Origin: Candidatus Micrarchaeaceae archaeon
Lineage (GTDB): Archaea > Micrarchaeota > Micrarchaeia > Micrarchaeales > Micrarchaeaceae
Assembly (NCBI GenBank): GCA_027310755.1
Contig: DAIDAE010000005.1
Coordinates: 1-41,506 of the forward strand
Direction: 5' to 3'
Length of the DNA stretch: 41,506 nucleotides
Shown here: positions 1 through 41,506 of the stretch, piece after piece
How positions within the stretch are numbered: position 1 is the stretch's first letter
Layout: each line of letters opens with the position of its first letter
Notes under the pieces: generated by a model
Database searches by the model: none
Seen by the model: only the letters and a program-made list of their open reading frames with translations
What the model was told of the DNA's origin: nothing
Program-made: the position numbers and the translations under genes

Positions 1-266
1 GGGGAGCTAATCAAAAAAGTAAACATGGCTGCGACTAAATAATTAATTTTGTTGAAGATATTTGAGGAATTCACGAGCAAGTGAAAGTTAAAAATGCGCG
101 GGGAAGCCCTACTGAAGCCCCCTCCTGGCTCTTATTATGGATTCATCCATTGGACAAAGACATATAATATACTTGGGCATTGAACCTAACCACTATCTCC
201 TGCTTTGGGCACCATATTACGAGCGAGATAGGAAGATTTATATACTTGTAAGATTATCTTACTACT

Positions 267-551
267 ATGGAAAGTGTACAAGAAACTATAGAACTAACAA
301 GGGCAAGTTCAAAAGGACAGATAGTTATACCGAAAAGGATAAGAAAGAAGCTCAATATGAAATCGGGGAGCCTTTTTATTGTCACTGAAAGAGACAAGAT
401 GATAGTATTGAAGAAGCTCGACGAACAGGGAATAGATAGAAAGGACATAAAAACGCTAAAATTAGTTGAGGATGCATGGAAGGATTTGGGCGAAGGTAGG
501 TACAAAATCTATTCCAAGAAAGAGTTCTTCAAGGAGTTCTCTAAATGGTAG
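267..551 (+). CDS. AbrB/SpoVT-type antitoxin-like DNA-binding protein
   Basis: N-terminal swapped-hairpin motif 'LTRASSKGQIVIPKRIRKKLNMKSGSLFIV'; overlaps the next ORF by 7 bp; TATA-like 'tttatatact' about 25-30 bp upstream. Confidence 0.85.
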   Translation: MESVQETIELTRASSKGQIVIPKRIRKKLNMKSGSLFIVTERDKMIVLKKLDEQGIDRKDIKTLKLVEDAWKDLGEGRYKIYSKKEFFKEFSKW

Positions 552-802
552 AAATAAAATATATTATTCCTACTGTCAAGTTTGAGGATGACGTTAAAGG
601 GATTAAGGACAAAGGCCTCAAGGTCAAGTTACAAAAGCAAATTGATAAGGTAACCAAAAACCCTGACTTTGGAAAACCATTAAGGCATGGTCTGCGGGGC
701 GAAATGACAATATACGTCAAACCATATAGGCTTATTTTTAAAGTTGAGGGTGAAAAATTGCTATTGCTGCGTTTTGAGTATAGGGGAAATGTTTATGATT
801 AG
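545..802 (+). CDS. RelE/ParE-superfamily toxin
   Basis: 85 aa, 'DKVTKNPDFGKPLRHGLRGEMTIYVKPYRLIFKVEGEKLLLLRFEYRGNVYD' typical of RelE/ParE fold; paired with AbrB-like antitoxin. Confidence 0.82.
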   Translation: MVEIKYIIPTVKFEDDVKGIKDKGLKVKLQKQIDKVTKNPDFGKPLRHGLRGEMTIYVKPYRLIFKVEGEKLLLLRFEYRGNVYD

Positions 803-892
803 CGTAATAGGACTGCGGAAAACAATAACAATTGACAGGTGACTGGCGTTACGTATACAGGCCCCTAATCGAACGGATACACCGCACCGTAA

Positions 893-1339
893 CTAGACGT
901 CAAGGACCACGCTGGCCTCAAATCCGTTCGGACCCTTTATTATCTTCAGGTCGAACTTTGACACTCCCTTTACGTCCAATTTCGACATCCTTTGCTCCTT
1001 CTTCTTCGCCCTGACGACTACTTTTGCAACATAGTCTCCGTCTTTCGCGATGGTTATGCTTTTGATTCCAAACCCGTACAGCCCCTCTGCATCGGATATG
1101 GACAATGCATCCTGTAGGACGAACCAGAGAAGGTCGTCCAGCGTCCTTGCCCTCTCGCTTATGGAGAATGTCTGCTCTTTTGCCCCTGACTTTGAGATAG
1201 CATTTATATTGGCGGTTGTTTCGAACTGGGCCAACAGTGAGTTCTTGAAAAGCTCCTCGGGCGTTTTGCCGCGTGCCAGGAATTCAACATCCGCAGTATG
1301 GTCGACAAACTCGTATCCTCTAGCCATTTCCATTACCAA
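893..1339 (-). CDS. Archease (RtcB cofactor family)
   Basis: 'YEFVDHTADVEFLARGKTPEELFKNSLLAQFE...' and C-terminal 'FDLKIIKGPNGFEASVVLDV' match archease motifs. Confidence 0.9.
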   Translation of the reverse strand: MVMEMARGYEFVDHTADVEFLARGKTPEELFKNSLLAQFETTANINAISKSGAKEQTFSISERARTLDDLLWFVLQDALSISDAEGLYGFGIKSITIAKDGDYVAKVVVRAKKKEQRMSKLDVKGVSKFDLKIIKGPNGFEASVVLDV

Positions 1340-1460
1340 TTAACATAACTTATTAATGCTAGCTACTAAATAAATAATTGTCCTGTGACGAAAAGAGTAA
1401 CTTCTGATGTGTGATGATAACCATATCGGCTGAGGACGAATCTCTTATTCCCGTGATATA

Positions 1461-2429
1461 GTGGAGTTTCAGTTTAGTGCGGGCGCGATAATCTATACCT
1501 ACATAGATGGGATAAGGCACTATCTTGTGCTCCAGAGGGAGGATTGGCTTGACATGCCAAAGGGGCACATAGAAAAGGGGGAGGACCCAAGGAGCGCAGC
1601 TGTGAGGGAGACTAGGGAGGAGACCGGGCTTGACGTTTCACTCGATCCCTATTTCAAGGAGAAGATAGCCTATTGGTATTTTGAAAGGAAGCAGAAGGTC
1701 AAAAAAACGGTTACGTTCTATCTATCCAAAACGGACGTCGTGGATGTTAATGTATCTTTTGAACATATCGGCTATATGTGGATAACGCTGCAGAACAGGC
1801 CAAAGCTCTATAAAAACATGGAAAATTTGCTCAAACGCGCGGATGAATACATAGATAGGCTTGAGGAAATTAAAATAATTAACAGGGAGTACTCTGAATT
1901 GCCTGGCGAGCTAAAAAAATGGGAGCTGAGCCGTAACTTTGTCCCGGGCGATGGCCCGGTGAATGCAAAGGTGATGGTGATAGGTCAGGCACCAGGTAGA
2001 TTTGAGGATAAACAGCGCAAGCCCTTCATCGGTATGGCTGGGAAGCTGCTGACGCTGTTGTTGAAGAAAGCAGGCTTTGAGAGATCCGAGGTCTACATAA
2101 CCAGCGTGGTGCAGTTCTTCCCCCCTGACAATAGATTGCCCACTGACGAAGAGGCGCTATGCTGCCTCCCCTTCCTCAAGAAGCAGATCGAGATAATAAG
2201 ACCGAGGCTGATAGTGCTGCTCGGCAATTTTGCAACGCTTAATGTGGACGGTTCTGCGGCGGTGATGAAGAACCATGGGAAACTTATCAAAAGCAGGGAG
2301 TACGGAGGCTATATCTTCATATCCTTGCACCCTGCGGCGGCAGTGAGGATGAAGAAATTTGTGCCGCTGATGGAAAAAGACTTTGCAAACCTAAAAAAAC
2401 TTGTAAAAAAGGGGAAATTGCTCGATTAG
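1461..2429 (+). CDS. NUDIX hydrolase fused to family-4-like uracil-DNA glycosylase
   Basis: Nudix box 'GHIEKGEDPRSAAVRETREETGL' in N-half; UDG motifs 'GQAPGRFEDKQRKPFIGMAGKLL' and 'SLHPAA' in C-half; GTG start. Confidence 0.88.
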   Translation: MEFQFSAGAIIYTYIDGIRHYLVLQREDWLDMPKGHIEKGEDPRSAAVRETREETGLDVSLDPYFKEKIAYWYFERKQKVKKTVTFYLSKTDVVDVNVSFEHIGYMWITLQNRPKLYKNMENLLKRADEYIDRLEEIKIINREYSELPGELKKWELSRNFVPGDGPVNAKVMVIGQAPGRFEDKQRKPFIGMAGKLLTLLLKKAGFERSEVYITSVVQFFPPDNRLPTDEEALCCLPFLKKQIEIIRPRLIVLLGNFATLNVDGSAAVMKNHGKLIKSREYGGYIFISLHPAAAVRMKKFVPLMEKDFANLKKLVKKGKLLD

Positions 2430-2430
2430 G

Positions 2431-3861
2431 TTATTTCTTTTCCCTTTTCTCCATAGGGAAGAGTATTACCTCCTTCATGGACGGCTTATCGGTCAATACC
2501 ATTAGCAATCTGTCTATGCCTATTCCCATCCCAGCCGTGGGCGGCATGCCGTGCTCCATCGCCTCTACGAAATCCATGTCAAAGGGCTCTGTTTCCCTGT
2601 CGCCCGCCTTGCTCTTTTCTATCTCCCTTTCAAAATTCGCCCGCTGTATTATGGGGTTGTTCAACTCCGAATAGCCGTTGCCGAATTTTACCCCTGCCAC
2701 CATGGGCTCGAACCTCTCTATCAGGCGTGGATCCCCTCTCTTCGGCCTGCAAAGCGTAGTTGTTCCGGCAGGGTAATCAACTATGAAGGTGGGGTTTGTT
2801 ATCTTGGGCTGCACCAGCGCCTTGAGCAGCTTGTCGTAAATGTGCGCGCTGTTCCTTTCCCATTTTTCCATCTTTATGCCGTGTTTGTCTGCCACCTGCA
2901 GTAATTCCTTGTCGTCCAGGGACAGGACGTCCTTGCCGACCACGTCATTTATGCTATCAGCAAACTTCAATCTCCCAAACGGCGGCTTGAAGCTGATCTT
3001 TTTTTCCTTGTACGTTATTTCGTATGAACCGAACATCTCCTTTACCGCGTTGGACACCAGTTTTTCAGTCAATGACATCGCATCCTCATAATCCGCATAT
3101 GCCTGATACCACTCAAGCATCGTGAATTCGGGGCTGTGGGTCGCGTCCACATCCTCGTTCCTGAAGTCCTTGCATATCTCAAAGACCTTGTCCAAACCTC
3201 CCACTATCAGCTTTTTCAGGTAGAGTTCATCGGATATCCTGAGATAATCCTCCTCGTCCAGGGTATTGACGCGCGTCTTGAACGGAGTTGCTGTGGCTCC
3301 GCCGTATAGTGGCTGTATTACGGGAGTTTCAACCTCGATAAATCCCTCCTTTTCCAGGAAGGACCTGAAAATGCTTATCATCTTGCTTCTTGCCAGAAAT
3401 ACCTTCCTTATCTCGTAGTTCATTATCAGGTCGAGATACCTTTTTCTGTATCTTATTTCGGTGTCTTGGATCCCGTGCCATTTGTCCGGGAGCGGCCTCA
3501 GCGCTTTTGCCAGCTGGGCGTATTTTTCTACTTTTATGCTTACCTCACCCGGAGTTGTCTTGAACACTTCGCCCTCTATTCCAATTATGTCCCCAGGGCT
3601 CATTCCCTTTATTGTGTTAAACCTCTCCTCACCAAGTCCTTGAAACTCGAAATAAGCCTGTATTTTCCCAGTGGAGTCGAGTACATCGGCGAATATCAGC
3701 TTTCCCGCCTTCCTTATTGCCATTATCCTCCCTGCCACCGACACCCTTTTGCCCTCCATTTTTTGGTAATTATCCCTTATTTCCATTGCCTTGGTTGTGA
3801 CTTTATACGAGTATGGAAGCGATGATATGAGCGCCTTTAGCTCATCCTTGTTGTCAGGCAT
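2431..3861 (-). CDS. lysS: Lysyl-tRNA synthetase, class II
   Basis: OB-fold anticodon-binding N-terminus; class II motifs 'KRYLDLIMN', 'FIEVETPVIQPLYGGATATPF', 'FEICKDFRNEDVDATHSPEFTMLEWYQAYADYEDAM', 'GMGIGIDRLLMVLTDKPSMKEVILFP'. Confidence 0.95.
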   Translation of the reverse strand: MPDNKDELKALISSLPYSYKVTTKAMEIRDNYQKMEGKRVSVAGRIMAIRKAGKLIFADVLDSTGKIQAYFEFQGLGEERFNTIKGMSPGDIIGIEGEVFKTTPGEVSIKVEKYAQLAKALRPLPDKWHGIQDTEIRYRKRYLDLIMNYEIRKVFLARSKMISIFRSFLEKEGFIEVETPVIQPLYGGATATPFKTRVNTLDEEDYLRISDELYLKKLIVGGLDKVFEICKDFRNEDVDATHSPEFTMLEWYQAYADYEDAMSLTEKLVSNAVKEMFGSYEITYKEKKISFKPPFGRLKFADSINDVVGKDVLSLDDKELLQVADKHGIKMEKWERNSAHIYDKLLKALVQPKITNPTFIVDYPAGTTTLCRPKRGDPRLIERFEPMVAGVKFGNGYSELNNPIIQRANFEREIEKSKAGDRETEPFDMDFVEAMEHGMPPTAGMGIGIDRLLMVLTDKPSMKEVILFPMEKREKK

Positions 3862-3887
3862 AAAATTCGTATTTACTTATTTGGAAA

Positions 3888-3898
3888 TCTATATATAG
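3888..3898 (-). promoter_or_regulatory. TATA box of lysS (leaderless-type spacing)
   Basis: 'ctatatatag' ~27-37 bp upstream of the lysS ATG at 3861. Confidence 0.55.
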
Positions 3899-3933
3899 AG
3901 TACGCTAATCGGGAAAGAACGGCGAAAATAATG

Positions 3934-3984
3934 AGAAGGTAAGGGCCTGCCGAGGAGGGTAAAGTGGCAGGCCCTAAACCTTCT
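3934..3984 (-). other. Strong 17-bp imperfect hairpin between the wHTH gene 3' end and lysS promoter
   Basis: agaaggt(a)agggcctgcc / ggcaggccct(aa)accttct with 14-nt loop. Confidence 0.7.
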
Positions 3985-4002
3985 ACTGTGGGGGTGATAC
4001 AA

Positions 4003-4551
4003 TCAGTGCAATCCATCTGGGTTTTCCTCCCGTGGTGAAATAACCGTGAGCGCCCTGTCCGTCAATCTGTAATACACCTTGCGCCCTAGTTGGTGCCGCT
4101 CTACCAATCTGTCTTTTTCAAGCCTCTTTAGCCGTGCGGACGCAGCGTTCCTACCCTTGTAGTCCATCGCCTTCTTTACGTCATCCGCACAGGCCAGGTC
4201 CAGGCGCTGTATTGCCTGGAGAATCCTTTTGTCAATCTCTGATATAGGAACAATTTTGGTCGTGGTCGTGGGTTCCTCTGACTGTTGTGGTGCGCCTTGC
4301 ATCGTACTTTCTTCCAAGTCAGCATCAATTATTGTCTCTATGTGATTGATCCTGCCGGCCAGATCATCCAGCCTGCTGTTCATCACCTTTATTGTATTAG
4401 CCAGGATCAGGTATGCACCTGCGGCACCGGGCTTTTCCCTGCCCGGAAGCGCACTCTGCAGCCCCCTTTCGCCATTTTTTAGCGTTCTGAGCTGCTGGAG
4501 CTCCCTTTTTAGTTCGGTTATCTGGTTTTTAATATCATTTTTCATTGGCAT
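4003..4551 (-). CDS. Coiled-coil + winged-helix transcriptional regulator
   Basis: C-terminal 'SEIDKRILQAIQRLDLACADDVKKAMDYKGRNAASARLKRLEKDRLVERHQLGRKVYYRLTDRAL' is a typical wHTH; N-terminal heptad-like coiled coil. Confidence 0.78.
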   Translation of the reverse strand: MPMKNDIKNQITELKRELQQLRTLKNGERGLQSALPGREKPGAAGAYLILANTIKVMNSRLDDLAGRINHIETIIDADLEESTMQGAPQQSEEPTTTTKIVPISEIDKRILQAIQRLDLACADDVKKAMDYKGRNAASARLKRLEKDRLVERHQLGRKVYYRLTDRALTVISPREENPDGLH

Positions 4552-4591
4552 GTAACCCGCTCACAACACAGTCACGAACGTATTATGAAAC

Positions 4592-4612
4592 AATCATGAC
4601 TGAGTCATGATT
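4592..4612. promoter_or_regulatory. Perfect palindromic operator candidate upstream of the wHTH gene
   Basis: AATCATGACT-G-AGTCATGATT (10-bp arms); minus-strand TATA-like TTTAAATAT at 4631-4639 places it near the predicted TSS. Confidence 0.7.
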
Positions 4613-4765
4613 TATTTAGTGAATAGCTAGATATTTAAAGCTTCGTCTTTTTCCCTTTTTGTGGAAGTAAGATTCCTTGCGGAGATCCGACGGAACTCTG
4701 TAAACAGGTAAAAATAGGATTGGAAGAAGGCTTATAAAGAGCAAATAAAACTCATACACTGCAGC

Positions 4766-5302
4766 GTGTCAATTATGCAACAGGTTCAAATAACCGCGGA
4801 AAGACTGAAGGCCCTGAAGAAGGAGAATAGCCAGATAGCCCTCATAGAAAGGATATGCAGGTGCAGAATAAGCATAGACCAAGATGGGCTCATAACCATA
4901 TCCGGGGAAGACGGTTTCGGCGAGTTTGTGGCAAAAAACGTTCTCTTCGCATACGGGCGCGGCTTCGAGATGAAGCACGCGGAGCTCCTGGAAAAGGACG
5001 ATTACTACTTCCTGAGCGTGGACCTGGGGCAGATTTTCGGCAGCGAAAAAAGGATAAAGCAGATGAAGGCGAGAATCATAGGGGAAAACGGGAGGACGAA
5101 GACCTACATAGAGGGGGTGAGCGGGGCGAAACTGAGCGTGTACGGGGACACGGTAAGCTTTATAGGCTCACAATTGCAAATAGAGGAGGCGAAAACCGCA
5201 GTGGATACGCTCCTGGACGGCGGGGCGCACAAGACGGCTTATTTGAAAATGGAGGCTGCGCACAGGAAAAACAAGGCAAGGATACACAACGCGGCCTTTT
5301 AG
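4766..5302 (+). CDS. KH-domain RNA-binding protein (archaeal Pno1/Krr1-like)
   Basis: 'KARIIGENGRTKTYIEGVSGAKLSVYGDTVSFIG' KH motif; TATA 'cttataaag' at ~4731-4739; GTG start at 4766 or ATG at 4775. Confidence 0.82.
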   Translation: MSIMQQVQITAERLKALKKENSQIALIERICRCRISIDQDGLITISGEDGFGEFVAKNVLFAYGRGFEMKHAELLEKDDYYFLSVDLGQIFGSEKRIKQMKARIIGENGRTKTYIEGVSGAKLSVYGDTVSFIGSQLQIEEAKTAVDTLLDGGAHKTAYLKMEAAHRKNKARIHNAAF

Positions 5303-5310
5303 GTGACTGT

Positions 5311-6930
5311 ATGGCGGAGTCGAGGAATGCTGATGAGATTTTCAGGGAGTTCAAGGAACACTCCATAGCGGAGTTCTTCAAGAAGAACAGGCAAATGCTC
5401 GGATATTCCAGCATGGTGAGATCCCTGGTGACTGTTGTGCATGAATATGTCACCAACAGCCTGGACGCGGCGGAAGATGCCGGAATACTGCCGGACATCG
5501 AGGTTTGGCTGAAGGAGATAGGAGAAAACAAGTATATGGTAAGGGTTTCGGACAACGGCCCGGGCATACCGAAGAAATTCGTCGGCAAAGCGCTTGCCAC
5601 GGTGCTTGCAGGCACAAAGTTCCACAGGTATGTGCAGCAGAGGGGCCAGCAGGGCATAGGCGCGGCTGGGGCAACGCTCTTCGCGCAGATAACCACCGGG
5701 AAGCCCATCTTCGTGAAGAGCGGGATAGGGAAGGATTCATTCTCATGCCATGTATCCCTGGATACAATGAAGAACAGCGCGATAGTAAAGGATATGGAGA
5801 ATATTGATGACGGATTTAGGGGCCTGTCAGTGGAAGCGGAATTTGCAGACGTAAAATATGAGCAGAGCGAGCACGGGGTATATGAATACCTGAAAAGGAC
5901 CGCGCTCTCGAACCCCCACTGCCAGATAAAGTTCATAGATCCGTCCGGAAAGGAGAGCATTTTCATGAGGTCGGTAAAGGAGATGCCTCAAAAATCAAAG
6001 CCCACGCAGCCCCACCCTCTCGGGCTTGCCGTCAACGACCTGCTCGAGTTTGCGCACGCGAGCACGAGCAGAAAGATATCGTCGTTCTTTGTGGAAACTT
6101 TCGCGAGGACCACGTCAAACAAGGTTGCAGAGCTCAAGGATATTGCAAGGGGAGTGGACTTCGAGAAATCGCCAAAGGAGATGACATGGCCAGACGCGGA
6201 GGAGCTCATCAAGGCGATAAAGGCGATAAAATGGATAGCGCCGGATGCCACATCGGTGATACCCATAGGCGAGGAGCGCATAAAAACAGCCCTCAAGAAC
6301 ATACTCGACCCGGAATTCATGAACGTTGTTGAGAGAAAGCCGAGGGTTTTCCGCGGGGGCGTGCCGTTCGTGATAGAGGCAGCAGTAGCATACGGGGGGA
6401 AGGCCGGCTACAAGACCGAGGACGGCTCATCCGGTTCCATATTAAGATTTGCAAACAGGGTTCCCCTTCTCTTTGACGCCGGAAACTGCGCGATAACGGA
6501 GGGCATAAAGACAATAGAATGGCGGCGCTACGCAATAGACATGGAGACGCAGCCGGTGAGCGTCTTTGTCAACATGTCATCGGTCCATATACCATACTCG
6601 GGAGTGGGAAAGGAGGCCATAGCAAAGGAGGACGAGGTCATAGAGGAGATAAAGCTTGCGGTGATGGAGGCCGCCAGAGGGGTGCAGAGCTTTATACGCG
6701 GCAAGCACCAGGCGAACTTCGAATCTGGAAAATACAAAACCACGATGAGGTATGCGAAGCAGCTTGCAAAGGACCTTGCCGAGATGACGGGTGAAAATGA
6801 AAAAGCCCTGGAAACCAACCTTGAAAAAATAATTGCGACGCATTATCCGCACCTGAAGAAGGCCGAGATAAATGCAGAAAGAAAGGGGGAAAGCGCGGCG
6901 AGGGAGGAAGAAGTCGGAGACGCCGAATGA
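5311..6930 (+). CDS. top6B: DNA topoisomerase VI subunit B
   Basis: GHKL motifs 'VHEYVTNSLDAAEDAGILPDI', 'VSDNGPGIP', 'GQQGIGAAGATLFAQ'; ORF-track start at 4855 runs out of frame through the KH gene, so ATG at 5311 is preferred. Confidence 0.94.
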   Translation: MAESRNADEIFREFKEHSIAEFFKKNRQMLGYSSMVRSLVTVVHEYVTNSLDAAEDAGILPDIEVWLKEIGENKYMVRVSDNGPGIPKKFVGKALATVLAGTKFHRYVQQRGQQGIGAAGATLFAQITTGKPIFVKSGIGKDSFSCHVSLDTMKNSAIVKDMENIDDGFRGLSVEAEFADVKYEQSEHGVYEYLKRTALSNPHCQIKFIDPSGKESIFMRSVKEMPQKSKPTQPHPLGLAVNDLLEFAHASTSRKISSFFVETFARTTSNKVAELKDIARGVDFEKSPKEMTWPDAEELIKAIKAIKWIAPDATSVIPIGEERIKTALKNILDPEFMNVVERKPRVFRGGVPFVIEAAVAYGGKAGYKTEDGSSGSILRFANRVPLLFDAGNCAITEGIKTIEWRRYAIDMETQPVSVFVNMSSVHIPYSGVGKEAIAKEDEVIEEIKLAVMEAARGVQSFIRGKHQANFESGKYKTTMRYAKQLAKDLAEMTGENEKALETNLEKIIATHYPHLKKAEINAERKGESAAREEEVGDAE

Positions 6931-6939
6931 TCGGCCTAA

Positions 6940-9327
6940 TCAGCCCGCACCCATGTCCCCGGGGGTGTCCGTATCCAGAAGCAGGACGTTGCCCGACGCT
7001 ATGTACATTTTCAGCTCCTCAGCGGCGACGCTGGTCGAAGTGTAGAGCTCCTTCTTGAAGTCCTCAAGCCTGTCAGAATCCAGGAAGGCTATGTACGTCT
7101 TTATCGGCGGCCTTATGGGTATGTTTTTCATGAACTGGCTGGTCTTCGAGTATATTATTATGAATACCTTCTCCCCGCCCAGCACCGTGGTGATGTCTGC
7201 TTCCGTGCTCGCATCAAGATCGGAAAACTGCTGCCCGTGGCTTGTCAGGTAGTTCCTGAGTTTCCTGAAAATGACAAGGTACTCTATATCGTGCTTGCTC
7301 TGTTGCTCCCAGGCTTTGGGCGCGAAGAATCCGTCTGCCGAGACCGCGTATCCCCTGGTAACCATACTGTCGAGTATTGCATCGGTATTGTTGTACGTCA
7401 GGACAACGGGCAGATTCTGCCATTTTACATTGTTTGCGATGCCGAACTTGAATTCTGAATCGGTAAGTGGCATGTAATGCCAATGATAATATGCGCTCTG
7501 CTTGTCGAACACGCTGAGCAGCTCGTTGAACTTGAGCTTTATGTTTGTCTTTGCCGGTTCTGGCATGTTCGGCACGTCGATGTAAAAATCGTCCCTCTGC
7601 GGCGCCTTGACCAGCGTTATCTCCAATATGACGATTATCACGGCTATTATGAAGAATATGTACTGCTTATTTATTGCAAATGAGGGAGGAGTGTAGTTTA
7701 TATTGTAATTGAACTGCTGGTTGAACGCCTGAAGATTGAATGTCAGATTTCCGGTCAGTGCGGTCACGCCGGGAGGCAGTTGGTAAAGGAACTGGCCGTT
7801 GTTTATCTGGACTGTTGTTTGGTACTGGCCGTTAACCTTGACCACGGCCGTTTCGTTGTTCAATGGGACCGTGCCAACATAGGCGGAGAAAACGTAATAC
7901 CCCTGCGAGACGTTTGCGCCGGTCAATGCGAAGGATACTGGAGGCGACGCAAAAAGCGCAGATGCGTAGTGCTGATTATTGAAGCCGTTGAGTTGCGCTA
8001 TGTAGGGCCCCGCCGGCAGCGCGAGCGTGAATGTGTCGAAGAAGGTGTAATTCTGGGAGAGGGTTTTTGAGAAGAACGGCTGGAGCGATTCTACGAGAGT
8101 GTGGTTTATGCTGAAGATGTCAAGGTGCGGTTCGACGGTTTCCGTTTTGTTGAGGTACACTTCAAACGTGCCAAATACCGGGGATCCAGGTATTGCGGCC
8201 CCTGGAATGCTTATTGTGCCGGACGTTGTGAAGCTTGGCTTGTAATAGAAAATGTAATACTTATCCGGCGAGGCGCTCGTGGAGCTCTGGAAGCCTTCCA
8301 ATACCACACGGGCATAGCTGTTGTTCAGCTCGCCCAGCATGCTGGAAAGCCCGGAGCCTGATCCATATCCCAATGGTGTCTGGTTAAGCAAAATACCGAC
8401 GGCCTCGCCGTTGGGGGTCGCTCCAAAGGCGTCAACAGTGCCGGATGCGATATGTGACATCCAGAATTCCTGGAGCACTGCAAGCGATACATCGGCCGCT
8501 GCGCCCTGTGGGCTCTTCCACGATTCCAGGAAATTGGAAAACGCTATTATCGTCCCGTTGCCAACCGCAACATACGAGAGCGGACCTAGCCGTTTCCCGG
8601 AGCTAAACGCAAACGTACTCTGGTTGAAAATATACGAGCTGGAGGAGGTTGGCCCCGTGGTGGTGTTCAGGTATGCCGGCATATTTATATCCGGAATCAG
8701 GACATCCTGGGGCGCTATCAGCTTCTGGAAAGCCTGCCCGATGTATATCACGCTCGTGCCCTCGGACAGGAGATTGTTCAATGTATTGTTTTCCAGCATG
8801 TAGCTTGGCAGATAGCCGTTTGGGACTATCAATATGGAATCGGGGGCCACGCCACCGGACGCTATCCTGCTGGGCGAGATAATCATGATCCTATTTGTGC
8901 TGTTGAGCACGCTGTAATTTATAAGGTCCTGCCCAAGGGAGGCTATGAACTGGTTTACGTTGCCGCAATTAAAGCATTGATTTGAGGAATTCACTATGTA
9001 AACCCTTCTGGGCGGTGGGACCCTTAGGAACATCGCATTGGCCGTGATGAAGGAGATGTTTCTTGAATTGATGTCGAGAAGGGCATACGGGACGATCTGC
9101 GTGCTGTTGTAGAACAATATGTCCTGTGAGATCAGGGATGCTGACATGCTGGCCTTGCCGTTCACGACCACGCCGCTTGGCGCCCCGGAATGGAGAAGCG
9201 ACGAGATATAGGACGCGATCCCCGCCAGAATGATTATGGCGGCAAGCCCAATGATGAGGAGAAGTCGCCCGAAGGACAACTTCGGCGCCGTGGCCGCGGC
9301 GTTTTTGTTTGGAGCTGCGCTTGTCAT
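6940..9327 (-). CDS. Large bitopic membrane protein of the secretion locus (N-terminal TM, ~500-aa exterior region, second TM, cytoplasmic C-terminal domain)
   Basis: TM 'LLLIIGLAAIIILAGIASYISSLL' and 'YIFFIIAVIIVILEITLV'; Asn-Xaa-Ser/Thr-rich exterior; same strand and contiguous with the locus. Confidence 0.7.
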   Translation of the reverse strand: MTSAAPNKNAAATAPKLSFGRLLLIIGLAAIIILAGIASYISSLLHSGAPSGVVVNGKASMSASLISQDILFYNSTQIVPYALLDINSRNISFITANAMFLRVPPPRRVYIVNSSNQCFNCGNVNQFIASLGQDLINYSVLNSTNRIMIISPSRIASGGVAPDSILIVPNGYLPSYMLENNTLNNLLSEGTSVIYIGQAFQKLIAPQDVLIPDINMPAYLNTTTGPTSSSSYIFNQSTFAFSSGKRLGPLSYVAVGNGTIIAFSNFLESWKSPQGAAADVSLAVLQEFWMSHIASGTVDAFGATPNGEAVGILLNQTPLGYGSGSGLSSMLGELNNSYARVVLEGFQSSTSASPDKYYIFYYKPSFTTSGTISIPGAAIPGSPVFGTFEVYLNKTETVEPHLDIFSINHTLVESLQPFFSKTLSQNYTFFDTFTLALPAGPYIAQLNGFNNQHYASALFASPPVSFALTGANVSQGYYVFSAYVGTVPLNNETAVVKVNGQYQTTVQINNGQFLYQLPPGVTALTGNLTFNLQAFNQQFNYNINYTPPSFAINKQYIFFIIAVIIVILEITLVKAPQRDDFYIDVPNMPEPAKTNIKLKFNELLSVFDKQSAYYHWHYMPLTDSEFKFGIANNVKWQNLPVVLTYNNTDAILDSMVTRGYAVSADGFFAPKAWEQQSKHDIEYLVIFRKLRNYLTSHGQQFSDLDASTEADITTVLGGEKVFIIIYSKTSQFMKNIPIRPPIKTYIAFLDSDRLEDFKKELYTSTSVAAEELKMYIASGNVLLLDTDTPGDMGAG

Positions 9328-9339
9328 AGTTCAACCCAC

Positions 9340-9489
9340 CTAAAACTCTCCCTTGTCTCTCTTGTTTCCGGCGAATACCCTGATGAAAAGTTTTGTAATG
9401 ATGTTCACGTTCCCGCTGGATTTTTTGATTATCTTGTATATGTGGATGTCCTTTTTTGCCCTCTTGACCACCTTAAATCGGTATTCCAT
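9340..9489 (-). CDS. Small basic 49-aa protein, not in the ORF track
   Basis: MEYRFKVVKRAKKDIHIYKIIKKSSGNVNIITKLFIRVFAGNKRDKGEF*; ATG at 9489 lies next to the upstream gene's stop at 9493. Confidence 0.55.
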   Translation of the reverse strand: MEYRFKVVKRAKKDIHIYKIIKKSSGNVNIITKLFIRVFAGNKRDKGEF

Positions 9490-9492
9490 GCT

Positions 9493-10236
9493 CTATCCCT
9501 TAAGCTCTATGTATCCCTCGCGCACCATGAGATCAAGGATCTGCTCGACCCTCGGGGGCGTAATCCTGTAGGTACTTGCAAATGCGGTCACGTCTATGGA
9601 TCCCGCGTGCGAGTCTATCCAGTCCTGGACCATGGACATCAGGGATGCGTCTGAATATATTTCGAGCTCCTTGAGCCTGCCCTTTATTTCCGAATTCTCA
9701 TTCTCAAGCATCGATGCCTGGACGGAAAGGTTCTTGTTGGAGTTGGCAAGCTCGATATTGAGCCTCCTCAGTTCCCTGTATTTTGTAAGCAGCGCCTGGT
9801 AGTTGTTGTAGAGCGACCCATATTCCGGGGTCAACGAGCCCAGAAAATCGTCTATCGATGAATCGAGGTGCTGGAGCAGCTGCGTGTTGTCGGCCTCGTA
9901 CAGGTCGGCTATCAACGAAAGGACTGACGTGAGGTTCTTAAGCACGTAAAGCCTCCTCAGTTTTGCTCCGGAGTCGAAACCTATTGAGAATTCGATCTTT
10001 ATCGCTTCCCTGTCGAACGTAAATATCATGAAAAGGTATGGCTTCTTCTGTATGTCCCTGCTTTCCACCTTCACCAGCGTCATATCGGACGGCGTGGTGC
10101 GTATCGAAAACATCTGCAGCGATGACAGCCTGTTCGTTATCGCATCAAAGCTGCCGAGCAATTTTCCCTTGAGCTGGAGGCTCTCTATCGCTGGCTCCAG
10201 GTTAGCCGCGCTTGCATCCTTTGCCTCTCCCGCCAA
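9493..10236 (-). CDS. Cytoplasmic coiled-coil protein with C-terminal winged-helix-like domain
   Basis: 'LLTKYRELRRLNIELANSNKNLSVQASMLENENSEIKGRLKELEIY' coiled coil; 'IDVTAFASTYRITPPRVEQILDLMVREGYIELKG' wHTH-like. Confidence 0.68.
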   Translation of the reverse strand: MAGEAKDASAANLEPAIESLQLKGKLLGSFDAITNRLSSLQMFSIRTTPSDMTLVKVESRDIQKKPYLFMIFTFDREAIKIEFSIGFDSGAKLRRLYVLKNLTSVLSLIADLYEADNTQLLQHLDSSIDDFLGSLTPEYGSLYNNYQALLTKYRELRRLNIELANSNKNLSVQASMLENENSEIKGRLKELEIYSDASLMSMVQDWIDSHAGSIDVTAFASTYRITPPRVEQILDLMVREGYIELKG

Positions 10237-10325
10237 AATATCACCGCGAATTCATTATAAATCAGAATAACCGTATAAATACTTTTGTATTCGGAATTTT
10301 GATGCGAACGCATCTGTTTGTCGAC

Positions 10326-10703
10326 TCATTTCACTGCGCCTTTTCCCGGTGCGATGCTAAGCGCAGGCACATACGTAAGGAGCGAAAAAAGGTATATGAA
10401 AATGAGCACGGCTATCGCATAGAACACCGCGACAATGTTCTTGCCGGCCAATATCACCGTTATTGCAAAAATAAGCCCGAGGGCCAGATACACCTTCTGC
10501 CGGCCTTCGAATCTTTTGCGCGCTTTGGCATGCTTCTGATAGTCGTCCCTGCAGACAACAATCCTGTAGCCCCTCTCGTTCCTGGTCACGTTTCTCTTCA
10601 GCCATCTGAGCGCGTATATGACATAGTCCTCGCGTATCTCCAGACCCTCCTTCCGCTCCCCGCAGTACATGCACCTTGTTTCCCTCGATTTTGGCGGTGC
10701 CAT
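10326..10703 (-). CDS. Small zinc-ribbon-like membrane protein
   Basis: N-terminal 'CMYCGE...VVCRDDY' Cys pattern followed by two TM helices. Confidence 0.6.
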   Translation of the reverse strand: MAPPKSRETRCMYCGERKEGLEIREDYVIYALRWLKRNVTRNERGYRIVVCRDDYQKHAKARKRFEGRQKVYLALGLIFAITVILAGKNIVAVFYAIAVLIFIYLFSLLTYVPALSIAPGKGAVK

Positions 10704-10712
10704 GGCATCACA

Positions 10713-11021
10713 TCATTGGTATTCTATTGAGGCGTTGTAGAGCCTGCCTGTCTCGCGCATTATCTTTACCTCGTCCAGGCTGTTCAGCACGTTCCTTATC
10801 TTGAGGTCGTCCACGCCTATCCTCCTGAGGATGTTTCCGAGGTTGTTTCTCGAAAGGCCGGCCTTCGTGAGCATGTCGGAGAATTTCACGACATCGATGT
10901 GCCTGTGCGCCTTCTCCATGTCATTGAGCAGGTTTTCGACGTTTTTCTCCCTGACCTGGAAGGCTATCAACAGTTTCCTGAGCTCCTGTCTTGTTACGAT
11001 GAACGTTTCGGATTTTACCAT
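10713..11021 (-). CDS. Small all-helical protein related to the C-terminal domain of the neighbouring ATPase
   Basis: ELRKLLIAF...VENLLNDM...IDVVKFSDMLTKAGL...LGNILRRIGVDDLKIRNVLNSL pattern matches residues near the C-terminus of the 11029..12531 product. Confidence 0.65.
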   Translation of the reverse strand: MVKSETFIVTRQELRKLLIAFQVREKNVENLLNDMEKAHRHIDVVKFSDMLTKAGLSRNNLGNILRRIGVDDLKIRNVLNSLDEVKIMRETGRLYNASIEYQ

Positions 11022-11028
11022 ACCACCA

Positions 11029-12531
11029 TCACGTATTTGAGATTATCCTTGCTATTATCGCGTCGTCGAGGCCGATGTTCTTCAGGAATGAGGCGATAAC
11101 GGCGTTATCGACATTTGCGTTCCTGAGCTCCTGTATGAATTCCCTTGTCTTTATGCTTCTGGACTGCGAATCCATCTTTGAGAATATCGCCTCGATGCTA
11201 TCGGATGTCATGTTGAACTCTATGAACTTTGTCCTGAGCTCCTCCTTTTCGAACTGATATTCCTTCTGTATTATGTTCGCCGATATCTCGCTAGAGGCAA
11301 GTATGTCGGTCAGGTCCAGGATGTACACATACAGCGGCTCTTCGCCGTGTATTTTCTCTATTATGAACGTTGATGGAAACCTTGTTGCAGTGGTGAACAG
11401 CATCTCCACTGCGGCCTGCCCGACGCCGAAGTTGCTTATCTCATTCCTTATGAAGTTTGAGAAATTTATCGAGGTCTGGAGATAGTTCAGGAACTTCTCG
11501 AATTTCGTCCTGAGTATGAAAGTCGTGCCGACGTTAGAGAATATGTCCTGGTTTATGTCTGTGGGCTCCTGCGAGGCGACTATGAGCCCGAACTGGTATT
11601 TCCTCCCCTCCCTGATTATGGTTATGGCATCGCTTTTTGGATCGCTCGCCACTTTCCATGCCTCATCGAGGACCACGAGCAGCTTCAGGCCCTTGGTCTC
11701 GCTGAATCCCTCGGCCCTCATCTTCTCCTTCAGCGTCTGCAGTATGAAGAGCGCGGCCATCGCCCTGAAATTCTCATCAGGAAGGCCGGACAGGTCTATG
11801 TCCACAAGGCCGGAGGTTATCAGCTTGCCCAAATCGAGCGTGCTCTCCCTTGCAAAATAATCGTCGCCCTCCCTCGCAAACTGCCTCAGCCTGTATACCG
11901 CGTTCTCCAGCTCGGCCGGGTACTCATATGTCCCCTCCTGGAGCTTCTCCTCCAAAAGCGCTATCACATCCTTGAGCGTCGGCGCCTTCTTTCCTTCCGG
12001 CGGCTTGTCCGCTATTATATATCCCATGTTGACGTATGCCTGCTCTATCGCCTCCTGCGTGAGCCTTTTTTGTTCGGGGAAAGTCGAAATGTCTGATATG
12101 ATATCAAAGGAATTCATGATCTGCTTTACCCTGTCCAGCGGCCTTATTCCTGCAAGGTCCATTATGTTCATGTAGGAGCCTTTCCCGAAGGACACCACAA
12201 CGCCCCCGCTCTGGATCGTCCATTTCTTGTACTCCCCGGCGAAATCCACTATGACCGCGTTAGCGTTCCAGATATAGCTTGCCCTGAGGAGGAAGGATTT
12301 CACGAAGTAGCTTTTTCCGGAGCCAGTCACTCCAACAATCGCTATATGCGGGTTAGTGAGATTGGAGAACGTCCATGAGAAAGGTATGTTGAAAAGTTTT
12401 GTCGTTCCTATGTAGATCGCTTTCATGGGGTCGTTGATGAGTATGTCCGCCGGCGGCTCGGGAGGCCTGCTGAAGAAGGAGCGCCTGCCTATCTGGCTCC
12501 CCATTATGTATTGCAGTTTCAATAGCGACAT
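11029..12531 (-). CDS. VirB4/HerA/CedB-type secretion ATPase
   Basis: Walker A 'GVTGSGKSYFVKSFLL', Walker B 'LKLLVVLDEAWKV', sensor 'GLIVASQEPTDI'. Confidence 0.88.
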   Translation of the reverse strand: MSLLKLQYIMGSQIGRRSFFSRPPEPPADILINDPMKAIYIGTTKLFNIPFSWTFSNLTNPHIAIVGVTGSGKSYFVKSFLLRASYIWNANAVIVDFAGEYKKWTIQSGGVVVSFGKGSYMNIMDLAGIRPLDRVKQIMNSFDIISDISTFPEQKRLTQEAIEQAYVNMGYIIADKPPEGKKAPTLKDVIALLEEKLQEGTYEYPAELENAVYRLRQFAREGDDYFARESTLDLGKLITSGLVDIDLSGLPDENFRAMAALFILQTLKEKMRAEGFSETKGLKLLVVLDEAWKVASDPKSDAITIIREGRKYQFGLIVASQEPTDINQDIFSNVGTTFILRTKFEKFLNYLQTSINFSNFIRNEISNFGVGQAAVEMLFTTATRFPSTFIIEKIHGEEPLYVYILDLTDILASSEISANIIQKEYQFEKEELRTKFIEFNMTSDSIEAIFSKMDSQSRSIKTREFIQELRNANVDNAVIASFLKNIGLDDAIIARIISNT

Positions 12532-12577
12532 TTTACTACCATGATTTCATTTTATATCTCGTTTCGATTAAATAAAC

Positions 12578-13411
12578 CTACTGTTCGACATCAAAGTTTG
12601 AATGCATTTCATTAAAGTCTACTGGGAGCATGAAGCTGTACCTGAATAAAATATAAAGCTCCCTGCCGACTATGCGCGTGAGCTGCGTGTTCATCCCGCT
12701 AGCCGCCACCTGCAGCTGCTTTACCTGTGCGGCCAGCGCGTCCAGGGCGCTCTTCTCGCTGACGCCCACCGCCGTCGTCTCGAAATACATCAACGATGCC
12801 ATTGGCTTTTCCCCTCCTCCTATGTTGTCTATCTGCGCCTGGATGACATTGATTTTCCTCTGGATGCCCCCGATTATGACCTCGTTGGAGTTCTTCGCCT
12901 GCAAAGCCTTCGACATCTCAAACTCCTGGTATGAGCGCTTGCCCTCCAGCTCGTCCCTGACTATTTGCACATCCCTAGCCACCGAAAGCACATGAAACTT
13001 GAATGCGAATTTCACGCTCATGACCATCTTTTCCCAGGCATCTATGGCCTGGACCTGCTTCATCTCAAGCCCCTCCTCTGTCTGCTCCGCCTTGAAAACG
13101 AATGCGAATAGGTTGGAGGTTACAAAACCGGTTGCATAATACAGGCCATTGATGTTCTTTATGACGGCGTCCTGCCCCTTTGTTATCTTATAGTCCTTGA
13201 ATGGCTGGAAGGTTATGCCGAGCATCCCGGTGATGAGGGGAAAGACAAAAAAGTCAGCGAACGTCATCGCCACCAGGAAGGTCAAATTTAGGGCGGCAAG
13301 AAGCACGGCGAGCACGCTCCATATCCCGCCGCCGAATGCCCCGAGGTTTGCTATGATGAGCACTGGGACTATTGCGCAGAAGACAAGATACATTATAGCT
13401 TCTTCATCCAT
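12578..13411 (-). CDS. VirB3/VirB4 N-terminal-domain-like membrane protein (paralog B)
   Basis: Two N-terminal TM helices then soluble domain 'FAFKFHVLSVARDVQIVRDELEGKRSYQEFE...'; 277 aa, same architecture as the adjacent 277-aa ORF. Confidence 0.6.
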   Translation of the reverse strand: MDEEAIMYLVFCAIVPVLIIANLGAFGGGIWSVLAVLLAALNLTFLVAMTFADFFVFPLITGMLGITFQPFKDYKITKGQDAVIKNINGLYYATGFVTSNLFAFVFKAEQTEEGLEMKQVQAIDAWEKMVMSVKFAFKFHVLSVARDVQIVRDELEGKRSYQEFEMSKALQAKNSNEVIIGGIQRKINVIQAQIDNIGGGEKPMASLMYFETTAVGVSEKSALDALAAQVKQLQVAASGMNTQLTRIVGRELYILFRYSFMLPVDFNEMHSNFDVEQ

Positions 13412-14237
13412 TCAGGTCGCCCTCGTTCATCTGCTGCGCCATCTGTTCGGTGGTGGTCGAATACGGTATGAGGTACTCGGGCTCCACGAACTTCAATATG
13501 TCCTGGCCGGTTATGACGCTCGGCTGCACGCCAAAGACCGCCGCTATCCCGGACATGACCTCGCGCGCCCTCTGCTGCGCAGTGGAAAGCGCCTCGTATT
13601 CCTGGTCGCCCCTCGCAGACACCATTGCATACGTGACCATCTCCAGCGATGTTGTTTTTCTCACATTATCGAGCATCGTCTGCCACATGGATGCCTTCCC
13701 ACGCGCCCTGTGTACTGCGCTTTCCGGAGCCCCTGTGCTTGTGAGCGATGATTCCTCCAGCTGTGCGGCACTTGCGTTGCTCCTTATCGTGTTTATGTAA
13801 TTGTCCTTGTTCATTATGTAGATCTGGCTGGTGTACCTGACGGGCAGCTCGCTGGCGCTCACCAGTTTTGTCAGCTGGGTGGAAAAATTCAGCTTCTCCT
13901 CATCGGTCATCTCGGTGCCGGATCTGTAGAGCGGTATCCTAACAAAAACGGTGGAGACGTATTCGCCGCCGTCCTTGGTCAATATGGCATCTCCGGCGGA
14001 GGAAATCCAAAACGCATCCTCGTTGCTTATCACTATGTCCCTTTTCCTCTGGCGGAACACGGGCGTAATCAGATAGGAGTACCCCCTCACGGAGAGCGCA
14101 AGGCATGAGAAGAAAATGCCGATGATGAGAAATATTATCTTGTATACCGGGAGCAGCGAGGATATGCCTACAGTTATCACCACGATGGCGACTCCGGTCG
14201 CAAAAAACCCAAGGAACATGAACAATCTGTTGTCCAT
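13404..14237 (-). CDS. VirB3/VirB4 N-terminal-domain-like membrane protein (paralog A)
   Basis: Two N-terminal TM helices, 'EMTDEEKLNFSTQLTKLVSASELPVRYTSQIYIMNKDNYI...'; overlaps downstream gene by 8 bp. Confidence 0.6.
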   Translation of the reverse strand: MDNRLFMFLGFFATGVAIVVITVGISSLLPVYKIIFLIIGIFFSCLALSVRGYSYLITPVFRQRKRDIVISNEDAFWISSAGDAILTKDGGEYVSTVFVRIPLYRSGTEMTDEEKLNFSTQLTKLVSASELPVRYTSQIYIMNKDNYINTIRSNASAAQLEESSLTSTGAPESAVHRARGKASMWQTMLDNVRKTTSLEMVTYAMVSARGDQEYEALSTAQQRAREVMSGIAAVFGVQPSVITGQDILKFVEPEYLIPYSTTTEQMAQQMNEGDLNG

Positions 14238-14258
14238 CTATTTCATCTCAACCGCATC

Positions 14259-14268
14259 CTTATATATT
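14259..14268 (-). promoter_or_regulatory. TATA box for the 13404..14237 gene, next to the TnpB element right end
   Basis: Minus-strand AATATATAAG ~25-30 bp upstream of ATG at 14237. Confidence 0.5.
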
Positions 14269-14280
14269 GTTAGTAAACTG

Positions 14281-15632
14281 TGACATCCTCCCACCGCTAA
14301 AGCATGTGGGCTTCCCCTGCAACTTGGATTCCACTCTTTGTTGCAGAGTATGTTTTCAGTTCCTCGACGACAGCCTCCCTTTGAGGTCTTACATGATCTC
14401 CCCGAACGTGACTTCCCGTGTGTCCCACGGTAGCTCTTATGAGTATATTCTTTGCTGCGTTTATGTCCCTATCGAGATGCATTCCGCATCTGTTGCAGTT
14501 GTATGTCCTTTCCAACAGAGGCATCTCCATCAGGTTTCCGCAGTTACTGCATTTTTTCGACGTGTTCCTTGCATCCACTTTTATTACCTTCATACCAGCA
14601 CTTTCAGCCTTGTAAGAAAGTAGTTGTGCAAACCTGTTCCATGAAGCGTTATTTATCGACTGTGAAAGATTGTGATTCCTGACCATGTTTTGGATATGCA
14701 ACTCCTCCATTGCAAACGAAGTGTATCCTGATTTTACCAATCTGTCTGTCAGCTTATGAAGGTAGTCGTCTGATCGATTCGTAATGTGTTCCCATTTCTT
14801 TTGCAGGCGCAGTTTTGCAAGTTCCCTCCTATGAGAACCTTTCTTTCTTTTTGCGACTATCCTCTGCCATCTTGCAACGTGTTTCTGCGAATCCTTTCTG
14901 AACTTTGGTCTTAGGATTTTTGTTCCGTCGGAGAATGTTGCAAATGTTTCAAGACCCATATCGATGCCAACTGGGTTTGTATCATTTACTTTTAGGATTT
15001 TGATGTCTTTTATTGCAGTGAAAATCGCATAATATTTCCCTGCCTCCCTCTTTATTTTCATCGTCTTTATCTTTCCCTCAATGGGCCTGTGGAATTCAAT
15101 CTGCACCCTTCCGATTCTAGATATGCGGAGCATATTTTTCTCGATAGAAAATGCGCCATTGTCCTGCGGATATGTTATTGAATTATATCGGTCTCCTGAT
15201 TTGAAACGGGGATATCCGACTTTCTGTTTCTTTCCATTTTTCTTTTCCTTGACTCTTCTGAAGAAGTTTTGGTATGCCTTAAGAACCCTGTATTCTATTT
15301 CACATCGCGTCTGCGAATAAAGCAATAGAAATTCTTTGTTCTCTTTTATTATTGCCTTTACGAATTTATTGAATTGCGCCATGGAAACTTTTGCATTCCC
15401 TGTTTTATATGAAACAATGGAGTTTTCGAGGATTTTATTATAGAATTTTTGTGAAAGAATCAGTCTTTCGTTTATTTCTTTCTGCCTCTTAGAATCAGGG
15501 AATATCCTATACTTGTAGGCTCTTGTGGAATCCATATTTGTATCCTGTTTCTTCATATCTATATACCTTATGTTTCATTATCTTTTTCGCCCTCGCTTTC
15601 ATCCGCACTTGAAAGATGTGAGATTTCCCGCT
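14281..15632 (-). mobile_element. Solo IS605/IS1341-type TnpB element, copy 1, inserted in the secretion locus
   Basis: Left end (minus) TTCAT|AGCGGGAAATCTCACATCTTTCAAGTGCGGATGAAAGC; right end CCCACATGCTTTAGCGGTGGGAGGATGTCA hairpin; no TnpA in the window; exact right boundary uncertain by a few nt. Confidence 0.8.
14297..15556 (-). CDS. tnpB: RNA-guided nuclease TnpB (IS605 OrfB family), copy 1
   Basis: RuvC residues in 'GIDMGLETFATFSDGT', 'FAMEELHIQNM', 'DRDINAAKNIL'; zinc ribbon 'CSNCG...CNRCG'. Confidence 0.93.
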   Translation of the reverse strand: MKKQDTNMDSTRAYKYRIFPDSKRQKEINERLILSQKFYNKILENSIVSYKTGNAKVSMAQFNKFVKAIIKENKEFLLLYSQTRCEIEYRVLKAYQNFFRRVKEKKNGKKQKVGYPRFKSGDRYNSITYPQDNGAFSIEKNMLRISRIGRVQIEFHRPIEGKIKTMKIKREAGKYYAIFTAIKDIKILKVNDTNPVGIDMGLETFATFSDGTKILRPKFRKDSQKHVARWQRIVAKRKKGSHRRELAKLRLQKKWEHITNRSDDYLHKLTDRLVKSGYTSFAMEELHIQNMVRNHNLSQSINNASWNRFAQLLSYKAESAGMKVIKVDARNTSKKCSNCGNLMEMPLLERTYNCNRCGMHLDRDINAAKNILIRATVGHTGSHVRGDHVRPQREAVVEELKTYSATKSGIQVAGEAHML

Positions 15633-15658
15633 ATGAAATGTTAAATTCATACTCGCGC

Positions 15659-16924
15659 TCACAGGAACGTCCTCATCGTTCGCGTACTTGCAGATGCCCC
15701 TATGAAATTGGCCATCTGCGTTATGAAAGAATAGGTGATCGCTATTGTCAATATCGGATAGAAAATTATCTGCAGCCAAAGGCCATTCATCACGCTCAGT
15801 ATGGTCCCGAACAGGCTGCAGGAGCTCGGGATGAAGCTGCCGTTTATTATCCCGCCGCAGGCGCTCGCATTCAGATTTGAGGGGTACGGGTTGACACCGG
15901 GAGAATAGAGGAAGGCGAGAAGAGTGGGCGCCACAAGGTAGAATCCCATCCCCAATGCTATCAGCATTCCTCCAAGGCCCCGCGTGGGCAGTATGGCCCT
16001 GAAGACTATTCCAAGTATGACAAAAACCGGCCCTATCACCGAGAAGAATATTAGGAGATAGTATATTCCCCATAGCACATAAAGCCCGTCTATCAGGAAG
16101 CTGGCGACAAGGCCCTCTGGGAACACGTACTCGATCTGGGCGAAAAGTTCAAGGAGGGAGATGCCGTTCGTAAGCAGGCCCAGCGCCAATGTTCCCCCCG
16201 TCCCTGCGCCTATATTTATCTGTATGTTCTGCGTTGTGACTGCGGCGACGAAAGCGTAGTCTGTAGAAATGACGCTCTGGAACTGGACCCCCGCCGTGCC
16301 CCCCAAGTTTACATTTTCGCCGGACACGAACGGGCATCCGGAAAGCCCGCTGGGGGGAGGATTTGGAACGCCCCCGCTCAGGGCAGGATCCTGCCCAATC
16401 ATGGTGTTGCCGTTTATTATGCAATCGTAACTCCATTCTGTTTCATTGATCGTAGTGAGCAGGGCGTTTGTTGCAACGGCATACGGATCGGTGACCGTTA
16501 TCGACGGGGTTCCGCCCGCGGCACTGCCAAGATTGTTTATCAGGGTGGATGGTATGGTCTGCAGTATGAGGCCGCTGATTAGGAAAAAGGATCCGACTAT
16601 CAGAGCTGTGGCTATGGCCTCATACAGTTCGCCTATGCCAAAGTTCCTAAGCCTGTCCAACTTTGTGGCCGTGCCTACCATGAAAATTATGGCGGCTATG
16701 GTGAACGATAGGAGCACGGCGACGAGCGCTATGGGGAACATGCCGCTCCATACGCTGCAGATCTCTCCCTGTATTGATGATGCAAGGAAACCGAGATTGC
16801 AGCTGTACGGTCCGTAGCTTCCGGTGCCGACTTGCGCAAATGCCACTGCGGCAAGCATTGAAAATAGGAGTATGGGCAGAGCGAGCCTTAATTTTTTAAC
16901 TGCGGTAATGGCCACGTTTGTCAT
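15659..16924 (-). CDS. VirB6/TrbL/CedA-like polytopic membrane protein (paralog 6)
   Basis: Signal/TM N-terminus; motif 'FVILGIVFRAILPTRGLGGMLIALGMGFYLVAP'; 4-bp overlap with upstream gene. Confidence 0.7.
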   Translation of the reverse strand: MTNVAITAVKKLRLALPILLFSMLAAVAFAQVGTGSYGPYSCNLGFLASSIQGEICSVWSGMFPIALVAVLLSFTIAAIIFMVGTATKLDRLRNFGIGELYEAIATALIVGSFFLISGLILQTIPSTLINNLGSAAGGTPSITVTDPYAVATNALLTTINETEWSYDCIINGNTMIGQDPALSGGVPNPPPSGLSGCPFVSGENVNLGGTAGVQFQSVISTDYAFVAAVTTQNIQINIGAGTGGTLALGLLTNGISLLELFAQIEYVFPEGLVASFLIDGLYVLWGIYYLLIFFSVIGPVFVILGIVFRAILPTRGLGGMLIALGMGFYLVAPTLLAFLYSPGVNPYPSNLNASACGGIINGSFIPSSCSLFGTILSVMNGLWLQIIFYPILTIAITYSFITQMANFIGASASTRTMRTFL

Positions 16925-18060
16925 ATCAATCCAACCAGCAAAGACATAAAGTCTATCCTTTCACCTATCGCCCTCGAAAAGTCGACTATGAATGCATCGA
17001 CTATGGTAAAGTTCAGGAAGCCTATGAAGGTGAGCCCGGCGAGCGCGGCGCCAAGTGCAAACACCCATGGGCCGACCGGAAGTGAGGCCGGCGCCCCGAA
17101 GACCGCGGGGAGCAGCTGCAGGAACGATACCAATAGGTCGGTGCCCAGCCCGGAAATGGTGCTCGGAGATGAATATATACACAGCAGGGTGCCCGGCGCG
17201 CATCCGATCGAATTCTGCAGCGTGGTGTCAATGAAGCCGTATGTTATGGATGTTACGAGCGGGTATATCAGCCCAAGGCCCAGGCCGAGGGCTATCATGG
17301 CGCCCCCGAATGTTCTCATGAAGCCGAAAGACCTTGCTATCAATCCGAGTGTTACGAAGAACGCAAGCCACATCAGCGAACCTGCAAGCAGCAGGCTCTG
17401 GACCTGGTTTATTATTTCAAGGAGCAATATGCCGGAGAATGCAAAGGAGAGCGCATCCTGCGTCCCCACCGGGAAGAAGCTGCTCAGGGATGCACCGCCA
17501 TTGAACTGGAGGTCGGTGCCGGTTGGAGCAAGCGTGAGCGTGAAGCCGAATCCCGGGGTGAAGCCCATGAACATCGTCACGAAGAACGTGGCCTCGAACA
17601 GGCCGAATGCGTAGCGGTTGAACACTGCCATGTCGCACGTGGCGATGCTAAACACGTCCTGGGCCGACGAGCAGTTGAACTCTCCAGTTGTCGGGAGAAG
17701 CCCCACGCTTTGCAGCGCCTGGTTTGGATCCAGGGTGAAGAGATATACGAAGGCCAGAAATATTACGATGAGCGCTATTGAAAGTATGCCCTCGTATATC
17801 TGGAAGCGCGCCCATCCCCTTCCGGACGGGCTGTCTATCAGGCCCGAGAGCATAAAGACGAGCGCGGCCACCGCTATAACAGCCAGGACCACGAGGAGCG
17901 CCAGTCCGAAGAAGTTTGTGGGAAGCGCGGGCAGCCCGACGGGCTGGCTCTCCGCGAAAATCGGGAATACCATGATGAATATTATGGCTATGGCGAACGC
18001 CCTGCGAAGGGAGTTGTTGGCATCATTGCCCTGATCCTTTGTGTTGTTGATCTTCCTCAT
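16921..18060 (-). CDS. VirB6/TrbL/CedA-like polytopic membrane protein (paralog 5)
   Basis: Motif 'FVTLGLIARSFGFMRTFGGAMIALGLGLGLIYP'; ATGA overlaps on both sides. Confidence 0.7.
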   Translation of the reverse strand: MRKINNTKDQGNDANNSLRRAFAIAIIFIMVFPIFAESQPVGLPALPTNFFGLALLVVLAVIAVAALVFMLSGLIDSPSGRGWARFQIYEGILSIALIVIFLAFVYLFTLDPNQALQSVGLLPTTGEFNCSSAQDVFSIATCDMAVFNRYAFGLFEATFFVTMFMGFTPGFGFTLTLAPTGTDLQFNGGASLSSFFPVGTQDALSFAFSGILLLEIINQVQSLLLAGSLMWLAFFVTLGLIARSFGFMRTFGGAMIALGLGLGLIYPLVTSITYGFIDTTLQNSIGCAPGTLLCIYSSPSTISGLGTDLLVSFLQLLPAVFGAPASLPVGPWVFALGAALAGLTFIGFLNFTIVDAFIVDFSRAIGERIDFMSLLVGLI

Positions 18061-19190
18061 ATTATGTTCCTCAATGTATGCTTTGAAGCCAGGCTCGGCG
18101 CCCCGAGAAGATCTCCGGCTCTTTCCATGAAATCAAATGCTATGATGATTGCAAGTATAAATGCGAGCACAAGATAGAGCAGCTGTGCTATTGCACTGAC
18201 TATTACCCCTTTCGTTATGCCAAGACCCAGCTCGCCATAGGATGGAAGCCAACTGACCCCGGGCTGGATATTGCTCGTGAGCTGGCCGAGCGATGAAGCC
18301 GATATCGTGGATGTGGCGACGCTCACGTTCGCTATGAGCAGATAGAGCAATAGCGGGAAGAGCAGGTAGAATGCCACGAACATGCCCAGGAATGATCCGC
18401 CCGCCGCTCTTGTGAACGGTATGGTCCTCAATATTATCCCAAGATAGAGGAAGAGGGGGGCTATCGCATAGAATATCGCGAGTATCGCGGCGCCGGCGAG
18501 CGGAAGCGCTATGAGACCCACAAGAACGGGTATCAGCTTGCCGTATATCTGGGTGGAAAATGCCAGGCCGGCGAGCGGTTTTGCGCTGAATCCCTCGTTG
18601 GTGACGTACGCCCCGTAGGTTATGCTGCTTGAGAACTGGACAATGTCCGAGGCTACAGCCAGGGGTATCAGGTCAGTGGATAGCGCGGTGAGCGAACCGC
18701 CTGCAAGGCTGGAGCAATCGTTCTGGAATATGCCCTGGCTTATCACGCCTGGTGCCAGCGCCAGGTAGTTGCCCGGGACCGGCAGCGAGTTTTCAATCTG
18801 GAAACCCCCGAGGAATATGAACACTATTATGGCGGTCACCATGACCTCCCCTATCTCGGTCTTTCCAAAACTGACCAGCTGCGGGATCTTTATCGCGCTG
18901 CCCAGGAGGTACATAAGGGCGGCGATGTTCAGCATCAGCAGCAGCAACAGCAGCGTTATGACTATCAGGCTGTTGGCCGCGTATATGGGCCCGGAACTGT
19001 TGGAGAGCACTTGTGTGCCCACGAAGCTCTGGCAGAATGCAGTGGCATCGCTGTAAGGAGCCGGCAGCGCGGCTGCCGTTGCGACGGGCAGCGCCGTGAA
19101 GACGAGCAGAGCAACGCAGGCCAGCATGAGCCTGGGCACGGCTCTGCCACCGAACGCGTGTTTATCCATGTTTTTATTCTCATTCTCCAT
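18057..19190 (-). CDS. VirB6/TrbL/CedA-like polytopic membrane protein (paralog 4)
   Basis: Motif 'FLYLGIILRTIPFTRAAGGSFLGMFVAFYLLFP'. Confidence 0.7.
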   Translation of the reverse strand: MENENKNMDKHAFGGRAVPRLMLACVALLVFTALPVATAAALPAPYSDATAFCQSFVGTQVLSNSSGPIYAANSLIVITLLLLLLMLNIAALMYLLGSAIKIPQLVSFGKTEIGEVMVTAIIVFIFLGGFQIENSLPVPGNYLALAPGVISQGIFQNDCSSLAGGSLTALSTDLIPLAVASDIVQFSSSITYGAYVTNEGFSAKPLAGLAFSTQIYGKLIPVLVGLIALPLAGAAILAIFYAIAPLFLYLGIILRTIPFTRAAGGSFLGMFVAFYLLFPLLLYLLIANVSVATSTISASSLGQLTSNIQPGVSWLPSYGELGLGITKGVIVSAIAQLLYLVLAFILAIIIAFDFMERAGDLLGAPSLASKHTLRNII

Positions 19191-19196
19191 GCTTGA

Positions 19197-20852
19197 TCAC
19201 ACCAGCCTTGAGAGCCCTGCAAGCTCCACGTCGCCTCCAAGAATTCCGGACAGGCCGATTATTCCTGCGATTGTTATTATTATATTCATGATCGGGAGGA
19301 AGTAGGCGGATATGCCAAGTATCCCGTATGCCTGTGTTATCCCGAAAACCATTCCCTCGCCGTCGCTGTAGTACTGAACTGGGCTGAATATTGTGTAGCC
19401 TCCGCCGGATCTTGATTTCGCGGACACGTAATTCGCGGCGTTCACTGCAGGGTATGTTCCCTGCGCCGCCCCGAACCCGCAGACTGGAACGCCGAAGGCG
19501 CCTACATCATTTATGAATCCTTGGGGATTCTGTGGGGCCACTGACAGCAGGGTTTGCCACCAATCGGAAAGAGGCGGGGCGTTACCGGTTATCCAATTCG
19601 ATATCAGATGCCACAAGGCGCCAAGGTATATGCCGGGAGTATTGGTATCTATCCAGACAAGGAACTCGCTGCCTGTCAGGCCAGCCCATGGCCAGCAGCC
19701 GCAGTCGGACGCTATGCCGCTTATGCTGGGAAGGTTGAAAAAGTCCAGTCCGTACCTATATCCGGCATTGCCGCAGAATATAAGGTTCTGGTCTAGGAAG
19801 CCGTAGCCATTGACATTGCCGTTTATCGCAGTGTTGTTGGATGCGAGATACTCTATGGAGAACATCGTCGGATAAATCAGTATGGCGCCTATTGCGATCG
19901 CTATCAGCAAACCGCCGATGCGCCTGAGGAAGAATACTCCCCTCAGTACCAGCCCGGCAAACAGCAGCCACGGCCACATGAATATGAAGATGTTGTCGAA
20001 GAGAAGCTGTGCGACGAAAGAGCCTATCGCGTAGTAGAGCAGGCTGCTCGTCGTGGTGAGCGCCCTTGTTATGATGTTGATTCCAGCAAGTGGGGTGCCG
20101 TAGAACTTCAGGTAGAACGAAGGTGCAGGAGCACCCGGTATGGGAGGGACGCCGAAGACGGGGGCGCCCGCACATCCCTCGGCAGGATCTGCGCCCAGGC
20201 AAACTCCCAACGTTATCGTGAACTTGGAAAGGAAGGAGAGGTACGAGTCCAGCACGAAAATGTCATTCAGGGAGCTCCCGGCCTGTGTAGCCAGGTTTGC
20301 AGTTACGGTCGCAGCCGCGGCAAGGGGATAATCAATCAGTTCTGTGCTGTCAGTGCCGAGACTGCCCGCCGCCGCGGCATTAACGATGTCGCACACGCTG
20401 GGGTTATTCATCGGGCTGGATGGATTGCTCAAAAATTCGGTGCCGACTAGGCTTCCGGGGAGACCGAAGGAGCTCGTGCTTGCCGACTGCTGCGCAATGC
20501 TGCTGCACATTGCGCTGACCGTGCTCGGCGTCAGGACAGTATGATTGGTGCCGGTGACAGACTGCCAGTATAGATTGCCAAATAGGAGCAGCGTGCCTAT
20601 GACTATTCCGGCTATGAGGGCGGTTGCCACTACCTGGTAGAACTCTGCCTTGGCGCCGGCCTTCACCGTATTGTTTGCGAGGATGGAGCCGGCCATGTAC
20701 CATAGGGCGGCTATGAGCGCGTCTATGGTTATTGCGAGTATCACTAATGGAAGATAGCTTGCCTGGATGCTTGAGAATGCGGTGGGCGGGACCGCAAGCA
20801 AAGCGCCGCTGTGGGCCAGTGCATAAATTATATTTTGTTCCAGCATCATCAC
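19197..20852 (-). CDS. VirB6/TrbL/CedA-like polytopic membrane protein (paralog 3, longest)
   Basis: Motif 'LLFAGLVLRGVFFLRRIGGLLIAIAIGAILIYP'; large Cys-containing exterior insert. Confidence 0.7.
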   Translation of the reverse strand: MMMLEQNIIYALAHSGALLAVPPTAFSSIQASYLPLVILAITIDALIAALWYMAGSILANNTVKAGAKAEFYQVVATALIAGIVIGTLLLFGNLYWQSVTGTNHTVLTPSTVSAMCSSIAQQSASTSSFGLPGSLVGTEFLSNPSSPMNNPSVCDIVNAAAAGSLGTDSTELIDYPLAAAATVTANLATQAGSSLNDIFVLDSYLSFLSKFTITLGVCLGADPAEGCAGAPVFGVPPIPGAPAPSFYLKFYGTPLAGINIITRALTTTSSLLYYAIGSFVAQLLFDNIFIFMWPWLLFAGLVLRGVFFLRRIGGLLIAIAIGAILIYPTMFSIEYLASNNTAINGNVNGYGFLDQNLIFCGNAGYRYGLDFFNLPSISGIASDCGCWPWAGLTGSEFLVWIDTNTPGIYLGALWHLISNWITGNAPPLSDWWQTLLSVAPQNPQGFINDVGAFGVPVCGFGAAQGTYPAVNAANYVSAKSRSGGGYTIFSPVQYYSDGEGMVFGITQAYGILGISAYFLPIMNIIITIAGIIGLSGILGGDVELAGLSRLV

Positions 20853-20854
20853 AC

Positions 20855-22165
20855 CTATATGGCAGACCAGAAGCCTGCAGCTCCCTCAATCCCTGATTCC
20901 AGGGCCTTTGCAAATCCGATTGCAAAGCCAAGCGTAACGGTTATATTTATCGCAAAAAGCACCACCACTATGAACATGAATTCTGAGATGGAGAGGGCGA
21001 TGTATTGCACTCCCTGTATTATCTGGTCGCCGCTGGCATTGACAATGCCGACGAACGGTATGGCGCCGGGGAGCGAGCTGACCTCGTTGGATAGTTGTAT
21101 CATGAAGGCAAAGAAATCGCTCGGGCAGATGGGCAGCGCAAAGGATATGAAAGGGAGGGGGAGGTTGTACGAGCATGCCGTCGAGGAAAACATGCTGTTC
21201 AGGTTGTCATGCGAATATGTTATCAAAAGGTAACCCGCCTCTGGATTGCACGCCGCGGTGTTGGTCGCCCCGATTGCGCACGGGGTGAAGAGCCAATGTA
21301 TGAAATATGAATCGACGACCACCATCACCGGGTACACTATGTACAGCGCTATCGCTATGGCTATCATGGAGTTCGCCGCGTATCTCAGGTTCGCGCCACC
21401 GAAGGGGAGCGACCGCATTACCAGCGCCACTGGGAGTATTATCGCAAATGCAGAGGCCTGCGATATGACCAATATCAGGTACTGGAACAGCATTATTCCA
21501 ACACCCAGCATCACCATCGGGGAAAGTATGTCCAGGAATAGCCCGCTGAGTATCGTGTACGGGGCGGAGAGGTCGACCCCTACTGGCATTTCTATTGATA
21601 CCTGGACGGGTCCCACATTGAATTCTCGGGCGAATGTGGGCCAGAGCTCTCCCAGAGCCGAGCTGATCTGCGACCATATTGCGGCCACTATCGCATACGA
21701 ATACGAAAATGCATACAGCTCTATGCCGAGCCGCGGCCCGGTGTCAAAGGCATAATTTCCTGTGTATGCAAGGGCATAGGCGAACGGATCACCCGGCTGC
21801 GTGGAGGCCGTAACTGCGACATTCGCCTCCTGGAGTGCCGGGAAGGGAATGCAAACCGAGGATCCTACAAATGTGCTGCACACTACAGAACTCTGCGTTA
21901 CTGGATTTGGGTTGCCTATCGCGCTTGTCACGCTAGCCGCTGCGCTGCATATGAAACTAGTGGTTCCGAGCAGCGCCAGTATTATTATCATGCTGATGAA
22001 GACCTGGGTCAGCTCCATCTTCACCACGCCGTTGATCTTCATCCTTGTGCCCCCCGGGAGGAACCTGCTCGCCAGGTAGACGAACGAGAGCACGGCTATC
22101 GAGAGCAGTATGACCAGAAAGTTGTTCCCCAGCCAGCTTGTTCCATAGGTGCATGTGTACGCCAT
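20855..22165 (-). CDS. VirB6/TrbL/CedA-like polytopic membrane protein (paralog 2)
   Basis: Motif 'ILPVALVMRSLPFGGANLRYAANSMIAIAIALYIVYP'. Confidence 0.68.
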   Translation of the reverse strand: MAYTCTYGTSWLGNNFLVILLSIAVLSFVYLASRFLPGGTRMKINGVVKMELTQVFISMIIILALLGTTSFICSAAASVTSAIGNPNPVTQSSVVCSTFVGSSVCIPFPALQEANVAVTASTQPGDPFAYALAYTGNYAFDTGPRLGIELYAFSYSYAIVAAIWSQISSALGELWPTFAREFNVGPVQVSIEMPVGVDLSAPYTILSGLFLDILSPMVMLGVGIMLFQYLILVISQASAFAIILPVALVMRSLPFGGANLRYAANSMIAIAIALYIVYPVMVVVDSYFIHWLFTPCAIGATNTAACNPEAGYLLITYSHDNLNSMFSSTACSYNLPLPFISFALPICPSDFFAFMIQLSNEVSSLPGAIPFVGIVNASGDQIIQGVQYIALSISEFMFIVVVLFAINITVTLGFAIGFAKALESGIEGAAGFWSAI

Positions 22166-22172
22166 TTTGATA

Positions 22173-23531
22173 TCACGCGAGTTTCATTTTTCCCACACCG
22201 AGTTTTATCTGTCCTCCTAGCGCCCTGGCTATCCCCTGCGCTATTGTCACCCCGATTATGAGATCGAGGATGAAGAGCACGAACTGTATCACCACTGGGA
22301 GCATAAATATGAACATGGGGTTAAGTATTGGATAGATGTCGCCACCCACAAATGCGCTGAGCGCACCGCAGTATCCCGTGAAGAACGCCCAATAATCGTT
22401 CTCTCCAGTAGTAAATAAAGGAATAGGAGGGCATGCGACAATAGTAGATGACCCCAATCCACCCGGAAGGCCTGAGAATACCACGCCCACCAATGGGTTG
22501 AATTCGGATATAACGCCGCAGAGCAGGGTGCCGAGAACGCCGCTCGGGCAGGTGGAGTTGAACGCGTTCAAAATGGCCCCGGAATTTTCTGGATACAAGG
22601 GCGAGAAGAAGTAAACTATTGGGGCATTGAACATCGCCAGGAGCGCCGGGTATATTATTGCCCCTGCTATCGCTAGGGCTATTAGCGTGGCGCCTATCGG
22701 CCTGAGGAACGGTGTGGCCCTGAAGATCAACCCTAGAGGAAGAAGCACACCCAGAGATATGGCAATTACGTCTATGAAAATTGCATACTGGGTTTCCAGC
22801 ACAAGCATCATCGGAAAGATAAGGAACGTGAACACCAGCCCAAGGATGTGCGAACCTCCAGTCACGGGGTTCGCGTCTATTATGGAGCCCGAGTACAGGT
22901 TGAAATCAGATCCGAGGTTCAGGCTGCCAATAAGGGTGTCACCCGCAACGGGCAGCGGCGGGAACGGTATTGTGAAATATGTATTGAGCCTTATGGATTT
23001 TAGGAATTCCGCGCCCATGGAGATACCGAGGAGGTTGTTGAAAGATTCATTGGTGTAGTTTATCGACCCCAGTGAACATCCTGTGCCGAATGTGGAGTAC
23101 GCAGTATAATACATTAGGTCAAAACCGTTTGTAGATGCGCTGGCGCCAAGGCATTTAAGAGGGGCGGTGACGCCAGGGAGTAGGGAGGCAAGGGCTCCGG
23201 AGATGACTATCACGGAAAGTATCACCCCTACTATTAACAGGCTCTTTATCGCCTCCCAAAGCTCGCCCTTGTACCATCCCTTGAACGACTGTATGGCAAG
23301 CACCTCGCCGATCAGGTAGGATATCGCGACTATGGTAAACGACAAAAGGATGGCTATGAATACAAACGGAACCGCGCTGTTTATGCACGTGGCCAAGTCA
23401 GGAACCGTGCCGCTGGCGGTCGCGCAGTAAAAATTGGTGAGTTGCGTGCCGAGCGATGAGGCGCCTGCAGTCGATTGAAGCGCTGCAAAAATGAGAGCAA
23501 CAATGGCCGCAAACCTTAGACCGGAAGGCAT
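22173..23531 (-). CDS. VirB6/TrbL/CedA-like polytopic membrane protein (paralog 1)
   Basis: Motif 'LLPLGLIFRATPFLRPIGATLIALAIAGAIIYP'. Confidence 0.7.
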   Translation of the reverse strand: MPSGLRFAAIVALIFAALQSTAGASSLGTQLTNFYCATASGTVPDLATCINSAVPFVFIAILLSFTIVAISYLIGEVLAIQSFKGWYKGELWEAIKSLLIVGVILSVIVISGALASLLPGVTAPLKCLGASASTNGFDLMYYTAYSTFGTGCSLGSINYTNESFNNLLGISMGAEFLKSIRLNTYFTIPFPPLPVAGDTLIGSLNLGSDFNLYSGSIIDANPVTGGSHILGLVFTFLIFPMMLVLETQYAIFIDVIAISLGVLLPLGLIFRATPFLRPIGATLIALAIAGAIIYPALLAMFNAPIVYFFSPLYPENSGAILNAFNSTCPSGVLGTLLCGVISEFNPLVGVVFSGLPGGLGSSTIVACPPIPLFTTGENDYWAFFTGYCGALSAFVGGDIYPILNPMFIFMLPVVIQFVLFILDLIIGVTIAQGIARALGGQIKLGVGKMKLA

Positions 23532-23595
23532 GCTTTAAGATAATCTGATAAGGTATTTATACTATGTTCCCGTATGCAACCGTGATATTTTATCC

Positions 23596-24387
23596 CTATC
23601 TCTTTAGCATCGGGAACCTGGCCATGTATGACTGGCTCTGCAGCACGACAAGGAATGGCATTATGAAAAGGGAGTTGAATATCAGTATTAGGTAGCTTGA
23701 AAGCGCGGCGCCGCCCACCGCTATGAAAATGGAGTCGAATACGCTTAGGAGCATAAACCCGGCAACGAACCAGAGCAGTATGTTGTCCAGCCGCTTGAAG
23801 AAGAATGAAAAGCTCTGCTGCATCGCCCTCCTCAGGCCTTTTTCATCAACGACTATTGACGCCGGGGCGTAGAAGAACAATGGCAGGATCACTATGCTCA
23901 GCACAGCTGCATACACCTCGCTCGCGTTCAGCACGTAGGCGAGCATGTTGAAAAGGACGACCAATACCGTGTATATGAGCAGGACGACGAACACCCTAGA
24001 GGTGTACTTCTCTAGCCCATCCATGACCTCCTTCCTTATTCTTGTCTGCGTCCTGCTGTGCTTTACTATGACATTTATGGCCACTATCGCAAAGCTCAGG
24101 AAAAGAAGGGAAAGGAGGATCGAGAATGTTATCACCGCTGTGGTGAACGGGGTCAGGTTTGTGAGCACGCTGGCCAGCCTCAGGAATATGCCCCCCATGT
24201 CGTTGTATGTCGGGAACGATGCAAAGGCTGGGATCAGGAACGCGATTATGAAGGATATGGAGAATAGCAGTATCAACGGCAGGTGGCTCACGTATATTTC
24301 CGATGAATATTGGAGGGTGCTTTTCATTGAAACCACCGCGACCTGCGATAAGGATGGTTTAGATGGCAAGGAATATAAAGCATGCAC
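23596..24387 (-). CDS. Six-TM integral membrane protein of unknown function
   Basis: Several hydrophobic segments and 'VVDEKGLRRAMQQSFSFFFKRLDNILLWF' typical of DUF-type 6TM proteins; Met at ~24327 is an alternative start. Confidence 0.65.
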   Translation of the reverse strand: MHALYSLPSKPSLSQVAVVSMKSTLQYSSEIYVSHLPLILLFSISFIIAFLIPAFASFPTYNDMGGIFLRLASVLTNLTPFTTAVITFSILLSLLFLSFAIVAINVIVKHSRTQTRIRKEVMDGLEKYTSRVFVVLLIYTVLVVLFNMLAYVLNASEVYAAVLSIVILPLFFYAPASIVVDEKGLRRAMQQSFSFFFKRLDNILLWFVAGFMLLSVFDSIFIAVGGAALSSYLILIFNSLFIMPFLVVLQSQSYMARFPMLKR

Positions 24388-24438
24388 TAGACTTTAAAGA
24401 AACATTGAATCAAAATAGTAAAAATCAAAAATAAAAGT

Positions 24439-24460
24439 GTGCAAGGTGTACGCCTTGCAC
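24439..24460 (-). terminator. Hairpin followed by U-rich tract downstream of the pilin gene
   Basis: Minus strand GTGCAAGG-CGTACA-CCTTGCAC then ACTTTTATTTTTGATTTTTAC; 8-bp perfect stem. Confidence 0.75.
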
Positions 24461-24487
24461 CAGAGCAGTTGCGTTAGCTGTTCGGCT

Positions 24488-24892
24488 TTAGCATCCTCCT
24501 GCCGTCTGCGCATTTGCCACAACGGTCGTTGATGAGTATCCTGTCAGCACAGTCAGGATGTATGGGGCAAGGACTGCTATTATGATGCCTACTACGCCGC
24601 CGAGCACCATTCCCATTCCGTATCCCTGCATTGTCCCTTTTGAGGAACCAGGCATCAGGTGCGAGCCCGCATATAGTGCACCGCCCAATATCATCAGCAT
24701 CAAGCCGATCACAAAGATGGCGGTGGACACTGTTTGATAGACCTGGACTATGGAGCAGAGTACGCTGTTGCTCCCAGCTGTCGACGCAAAGGCCGGCGCA
24801 GCCATTATGCTCAATAGCGCCAGAGCCGCAAAGCCCAGTCTGAATACGTTGTTGTTCGCCGCGGACAACAGCTTGTATATTGGATTGTTCAT
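24488..24892 (-). CDS. VirB2/TrbC/CedA1-like pilin (major pilin candidate 1)
   Basis: Signal peptide then 'LCSIVQVYQTVSTAIFVIGLMLMILGGALYAGSHLMPGSSKGTMQGYGMGMVLGGVVGIIIAVLAPYIL' (two TM with short charged loop). Confidence 0.78.
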   Translation of the reverse strand: MNNPIYKLLSAANNNVFRLGFAALALLSIMAAPAFASTAGSNSVLCSIVQVYQTVSTAIFVIGLMLMILGGALYAGSHLMPGSSKGTMQGYGMGMVLGGVVGIIIAVLAPYILTVLTGYSSTTVVANAQTAGGC

Positions 24893-24936
24893 GCATTACA
24901 CCATTATGTTTTCAGATAATAACTGTGTGAGGAAGG

Positions 24937-24945
24937 TTTATAAAT
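24937..24945 (-). promoter_or_regulatory. TATA box of pilin gene
   Basis: Minus-strand ATTTATAAA ~45-50 bp upstream of the pilin ATG. Confidence 0.5.
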
Positions 24946-25082
24946 CTATCCACCAAGAGTTTTCTCCTTTTAAATAGTTTTTGATACCGGAAGTATGAGA
25001 AATATCCTCCAGAGTGGCCGTTATGGACAGGGTATGGAATACGGTGCTGTAATTATAGGATTGACTCAACCCTTTCCGAATG

Positions 25083-27578
25083 TCAGGAAACAGCAGGGCA
25101 GGCGCCGAGCAGGTTTGCAATTGGTATATTCGCAATCTGGGACACAGCATATACGGACACCGCCGCTATCGCCACGCCCACTATCCCGCCAATCACCATG
25201 CCGATCGCATATCCCTGGAGCGTGCCCCTCTGTTGCGACGGAAATATCGAGGAGCTTTCATAGAGTATTGCCCCGATTATCGCAAGCATCAGGCCTATGA
25301 GGAATATGATCCCATTGATCGTGGAGTATATGCTGCAAAGTTCCCCGCTGAGCGGCGCGACCACTGCGTTTCCAAAGTTTGTCCCGCTGCTGCCTATTGT
25401 AAATGGAGGACCCACAACAAATACCGATCCTGCCACGAATGTATTCTGGTACATCTCACATAGAAGGTATGTATTTGCGGCGAGGCCGCTGCCTGCAGGA
25501 GGGGGGGCACCGGAAGCGGTGGTCCATGTGGCGGTGCAGCTGTCGCCATACTGCGGATAACCTGATATTGCAATTGAACATCCTATCGTAGAGGAGCCCT
25601 GCCGGACAGGCGTCCATGCGCCATTGAGCTGCGGGGTGTAGCTTACCAGGCACCCTCCTTTGCCGCCGTCCGCGCTTGTACCGGTGCACGCCTTGCCGGA
25701 CGACTGCGTGACATCTGAGCACATGCTCTGCAGGTTGCCGATCTGCGCATTCTGCCCTATTGGCAGGAAGTATACGTTTGCGGGATAGTTTAGCGCTTCG
25801 TCGATGTTCGCCGTGATGGTGGATGGGTCGTAGTTTCCATTCTGGTCCGGCTGCATGCCATTGAAGACGGTTATTGTGCCGGATGCTGAACCGAGAAGGG
25901 TGTTGGTGCTGCTTATTACTGTGGGAAATTCTTCGTTGCTGGTCCCGAAGAGGCAGGTGGAGCCATTGCATTGTGCGTTAACGCTTGCAAAGAACAGGGC
26001 GGTGTTCGCCGTTGAATAAGCATATGGGGGAGTGCCGACGGACCACCCATCTCCGTTAGGATAGCCGTAGTTGGATCCCATTTGGAGAGGAGAGGTATAA
26101 TTATAAAGACAGAATGCATAATTGCCGGTCGTCGTTGGGATCCAGGATGGCACCGCCCATCCTCCCAAAGTTTCGCTTTCTATCAGGCACGGTAGCCCTG
26201 CCGCGCCGGCTACGTTGCCGCATGACGGGAGCGACACGACATTGCCGTTGGGGCCGAGTGGGGAAACACATCCCGCGGCGGTTGATCCGCCCGCGGCTTC
26301 CAGATACAAGTTTGGAGCTGAAGGATAAACGCATGGACCATTGCATGCGCCACTTACAGGAGGAGTCAAATCTCCCTGCAGATACCAGTACCACCAAAAG
26401 GGGGATTTGGTGCTTGTGTCCGGAATTGGATTCAGGATGCATCCCTTTATGCCCTTACCTCTGGTTGTGCTGTAGCAAGCCCCGGAGAGCTTCCAGCCTG
26501 AGCTCGGGTTCTGCATTTGCAGCATCCCGGGCTGGTCTGCTCCTGTAATATTTATGCTGCCTATCGCGCTCCAGCTTGGGCCGGCTGGAGTTTGGGGAGG
26601 CGGGCCCTCATTGGTGCCCTGGTAGAAGCCGCATACATCATACACCCCCTGCGGCAGCGTATCGTTTGTTATGTATGTCATGTTGCAATACGTGGGGCTC
26701 CAGCCCTGCGCCGAAGCTGGCATTGCCACGTTCGCAGTATCGAAAAGGCAGGGAGGATATGGATTCTGGGCGAAGCCACCGGTGCTGATGGCCTCATTGC
26801 AAAGAACATTCGTCGGGGAAGATGAGGTCGTGAGCGTAGTGGTCAGCTTGTCCGGGGCGGCGCATGAACCCCCGGGCGCGGAGAGCTCTATGAGCGTAGC
26901 GTCTGTGCACGAAGCATTGTATACTACCTCGCTGATGTAGGTGGAGGTTCCCGGGATCAGCTTCGTCGCGGCAATGCTGAGTTGGCTTGATATTGGATAT
27001 ATGCCGTTTAGAACAACCTCCGCATCGACAAGACTGCTGCAGGTGCCACTTCCGGCGCCGGAAGTTATAAACACGTTATATGTGCCCGGGGGTTCTGATA
27101 TTGTATTCTGGTATGTAAGGCACCAGTCCGTCGTGTGGCCTGAATCCACCACAGTCCCGCTGATTGTGTTTGTTATCTTCCATGAAACATAACCGGTGCT
27201 GCCGCCGCCAGCGGAGAGAGCGAGCTGCCCGCCTGTCCATATGCAGATTGCATTGGTAGATGTACTGTAAGCACTTTCAGATACTGAAAAGCCGTTGCAG
27301 CTGTTGCTGATGGATCCGCTAGAAGTTACAAAAAGGGTCTGGAAGACTTGCAATCCGTCCGTAGTGTCAAAAGCGCTTACCGTGGAGATGCCTGGGGCCG
27401 TGGCGGTTATGAGATCCTTCGTATTGGTTGCAACAGGATTAATTGATATACTCAGCGTGGGCATGCCGCTACTGTAAGTTCCAGGATTTGCCTGTGCTAT
27501 TGTATTGTACGGCAGGAGAACTAGCATGGATATTACGATACAGAGCATCACTGTTTTAGGAAGACTGCGATTCGTCAT
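25083..27578 (-). CDS. Giant secreted protein with C-terminal pilin-like (VirB2) two-helix module
   Basis: Signal peptide; Cys/Thr/Ser-rich exterior; C-terminal 'LCSIYSTINGIIFLIGLMLAIIGAILYESSSIFPSQQRGTLQGYAIGMVIGGIVGVAIAAVSVYAV'. Confidence 0.75.
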   Translation of the reverse strand: MTNRSLPKTVMLCIVISMLVLLPYNTIAQANPGTYSSGMPTLSISINPVATNTKDLITATAPGISTVSAFDTTDGLQVFQTLFVTSSGSISNSCNGFSVSESAYSTSTNAICIWTGGQLALSAGGGSTGYVSWKITNTISGTVVDSGHTTDWCLTYQNTISEPPGTYNVFITSGAGSGTCSSLVDAEVVLNGIYPISSQLSIAATKLIPGTSTYISEVVYNASCTDATLIELSAPGGSCAAPDKLTTTLTTSSSPTNVLCNEAISTGGFAQNPYPPCLFDTANVAMPASAQGWSPTYCNMTYITNDTLPQGVYDVCGFYQGTNEGPPPQTPAGPSWSAIGSINITGADQPGMLQMQNPSSGWKLSGACYSTTRGKGIKGCILNPIPDTSTKSPFWWYWYLQGDLTPPVSGACNGPCVYPSAPNLYLEAAGGSTAAGCVSPLGPNGNVVSLPSCGNVAGAAGLPCLIESETLGGWAVPSWIPTTTGNYAFCLYNYTSPLQMGSNYGYPNGDGWSVGTPPYAYSTANTALFFASVNAQCNGSTCLFGTSNEEFPTVISSTNTLLGSASGTITVFNGMQPDQNGNYDPSTITANIDEALNYPANVYFLPIGQNAQIGNLQSMCSDVTQSSGKACTGTSADGGKGGCLVSYTPQLNGAWTPVRQGSSTIGCSIAISGYPQYGDSCTATWTTASGAPPPAGSGLAANTYLLCEMYQNTFVAGSVFVVGPPFTIGSSGTNFGNAVVAPLSGELCSIYSTINGIIFLIGLMLAIIGAILYESSSIFPSQQRGTLQGYAIGMVIGGIVGVAIAAVSVYAVSQIANIPIANLLGACPAVS

Positions 27579-27706
27579 ATTACCCTTTCCTTTTCGACTT
27601 AATTAATTATTAAGAGGTATTTAAATTACTGATAGTTTTGCATTCCATTCCAAATCGCGACCTGCTGATCAAAACTACGTTATTGATTTTGTACTTGTTA
27701 TATTGA

Positions 27707-30700
27707 CTACGGATTTACGGGAGGATTTGCACCGTAGTTATACGTATATAGAGATCCATTACCGCCGGAAGCGCCTTGGAGAATGCCGTTTTTGCCATCA
27801 CAATTTGGACCCATAGTACCTGCCTGACCGCCACTATAAGATATACCGCTCGTTGATCCCAGCACAGAATTGAACGCCAGCACCACTATGCCACCACCGC
27901 CACCACCGCCTTGCCCTGCAAATACGCAGCCCTCCTGACTTTGTTGCGTAGTGCTAGGGGATCCGCCCATTTGACCGCCGGCCAATATAGTACCAGGGTT
28001 TAACACCACAGCCTGGATGTACAGGCCATATGCACCCGAACCGCCGGCTGCGCCTGCTTCAGCAGCGCCATTAATACATCCGGAGCCGCCGCTGCCGCCT
28101 CCTGCACCCTCGAGATATTGATACATCCCATTACCAAACCATGATGCCAGATTATTCTGCCAGCCCGCCGGCAGCTTGGCATTTGCCCCAGAGTATGGAC
28201 CCGCGCACGATCCTCCGTTGGTATCGCATCCTATTCCATTGGCACCATCTGTTGTGCCAGATGCGGGAAGGGTAAATCCCCCATAACCTGTTTGTGTTAT
28301 GGGTGCTGAACCTGTGTAATAGCACGAGGGTTCGCCTCCTCCGATACCGCAATTGCTCTGAGAGAGATAATTGTAATCGCCCACGCCCCCTCCGCCTGAG
28401 CCACCATAGGATGAGCTTGCGGAGATGCCATCATTTGCATATGAGCCGCTGCCGCAGCTTCCTCCGCAGAGGACACTGCATGCGCTTGGCTGTACACCAC
28501 CTGGGGCGCTGTTCCCTGTTATTATCATGCCAGAGTTAGTAAACACTCCTCCAGTTATTATACTGTAGCCCGCAGTTGTGAGTGTAACACCGGGTGCGAT
28601 TGTCACATCGCACTGAGTATTCACGTCACCGCCGAGGGTCTGGCTGGAGGAGAATATTGTCTGGCATCTCGGATCGACGATCAATGTGGCCTGCGAAGAC
28701 GTGCCGGTCAATGTGTCAATAGCAGTATAGGTGTAGCTGCCTGGCGTGTCCCATATTCCAGTGCTCCCAGAGCATCCGCCTGTACCGGAACAGACCGTCC
28801 CAGTGCTGCCACCGGGGCCAATCGGACCAGTCACTTTACACGTGTCTCCACTCACTCCGAATGGCAGCGCACATATGACTGTGGAACTCTGATATGTGAA
28901 TATTGAGCTTGGGTTTATGCTTATCGTTGGAGGGGGTGCGGGCTGGACGTTGAGTATTATAGAATTGGTGGTGTCCAATGTGGTGTCGGTAGCTGTATAG
29001 GTGTAGCTGCCTGGCGTGTCCCACGGACCCGCTTTTCCAGAGCAGCTGTTTGTCGAGGGCCCGCAGATGACCGTGCTCCCCTGTATTATTTCCACGCTAT
29101 CCCCGCTTAGGACAGTGGTGGCGGTGACGGTTGTGCTGTGATACGCGTATATAGGATTGGCTGCAAGTTTTATTATCGGAGGGGGAGGGGTTGAGGTAAG
29201 AGTTGCTGAATTCGCAGTTTGGGTTGTAGTATCTAAGGCCCAGTATGTGGTTGTGCCTATGCTTGAAGGTGTGACTGAAGCGGTGCACGTTCCCGCGCTT
29301 GGCCCGCATAGCGGGGTTCCGAAGAACGACGCCGACACCTCACACAAGTCAGTGCTTGGGAAGCATGTTGCAGTGACCTGCGCACTGCTTCCGGCGTATA
29401 CTGGGTTGGGCACTATTGAAATATCTGGAACTGTTGGAGATGGAGGCGGGAGTATTGTATTGGTGCTCGGGGTGTTGAATCCCTGTAATCCTGCACCGCT
29501 GCATGAATTGAGCGCCAATATCTGCCCTACAGACAAACCTGTGCCCACGGTGAGGAAGTATATAGATACCACGGTTATCACCGCGCTGGCAACGCCGGCT
29601 ATGACCAATCCCATTCCATAAGCCTGGGCCTGGCCCCTCGCCTGCCCTGGCAGGAGCGATGCGCCCGCATAGAGGACGGTGCCGATGAGCATTATCACCA
29701 ACGCGAGCACGAAAAGAGATTCCGATACATACAGGTACAGGGAGCACGCCGTATTCTGTATCGAATTGAACCCCGCAGGGGTACCGGTCGATGTCGAGCA
29801 GAATGGGTTATAGCCGTTGCAGGAGCCGGTGGTGAAAAATGTGAATCCCCAGAACATCCCGTTGTCGGTTTCCGGGGAGGTTATACCGTCACCCTGGACG
29901 GCCGGATTGTATGGCGGGACATTCTCGTATGCACAGACCTCGTAATTATTCGGGGACAGGCGAGAGGAGTCGAGTTCCGCCGAGACCGCAACCGGGTCGG
30001 TTGACGATAGTGTGGTGTAGCCCGCGCTTCCCAAAAGGCAGGGAAGGTTTGCGGTTGTCGGGTCTGCCATGATCTGCGAAGAACGGCGCACGGCTACCGT
30101 GTAGGTCGGGCACGCAGGCATTATCCCTGGATCTACACAGTACTGGCTGCTGAAAAGGGCGCCGCTCACGGAGTCCGGGCTCGACAGTTCAAGATATATA
30201 TTGGTAGGGTTCTGCAAGGACGTCTGGTAGCTGCCGGTGGAGCACCCGGAACATGTTATAGCCGTGCCCACCGCCGATATGCTGTATGTATTTGCACCGG
30301 TATTAATCGCGTTTACTTGCAATGGGGAGAGCATGTTGTAGACCGGTACATAATACGGCCCATAAACCACGTTTCCATCGGCGCCTGATCCCCCATAAAG
30401 GGCATTTGCCAATATTGCATTTGTTACGGCAGTGCCAGGCGTGTCCGGCGATGACACAAAGCTTGACGGGATGCTGGTTGTTTCTCCATTGTACGTCCAG
30501 TAGCATTGCGCCGCATCCCCATTGCAGGCGCCGGTGGTTCCCGCCCTTGAGATATCCGCCACGATGATAGTGTAACATAGATTGTAGATTCCCGGACCCT
30601 TGTTTATGATTCCGGCACCGTTTATCATGTTGTCAGTGACCCATCCAGTAGCCACGCAGTCGAACGGACCTAGGCCGTGTCCCGGGCCGCATGAGCTTGC

Positions 30701-31165
30701 TGCGCCAGGCTGGCATTGGCCGTTTTCGTACCCGCAGGTGCCTGCAAGTTCAGATGGGCCATTCGTGTACGGCCATCCTCCCTGAATATTTGACATCTGG
30801 GCAGAGCTGGGGCACTGGTAAACCCAGAAATAGCATGAAGGGCCGTACTGGCAGGTATTGGTGCCAACGTCGTAGCCAGTCTGCACCTCCTGGCAGTAAT
30901 TGTTTATGCCGTTTACAGAGGCGTAGATGGATACCTGCGTGGAGCCGCCGGTGAGCGTGCTTGGCTGCAGCACCGACACGTCCACTGTGTTGAACACATT
31001 TGCTATCGAGGGCGCAGGGCCGGAGCATGCGGATACCGCTGCGGCCTGGTGCAACAGCACAGATAGCAAAACAAATGAGATGAAGAGCGTGAGAAGTACA
31101 GACGCTGCTGGTTTGGCTGGCATTCTTGGACCACTGGCCCTGCACGATCCGCATGGAGCGTGCAC
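27707..31165 (-). CDS. Giant secreted protein with internal pilin-like module, three Ig-like repeats and a Gly-rich C-terminal domain; translation start probably ATG at 31123
   Basis: Signal peptide 'MPAKPAASVLLTLFISFVLLSVLLHQAAA'; module 'CSLYLYVSESLFVLALVIMLIGTVLYAGASLLPGQARGQAQAYGMGLVIAGVASAVITVVSIYFL'; 'WDTPGSYTYTA' repeats; 'GGGGGGGIVVLAF' tail. Confidence 0.78.
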   Translation of the reverse strand: MHAPCGSCRASGPRMPAKPAASVLLTLFISFVLLSVLLHQAAAVSACSGPAPSIANVFNTVDVSVLQPSTLTGGSTQVSIYASVNGINNYCQEVQTGYDVGTNTCQYGPSCYFWVYQCPSSAQMSNIQGGWPYTNGPSELAGTCGYENGQCQPGAASSCGPGHGLGPFDCVATGWVTDNMINGAGIINKGPGIYNLCYTIIVADISRAGTTGACNGDAAQCYWTYNGETTSIPSSFVSSPDTPGTAVTNAILANALYGGSGADGNVVYGPYYVPVYNMLSPLQVNAINTGANTYSISAVGTAITCSGCSTGSYQTSLQNPTNIYLELSSPDSVSGALFSSQYCVDPGIMPACPTYTVAVRRSSQIMADPTTANLPCLLGSAGYTTLSSTDPVAVSAELDSSRLSPNNYEVCAYENVPPYNPAVQGDGITSPETDNGMFWGFTFFTTGSCNGYNPFCSTSTGTPAGFNSIQNTACSLYLYVSESLFVLALVIMLIGTVLYAGASLLPGQARGQAQAYGMGLVIAGVASAVITVVSIYFLTVGTGLSVGQILALNSCSGAGLQGFNTPSTNTILPPPSPTVPDISIVPNPVYAGSSAQVTATCFPSTDLCEVSASFFGTPLCGPSAGTCTASVTPSSIGTTTYWALDTTTQTANSATLTSTPPPPIIKLAANPIYAYHSTTVTATTVLSGDSVEIIQGSTVICGPSTNSCSGKAGPWDTPGSYTYTATDTTLDTTNSIILNVQPAPPPTISINPSSIFTYQSSTVICALPFGVSGDTCKVTGPIGPGGSTGTVCSGTGGCSGSTGIWDTPGSYTYTAIDTLTGTSSQATLIVDPRCQTIFSSSQTLGGDVNTQCDVTIAPGVTLTTAGYSIITGGVFTNSGMIITGNSAPGGVQPSACSVLCGGSCGSGSYANDGISASSSYGGSGGGGVGDYNYLSQSNCGIGGGEPSCYYTGSAPITQTGYGGFTLPASGTTDGANGIGCDTNGGSCAGPYSGANAKLPAGWQNNLASWFGNGMYQYLEGAGGGSGGSGCINGAAEAGAAGGSGAYGLYIQAVVLNPGTILAGGQMGGSPSTTQQSQEGCVFAGQGGGGGGGIVVLAFNSVLGSTSGISYSGGQAGTMGPNCDGKNGILQGASGGNGSLYTYNYGANPPVNP
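28725..28753. repeat. 29-bp perfect direct repeat, copy 1 (encodes WDTPGSYTYT in Ig-like repeat 3)
   Basis: gtataggtgtagctgcctggcgtgtccca identical to 28995..29023. Confidence 0.85.
28995..29023. repeat. 29-bp perfect direct repeat, copy 2 (Ig-like repeat 2)
   Basis: identical to 28725..28753. Confidence 0.85.
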
Positions 31166-31190
31166 GGGAACATTAGTATGTATCTGGGGG

Positions 31191-31204
31191 CTTTTAAATA
31201 TTTA
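31191..31204 (-). promoter_or_regulatory. TATA-containing promoter element CTTTTAAATATTTA (plus-strand spelling) upstream of the 1152-aa gene
   Basis: 14-bp identical element at 34280..34293 upstream of the 881-aa gene. Confidence 0.55.
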
Positions 31205-31229
31205 TTTGAATGCAGGGGGAGCGCGGTTG

Positions 31230-31613
31230 TCATTTGCATATCCATGCGTCGGGCACGGATGGGCAGGACGGGTTTGATCCATCGTGGAGGAAGGTGCATG
31301 TCTTGCCAACCGGGCATGTACCACTAGTACAGCCATTGCCACCAGGGCCTCCGCCGCAGGTATACTATTGTGATATGGTGGTTGTGGTGGTTTTGATGGT
31401 TGTCGTGGTTGCCTTGCAATTAAATACCGGTTTGGCGCCGTTAAGCCCGCAGCCGCTGGTGGAAGTCATCACGCAGGTTTCACCGGAGGGATAGTAACTG
31501 AAGCCGTAGTATTGCCCGCAGAAATTCGAGCCAGGTACGGTGGTGGTGCCCACCGATGTGCTCAATGAGGTGGCGGTTATGGTTGTTGTGGTGCTCGTGG
31601 TTATTGCCGGCGC
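31230..31613 (-). other. In-frame extension of the 881-aa ORF beyond TAG (31614-31616): Thr-rich linker + Cys-rich module, second TAG (31365-31367), second Cys-rich module, TGA (31230-31232)
   Basis: LCRA[TAG]APAITTSTTTTITATSLSTSVGTTTVPGSNFCGQYYGFSYYPSGETCVMTSTSGCGLNGAKPVFNCKATTTTIKTTTTTISQ[TAG]YTCGGGPGGNGCTSGTCPVGKTCTFLHDGSNPSCPSVPDAWICK[TGA], translated by hand. Confidence 0.7.
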
Positions 31614-34259
31614 CTATGCCCTGCAGAGGCTTATCGCGTTGACAAGCGAGGTTTGATTCACTGAAGACAGCGCGTAAACCCCGATCACCGCAATCAGGGC
31701 GGCTATCACTCCCACCATGATAAAGCCGGTGCCGTAGCTCTGGATAGGGCCCCTTCCGGCTCCGGGAAGAAGAGTCGAGCCGGAATACAGCACGGCCCCA
31801 AGAAGCATCATCAAGAGGGCAAATATAAATAGGGAGTCATTTATTGCACCGTAGACGCCGCATGCGATGCCGGCATACGAATTGGGATTCAATGAATTGT
31901 AAACTCCTATTCCTCCCGGGCCGATACCGAATGCACAGCCTGGGCACAAGGAGTTTGGCACCTCCTGTGGGTTCGGGAACGCTGTGCAATACCCATTTGC
32001 GCAATCGACAGACATCGAGGCGAAGAAGGGGGAGAAATACATTGAGTTTGCATTGCAATTCAACCCAAACACGGAGCAGTAATTGGAATAGTCTACTGCG
32101 TATACCAAGTAGTTACCAGTTCCCAGATATTGCGTATCGAAGGGCTGCTCATATGTGAAGTTCTGGCTGTTGCCGTACGTGTTCGTGGTGTACCCGTTCA
32201 ATATGCATGAATCCTCTGCCACGCTATTGCTAGGATTGTAGCTCCAGTACAACAGGGGGCACGAGTAGCTGGGAAGAGTACCACAGCCCGGACCCACAGA
32301 CATGCAGGTCTCGCTTCCTGATGATGTAATGCCAAACAGGTAGCTGCCCCCTCCCCCTCCTGGACAGTTGATGGCCGATATGATCTCTGGCACGGTCAAT
32401 GGAGGAGTATAACTGTAAAGAGCCATGGTGGGCACGGGGGAAATTGCACCACTGCAGGAAAACCCAGGAGTGGGTGCTATCTCTGCGGCCGAGGCGCCGA
32501 GGTTCCTGCCAGCCGCTATGGAATTTTCTGTTCCAGCAAACCCTATGTAGCAGAGATCACCCACCGGACATATCTCTGGCTTTGTCCCGATGGGATTTGA
32601 ATATGACTGCATTGCAACGATCTTGATCATTATCGTGCTGCCTTCCCTGAATTGCTGTGGCGGAGTTACGGAAGGAACAAGGGTAAGCCCGTAGCTCCAG
32701 GAGGGCACCTTTGTTATATTTATTGTGGTGCATGAAGCGAGAGTTGCGGAACTGGGGTTGCCGCTGCTATCGAAATACGCACAGTATTGTGCATAGTGGT
32801 TTACACCAGGCCAGCCGCCATAATCATTGGTGTTTGTAAAGTTTGATATCTGGCATGTCCCGCCCGCGCCGGAGTTGCAGCTGGCGAACACCGTTGGGTC
32901 GTGGAACCAGCAGGCGTTGGAGACCGACGACCAACCGACCAACCATCCGGTCTGGCCGTACTGGCTGCACTGCGCTCCCCCTACGCTACCCAGATTCTGA
33001 GGAGGCTGCACCGTATTGGCAAATATGACAAAGAACGTATCCTTCTGCAAGTTGGACGGGGAGTAACAATTTCCCAGCGTTGCAACAACATTGCCTATCG
33101 CGAAAGATACGTTTGAGGACGTGCCGACCATTATTATGCCGGGATATGCAATCAAGGAATTTGAAAGCGGTGACACAATCCCTGTGCCGCTGCTGCAGGG
33201 CGCTATTGAAGTAGTTGTTGAGCTGCCAGTTGTGGTGGTTGATGATCTGCCAGGTATTGTAGTAGTGGAGGTGGGTGGGGGGCTGCCGCTCGGACAAGTA
33301 TTGCCAGAAGCATACCAAAGTTCCAAAAACTTTGTGAAGGCGGTTATGTTTCCGGGGAGAATATTCAACCAGTCGCCGCTCACGTTGTGGCATGTGCCAA
33401 CTGCATCTTCATAAAACTGCAGTCCTGTTATCGGAGTCCTTCCAGAAGTAAGACCCCCTAGCGTGACTATACTGCCGCCGTTGCTGATGGCATTGGACAT
33501 TATCTGCGTGGCCTCATGGTTTAGGAAGCTGTTGAATGTGTCGCTTGAGGATTGCAGGGATTGCGCCTGGATGCTGAAGATTCGGCCAAGTGGGGGCGGC
33601 AGCGTCGGGTTTCCGGAATAGGTAACGCCTATCTTCTCGCCGTAGTCGCCGTAGTAGAACCTGGTTGCATCGCAGCCCCACTGGCCAGGACAATATGACG
33701 ACAGCGTACCGTTGTCCCCCGTGATATCCAATCCCGGCGCGGGGATGTATATCAAGCCGTGCAGGCGGGCCCACGCAGCGACTATGGACGAATATGACCA
33801 TATGTAATCCTGTTCGGACTGGGGTGTGTTAGGCCATTTCTCATTGTCGTACTGTACGGCCGTGATAGGAACTGGAGATGACGGTACCGGAGGGTTCTTA
33901 CCTGTGCATGTGCTTACGCTCGTGCAACCAGCGAAGCCTTGCCAACTGTCAATTTTAATCATGCAGTGCGCATTCGGTATATATGTGCACTCGGTGTATG
34001 GGCCGCCAGGGTTCACATCCATGTAGGTATTTGGATTGTTGAACCACTGCTGAAGGAGGGCGTTTGACGTGCCTCCCGACATCGGGCTCCCGCTGCATCC
34101 TCCGGAGTTGCAGCCGGTAGCCACGCCGAAGTCGGCTATATTTGAATATTGGTTTATGCCGAGTATCCATGTCTCGGCATATGCACCATATGAAAAATAC
34201 GCAATCAGGATTGAAACGAGAAGAATCGTCCTGCCCCTGCCCGAGAGCGCCATATGCAC
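31614..34259 (-). CDS. Giant secreted protein: TIM-barrel/glycosidase-like N-terminal domain, Thr-rich linker, C-terminal pilin-like module
   Basis: 'ITAVQYDNEKWPNTPQSEQDYIWSYSSIVAAWARLHGLIYIPAPGLDI'; 'PTSTTTIPGRSSTTTTGSSTTT'; 'GVYGAINDSLFIFALLMMLLGAVLYSGSTLLPGAGRGPIQSYGTGFIMVGVIAALIAVIGVYAL'. Confidence 0.75.
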   Translation of the reverse strand: MHMALSGRGRTILLVSILIAYFSYGAYAETWILGINQYSNIADFGVATGCNSGGCSGSPMSGGTSNALLQQWFNNPNTYMDVNPGGPYTECTYIPNAHCMIKIDSWQGFAGCTSVSTCTGKNPPVPSSPVPITAVQYDNEKWPNTPQSEQDYIWSYSSIVAAWARLHGLIYIPAPGLDITGDNGTLSSYCPGQWGCDATRFYYGDYGEKIGVTYSGNPTLPPPLGRIFSIQAQSLQSSSDTFNSFLNHEATQIMSNAISNGGSIVTLGGLTSGRTPITGLQFYEDAVGTCHNVSGDWLNILPGNITAFTKFLELWYASGNTCPSGSPPPTSTTTIPGRSSTTTTGSSTTTSIAPCSSGTGIVSPLSNSLIAYPGIIMVGTSSNVSFAIGNVVATLGNCYSPSNLQKDTFFVIFANTVQPPQNLGSVGGAQCSQYGQTGWLVGWSSVSNACWFHDPTVFASCNSGAGGTCQISNFTNTNDYGGWPGVNHYAQYCAYFDSSGNPSSATLASCTTINITKVPSWSYGLTLVPSVTPPQQFREGSTIMIKIVAMQSYSNPIGTKPEICPVGDLCYIGFAGTENSIAAGRNLGASAAEIAPTPGFSCSGAISPVPTMALYSYTPPLTVPEIISAINCPGGGGGSYLFGITSSGSETCMSVGPGCGTLPSYSCPLLYWSYNPSNSVAEDSCILNGYTTNTYGNSQNFTYEQPFDTQYLGTGNYLVYAVDYSNYCSVFGLNCNANSMYFSPFFASMSVDCANGYCTAFPNPQEVPNSLCPGCAFGIGPGGIGVYNSLNPNSYAGIACGVYGAINDSLFIFALLMMLLGAVLYSGSTLLPGAGRGPIQSYGTGFIMVGVIAALIAVIGVYALSSVNQTSLVNAISLCRA

Positions 34260-34279
34260 CGGATAATAATGGCTACATC

Positions 34280-34293
34280 CTTTTAAATATTTA
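34280..34293 (-). promoter_or_regulatory. TATA-containing promoter element upstream of the 881-aa gene
   Basis: cttttaaatattta identical to 31191..31204. Confidence 0.55.
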
Positions 34294-34330
34294 GTTTATC
34301 AGTGTGCAATGTCCCGTTTTCGATGTTAGG

Positions 34331-34702
34331 TCAGAATCCAGGGCAGAACGTGGCTATGTTTGTGGCTGAAGTGCTGAATATCTGGCCGAGCAGCCATGGC
34401 GCCAGCATCGCTATTATCGCGCCTATTGTGCCGCCTATCACCAGGCCCATCGCATATGCTTGCACCTGCCCCCTCGCGGATCCTGGAAGGATCTGCGCAC
34501 CCGAGTAGACTGCGCCCCCCAAAATCATGAGGGTCAATGCCAATATGAACACCGCGTCGTTGACCACAAAGTATACGCTGCATATCGCGTTTGTGACATT
34601 GCTCTGCGCGCCGCTCGTACCGGAGAGCGCCGTCCCCAGCAGCACGAACGCCGTCATCAGCACGCGCAGGATGTTCGGAAGGTTGGCTTCAACTTTGGTC
34701 AT
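34331..34702 (-). CDS. VirB2/TrbC/CedA1-like pilin (major pilin candidate 2)
   Basis: 'ICSVYFVVNDAVFILALTLMILGGAVYSGAQILPGSARGQVQAYAMGLVIGGTIGAIIAMLAPWLL'. Confidence 0.78.
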   Translation of the reverse strand: MTKVEANLPNILRVLMTAFVLLGTALSGTSGAQSNVTNAICSVYFVVNDAVFILALTLMILGGAVYSGAQILPGSARGQVQAYAMGLVIGGTIGAIIAMLAPWLLGQIFSTSATNIATFCPGF

Positions 34703-34783
34703 GGAATCGGTCTAGAAAATTGAGACAGTATAGATATATATTGTTTACACTCGTGGCGGATACATGCATTTGTGAGCTTGCGC

Positions 34784-35842
34784 TCACAGGAGACTGCCAA
34801 CATTGCCGACTATGCTCTGGTAGGCCTCGCACGATGTCCATTGCACCGGCTCTTCCCCCCTCTTTATCGCGGACCTTACCTCCTCGGCTTCCCTGCCGGA
34901 CCAGACCTTCCCGAGGGCGAACCCGACCTCCCTGACATTGGCGATCTTCTTGTCCCACATTATCGACGGATATATGTTGCCCCAGCTGTCCAGGAAGAGC
35001 GAGGCCTCGAGGCTCCTGCTTTTCATTGGCTGCTTGCCGGTCTTGGCAAAAACCAGGAGGTTCTTCAGGAATGCGCCCTCGACAAGCTGCATCGGTTCCA
35101 TCTGCATTCTCCTCATCTTCAGGAACTGTTCCAGCTCCGCAACCATGTCGTCGCTGGCAGCCTTCACCTGGCTGTTCTCATTATGGTAATAGTTGGAGGA
35201 GTTCTGCGCCAGGTTTATGTGGAAATCGTTCGCGGTTGTCCCGGGTAGCTCCTTCATGACCTCGTTCACCGTCCTTATCAGCTGCCCCTCGTTGAACTTG
35301 TTTATAGTGTAACCGAAGAGAAAGGAGAAGCCAGGATATTCCTTCTTCATCTCCGTGAATTTCCTTGCGAGGGCCATCACCCTGTCGAAATTGCCCGGCA
35401 CGCCCCTGACCCTGTCGTGGACCTCCCTGTGGCCATCGAGGCTTAGGGTCATCACCACTCTCGGTATGCCAAGCTTCAGTATCTCGGTGAGCCTGCTTAC
35501 CACGAGCTCGTTGCTGCAGAGGGAATTTGTCGGCATCGTGAGGACATAGAGTTTCCTTGATTCCTCCTTGAACGCCCTTGCTATTTCGACTATGTCGCTC
35601 CTCAGGAACGGCTCTCCGCCTGTGAGCTCCACCCATTTAAAGGAATTGTTCTTCTTCGCAAACTCCCTTATCTCCTCTATCGTCAGTTCCCCGGTGGGCT
35701 TGAGCTGCCATATGCTGCAGTGCAGGCACCTGGACTGGCACCTCATCGTTATCGCAAAATTCAGCTTGTAGGGCAGCTGCAGCCTTGTGAAATTAGACCT
35801 CAGCGCCGTGGCCCCCAAACCTATGAATTTATTAGTATGCAT
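34784..35842 (-). CDS. Radical SAM protein
   Basis: 'NFAITMRCQSRCLHCSIWQLKPTGELTIEEI' CxxxCxxC; 'ELTGGEPFLRSDI'. Confidence 0.9.
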   Translation of the reverse strand: MHTNKFIGLGATALRSNFTRLQLPYKLNFAITMRCQSRCLHCSIWQLKPTGELTIEEIREFAKKNNSFKWVELTGGEPFLRSDIVEIARAFKEESRKLYVLTMPTNSLCSNELVVSRLTEILKLGIPRVVMTLSLDGHREVHDRVRGVPGNFDRVMALARKFTEMKKEYPGFSFLFGYTINKFNEGQLIRTVNEVMKELPGTTANDFHINLAQNSSNYYHNENSQVKAASDDMVAELEQFLKMRRMQMEPMQLVEGAFLKNLLVFAKTGKQPMKSRSLEASLFLDSWGNIYPSIMWDKKIANVREVGFALGKVWSGREAEEVRSAIKRGEEPVQWTSCEAYQSIVGNVGSLL

Positions 35843-35993
35843 GTCCGCACCGTCAGTTCAAATCCGTAAATAGGATATTTGCATTACAGATATTTATACC
35901 AGAGCCCCCGATACAATAAGTACGATATGTATCTGCCATATTTGTTGTTTTATCTGGAAATGGTTGTGCGATAGCTAGGCCTTATAAATTCAT

Positions 35994-37327
35994 AGTGGGA
36001 AAACCCACGACTTTCAATCATGGGATGAAAGCAGGCGCGACACAAAATGTATAAACATTGGCAGGCAAGTGAACATGGTCATCTTGAAGACGGCGTATAA
36101 ATTCAGGGCGTATCCTTCGCAGATACAAAAATCAAGACTTCATCACCAGATGTCCCTATCAAAACAGCTATGTAATCTTCTCCTTGAACAATCACAAAAA
36201 CACTTTAAGGATACTGGAAAGACTTTCACAAAATACGACATGAACAAATGGATTACGAAATTCAAGAGAAAGAATCCGGACTTCAATGAACTCCATTCTC
36301 AGGTTTGTCAGAATGTCGCAGACAGAGTATCAAAAGGATACAAAAACTTCTTCAGGAGGATAAGGGAGAGAAAGCAGGGAAAGAAAGTCAGGGTTGGATT
36401 TCCACGTTTCAAATCCTATGTTTCGTCATTGACCTACCCTCAGGACAATGGATTCAAGATAGAAAGGAAAAGAATATCCCTCTCAAAGATAGGAAGAATC
36501 AATTTCGTGAACCATAGGGAAATCGAAGGAAAGGTAAAAACCGCCACAATAAAACAGACCAAATCTCAGGAATGGTATGTCACCATTTCTGTCGAGAAGG
36601 ACGACGTGCCGATATTTTCCAATAATAAACCGCAGGTAGGAATGGATTTGGGACTGAAGGAATACGCAACCTTGTCAGATGGGACAAAAATATCTAATCC
36701 AAGAATCTCCAACAAGTCAATAGACAAACTGAAAACGATTCAGAGGAGATTGTCAAAAAAGAGGAAAGGAGGAAGGAACAGAAGACTTGCAAAAATCAAA
36801 CTTGCAAGAATCTCTGAACACATTGTAAGACAGAGAGGGGATTTCCTTCACAAGACTTCTCATAATCTCGTGAATTCATACTCATTCATTGCATACGAGG
36901 AATTGAAGATTGCAAATATGGTAAAGAACCATAATCTTGCAAGGCAGATAACGGACGTTTCTTGGGGAAACTTCATCCAATATCTTTGCTACAAGGCTGA
37001 GAACGCTGGTTGCAAAGTGGTTGGAGTGAACCCAGAGAATACCTCGAAAACATGCAGTGGATGTGGAAATATACAGGACATTGAATTGAGCGAAAGGACA
37101 TATCTCTGTCGGCGATGCGGACTGAAAATTGACAGGGATTTGAACGCATCAATCAATATCCTAACTACCGCAGGACTTGCGGGAAGTAACGCCTCTGGAG
37201 ACGTTGTAAGACCTCAACTACGGGAGGCTGTCGTCGTTGAATCAGGAACTAAATTTGGTGTTTCACGATGACCAATCAAAAGAACGCCATTGGAAGCCAA
37301 CGACATTCGGTCGTTGGAGGATGTCAA
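35994..37327 (+). mobile_element. Solo IS605/IS1341-type TnpB element, copy 2, upstream of / fused to a glycosyltransferase
   Basis: Left end TTCAT|AGTGGGAAAACCCACGACTTTCAATCATGGGATGAAAGC; right-end hairpin CCAACGAC-ATTCG-GTCGTTGG (37297-37317) + AGGATGTCAA; boundary uncertain by a few nt. Confidence 0.8.
36069..37271 (+). CDS. tnpB: RNA-guided nuclease TnpB (IS605 OrfB family), copy 2
   Basis: 'GMDLGLKEYATLSDGT', 'IAYEELKIANM', 'CSGCG...CRRCG', 'DRDLNASINIL'. Confidence 0.93.
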   Translation: MNMVILKTAYKFRAYPSQIQKSRLHHQMSLSKQLCNLLLEQSQKHFKDTGKTFTKYDMNKWITKFKRKNPDFNELHSQVCQNVADRVSKGYKNFFRRIRERKQGKKVRVGFPRFKSYVSSLTYPQDNGFKIERKRISLSKIGRINFVNHREIEGKVKTATIKQTKSQEWYVTISVEKDDVPIFSNNKPQVGMDLGLKEYATLSDGTKISNPRISNKSIDKLKTIQRRLSKKRKGGRNRRLAKIKLARISEHIVRQRGDFLHKTSHNLVNSYSFIAYEELKIANMVKNHNLARQITDVSWGNFIQYLCYKAENAGCKVVGVNPENTSKTCSGCGNIQDIELSERTYLCRRCGLKIDRDLNASINILTTAGLAGSNASGDVVRPQLREAVVVESGTKFGVSR

Positions 37328-38002
37328 CTTTCTATAGTTATACCAACCCTGAACGAGGAGAAGAATATAGGGCGCCTGCTCGTGCAGGTCAAAAGGATTG
37401 TGGGCAGCTACAGCCATGAGATAATAGTGGTGGACGGTGGCGCCGGCGGGCCCTCGGAGGATGGCACGGTCAGGACAGCAAGGAGGCACGGGGCAACGGT
37501 GCTGTATGACAATGCTGGAAAGGGCTCCGCCCTGATAAGGGGGTTCAGGGCGGCAAGGGGCAGCATAATAATCTCGATGGATGCGGACCTGTCGCACAGG
37601 CCGAAGGAGCTAAAACTGCTCATTTCGGGGATAGAATCGGGCTATGACATCTGCGTGGGCTCCAGGTTCATGTCAGGCGGCGGCTCGGCCGACATGCCAC
37701 CCTTCCGCGTATTCGGGAACAAGGTGTTCGTTGCAATGGTGAACCTTCTCTATGGCTCCAGGTACTCCGACATGTGCTACGGATACAGGAGCTTCACAAA
37801 GCACGCGCTCAGGAGGATAAGGCTGCGGGAGAAAGGGTTTGGCATCGAGACCGAGATAAACATAAACGCCAGGAAGGCGGGGCTGAAGGTCCTCGAGGTG
37901 CCGAGCTTCGAGAAGAAGAGGGCGGAGGGAGAGGGAAAATTGAGGAGCTTCAACGACGGCCTTGTCATACTGGGCGTAATAGCAAAGAATCTTTTTGTCT
38001 AG
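37268..38002 (+). CDS. GT2 family glycosyltransferase (dolichyl-phosphate mannose synthase-like), N-terminus encoded by TnpB right end
   Basis: 'LSIVIPTLNEEKNIGRLL', 'SMDADLSHRPKEL', 'GSRFMSGG'; first ~20 aa come from the IS right end. Confidence 0.88.
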   Translation: MTNQKNAIGSQRHSVVGGCQLSIVIPTLNEEKNIGRLLVQVKRIVGSYSHEIIVVDGGAGGPSEDGTVRTARRHGATVLYDNAGKGSALIRGFRAARGSIIISMDADLSHRPKELKLLISGIESGYDICVGSRFMSGGGSADMPPFRVFGNKVFVAMVNLLYGSRYSDMCYGYRSFTKHALRRIRLREKGFGIETEININARKAGLKVLEVPSFEKKRAEGEGKLRSFNDGLVILGVIAKNLFV

Positions 38003-38014
38003 CCCGCATTTTTT

Positions 38015-39778
38015 TCATGTGATGTTTTCCATGTAGTAGAAGCCGAAGGTCTTGTTCATCGGCACGTACGTTGCATTGACAATGGGAACCAGCGTCGATA
38101 TGCCGCGCAGCCCGGTGCAGAGATTGTTCGGCGTGTAGCACCAGTACCCATAATCGACGACCACGCAGCCGTACTGCTTCTGAAACGAGGACAGCGCCGT
38201 GCTGTTGTAGGCGTAGAACATCTGGGCTGAGGTCTTGTTGACCAGGTTCATGAGCGTGGGATCGTAGCTCAACACCATGCACTTGTCGGGCACCATGTGG
38301 CTCTCGTTGTATACGAAGTTCTCGTAGAACCGCGCGTCCCCGGCCTGCGGTATGTTTGCCGGATTCACGCCAAGCCGCGGGACAAGAAGGTATATTGAGT
38401 ATATGGAAATTATGAATATCGCCGCGTATGCGACCAGGCGCACCGTGCGCCTGTGGCGCTTGTAGGCATTTCCCCTAAACACCCTGCCATACAGCGAACC
38501 GGCCATGTCCACGATCGCGACGCAGCCGAAGCCGCCCAGTATGCTGGCCTGCGCGATGGTGCTAAGCATGAAGCGCCAGTCCACCCCATATAAGACAGAT
38601 CCCGCGTAGAAGGCGGTGTAGATGATGAAAAACGCGAGGAACCATAGCGCCAGGAACAGCAGCTCCTTCCTGTATCCGGTGAAGAACATGGAGACCGCCC
38701 CCAGCACCGCAAACGCGGTAAACGCGAGCGGCTGCATCACATACTGGCTGTCATAGGCGCCCAGCCAGAAGGAAAGGTTTGAGCAGAGATTGTAGTCAAA
38801 ATTCTGCAGGTTGAAGTTTCCAGCGGCCGGCGAACTGGAATACTGCGTCGCGCATGTGTTGGAGATCTGTGTTCCGGAATAACCGTAATTGCCCGTGAGC
38901 AGCTGGTTGTACGTGTATATAATTTCCGGGGCGAGCACCACCACAAAAAGCAGCAGCACCAGCACGCGCGTGCCGGAGAGCGCCTTTTTGAGCGCCGAAT
39001 AGTTGACCGCCAAAGATTTTCTTATGCCCGCGCTGTCCATCAGAATTATTCCGGCCAGTATCACAGGGAGCAACAGGGCCTCGTCAACCTTCATGTACGT
39101 GACCAGCGCGCTGCCGAACAGCAGCATGGAGAATGTGTATATGTTCCTGTTTTTCATGAAAACGAGCATGAAGAAGACCGCCACAAGCGCATATGCGAGG
39201 GTATAAATGTCGGAGGTCGTGGGCATGGCCCACACAAGCAGGATGGGCGAAAGAGCCATGAGCAGCTCCGAAAATGCTGCGACCCTGAAATCCCCGGAGA
39301 GCATGAATGCTATGAGGAAGACAAGAAAGACGGATATCATGGACACGGCGAATGAGGAATAATAGCCAGTCCATTCGTGCACCCCTAGAAGGGCGAACGT
39401 GACCGCTATGTTGAAGGAAGGGCCGATCGGCTCATGGAATATCTCGCCTGAGACGCATGAGATCGGGGTGCCGTAGTCGCACATCCACGCCTGGCCGCTG
39501 TGGAGCAGCTGCTGCGCCATTGCCTGATAGATAGCATCGTCGAAAAATAGCTGCTGTGTGGGCTTGACCAGAAAGAGCTCGAGAACCACAAATATCATGA
39601 GGATAAAAACGGCGTAGCGCAGATGCCTCCTGTTTATGCCACACTCCCTGAGCGCGCCGATGAGGTGTTTTCTGCCAAGCACTATGGAAACAAGGAGAGC
39701 CAGGAATGCGATTATGATGCCTATGGTCAGAGTGTAAAGCTCCAATCCTCCCTGCAAAAGCGCCATGGACTCATACAC
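38015..39778 (-). CDS. Polytopic GT-C glycosyltransferase (ArnT/PMT/GT39-83-like)
   Basis: 'FFDDAIYQAMAQQLLHSG...', many TM helices, 'FHEPIGPSFNIAVTFALLGVHEWTGYYSSF'. Confidence 0.75.
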   Translation of the reverse strand: MYESMALLQGGLELYTLTIGIIIAFLALLVSIVLGRKHLIGALRECGINRRHLRYAVFILMIFVVLELFLVKPTQQLFFDDAIYQAMAQQLLHSGQAWMCDYGTPISCVSGEIFHEPIGPSFNIAVTFALLGVHEWTGYYSSFAVSMISVFLVFLIAFMLSGDFRVAAFSELLMALSPILLVWAMPTTSDIYTLAYALVAVFFMLVFMKNRNIYTFSMLLFGSALVTYMKVDEALLLPVILAGIILMDSAGIRKSLAVNYSALKKALSGTRVLVLLLFVVVLAPEIIYTYNQLLTGNYGYSGTQISNTCATQYSSSPAAGNFNLQNFDYNLCSNLSFWLGAYDSQYVMQPLAFTAFAVLGAVSMFFTGYRKELLFLALWFLAFFIIYTAFYAGSVLYGVDWRFMLSTIAQASILGGFGCVAIVDMAGSLYGRVFRGNAYKRHRRTVRLVAYAAIFIISIYSIYLLVPRLGVNPANIPQAGDARFYENFVYNESHMVPDKCMVLSYDPTLMNLVNKTSAQMFYAYNSTALSSFQKQYGCVVVDYGYWCYTPNNLCTGLRGISTLVPIVNATYVPMNKTFGFYYMENIT

Positions 39779-41477
39779 CCGCTTTGTTAGTGATGAACAT
39801 TCCGTCCATGAACATGTACCTGGTCTTTGTGGCCTTCATGATGGCTATTGCATCTTCGGGCGTCATCACTATAGGCAGGCCGTGCAGGTTGAAGCTGGTG
39901 TTGAGCACCATGCCATATCCTGAAAGCTTCCTGACCTTCTTCAGCATCTCGGAATACGGCTTGTTCTCCTCGCCAACCATGTGCGGCCTGGCGGAGCCGT
40001 CTATGTGCGCGACCGACTTGGTGCTCTCCCTCATCTTTTCCCTGACCATGTATCCCATTGTCATGAACTTGTCGACGCCCTTGTCGTCGTACTCCATTAT
40101 CTTTGGCACGTCCTCCTCCAATATCGAGGGGGCAAATGGCTGGAACCACTCGCGCTTCTTCACGTGGACGTTAAGCTTCTCCTTCACCGTCTCCGAGTCG
40201 CTAGTCGAAATTATGCTCCTGTTGCCCAGGGCGCGCGGGCCATATTCCATGCGGCCCTGGAACCACATCATGTAGTTGCCCGCCTTGACCAGCTCCGCCG
40301 CGTGGGACGCCTGGTCAACGATGCTCTCTTTCTGATAGCTCAGGCTCCTCTCGCCCCGCAACGCCTGCTCTGTTCTGTTTTCATCGTACTGGTCGCCGAG
40401 ATATGCGGAGAAACCGAAGTTCGTGTTCCCCGTCCTGAGATGGCTTGCGTAAAGCGCGCTGCCCAGGGCAATCCCGCCGTCGCCCATGTGCGGGAAGACA
40501 TACCAGTGGTGCAGGTGCTCCAGATTCCTGGCCATCATGTTGGCCTTGACGTTTGCGAAGATGCCGCCGGCAAATACCACGTCGTGGATGTTGAACCTGT
40601 CGATCGCATTGCTGACATATTTCGCAAGGACGTTCTCGAGAAGCTGCTGCGCCATGTAGGCGAACTGTTCCCTTGGGATCTGCCATGCGAGGTTCTTCAG
40701 CTTGTCGTACTGCGCCAGGGGGCCGTGCTTCGCCCTGATTGAAGTGCCGGTGACCTTGAAGAAGTCCTTCAGCTTGTTGTCCTCGAAAGAGAAAGGATAG
40801 GAATAGCAGGCCATCGCCATCACCTTGCCCTCATCCTCGAGCTCCCTCATCCCGAGTATGTTCGTCACCTGCTCGAAGAAAATCCCTATCGAGTCCCTTG
40901 CACCTATGCTGATCTTTCTTTCGAGCTTCCCGTTCTCGAGGGTGCTGACGCTTCCGCACAGGCCGTCCCCCAGACCATCCATAGTTATCACAAGCGATTT
41001 GGAAAAGCCAGAGGTGAATGCGGCGCTGGCCGCATGGGCGGTGTGGTGCTCCACTATGCTGAGCTTGTAGTCCTTGAAGCCCATCCTGTTGAGCTGCCCC
41101 GCTACTATGCTCTTGCTTATTGTGTTGCAGAAAGGCAGGATGCCCAGCTGGGTGACAAGATACTTCCTCTTGTGCAGCAGGTTCTCAAACCTGGGCCTCT
41201 CCCTCTTCCTCCTCCTGAACAGATAGTACTGCTCCTTGAAGTGCGGCAGCATGCGCTCCACAGTCTTTGATATCTCTGTCGTAGTGAAAGCAATCTCCTG
41301 TATGTCGGTATGCTTCAGCTTTGCATAGGCCAACGCCGCGTTTATCGAATTGACCGGGAACTTCACCTCGAGCTTGCGCTTGGTGAACCTCTCCTCGTTT
41401 GCCGCGTAGACAACTCTGTCGTCCTCTATGAGAGCGGCGCCGGAATCGTGCCCGTCCCATATGCCAAGGGTGTACAT
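39771..41477 (-). CDS. Carbamoyltransferase, NodU/CmcH/TobZ family
   Basis: 'YTLGIWDGHDSGAALIEDDRVVYAANEERFTKRK', 'VEHHTAHAASAAF', 'ITMDGLGDG', 'FAGGIFANVKAN', 'MEYGPRALGNRSI'; ATG at 41477. Confidence 0.92.
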   Translation of the reverse strand: MYTLGIWDGHDSGAALIEDDRVVYAANEERFTKRKLEVKFPVNSINAALAYAKLKHTDIQEIAFTTTEISKTVERMLPHFKEQYYLFRRRKRERPRFENLLHKRKYLVTQLGILPFCNTISKSIVAGQLNRMGFKDYKLSIVEHHTAHAASAAFTSGFSKSLVITMDGLGDGLCGSVSTLENGKLERKISIGARDSIGIFFEQVTNILGMRELEDEGKVMAMACYSYPFSFEDNKLKDFFKVTGTSIRAKHGPLAQYDKLKNLAWQIPREQFAYMAQQLLENVLAKYVSNAIDRFNIHDVVFAGGIFANVKANMMARNLEHLHHWYVFPHMGDGGIALGSALYASHLRTGNTNFGFSAYLGDQYDENRTEQALRGERSLSYQKESIVDQASHAAELVKAGNYMMWFQGRMEYGPRALGNRSIISTSDSETVKEKLNVHVKKREWFQPFAPSILEEDVPKIMEYDDKGVDKFMTMGYMVREKMRESTKSVAHIDGSARPHMVGEENKPYSEMLKKVRKLSGYGMVLNTSFNLHGLPIVMTPEDAIAIMKATKTRYMFMDGMFITNKAGV

Positions 41478-41506
41478 CAAGCATCAATGAATAATTCGTT
41501 AATTAC

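Follow-up and report, generated by a model that had tools for sequence, protein, structure and literature searches.

The question raised by this locus is what a type IV secretion system (T4SS) might do with six different VirB6-like channel genes in a row. In the window, i.e. the whole stretch of 41,506 nucleotides from a Micrarchaeota genome analysed here, six consecutive ORFs lie on the minus strand at 15659-23531, exactly at the coordinates given by a first-pass annotation. They are numbered here as slots 1 to 6 in transcription order. The spacing between them is -4 to +7 bp, so that adjacent genes abut or share 4 bp, like those of co-translated subunits. A VirB2-like pilin and a VirB4-type ATPase are encoded alongside the six, in a gene order that is conserved in relatives. 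In transcription order, the locus comprises:

31614..34259 (-), secreted 881-aa protein with a C-terminal VirB2-like hairpin
27707..31165 (-), secreted 1152-aa protein with an internal VirB2-like hairpin
25083..27578 (-), secreted 831-aa pilin-adhesin fusion with a C-terminal VirB2-like hairpin; joins the pilin family in an iterative HMM search
24488..24892 (-), VirB2/TrbC-like pilin, 134 aa; Pfam TrbC 2.3e-5, 24.9 bits, just missing the cut-off of 27.9
23596..24387 (-), X263, multi-TM protein encoded immediately before slot 1; conserved
22173..23531 (-), slot 1, VirB6/CedA-like paralog, 452 aa; hhalign against other slots 98.7-99.5%
20855..22165 (-), slot 2, VirB6/CedA-like paralog, 436 aa; without separate signal peptide, motif most divergent
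19197..20852 (-), slot 3, VirB6/CedA-like paralog, 551 aa (the largest); Cys-rich insert with conserved Cys; hhalign 96.1-99.2%
18057..19190 (-), slot 4, VirB6/CedA-like paralog, 377 aa; the most CedA-like
16921..18060 (-), slot 5, VirB6/CedA-like paralog, 379 aa; overlaps each neighbour by 4 bp
15659..16924 (-), slot 6, VirB6/CedA-like paralog, 421 aa; hhalign against other slots 97.3-99.6%
13404..14237 (-), putative VirB3/VirB4-N-terminal-like copy a, 277 aa; soluble domain in addition to TM helices; hhalign 97.4% against copy b
12578..13411 (-), putative VirB3/VirB4-N-terminal-like copy b, 277 aa; homolog of copy a
11029..12531 (-), CedB/VirB4/HerA-like ATPase, 500 aa; Pfam DUF87 3e-17, AAA_10 1.2e-13
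10713..11021 (-), p102, the C-terminal domain of the ATPase present again as a gene of its own (match to ATPase profile 423-498, E 7.9e-8); order conserved
9493..10236 (-), p247, conserved gene of the operon whose product may form a coiled coil; position kept in relatives
6940..9327 (-), p795, conserved membrane protein whose extracellular domain is large; no Pfam match

Homology and motifs among the six genes

The six slots are mutually homologous, and their reading as tandem, divergent paralogs is borne out by profile-profile comparison (hhalign), in which 15 of 15 pairs reach 96.1-99.6% probability with E-values of 3.5e-9 to 1.5e-23. The highest score against the slots among the other operon proteins compared, one of them multi-TM, is 9.4%, and for reversed profiles of different slots it is 9.3%; when a profile is compared with its own reversal, up to 78.7% is reached, which is a palindrome-like effect of the helices. 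X263 was considered as a seventh VirB6 and is ruled out, since its hhalign probability to the slots does not exceed 9.4%. Divergence between the slots is strong (identity to slot 1 is about 14-23% for slots 2-6), and some conserved residues, cysteines among them, are specific to particular slots.

The motifs described in the first-pass annotation hold in part. The second, G-x-x-x-R-x-x-x-F-x-R-x-x-G-G/A-x-x-I-A...P, is clean in five of the six slots, and slot 2 carries only a variant (VMRSLPFGGANLR...YP). Of the first, the 'TALIVG-like' string occurs in some copies only, and what all share is a core of Y/F-L/M close to where one TM helix ends, followed by a conserved Glu that opens the next. 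The N-terminal TM attributed to all six is absent as a separate segment from slots 2 and 3, which open directly with the first core helix and which differ most in motif and length.

VirB6/CedA identity

Assignment to VirB6 relies on fold, on remote similarity to archaeal system models and on the operon context. Slots 2 and 4 were modelled with AF2 (pLDDT 77 each), and both predicted structures rank TrwI/VirB6 of R388 first in the PDB (Z 9.2-9.3, 230-241 residues aligned), although a Z of about 9 can be reached by chance for helical proteins. For slot 4 the best chain is 7o3v_G (Z 9.3, 241 of 261 residues); for slot 2 the top chains are TrwI/VirB6 (Z 9.0-9.2) and DotA comes fourth (Z 8.4). Foldseek alone found nothing below E 0.001 in the PDB for slot 4 and placed TrwI at ranks 3 and 8, and it was re-alignment with VIA that moved TrwI to first place. 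A shared VirB6 fold is shown at the level of models for two of the six slots, and the unrelated folds that would have spoken against the first-pass reading were not found in this pair.

At the sequence level, the Pfam TrbL model (PF04610) has zero matches genome-wide at E <= 10 and none in the six slots or in single-copy relatives; TrwI as a single sequence gives no signal against the profiles, and PDB sequence searches with the slot 4, single-copy VirB6 and VirB3/4N profiles returned nothing relevant. The NCBIfam CedA model (NF041796) gives sub-cut-off matches (4.9e-7 at best) in 19 of 60 relatives, and most of these matches appear to belong to slot 4, and among 14 control genomes it matches in Sulfolobus alone; its cut-off of 330 is reached by none of the 60 relatives (best about 28 bits). 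Among all NCBIfam models the ATPase is matched best by CedB (NF041017, 2.5e-19, at 69 bits against a curated cut-off of 700), with VirB4_CagE at 4e-8. These sub-cut-off CedA and CedB matches point to a significant, remote relationship to the Ced system, and together with the fold and the VirB2-like pilin in the operon they bear out the proposed T4SS identity. As regards a coupling protein such as the VirD4 of conjugative T4SSs, the genome shows only one CedB/VirB4-like ATPase besides one weak, partial ATPase match. The VirB3/4N identity of copies a and b, which no family model confirms, is suggested by position, topology and sequence.

An invariant number of six

Exactly six members are present in 72 of 72 uninterrupted arrays counted, from 58 genomes in many families of the class, and in none of them has a slot been lost or separately amplified. 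The core motifs are retained in all six slots, and each slot is as consistently present as the others. Apparent arrays of five and seven members go back to pairs of ORFs with equal open-frame length that were merged in counting (G061:C48, G130:C20) and to one frameshifted gene that was counted twice (G130:C16).

The array positions are orthologous across the class and their order is fixed. On the tree the positional groups cluster, 19 groups needing 19 changes where the minimum is 18, and with IQ-TREE slot 2 forms a single clade (support 96), as does slot 5 across the class (support 98), while slot 4 is split. A slot-1 clade across the class is not rejected, the held-together tree being better by 13.6 lnL, and the likelihood rises when slots 1, 6 and 3 are each held together. 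FastTree placed slots M1, M3 and M6 (window order) apart from their positional partners; HMM scores pair these same slots correctly in the nearest other family, and because of this pairing and the better held-together trees the misplacement is read as long-branch attraction.

Many genomes, in several families, carry two complete sextets. The duplication split is identical in all six slot trees (0-1 mismatch), i.e. the set was duplicated once as a whole, and two-sextet genomes have a single sextet-type ATPase, one motor for two sets.

Minimal cassettes with the order VirB2-VirB6-VirB3/4N-ATPase also exist, with one VirB6 and one VirB3/4N copy. Each of the six slots matches the single-copy VirB6 profile at 99.0-99.8% (slot 6 at 99.8%), and all six probably descend from the one VirB6 of such a pilin-VirB6-VirB3/4N-ATPase cassette. 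The replacement of the one channel gene usual in other microbes by exactly six different, always co-inherited genes suggests a channel made of six unlike parts.

Comparison with known systems

Among the closest parallels is the Ced/Ted DNA import of Crenarchaeota, in which CedA corresponds to VirB6, CedB to VirB4 and CedA1/TedC to VirB2 (PMC9905601). Both have the archaeal core, in which a pilin is combined with a VirB6-like channel and a VirB4/HerA-like ATPase (that of Micrarchaeota being closest to CedB), but Ced is described with one CedA, whereas the Micrarchaeota locus has six VirB6, two VirB3/4N-like genes, pilin-adhesin fusions and conserved extra genes, and every match of its proteins to Ced models is far under the cut-offs.

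The first-pass statement that known T4SSs usually have one or a few VirB6 needs correction, given the 3-5 copies of the Rickettsiales rvh T4SS (PMC10732058) and the four tandem, co-transcribed virB6 of Anaplasma (PMC7648143); in Ehrlichia, four VirB6 paralogs are reported to interact (Bao 2009, as cited elsewhere). Rickettsiales likewise have divergent VirB6 paralogs in tandem, with extensions, as well as a duplicated VirB4 and a dependence on hosts. Their copy number, however, is variable, whereas in Micrarchaeota six is fixed across the class and whole sextets are duplicated, and they retain VirB8-VirB11, of which none (VirB8, VirB9, VirB10 or VirB11) was found among the 20 locus proteins scanned against Pfam. 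There is no sign of a common origin of the two expansions. Multiple tandem VirB6 genes as such were therefore already known, and it is the fixed number of six that is new.

R388 TrwI/VirB6 and Legionella DotA resemble the modelled slots 2 and 4 in fold, but each is a single gene forming a homo-pentamer (PMC12857230), with no sequence similarity to the slots detectable by Pfam TrbL or TrwI. The T4SS of Patescibacteria, which one strain needs in order to grow epibiotically, is also an episymbiont system with tandem expansion of one component, but there it is the pilin VirB2 that expands, and variably (2-11 genes) (PMC12102498), as opposed to a constant six VirB6. A literature search that covered non-subscription papers found no description of this Micrarchaeota system; in the Mia14 paper, type IV pili are listed and the possibility of conjugative elements is raised, with VirB genes unmentioned.

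What the six products may build

Six paralogs do not fit the known symmetry, because the solved VirB6/DotA assemblies are homo-pentamers (PMC12857230). We consider the six genes to encode VirB6/CedA-fold subunits of a Ced-like T4SS that are ancient and fixed in position. Most likely all six products work in a single obligate hetero-oligomer, either a membrane channel or a platform for pilus assembly; in its simplest form, this would be a pseudo-sixfold ring with one of each slot on the ATPase motor, importing DNA as in Ced or serving exchange with a host cell. Co-assembly, stoichiometry, ring symmetry, substrate and direction of transfer are what we infer here, and different slots could also belong to different complexes or be active at different times. 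The hetero-oligomeric ring proposed in the first-pass annotation is nevertheless much strengthened, short of demonstration, by the constant six, the fixed order, the whole-set duplication and the single motor for two sets. More tentatively, the assembly may be an obligate 1:1:1:1:1:1 VirB6 hetero-hexamer rather than a pentamer, with several lineages having two alternative channels, each complete with six subunits, that draw on the same ATPase and might serve different hosts or cargo. Hetero-hexameric rings have arisen by gene duplication in MCM2-7 and Rpt1-6, where a fixed six paralogs likewise replace a homo-oligomer; the proteins are unrelated and the likeness is one of analogy only.

The strong divergence between slots (about 14-23% identity to slot 1), their specific conserved residues and cysteines and the several pilin-adhesin fusions of the operon would also suit parallel, subfunctionalised channels, with each VirB6 forming its own homo-oligomer for one pilin-adhesin or effector. 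This is unlikely given the single ATPase and the duplication of whole sets without loss or amplification of single slots, and the idea that each copy serves a pilin-adhesin of its own is unsupported, since genomes differ in the number, kind and size of their pilin-like genes but the VirB6 count stays at six. The pentamers of R388 and DotA (PMC12857230) would allow a core VirB6 pentamer with one or more peripheral or regulatory paralogs, e.g. the large slot 3 or slot 2, which deviate most in motif and length, or else two stacked mixed rings; with core motifs and equal presence in all six, no member stands out as dispensable, and we regard such an arrangement as improbable.

Finally, tandem duplication and constructive neutral evolution may have locked in six subunits with no new function, which is how interdependent paralogs in other rings are accounted for and agrees with the one VirB6 of single-copy relatives. 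Such a ratchet is compatible with a hetero-oligomer and answers why rather than what; persistence of the six in reduced genomes speaks for some use, and we think the ratchet quite improbable as the explanation.

Implications

Under the favoured reading of one obligate hetero-oligomer, the Micrarchaeota set bears on how VirB6 builds the T4SS channel, known VirB6 structures being homo-pentamers. Since the six different VirB6 genes invariably occur as a set, with one gene per position, position-specific roles become testable, and the single-copy relatives offer an evolutionary before-and-after for the expansion. A conserved, probably ancient transfer machine is also identified in host-dependent Micrarchaeota.

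Locus and gene layout

The window is a single contig from a genome that measures 0.87 Mb at a completeness of about 90%, and the relatives retrieved by name are recorded as Micrarchaeota, including the cultivated Ca. Micrarchaeum A_DKE and some metagenome-assembled genomes (MAGs) titled Marsarchaeota or Mancarchaeum. The six VirB6-like genes are on the minus strand, exactly at the position given in the first-pass annotation, with neighbours ranging from a 4 bp overlap to a 7 bp gap; they are referred to here as slots 1-6, and the complete set as a sextet.

31614-34259, 27707-31165 and 25083-27578, minus: three large secreted proteins, each carrying a VirB2-like transmembrane hairpin either internally or at the C-terminus
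22173-23531, minus: slot 1, first in transcription order
15659-16924, minus: slot 6, last in transcription order
14297-15556, minus: TnpB/IS605 OrfB-type gene (Pfam OrfB_IS605, Cas12f1-like_TNB), located within the T4SS operon, with slot 6 on one side and the VirB3/4N genes on the other
12578-14237, minus: VirB3/VirB4-N-terminal-like (VirB3/4N) gene, present twice (copies a and b, hhalign 97.4%); one copy in minimal cassettes
10713-11021, minus: p102, a stand-alone duplicate of the C-terminal domain of the operon ATPase
6940-9327, minus: p795, a conserved membrane protein (large extracellular domain, cytoplasmic tail, zero Pfam matches)

A VirB2/TrbC-like pilin (Pfam TrbC, just below the cut-off) is encoded upstream of the sextet, as are the three hairpin proteins; as pilin-adhesin fusions, the latter could be built into the pilus machinery or tethered by it. 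Downstream lie the two related VirB3/4N-like proteins, assigned by position and topology, a 500-aa ATPase with CedB, the VirB4-like part of archaeal Ced DNA import, as best NCBIfam match (2.5e-19), and then p102, p247 and p795. VirB4 appears to be divided between two proteins here, an N-terminal membrane protein and an independent ATPase. The gene order is identical in the relatives read.

Assignment to the VirB6/CedA family

The Pfam VirB6/TrbL model matches neither the six proteins nor anything else in the genome. The family is identified as VirB6/CedA along two different lines, AlphaFold2 models and sub-threshold profile matches. Among re-aligned PDB chains, R388 TrwI/VirB6 ranked first for both modelled proteins, slot 4 (pLDDT 77, pTM 0.72; Z 9.3, 241/261 residues) and slot 2, whose motif is the most deviant of the six (pLDDT 77, pTM 0.74; Z 9.2, 230/268 residues); Legionella DotA, which is the Dot/Icm VirB6, ranked fourth for slot 2. 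Helical proteins might reach Z near 9 by chance, but one family topping two independent models is hard to explain in that way. The NCBIfam model of CedA, the VirB6 homolog of archaea (PMC9905601), picks up these genes below its cut-off in 19 of the 60 relatives, at best with 4.9e-7 and apparently for the most part in slot 4; of 14 control genomes, it matched Sulfolobus alone. A G/A-PLF...T-x-R turn resembles, by eye, one in TrwI.

BLAST-level likeness among the slots is weak (a slot 1 query retrieves only slots 6 and 3 within its own genome), and the other slots share about 14-23% identity with slot 1 in a joint alignment, so that 'highly divergent' was an apt description. The HMM-HMM comparison suggested earlier, with profiles of about 40 genomes per slot, found all 15 slot pairs homologous (probability 96.1-99.6%, E 3.5e-9 to 1.5e-23), while reversed profiles of other slots and operon proteins of no relation, among them X263, a multi-TM protein upstream of slot 1, gave at most 9.4%.

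Constancy, origin and duplication of the sextet

All 72 counted arrays that no contig end interrupts, from 58 genomes (mostly MAGs) of one class of one phylum, hold six VirB6 genes: 37 from two families of the window's order, 17 from ten genomes that belong to the class but to different families, and 18 from eleven further genomes, counted from coordinates alone with three corrections. In a 128-protein tree, 19 positional groups need 19 changes (minimum 18, shuffles about 101); with IQ-TREE, slots 2 and 5 each form one clade across the class, and trees holding a slot together beat the free tree for slots 1, 6 and 3 (by 13.6, 8.4 and 13.6 lnL, respectively). Judged from these phylogenies, slot positions are orthologous across the class, and the sextet therefore most likely predates the split of these families.

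A minimal cassette, VirB2-VirB6-VirB3/4N-ATPase, in which VirB6 and VirB3/4N each occur once, is present in several Micrarchaeota (loci L096, L099-L108 and L110); the pilin was not found in every one, and some share a genome with a sextet (G076, G126). Since all six slots match the single-copy VirB6 profile (99.0-99.8%) and the order is the same, the sextet operon corresponds to a minimal cassette with six VirB6 and two VirB3/4N genes. In both trees the single-copy proteins group as one clade, with no firm placement relative to the slots; a single-copy VirB6 is probably the ancestral state.

Of the ten genomes read at class level, seven have two complete sextets. Trees built separately for each of the six slots recover one common division into two sextet types, exactly for four slots and with one extra member for the other two, so the whole set was duplicated a single time as a unit, both copies retaining all six. 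The two-sextet genomes (6/7 checked, plus G091) have a single sextet-type ATPase (E below 1e-197), not adjacent to the sextets, and a second, weaker ATPase where a single-copy system is present. At L080, L082 and L088, in such genomes, giant secreted proteins (1300-1640 aa, early CC motif) follow one sextet, none with an ATPase nearby.

Possible assembly and function

Multiple VirB6 genes are already known in Rickettsiales, which have three to five copies (PMC10732058), four in Anaplasma being tandem and co-transcribed (PMC7648143), and so are not new here; what appears new is the exact class-wide six, the archaeal Ced-like system, the whole-sextet duplication and the single-copy relatives. 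No description of such a system was found in the open-access literature searched.

Solved T4SS structures show VirB6 as a homo-pentamer, placed between membrane motor and pilus (PMC12857230). The constant number, fixed order, touching reading frames and duplication only as a whole make the six behave like subunits of one assembly. The first-pass proposal of one VirB6 per pilin-adhesin predicts that their numbers vary together, and no such matching variation was seen. We favour, as somewhat the more probable reading, a putative mixed ring or platform that would employ all six products; its simplest form, a putative 1:1:1:1:1:1 hexamer, is put forward more tentatively. For cargo and direction, likeness to Ced suggests possible DNA import, and the pilin-adhesins hint at host-cell contact.

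Follow-up and report, generated by a model that had tools for sequence, protein, structure and literature searches.

A VirB2-like pilin module in stand-alone, giant and tandem proteins of a candidate T4SS-like pilus operon of Micrarchaeota

How host-dependent DPANN archaea attach to their hosts and exchange material with them is an open question. Cryo-ET has revealed filaments or nanotubes between Micrarchaeota and their hosts, which the two papers concerned ascribe preferentially to the host, naming no symbiont-encoded machine (PMC8975820, PMC11329633). The locus described here lies in a 41,506-nt stretch of a Candidatus Micrarchaeaceae genome (the window). A first-pass annotation had proposed that five proteins encoded here share one VirB2-like module, and all five open reading frames are indeed present on the minus strand:

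34331..34702, minus strand: 123-aa stand-alone pilin (P0005), whose gene opens the cluster; module at 34376-34603
31614..34259, minus strand: 881-aa fusion protein (P0004); C-terminal pilin module at 31653-31883
27707..31165, minus strand: 1152-aa fusion protein (P0003); central pilin module at 29540-29767
25083..27578, minus strand: 831-aa fusion protein (P0002); outer region and C-terminal pilin module at 25128-25355
24488..24892, minus strand: 134-aa stand-alone pilin (P0001); module at 24542-24769, best TrbC/VirB2 match

The five proteins have in common a two-helix module of about 77 residues that aligns without gaps, with 12 invariant columns and pairwise identities of 29-44%. Local scores for all ten module pairs are 147-205 against shuffle means of 32-34 (500 shuffles, z 17.7-28.1). 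Nine neighbouring membrane proteins compared with the same modules as controls score 28-59, and the parts of the three large proteins outside the module score at background. The alignment check suggested with the original proposal thus finds a family, and we regard the homology of the five modules as virtually certain. The consensus pattern written for them describes a real family but is slightly over-strict and not literally true of every copy: the 134-aa protein has CSIVQVY, in which the Cys is displaced, together with LMPGSSKG, while IFPSQQRG occurs in the 831-aa protein and CGVY in the 881-aa protein. The genome (869,511 bases, 62 contigs) contains exactly five copies, all of them in the window. 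Across the phylum (Candidatus Micrarchaeota) the module is found in 190 of 225 genomes, and the 123-aa pilin is 55% identical to a relative in a Candidatus Micrarchaeota MAG; no pilin was found in plasmids or phages.

The three large proteins combine this module with different outer parts. The 881-aa protein consists of a signal-like N-terminus, a 293-aa orphan domain, a Thr/Ser/Pro linker, a beta-rich and Cys-rich region and finally the module. AlphaFold models it with a mean pLDDT of 38; moderate confidence is confined to the membrane-near beta-rich part and the terminal hairpin (pLDDT about 75-83). In the 1152-aa protein an outer N-terminal region precedes the module, and Ig-like-looking repeats and a Gly-rich region follow it, making up 600 residues at the point where the ortholog in the related genome G004 stops. 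The 293-aa domain of the 881-aa protein is unmatched in the genus and has one marginal fragment match in 303 genomes. An enzymatic role for it, which the first-pass annotation had allowed for in the displayed domains, was considered and dropped, the domain having no Pfam or PDB match above chance and occurring in no close relative.

The pilin genes belong to a conserved operon. In the order of transcription the 123-aa pilin is followed by the 881-, 1152- and 831-aa proteins, the 134-aa pilin and a 263-aa membrane protein, then by six polytopic proteins, a TnpB-like insertion, two 277-aa proteins and an ATPase, and lastly by proteins of 102, 125, 247 and 795 aa. As far as contigs and fetched stretches reach, the gene order is the same in the related genomes G001, G004, G005, G006, G012, G013 and G020. 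The genes following the pilins are:

23596..24387, minus strand: 263-aa polytopic membrane protein, adjoining the pilin genes in all relatives in which the junction is seen
15659..23531, minus strand: six consecutive paralogous polytopic proteins (452, 436, 551, 377, 379 and 421 aa), VirB6-like by architecture and position
12578..14237, minus strand: related pair of 277-aa proteins, each with a membrane segment near its N-terminus
11029..12531, minus strand: VirB4/HerA-superfamily ATPase, nearest NCBIfam model CedB
6940..11021, minus strand: four conserved downstream genes (102, 125, 247 and 795 aa), in the same order in relatives

The ATPase is of the CedB/VirB4 type that characterizes the Ced/Ted system. 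Its nearest NCBIfam model is CedB (E 2.5e-19), followed by the HerA, CedD and VirB4/TraC families; at 69 bits against an equivalog cut-off of 700 bits it is not a CedB equivalog. Its matches in the PDB are HerA proteins and the VirB4-like ATPase 4ag5 (E 7.7e-10), and the 102-aa protein resembles the ATPase C-terminus. The six polytopic proteins form one family, with 11 of 15 pairs at 97-99.7% probability in profile-profile comparison and the other four, all involving the 436-aa protein, lower; they keep the same order in relatives. They have no credible Pfam match, nor did two of them that were also scanned with NCBIfam match any model there, and we call them VirB6-like solely from architecture and position. 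The pilin profile shows weak similarity to a stretch in two VirB6-like families, at probabilities of 9% and 54%, in line with the homology between pilin and CedA reported for the Ced/Ted systems (PMC9905601). By eye only, the 277-aa pair are possible counterparts of VirB3 and the VirB4 N-terminus; Pfam gives no support for this identity.

Within the genus, full-length orthologs of the ATPase and strong module matches largely co-occur or are jointly missing: neither is found in G007 or G010, and G011 (62% complete) encodes the ATPase and no strong module. A VirD4-type coupling protein (PF02534) is absent from all 14 genus genomes, while 5 of 14 control genomes match; this counts against the pilus-machine reading. 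Type II/IV pilus-type ATPases (PF00437) are encoded elsewhere in 13 of the 14, so the operon is not the only possible pilus of these cells. A T4SS-type setting is supported by the conserved operon, the CedB/VirB4-like ATPase and the six VirB6-like paralogs, and we consider a chromosomal, T4SS-like pilus machine of the Ced/VirB4 type to be the probable product of these genes.

Is the module itself related to VirB2? The 134-aa pilin matches Pfam TrbC/VirB2 (PF04956) over nearly its full length with E 2.3e-5 and 24.9 bits, below the curated cut-off of 27.9, and no protein of the genome matches PF04956 above that cut-off. At E<0.1, TrbC is matched by 17 of the 37 stand-alone relatives and T4SS_pilin (PF18895) by 8. 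These matches are weak but specific, TrbC being hit by 8 of 10 forward sequences and by none of the same ten reversed, and they uphold the VirB2-like identity first proposed. AlphaFold places two long helices in the pilin (36-71 and 75-108, pLDDT there mostly >90, pTM moderate) around a short, positively charged loop, as in VirB2/TrbC, and a hydrophobic N-terminal stretch followed by an A-x-A-like site, judged by eye, may be a signal of the VirB2 type. The pilin profile found nothing credible among PDB sequences and no match to solved pilins. Foldseek returned no match to the pilin model at E <= 0.001, a search that discriminates little because many helical hairpins match weakly. Since neither the PDB search nor Foldseek lends support, we call the module VirB2-like and do not file it in PF04956; a relationship to VirB2 is nevertheless highly probable. 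We judge it very improbable that the module is a two-helix membrane family unrelated to VirB2 and the operon not a T4SS. Such a reading would suit the sub-threshold Pfam scores of the window pilins, the missing structural match and the VirB6-like genes without a credible Pfam match, but it leaves unexplained why many members give full-length, consistently placed TrbC matches that reversed sequences do not, why the neighbouring ATPase is nearest to CedB and other VirB4-type ATPases, and why hairpin, loop charge and apparent signal sequence are all as in VirB2-type pilins.

The topology of the module can be read from a larger set of 80 modules (39 stand-alone, 30 fused and 11 tandem). In all 80, one Cys lies directly ahead of helix 1 or at its beginning and a second follows closely on helix 2, and each repeat of the tandem proteins keeps its own pair. 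Lys and Arg average about 1.0-1.15 per module in the loop versus 0-0.20 in either flank. The co-conserved end cysteines, the separate pair in every repeat and the positive charge centred on the loop together agree with a topology in which the loop is internal and both ends are external. Most of the large proteins begin with a hydrophobic N-terminal segment, and between it and the module no further stretch is a strong candidate for a membrane segment; their outer regions are poor in Lys and Arg and mostly Cys-rich. The both-ends-outside arrangement originally suggested fits all of these features. The signal would be cleaved and the flanking cysteines would be joined by a disulfide.

Counting as a fusion any module-containing open reading frame of 240 aa or more, we found fusions in at least 17 genomes (this one included), at least seven genera and at least two families. 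The module may be C-terminal, central or near the N-terminus, and several fusions carry Ig-like or InlB-type repeat domains (Big_13, Ig_3, Flg_new_2). In a module tree (86 columns, many forks unresolved) the modules cluster by operon slot, namely the 881 slot (96/83, three members), the 1152 slot (97/92) and the 831 pair (100/93); the first-gene slot is unresolved. In the genome G025 a separate fusion and that genome's own stand-alone pilin are sisters (100/96), and the module has been fused independently multiple times. The first-gene slot, which encodes 123 aa in the window, encodes 442 aa in G004, 573 in G001, 687 in G005 and 250 in G006, and the 123-aa protein shares 64% identity with the 442-aa one over the module and nothing else. 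The contrast between two stand-alone and three fused copies is therefore true of the window but can shift between relatives. The three large proteins and their orthologs likewise align in the membrane-adjacent part and diverge further out. The fusions thus appear as inherited slots with a variable outer part, ranging from 123 to 687 residues in a single slot. A conserved module joined to a changing outer part is the pattern that would be expected of adhesins following a host.

The fused modules themselves evolve faster, and many lack the G-to-A position typical of stand-alone pilins. A Pro in helix 2 is invariant in stand-alone pilins and present in 11/11 tandem modules, and in 12/30 fused modules. 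The core positions Y, G, Y, P, G, Y, G and G are kept in at least 90% of the 30 fused modules. The modules of the 831, 881 and 1152 slots have drifted, an observation that speaks against co-assembly. Given this drift and the partial loss of the helix-2 Pro, fused modules may no longer polymerise.

Repetition of the module within one chain was found in two related genomes. A single 781-aa frame of G002 carries seven modules and a single 632-aa frame of G013 carries four. In both, the modules come behind an outer N-terminal domain and are joined by linkers of about 20-27 residues, with no internal stop. The N-terminal parts are weakly similar (1.2e-6), suggesting that the two poly-pilins may be orthologs. 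In the module tree their repeats, except the last ones, cluster by genome, which points to separate expansion in G002 and G013. The difference in helix-2 Pro suggests that tandem modules may sit in the shaft and fused modules in special places.

Such a set of proteins could work as follows. The stand-alone module proteins would be the shaft pilins, and in the large proteins the module would form the membrane or polymerisation end of a secreted protein exported through Sec by its N-terminal signal. Each hairpin would sit in the membrane with both ends outside, clamped by the disulfide between its flanking cysteines, until the ATPase and the six VirB6-like subunits extracted it into a filament. 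Fused modules would join the filament as minor subunits, probably located at its tip or its base, and their outer domains would face out to bind the host archaeon or its S-layer. Filament formation, co-assembly and adhesion we infer from sequence. The most likely reading is that the fusions are minor pilins carrying extracellular, partly Ig-like and Cys-rich adhesive domains on a Ced/VirB4-type pilus or its tip; to co-assembly as minor pilins or tip subunits we give a probability of roughly 0.55. A fuller version, with adhesins held covalently in the filament by their pilin end, a single chain of 4-7 pilins used as a part and outer domains swapped to follow the host, is tentative, its odds being somewhat short of even.

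The chief rival of co-assembly is that the hairpin was borrowed as a plain membrane anchor, the large proteins being membrane adhesins around the machine that never enter the filament. Faster evolution of the fused modules, with loss in many of the helix-2 Pro and the typical G-to-A position, would agree with this; multiple independent fusions would come easily if any hairpin sufficed, and a large outer domain on every subunit would presumably hinder a shaft. However, a plain anchor needs neither the Cys pair, kept in 30/30 fused copies, nor the conserved core positions, the genes remain in fixed slots of a pilus operon, and up to seven tandem hairpins would be pointless for anchoring; we hold this explanation to be rather unlikely. 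The fixed slots beside six conserved VirB6-like genes could instead mean that fused modules and VirB6-like proteins make up a fixed non-filament complex, either a VirB5-like tip or the lining of a pore, that is extruded, if at all, only as the initial turn of a pilus. The weak similarity of the pilin to two VirB6-like families is in favour of such a complex, and Cys-rich outer domains could form a cap. Yet the number of fusions per genome varies from 1 to 5 or more among close relatives with the same VirB6-like genes, which argues against fixed stoichiometry and makes a complex of this kind quite unlikely.

Like VirB2/TrbC/TraA pilins, the module is a two-helix hairpin with an apparent N-terminal signal, a positive loop and a VirB4-type ATPase gene nearby; unlike them, it has a conserved Cys pair, is fused to large outer domains and repeated in tandem, and scores below the cut-off. 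The Ced and Ted systems of Thermoproteota (CedA, CedA1, CedB; TedA, TedC, TedB) are VirB2-like archaeal pili whose pilin is related to the CedA N-terminus (PMC9905601). They share with our locus a chromosomal archaeal T4SS-like set of VirB2-like pilin, polytopic membrane protein and CedB/VirB4-like ATPase, whereas the operon described here has six polytopic paralogs in place of one CedA and several pilin fusions. The T4SS of Patescibacteria, which are also host-dependent ultrasmall cells with several pilin paralogs near a VirB4 gene, has arrays of 2-11 separate VirB2 genes (PMC12102498); in Micrarchaeota one gene can hold 4-7 modules or a giant outer domain. Nanohaloarchaeal SPEARE proteins are giant surface proteins joined to a VirB4/TraG-type ATPase (PMC10266531) and thus likewise DPANN giants with Ig-like domains joined to a T4SS part. 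The giants described here carry the pilin instead; no ATPase domain was matched in the three of the window, nor do the families identified across 28 fusions include one. VirB5 and Gram-positive PrgB-type conjugation adhesins are proteins separate from the pilin (PMC12857230). They have a comparable presumed role in partner-cell contact, but here the outer domains are covalently joined to the pilin, and the window giants gave no VirB5 or PrgB-type profile match. The open-licence literature yielded no T4SS pilin that is joined to large outer domains or that recurs within a single chain. As far as that literature goes, these would be the first known case of adhesin-like domains attached to a T4SS-type pilin and the first of VirB2-like pilins occurring naturally in tandem. 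A conserved pilus operon whose pilin-tethered outer domains change fast is a concrete candidate for host recognition.

Rfam gave no match within the window. A general recoding of TAG, considered for an open frame that follows the 881-aa gene, was rejected, since TAG closes many genes of the window and no coding-like sequence continues beyond it. The listed first codon of both the 1152- and 881-aa proteins is GTG, and by eye M15 and M3, respectively, look like better starts.

The pilus operon carries six paralogous polytopic membrane proteins, whereas known systems have one CedA/VirB6; together, the six possibly form a hetero-oligomeric channel. Their gene order is the same in the relatives. 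In the window a TnpB-like gene separates one of the VirB6-like genes from a 277-aa gene; the relatives examined have no interruption at this junction.

15659-23531 (-), six polytopic paralogs
14297-15556 (-), TnpB-like gene inside the pilus operon
36069-37271 (+), second TnpB-like gene, related to the first
10713-11021 (-), 102-aa protein resembling the C-terminus of the neighbouring ATPase
31233-31613 (-), coding-like continuation of the 881-aa fusion gene's frame
34784-41480, radical SAM, GT2, PMT-type and carbamoyltransferase-like genes adjoining the pilus operon

The similarity of the 102-aa protein to the ATPase's C-terminal ~90 residues has a probability of 95% (hhalign).

Directly past the TAG that ends the 881-aa gene, the frame still looks like coding sequence, with a Thr-rich linker and Cys-rich stretches; one further TAG precedes a TGA. 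TAG is an ordinary stop for other genes of the window. This frame could be the remnant of a C-terminal extension that has decayed, or it could be translated by read-through.

The genes at 34784-41480 are also kept beside the pilus operon in the relatives, and their products may decorate the surface proteins.

Among the proteins of relatives that contain the two-helix pilin module are:

L037:3241-5586, tandem poly-pilin, seven modules in a single open frame
L039:10313-12211, tandem poly-pilin, four modules in a single open frame
L050:2229-6083, 1284-aa fusion with a central module (genome G006)

The C-terminal extension of the 1284-aa fusion looks Kelch-like by eye. It contains repeated YCIGG/YCFGG stretches.

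Follow-up and report, generated by a model that had tools for sequence, protein, structure and literature searches.

Among described systems, the VirB2/TrbC-type pilins of type IV secretion systems (T4SS; PF04956, PF18895) resemble the gene analyzed here in having a short hydrophobic C-terminal pilin domain and, as cluster neighbors, a HerA/VirB4-like ATPase and several multi-TM proteins, but here large extracellular regions, with Thr linkers and Cys modules, are joined to the pilin domain. The frame of this gene also continues past two TAG codons, and in-frame UAG is what it has in common with the pyrrolysine decoding of methanogens. A review of archaeal recoding names stop codon readthrough as demonstrated just for Sec and Pyl insertion (PMC8211752). 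None of the papers searched brings Micrarchaeota, type IV secretion and pilin together. The locus lies in a contig of 41,506 nucleotides from a Candidatus Micrarchaeaceae archaeon (GCA_027310755.1), all of which is called the window below.

Layout of the locus

The features of the gene and of the "tail" that follows its stop codon are listed in Table 1. Re-reading of the sequence confirmed the coordinates, codons and translation that a first-pass annotation had given for the TAG-interrupted tail: the frame reads ISLCRA-TAG(31616-31614)-APAITTSTTTT...NFCGQYYGFSYYPSGETCVMTSTSGCGLNGAKPVFNCK-ATTTTIKTTTTTISQ-TAG(31367-31365)-YTCGGGPGGNGCTSGTCPVGKTCTFLHDGSNPSCPSVPDAWICK-TGA(31232-31230), it is open for 82 codons from TAG1 to TAG2 and then for 44 codons from TAG2 to the TGA, and the peptide stretches encoded beyond the TAGs include PVFNCK and TCTFLHDGSNPSCPSVPDAWICK. 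The annotation's observation that the TAGs fall at domain boundaries also holds, as TAG1 follows the pilin and TAG2 lies between a linker and a module. We considered and rejected the idea that the tail is an independent gene; the first start codon available in frame, a TTG 17 codons in, has neither a signal peptide nor an A/T-rich promoter. An antisense 94-aa ORF that crosses the tail (31210-31494, + strand) has no family match.

Table 1. The 881-aa pilin-fusion gene, the frame beyond its stop codon and the next gene (positions in the window)
Feature	Position	Strand	Remarks
Pilin-fusion ORF, 881 aa	31614..34259	-	Signal peptide, ~320-aa N-terminal domain, internal Thr/Ser linker, Cys-rich surface region, C-terminal VirB2/TrbC-like pilin domain; end ...ISLCRA TAG
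TAG1	31614..31616	-	Two residues past the pilin's terminal Cys; stop site of orthologues
Thr/Ser-rich linker APAITTSTTTTITATSLSTSVGTTTVPGS	31527..31613	-	After TAG1
Cys module 1, NFCGQYYGFSYYPSGETC...NCK	31413..31526	-	4 Cys
Second Thr-rich linker ATTTTIKTTTTTISQ	31368..31412	-	
TAG2	31365..31367	-	At linker/module boundary
Cys module 2, YTCGGGPGGNGCTSGTCPVGKTCT...WICK	31233..31364	-	All 6 Cys retained
TGA	31230..31232	-	Closes the tail frame
A/T-rich box aaatatttaaaag	31190..31203	-	Just past the tail; same type as the box upstream of the 881-aa ORF; from its sequence, probably an archaeal TATA box serving the 1152-aa gene
Second large pilin fusion, 1152 aa	27707..31165	-	Next gene in the cluster; syntenic in congeners

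The pilin region of the 881-aa ORF is 41% identical over 80 aa to the 123-aa pilin at 34331-34702, and a neighboring 134-aa pilin matches TrbC (2.3e-5) without reaching the gathering score. The 881-aa ORF itself has no Pfam match; searches of its protein against genome contigs and viral contigs found no relatives, and a plasmid DNA search gave no match. Its N-terminal ~320 aa (33260-34250, - strand) have neither a Pfam match nor a clear solved relative, and the aligned congeners do not match there. The stretch VQYDNEKWPNTPQSEQDY in this part may resemble enzyme-like TIM-barrel proteins. Elsewhere in the window we noted a NUDIX domain fused to a uracil-DNA glycosylase (1461-2429, +) and two TnpB-like ORFs (14297-15556, -, and 36069-37271, +; Cys-x2-Cys zinc-finger and RDxNA motifs by eye), one within the T4SS-like cluster and the other adjoining it.

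Coding character of the tail

Is the tail derived from protein-coding sequence, as the first-pass annotation proposed? Read in frame, segment 1 (after TAG1) has a codon score of +0.08 per codon and segment 2 (after TAG2) one of -0.16; the shifted frames score -0.43 to -0.46 and the main ORF +0.07. Segment 1 scores like coding sequence, and both segments score higher than the shifted frames. There is no frameshift in the 384 nt of the tail, and module 2 is complete. With composition correction off, a module profile built solely from intact modules in the genomes of relatives (a three-module version was also run) put the post-TAG2 segment (E 7e-7) at the top of the genome's 22,815 open segments, followed by the post-TAG1 segment (E 0.002). 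When each segment was shuffled 5000 times with its residue composition preserved, 0 and 0 shuffles reached the real score uncorrected and 0 and 2-4 of 5000 did so with bias correction, so the match is order-specific and goes beyond Cys content. With the bias-corrected 3-sequence profile both tail segments are within genome-wide noise by E-value, and the significance of the module homology is taken from the uncorrected ranking and the shuffles. On the evidence of in-frame codon score and of module homology beyond composition, we conclude that the tail is coding-derived. It would once have been translated as part of this gene, and would not be translated now.

The two Cys modules were originally described as similar. 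Both do match the family profile, through which their kinship is visible, but they are unequally complete (4 and 6 cysteines in modules 1 and 2, respectively) and their direct similarity is weak (E 0.11). In an alignment made by eye, module 1 has the Tyr codons TAC and TAT at the second and third Cys positions of the intact modules, each one transition away from a Cys codon; these replacements would suit decay or the coherent loss of one disulfide. The only Pfam matches of the tail were weak ones of segment 2 to CCCH zinc fingers (E 4e-4 at best; 20.6 bits, with the cut-off at 30), which we dismissed as matches to the Cys pattern in a secreted context, and searching with the tail alone across 60 relatives gave mostly chance matches.

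The Cys module in other Micrarchaeota

In a module search of 301 genomes of the phylum, all copies except the two in the window sit in an open frame; the one stop flagged among them is the TGA with which the G022 gene ends. The G022 copy is intact in a 208-aa frame that consists of a small pilin, a Thr/Ser linker and the module, and in G012 a linker and module form the C-terminus of a 1198-aa pilin fusion. The module is also found with a linker in secreted proteins (G004 and G160), in a repeat-rich surface protein (G099) and inside VirB6-like membrane proteins (G092 and G032). Intact homologues of the interrupted part exist in relatives, as is expected if it was cut off by nonsense mutation. 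The small module, C...C...TCPSGxxC...C...C with Thr/Ser linkers, recurs on unrelated Micrarchaeota surface proteins (L011/L147, L034, L148, L174, L176, L179, L180); it is apparently undescribed so far and apparently a mobile, recurrent surface element of these archaea.

Orthologous clusters

The cluster is syntenic in five congeners (G001, G004, G012, G006 and G013), with a small pilin, three large pilin fusions and then pilin and VirB6-like genes, and with local differences. Three large fusions are present in all six genomes, the window's included. The syntenic counterparts of the 881-aa gene have no tail (G001, G004, G012 and, more distantly related, G006 and G013). Where the end was read, this first fusion stops 1 to 3 residues past the pilin's last Cys, and in G012 too the stop codon is TAG. 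Here 448 nt separate this first fusion from the gene that follows, compared with 20 (G004), 111 (G012), 10 (G006), 4 (G013) and -11 (G001). Tail-less orthologues and short gaps argue that the tail is lineage-specific and that TAG1 stands at the natural end of the protein. The first-pass annotation had set against a coding tail a pattern of orthologues that end at the first TAG with nothing similar downstream; one half of this pattern is found, in that the orthologues end tail-less at the TAG1 site, but related tails are fused to other pilins in other genomes.

Among the six species of the genus, the order of the small pilin and three large fusions beside VirB6-like and VirB4-like genes (24488-34702, -; L032-L037) is conserved, and the fusions are strongly divergent outside the pilin domain. 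A search with the cluster's ATPase gave named relatives that are nearly all MAGs of Micrarchaeota (64-73% identity, one at 51%). Two genes carry tandem pilin domains in single frames, L036 (G002:C22, ~3550-5540; 847 aa, about seven matches) and L037 (G013:C8, 19062-20195; 633 aa, about four matches), and are polyprotein-like strings of T4SS pilins in one gene.

Use of TAG in the genome

TAG is a normal terminator in this genome (868 kb in 62 contigs, 90% complete, 35 kb read as N). It terminates 160 of the 646 long ORFs (25%). It also ends the gene for aRF1, which is intact (NIKS, YxCxxxF and GGQ motifs), and it stands exactly at the end of the family profile in archease; the first-pass view that genome-wide reassignment looks unlikely is thus borne out. 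Local UAG recoding by pyrrolysine or another suppressor, an option that the annotation had left standing and that would accord with both internal stops being TAG, has next to no probability in our estimate. ARAGORN found no CUA-anticodon tRNA, with or without introns, in the 868 kb of this ~90% complete genome (35 kb N), and no pylS scored above the cut-off (the best TIGR02367 match has 25.6 bits against 178.15). The sub-threshold PylS_Cterm matches lie in frames that resemble other class II synthetases and include the lysyl-tRNA synthetase of the window. These searches contradict pyrrolysine recoding, and the TAG ends of archease and of aRF1 itself also speak against local recoding. Recoding is not supported.

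Explanations for the interrupted tail

Stepwise nonsense truncation of a lineage-specific, adhesin-like tail is, we think, the likely explanation. The 881-aa gene, which stands first among the three large pilin fusions of a Micrarchaeota type-IV-secretion-like cluster, would have gained in this lineage a C-terminal display tail of Thr/Ser linker, Cys module, Thr linker and Cys module, its Cys module being a putatively mobile surface module that other Micrarchaeota surface proteins also carry. Two in-frame nonsense mutations to TAG would then have shortened the protein, TAG2 probably first, with loss of the terminal module, and TAG1 after it, with loss of the remainder and return to the tail-less form of the orthologues. 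Stops at the linker edges leave a folded pilin, so truncation there should be tolerable, and stops in such places are what one would expect if truncated forms persist only when their domains stay folded. About 2.3-3.6% of random substitutions within the tail create a stop, and two nonsense mutations by drift alone imply roughly 17-42 substitutions and some indels. Set against that expectation, the intact frame, the in-frame codon bias and the complete module 2 mean that the truncation was recent, lucky or selected; it was probably recent or favored. We found no close strain that has a sense codon in place of TAG1 or TAG2, and the truncation events themselves are a reconstruction. Of the three options first offered, module decay by nonsense mutation fits best with the related intact modules, the tail-less orthologues and the lack of amber-decoding machinery in the genome as searched.

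If UAG were instead read through at a low or programmed level, most chains would end at TAG1 as plain pilin, a minority would carry module 1 and still fewer module 2 as well, giving rare adhesive subunits in the fiber. The frame, codon bias and module 2 cysteines kept across two stops would suit this, as would the position of the stops exactly at domain boundaries with a linker immediately past TAG1, and RNA structure is predicted after TAG1 (single sequence; z = -2.59, 1 of 200 shuffles as stable). After TAG2, however, no stem is predicted (single sequence; z = +1.06), there is no suppressor tRNA and aRF1 is ordinary, and two serial leaky stops should give very little full product. None of the five syntenic relatives has a conserved in-frame extension, and no second case was seen in this genome: when its intergenic space was scanned throughout for coding-like sequence continuing a gene in frame, most finds were new genes that start early or antisense artefacts, and there was no other stop-interrupted tail like this one. 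The archaeal demonstrations named in the review are limited to Sec and Pyl insertion (PMC8211752). Programmed readthrough, raised in the first-pass annotation, thus gained no positive evidence, and we regard readthrough of either kind as unlikely. It is improbable, too, that two serial leaky UAGs without a dedicated tRNA provide this DPANN T4SS-like pilus with a small fraction of adhesin-tipped subunits bearing zero, one or two Cys modules.

TAG1 could instead be the original stop and the tail a stray 3' fragment, from some other pilin-fusion or surface gene, that fell in frame downstream and was later hit by TAG2. TAG1 does lie at the orthologues' stop site, and in G012 the following gene carries the module at its C-terminus. 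But with three large fusions in all six clusters no gene is missing here, which speaks against a deleted fourth gene as the source; the frame match would be a 1-in-3 coincidence, and the Thr/Ser run begins a few codons past TAG1, just as it does past the last Cys of the intact G022 pilin. We consider such an origin rather improbable. That the two TAGs reflect an error of assembly or consensus, or a mixture of strains, is very unlikely; the genome is indeed incomplete and in 62 contigs, but two independent substitution errors, both to TAG, within 250 nt and without indels are hardly to be expected.

If truncation is correct, the locus is a snapshot of how small archaea gain and trim surface modules on their secretion pili, and these modules may mediate contact there. 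Were readthrough demonstrated instead, it would be archaeal stop readthrough outside Sec and Pyl insertion, which is absent from the review cited above.

Comparison with known systems

Pyrrolysine decoding differs from the present case in that here there is no pylS and no tRNA(CUA), and UAG is a working terminator. The Thr-linker/Cys-module surface proteins of Micrarchaeota (C-C-TCPSGxxC-C-C), such as those of G012, G022, G004, G160, G099, G092 and G032, have the same motif and linkers, but modules beyond stops occur only in the window. C-terminally truncated surface-protein genes of prokaryotes (partial pseudogenes) share with this locus an intact core, an in-frame homologous remnant past a premature stop, and tail-less or tailed relatives; here, in contrast, two serial stops lie at linker edges and the remnant is still well preserved.
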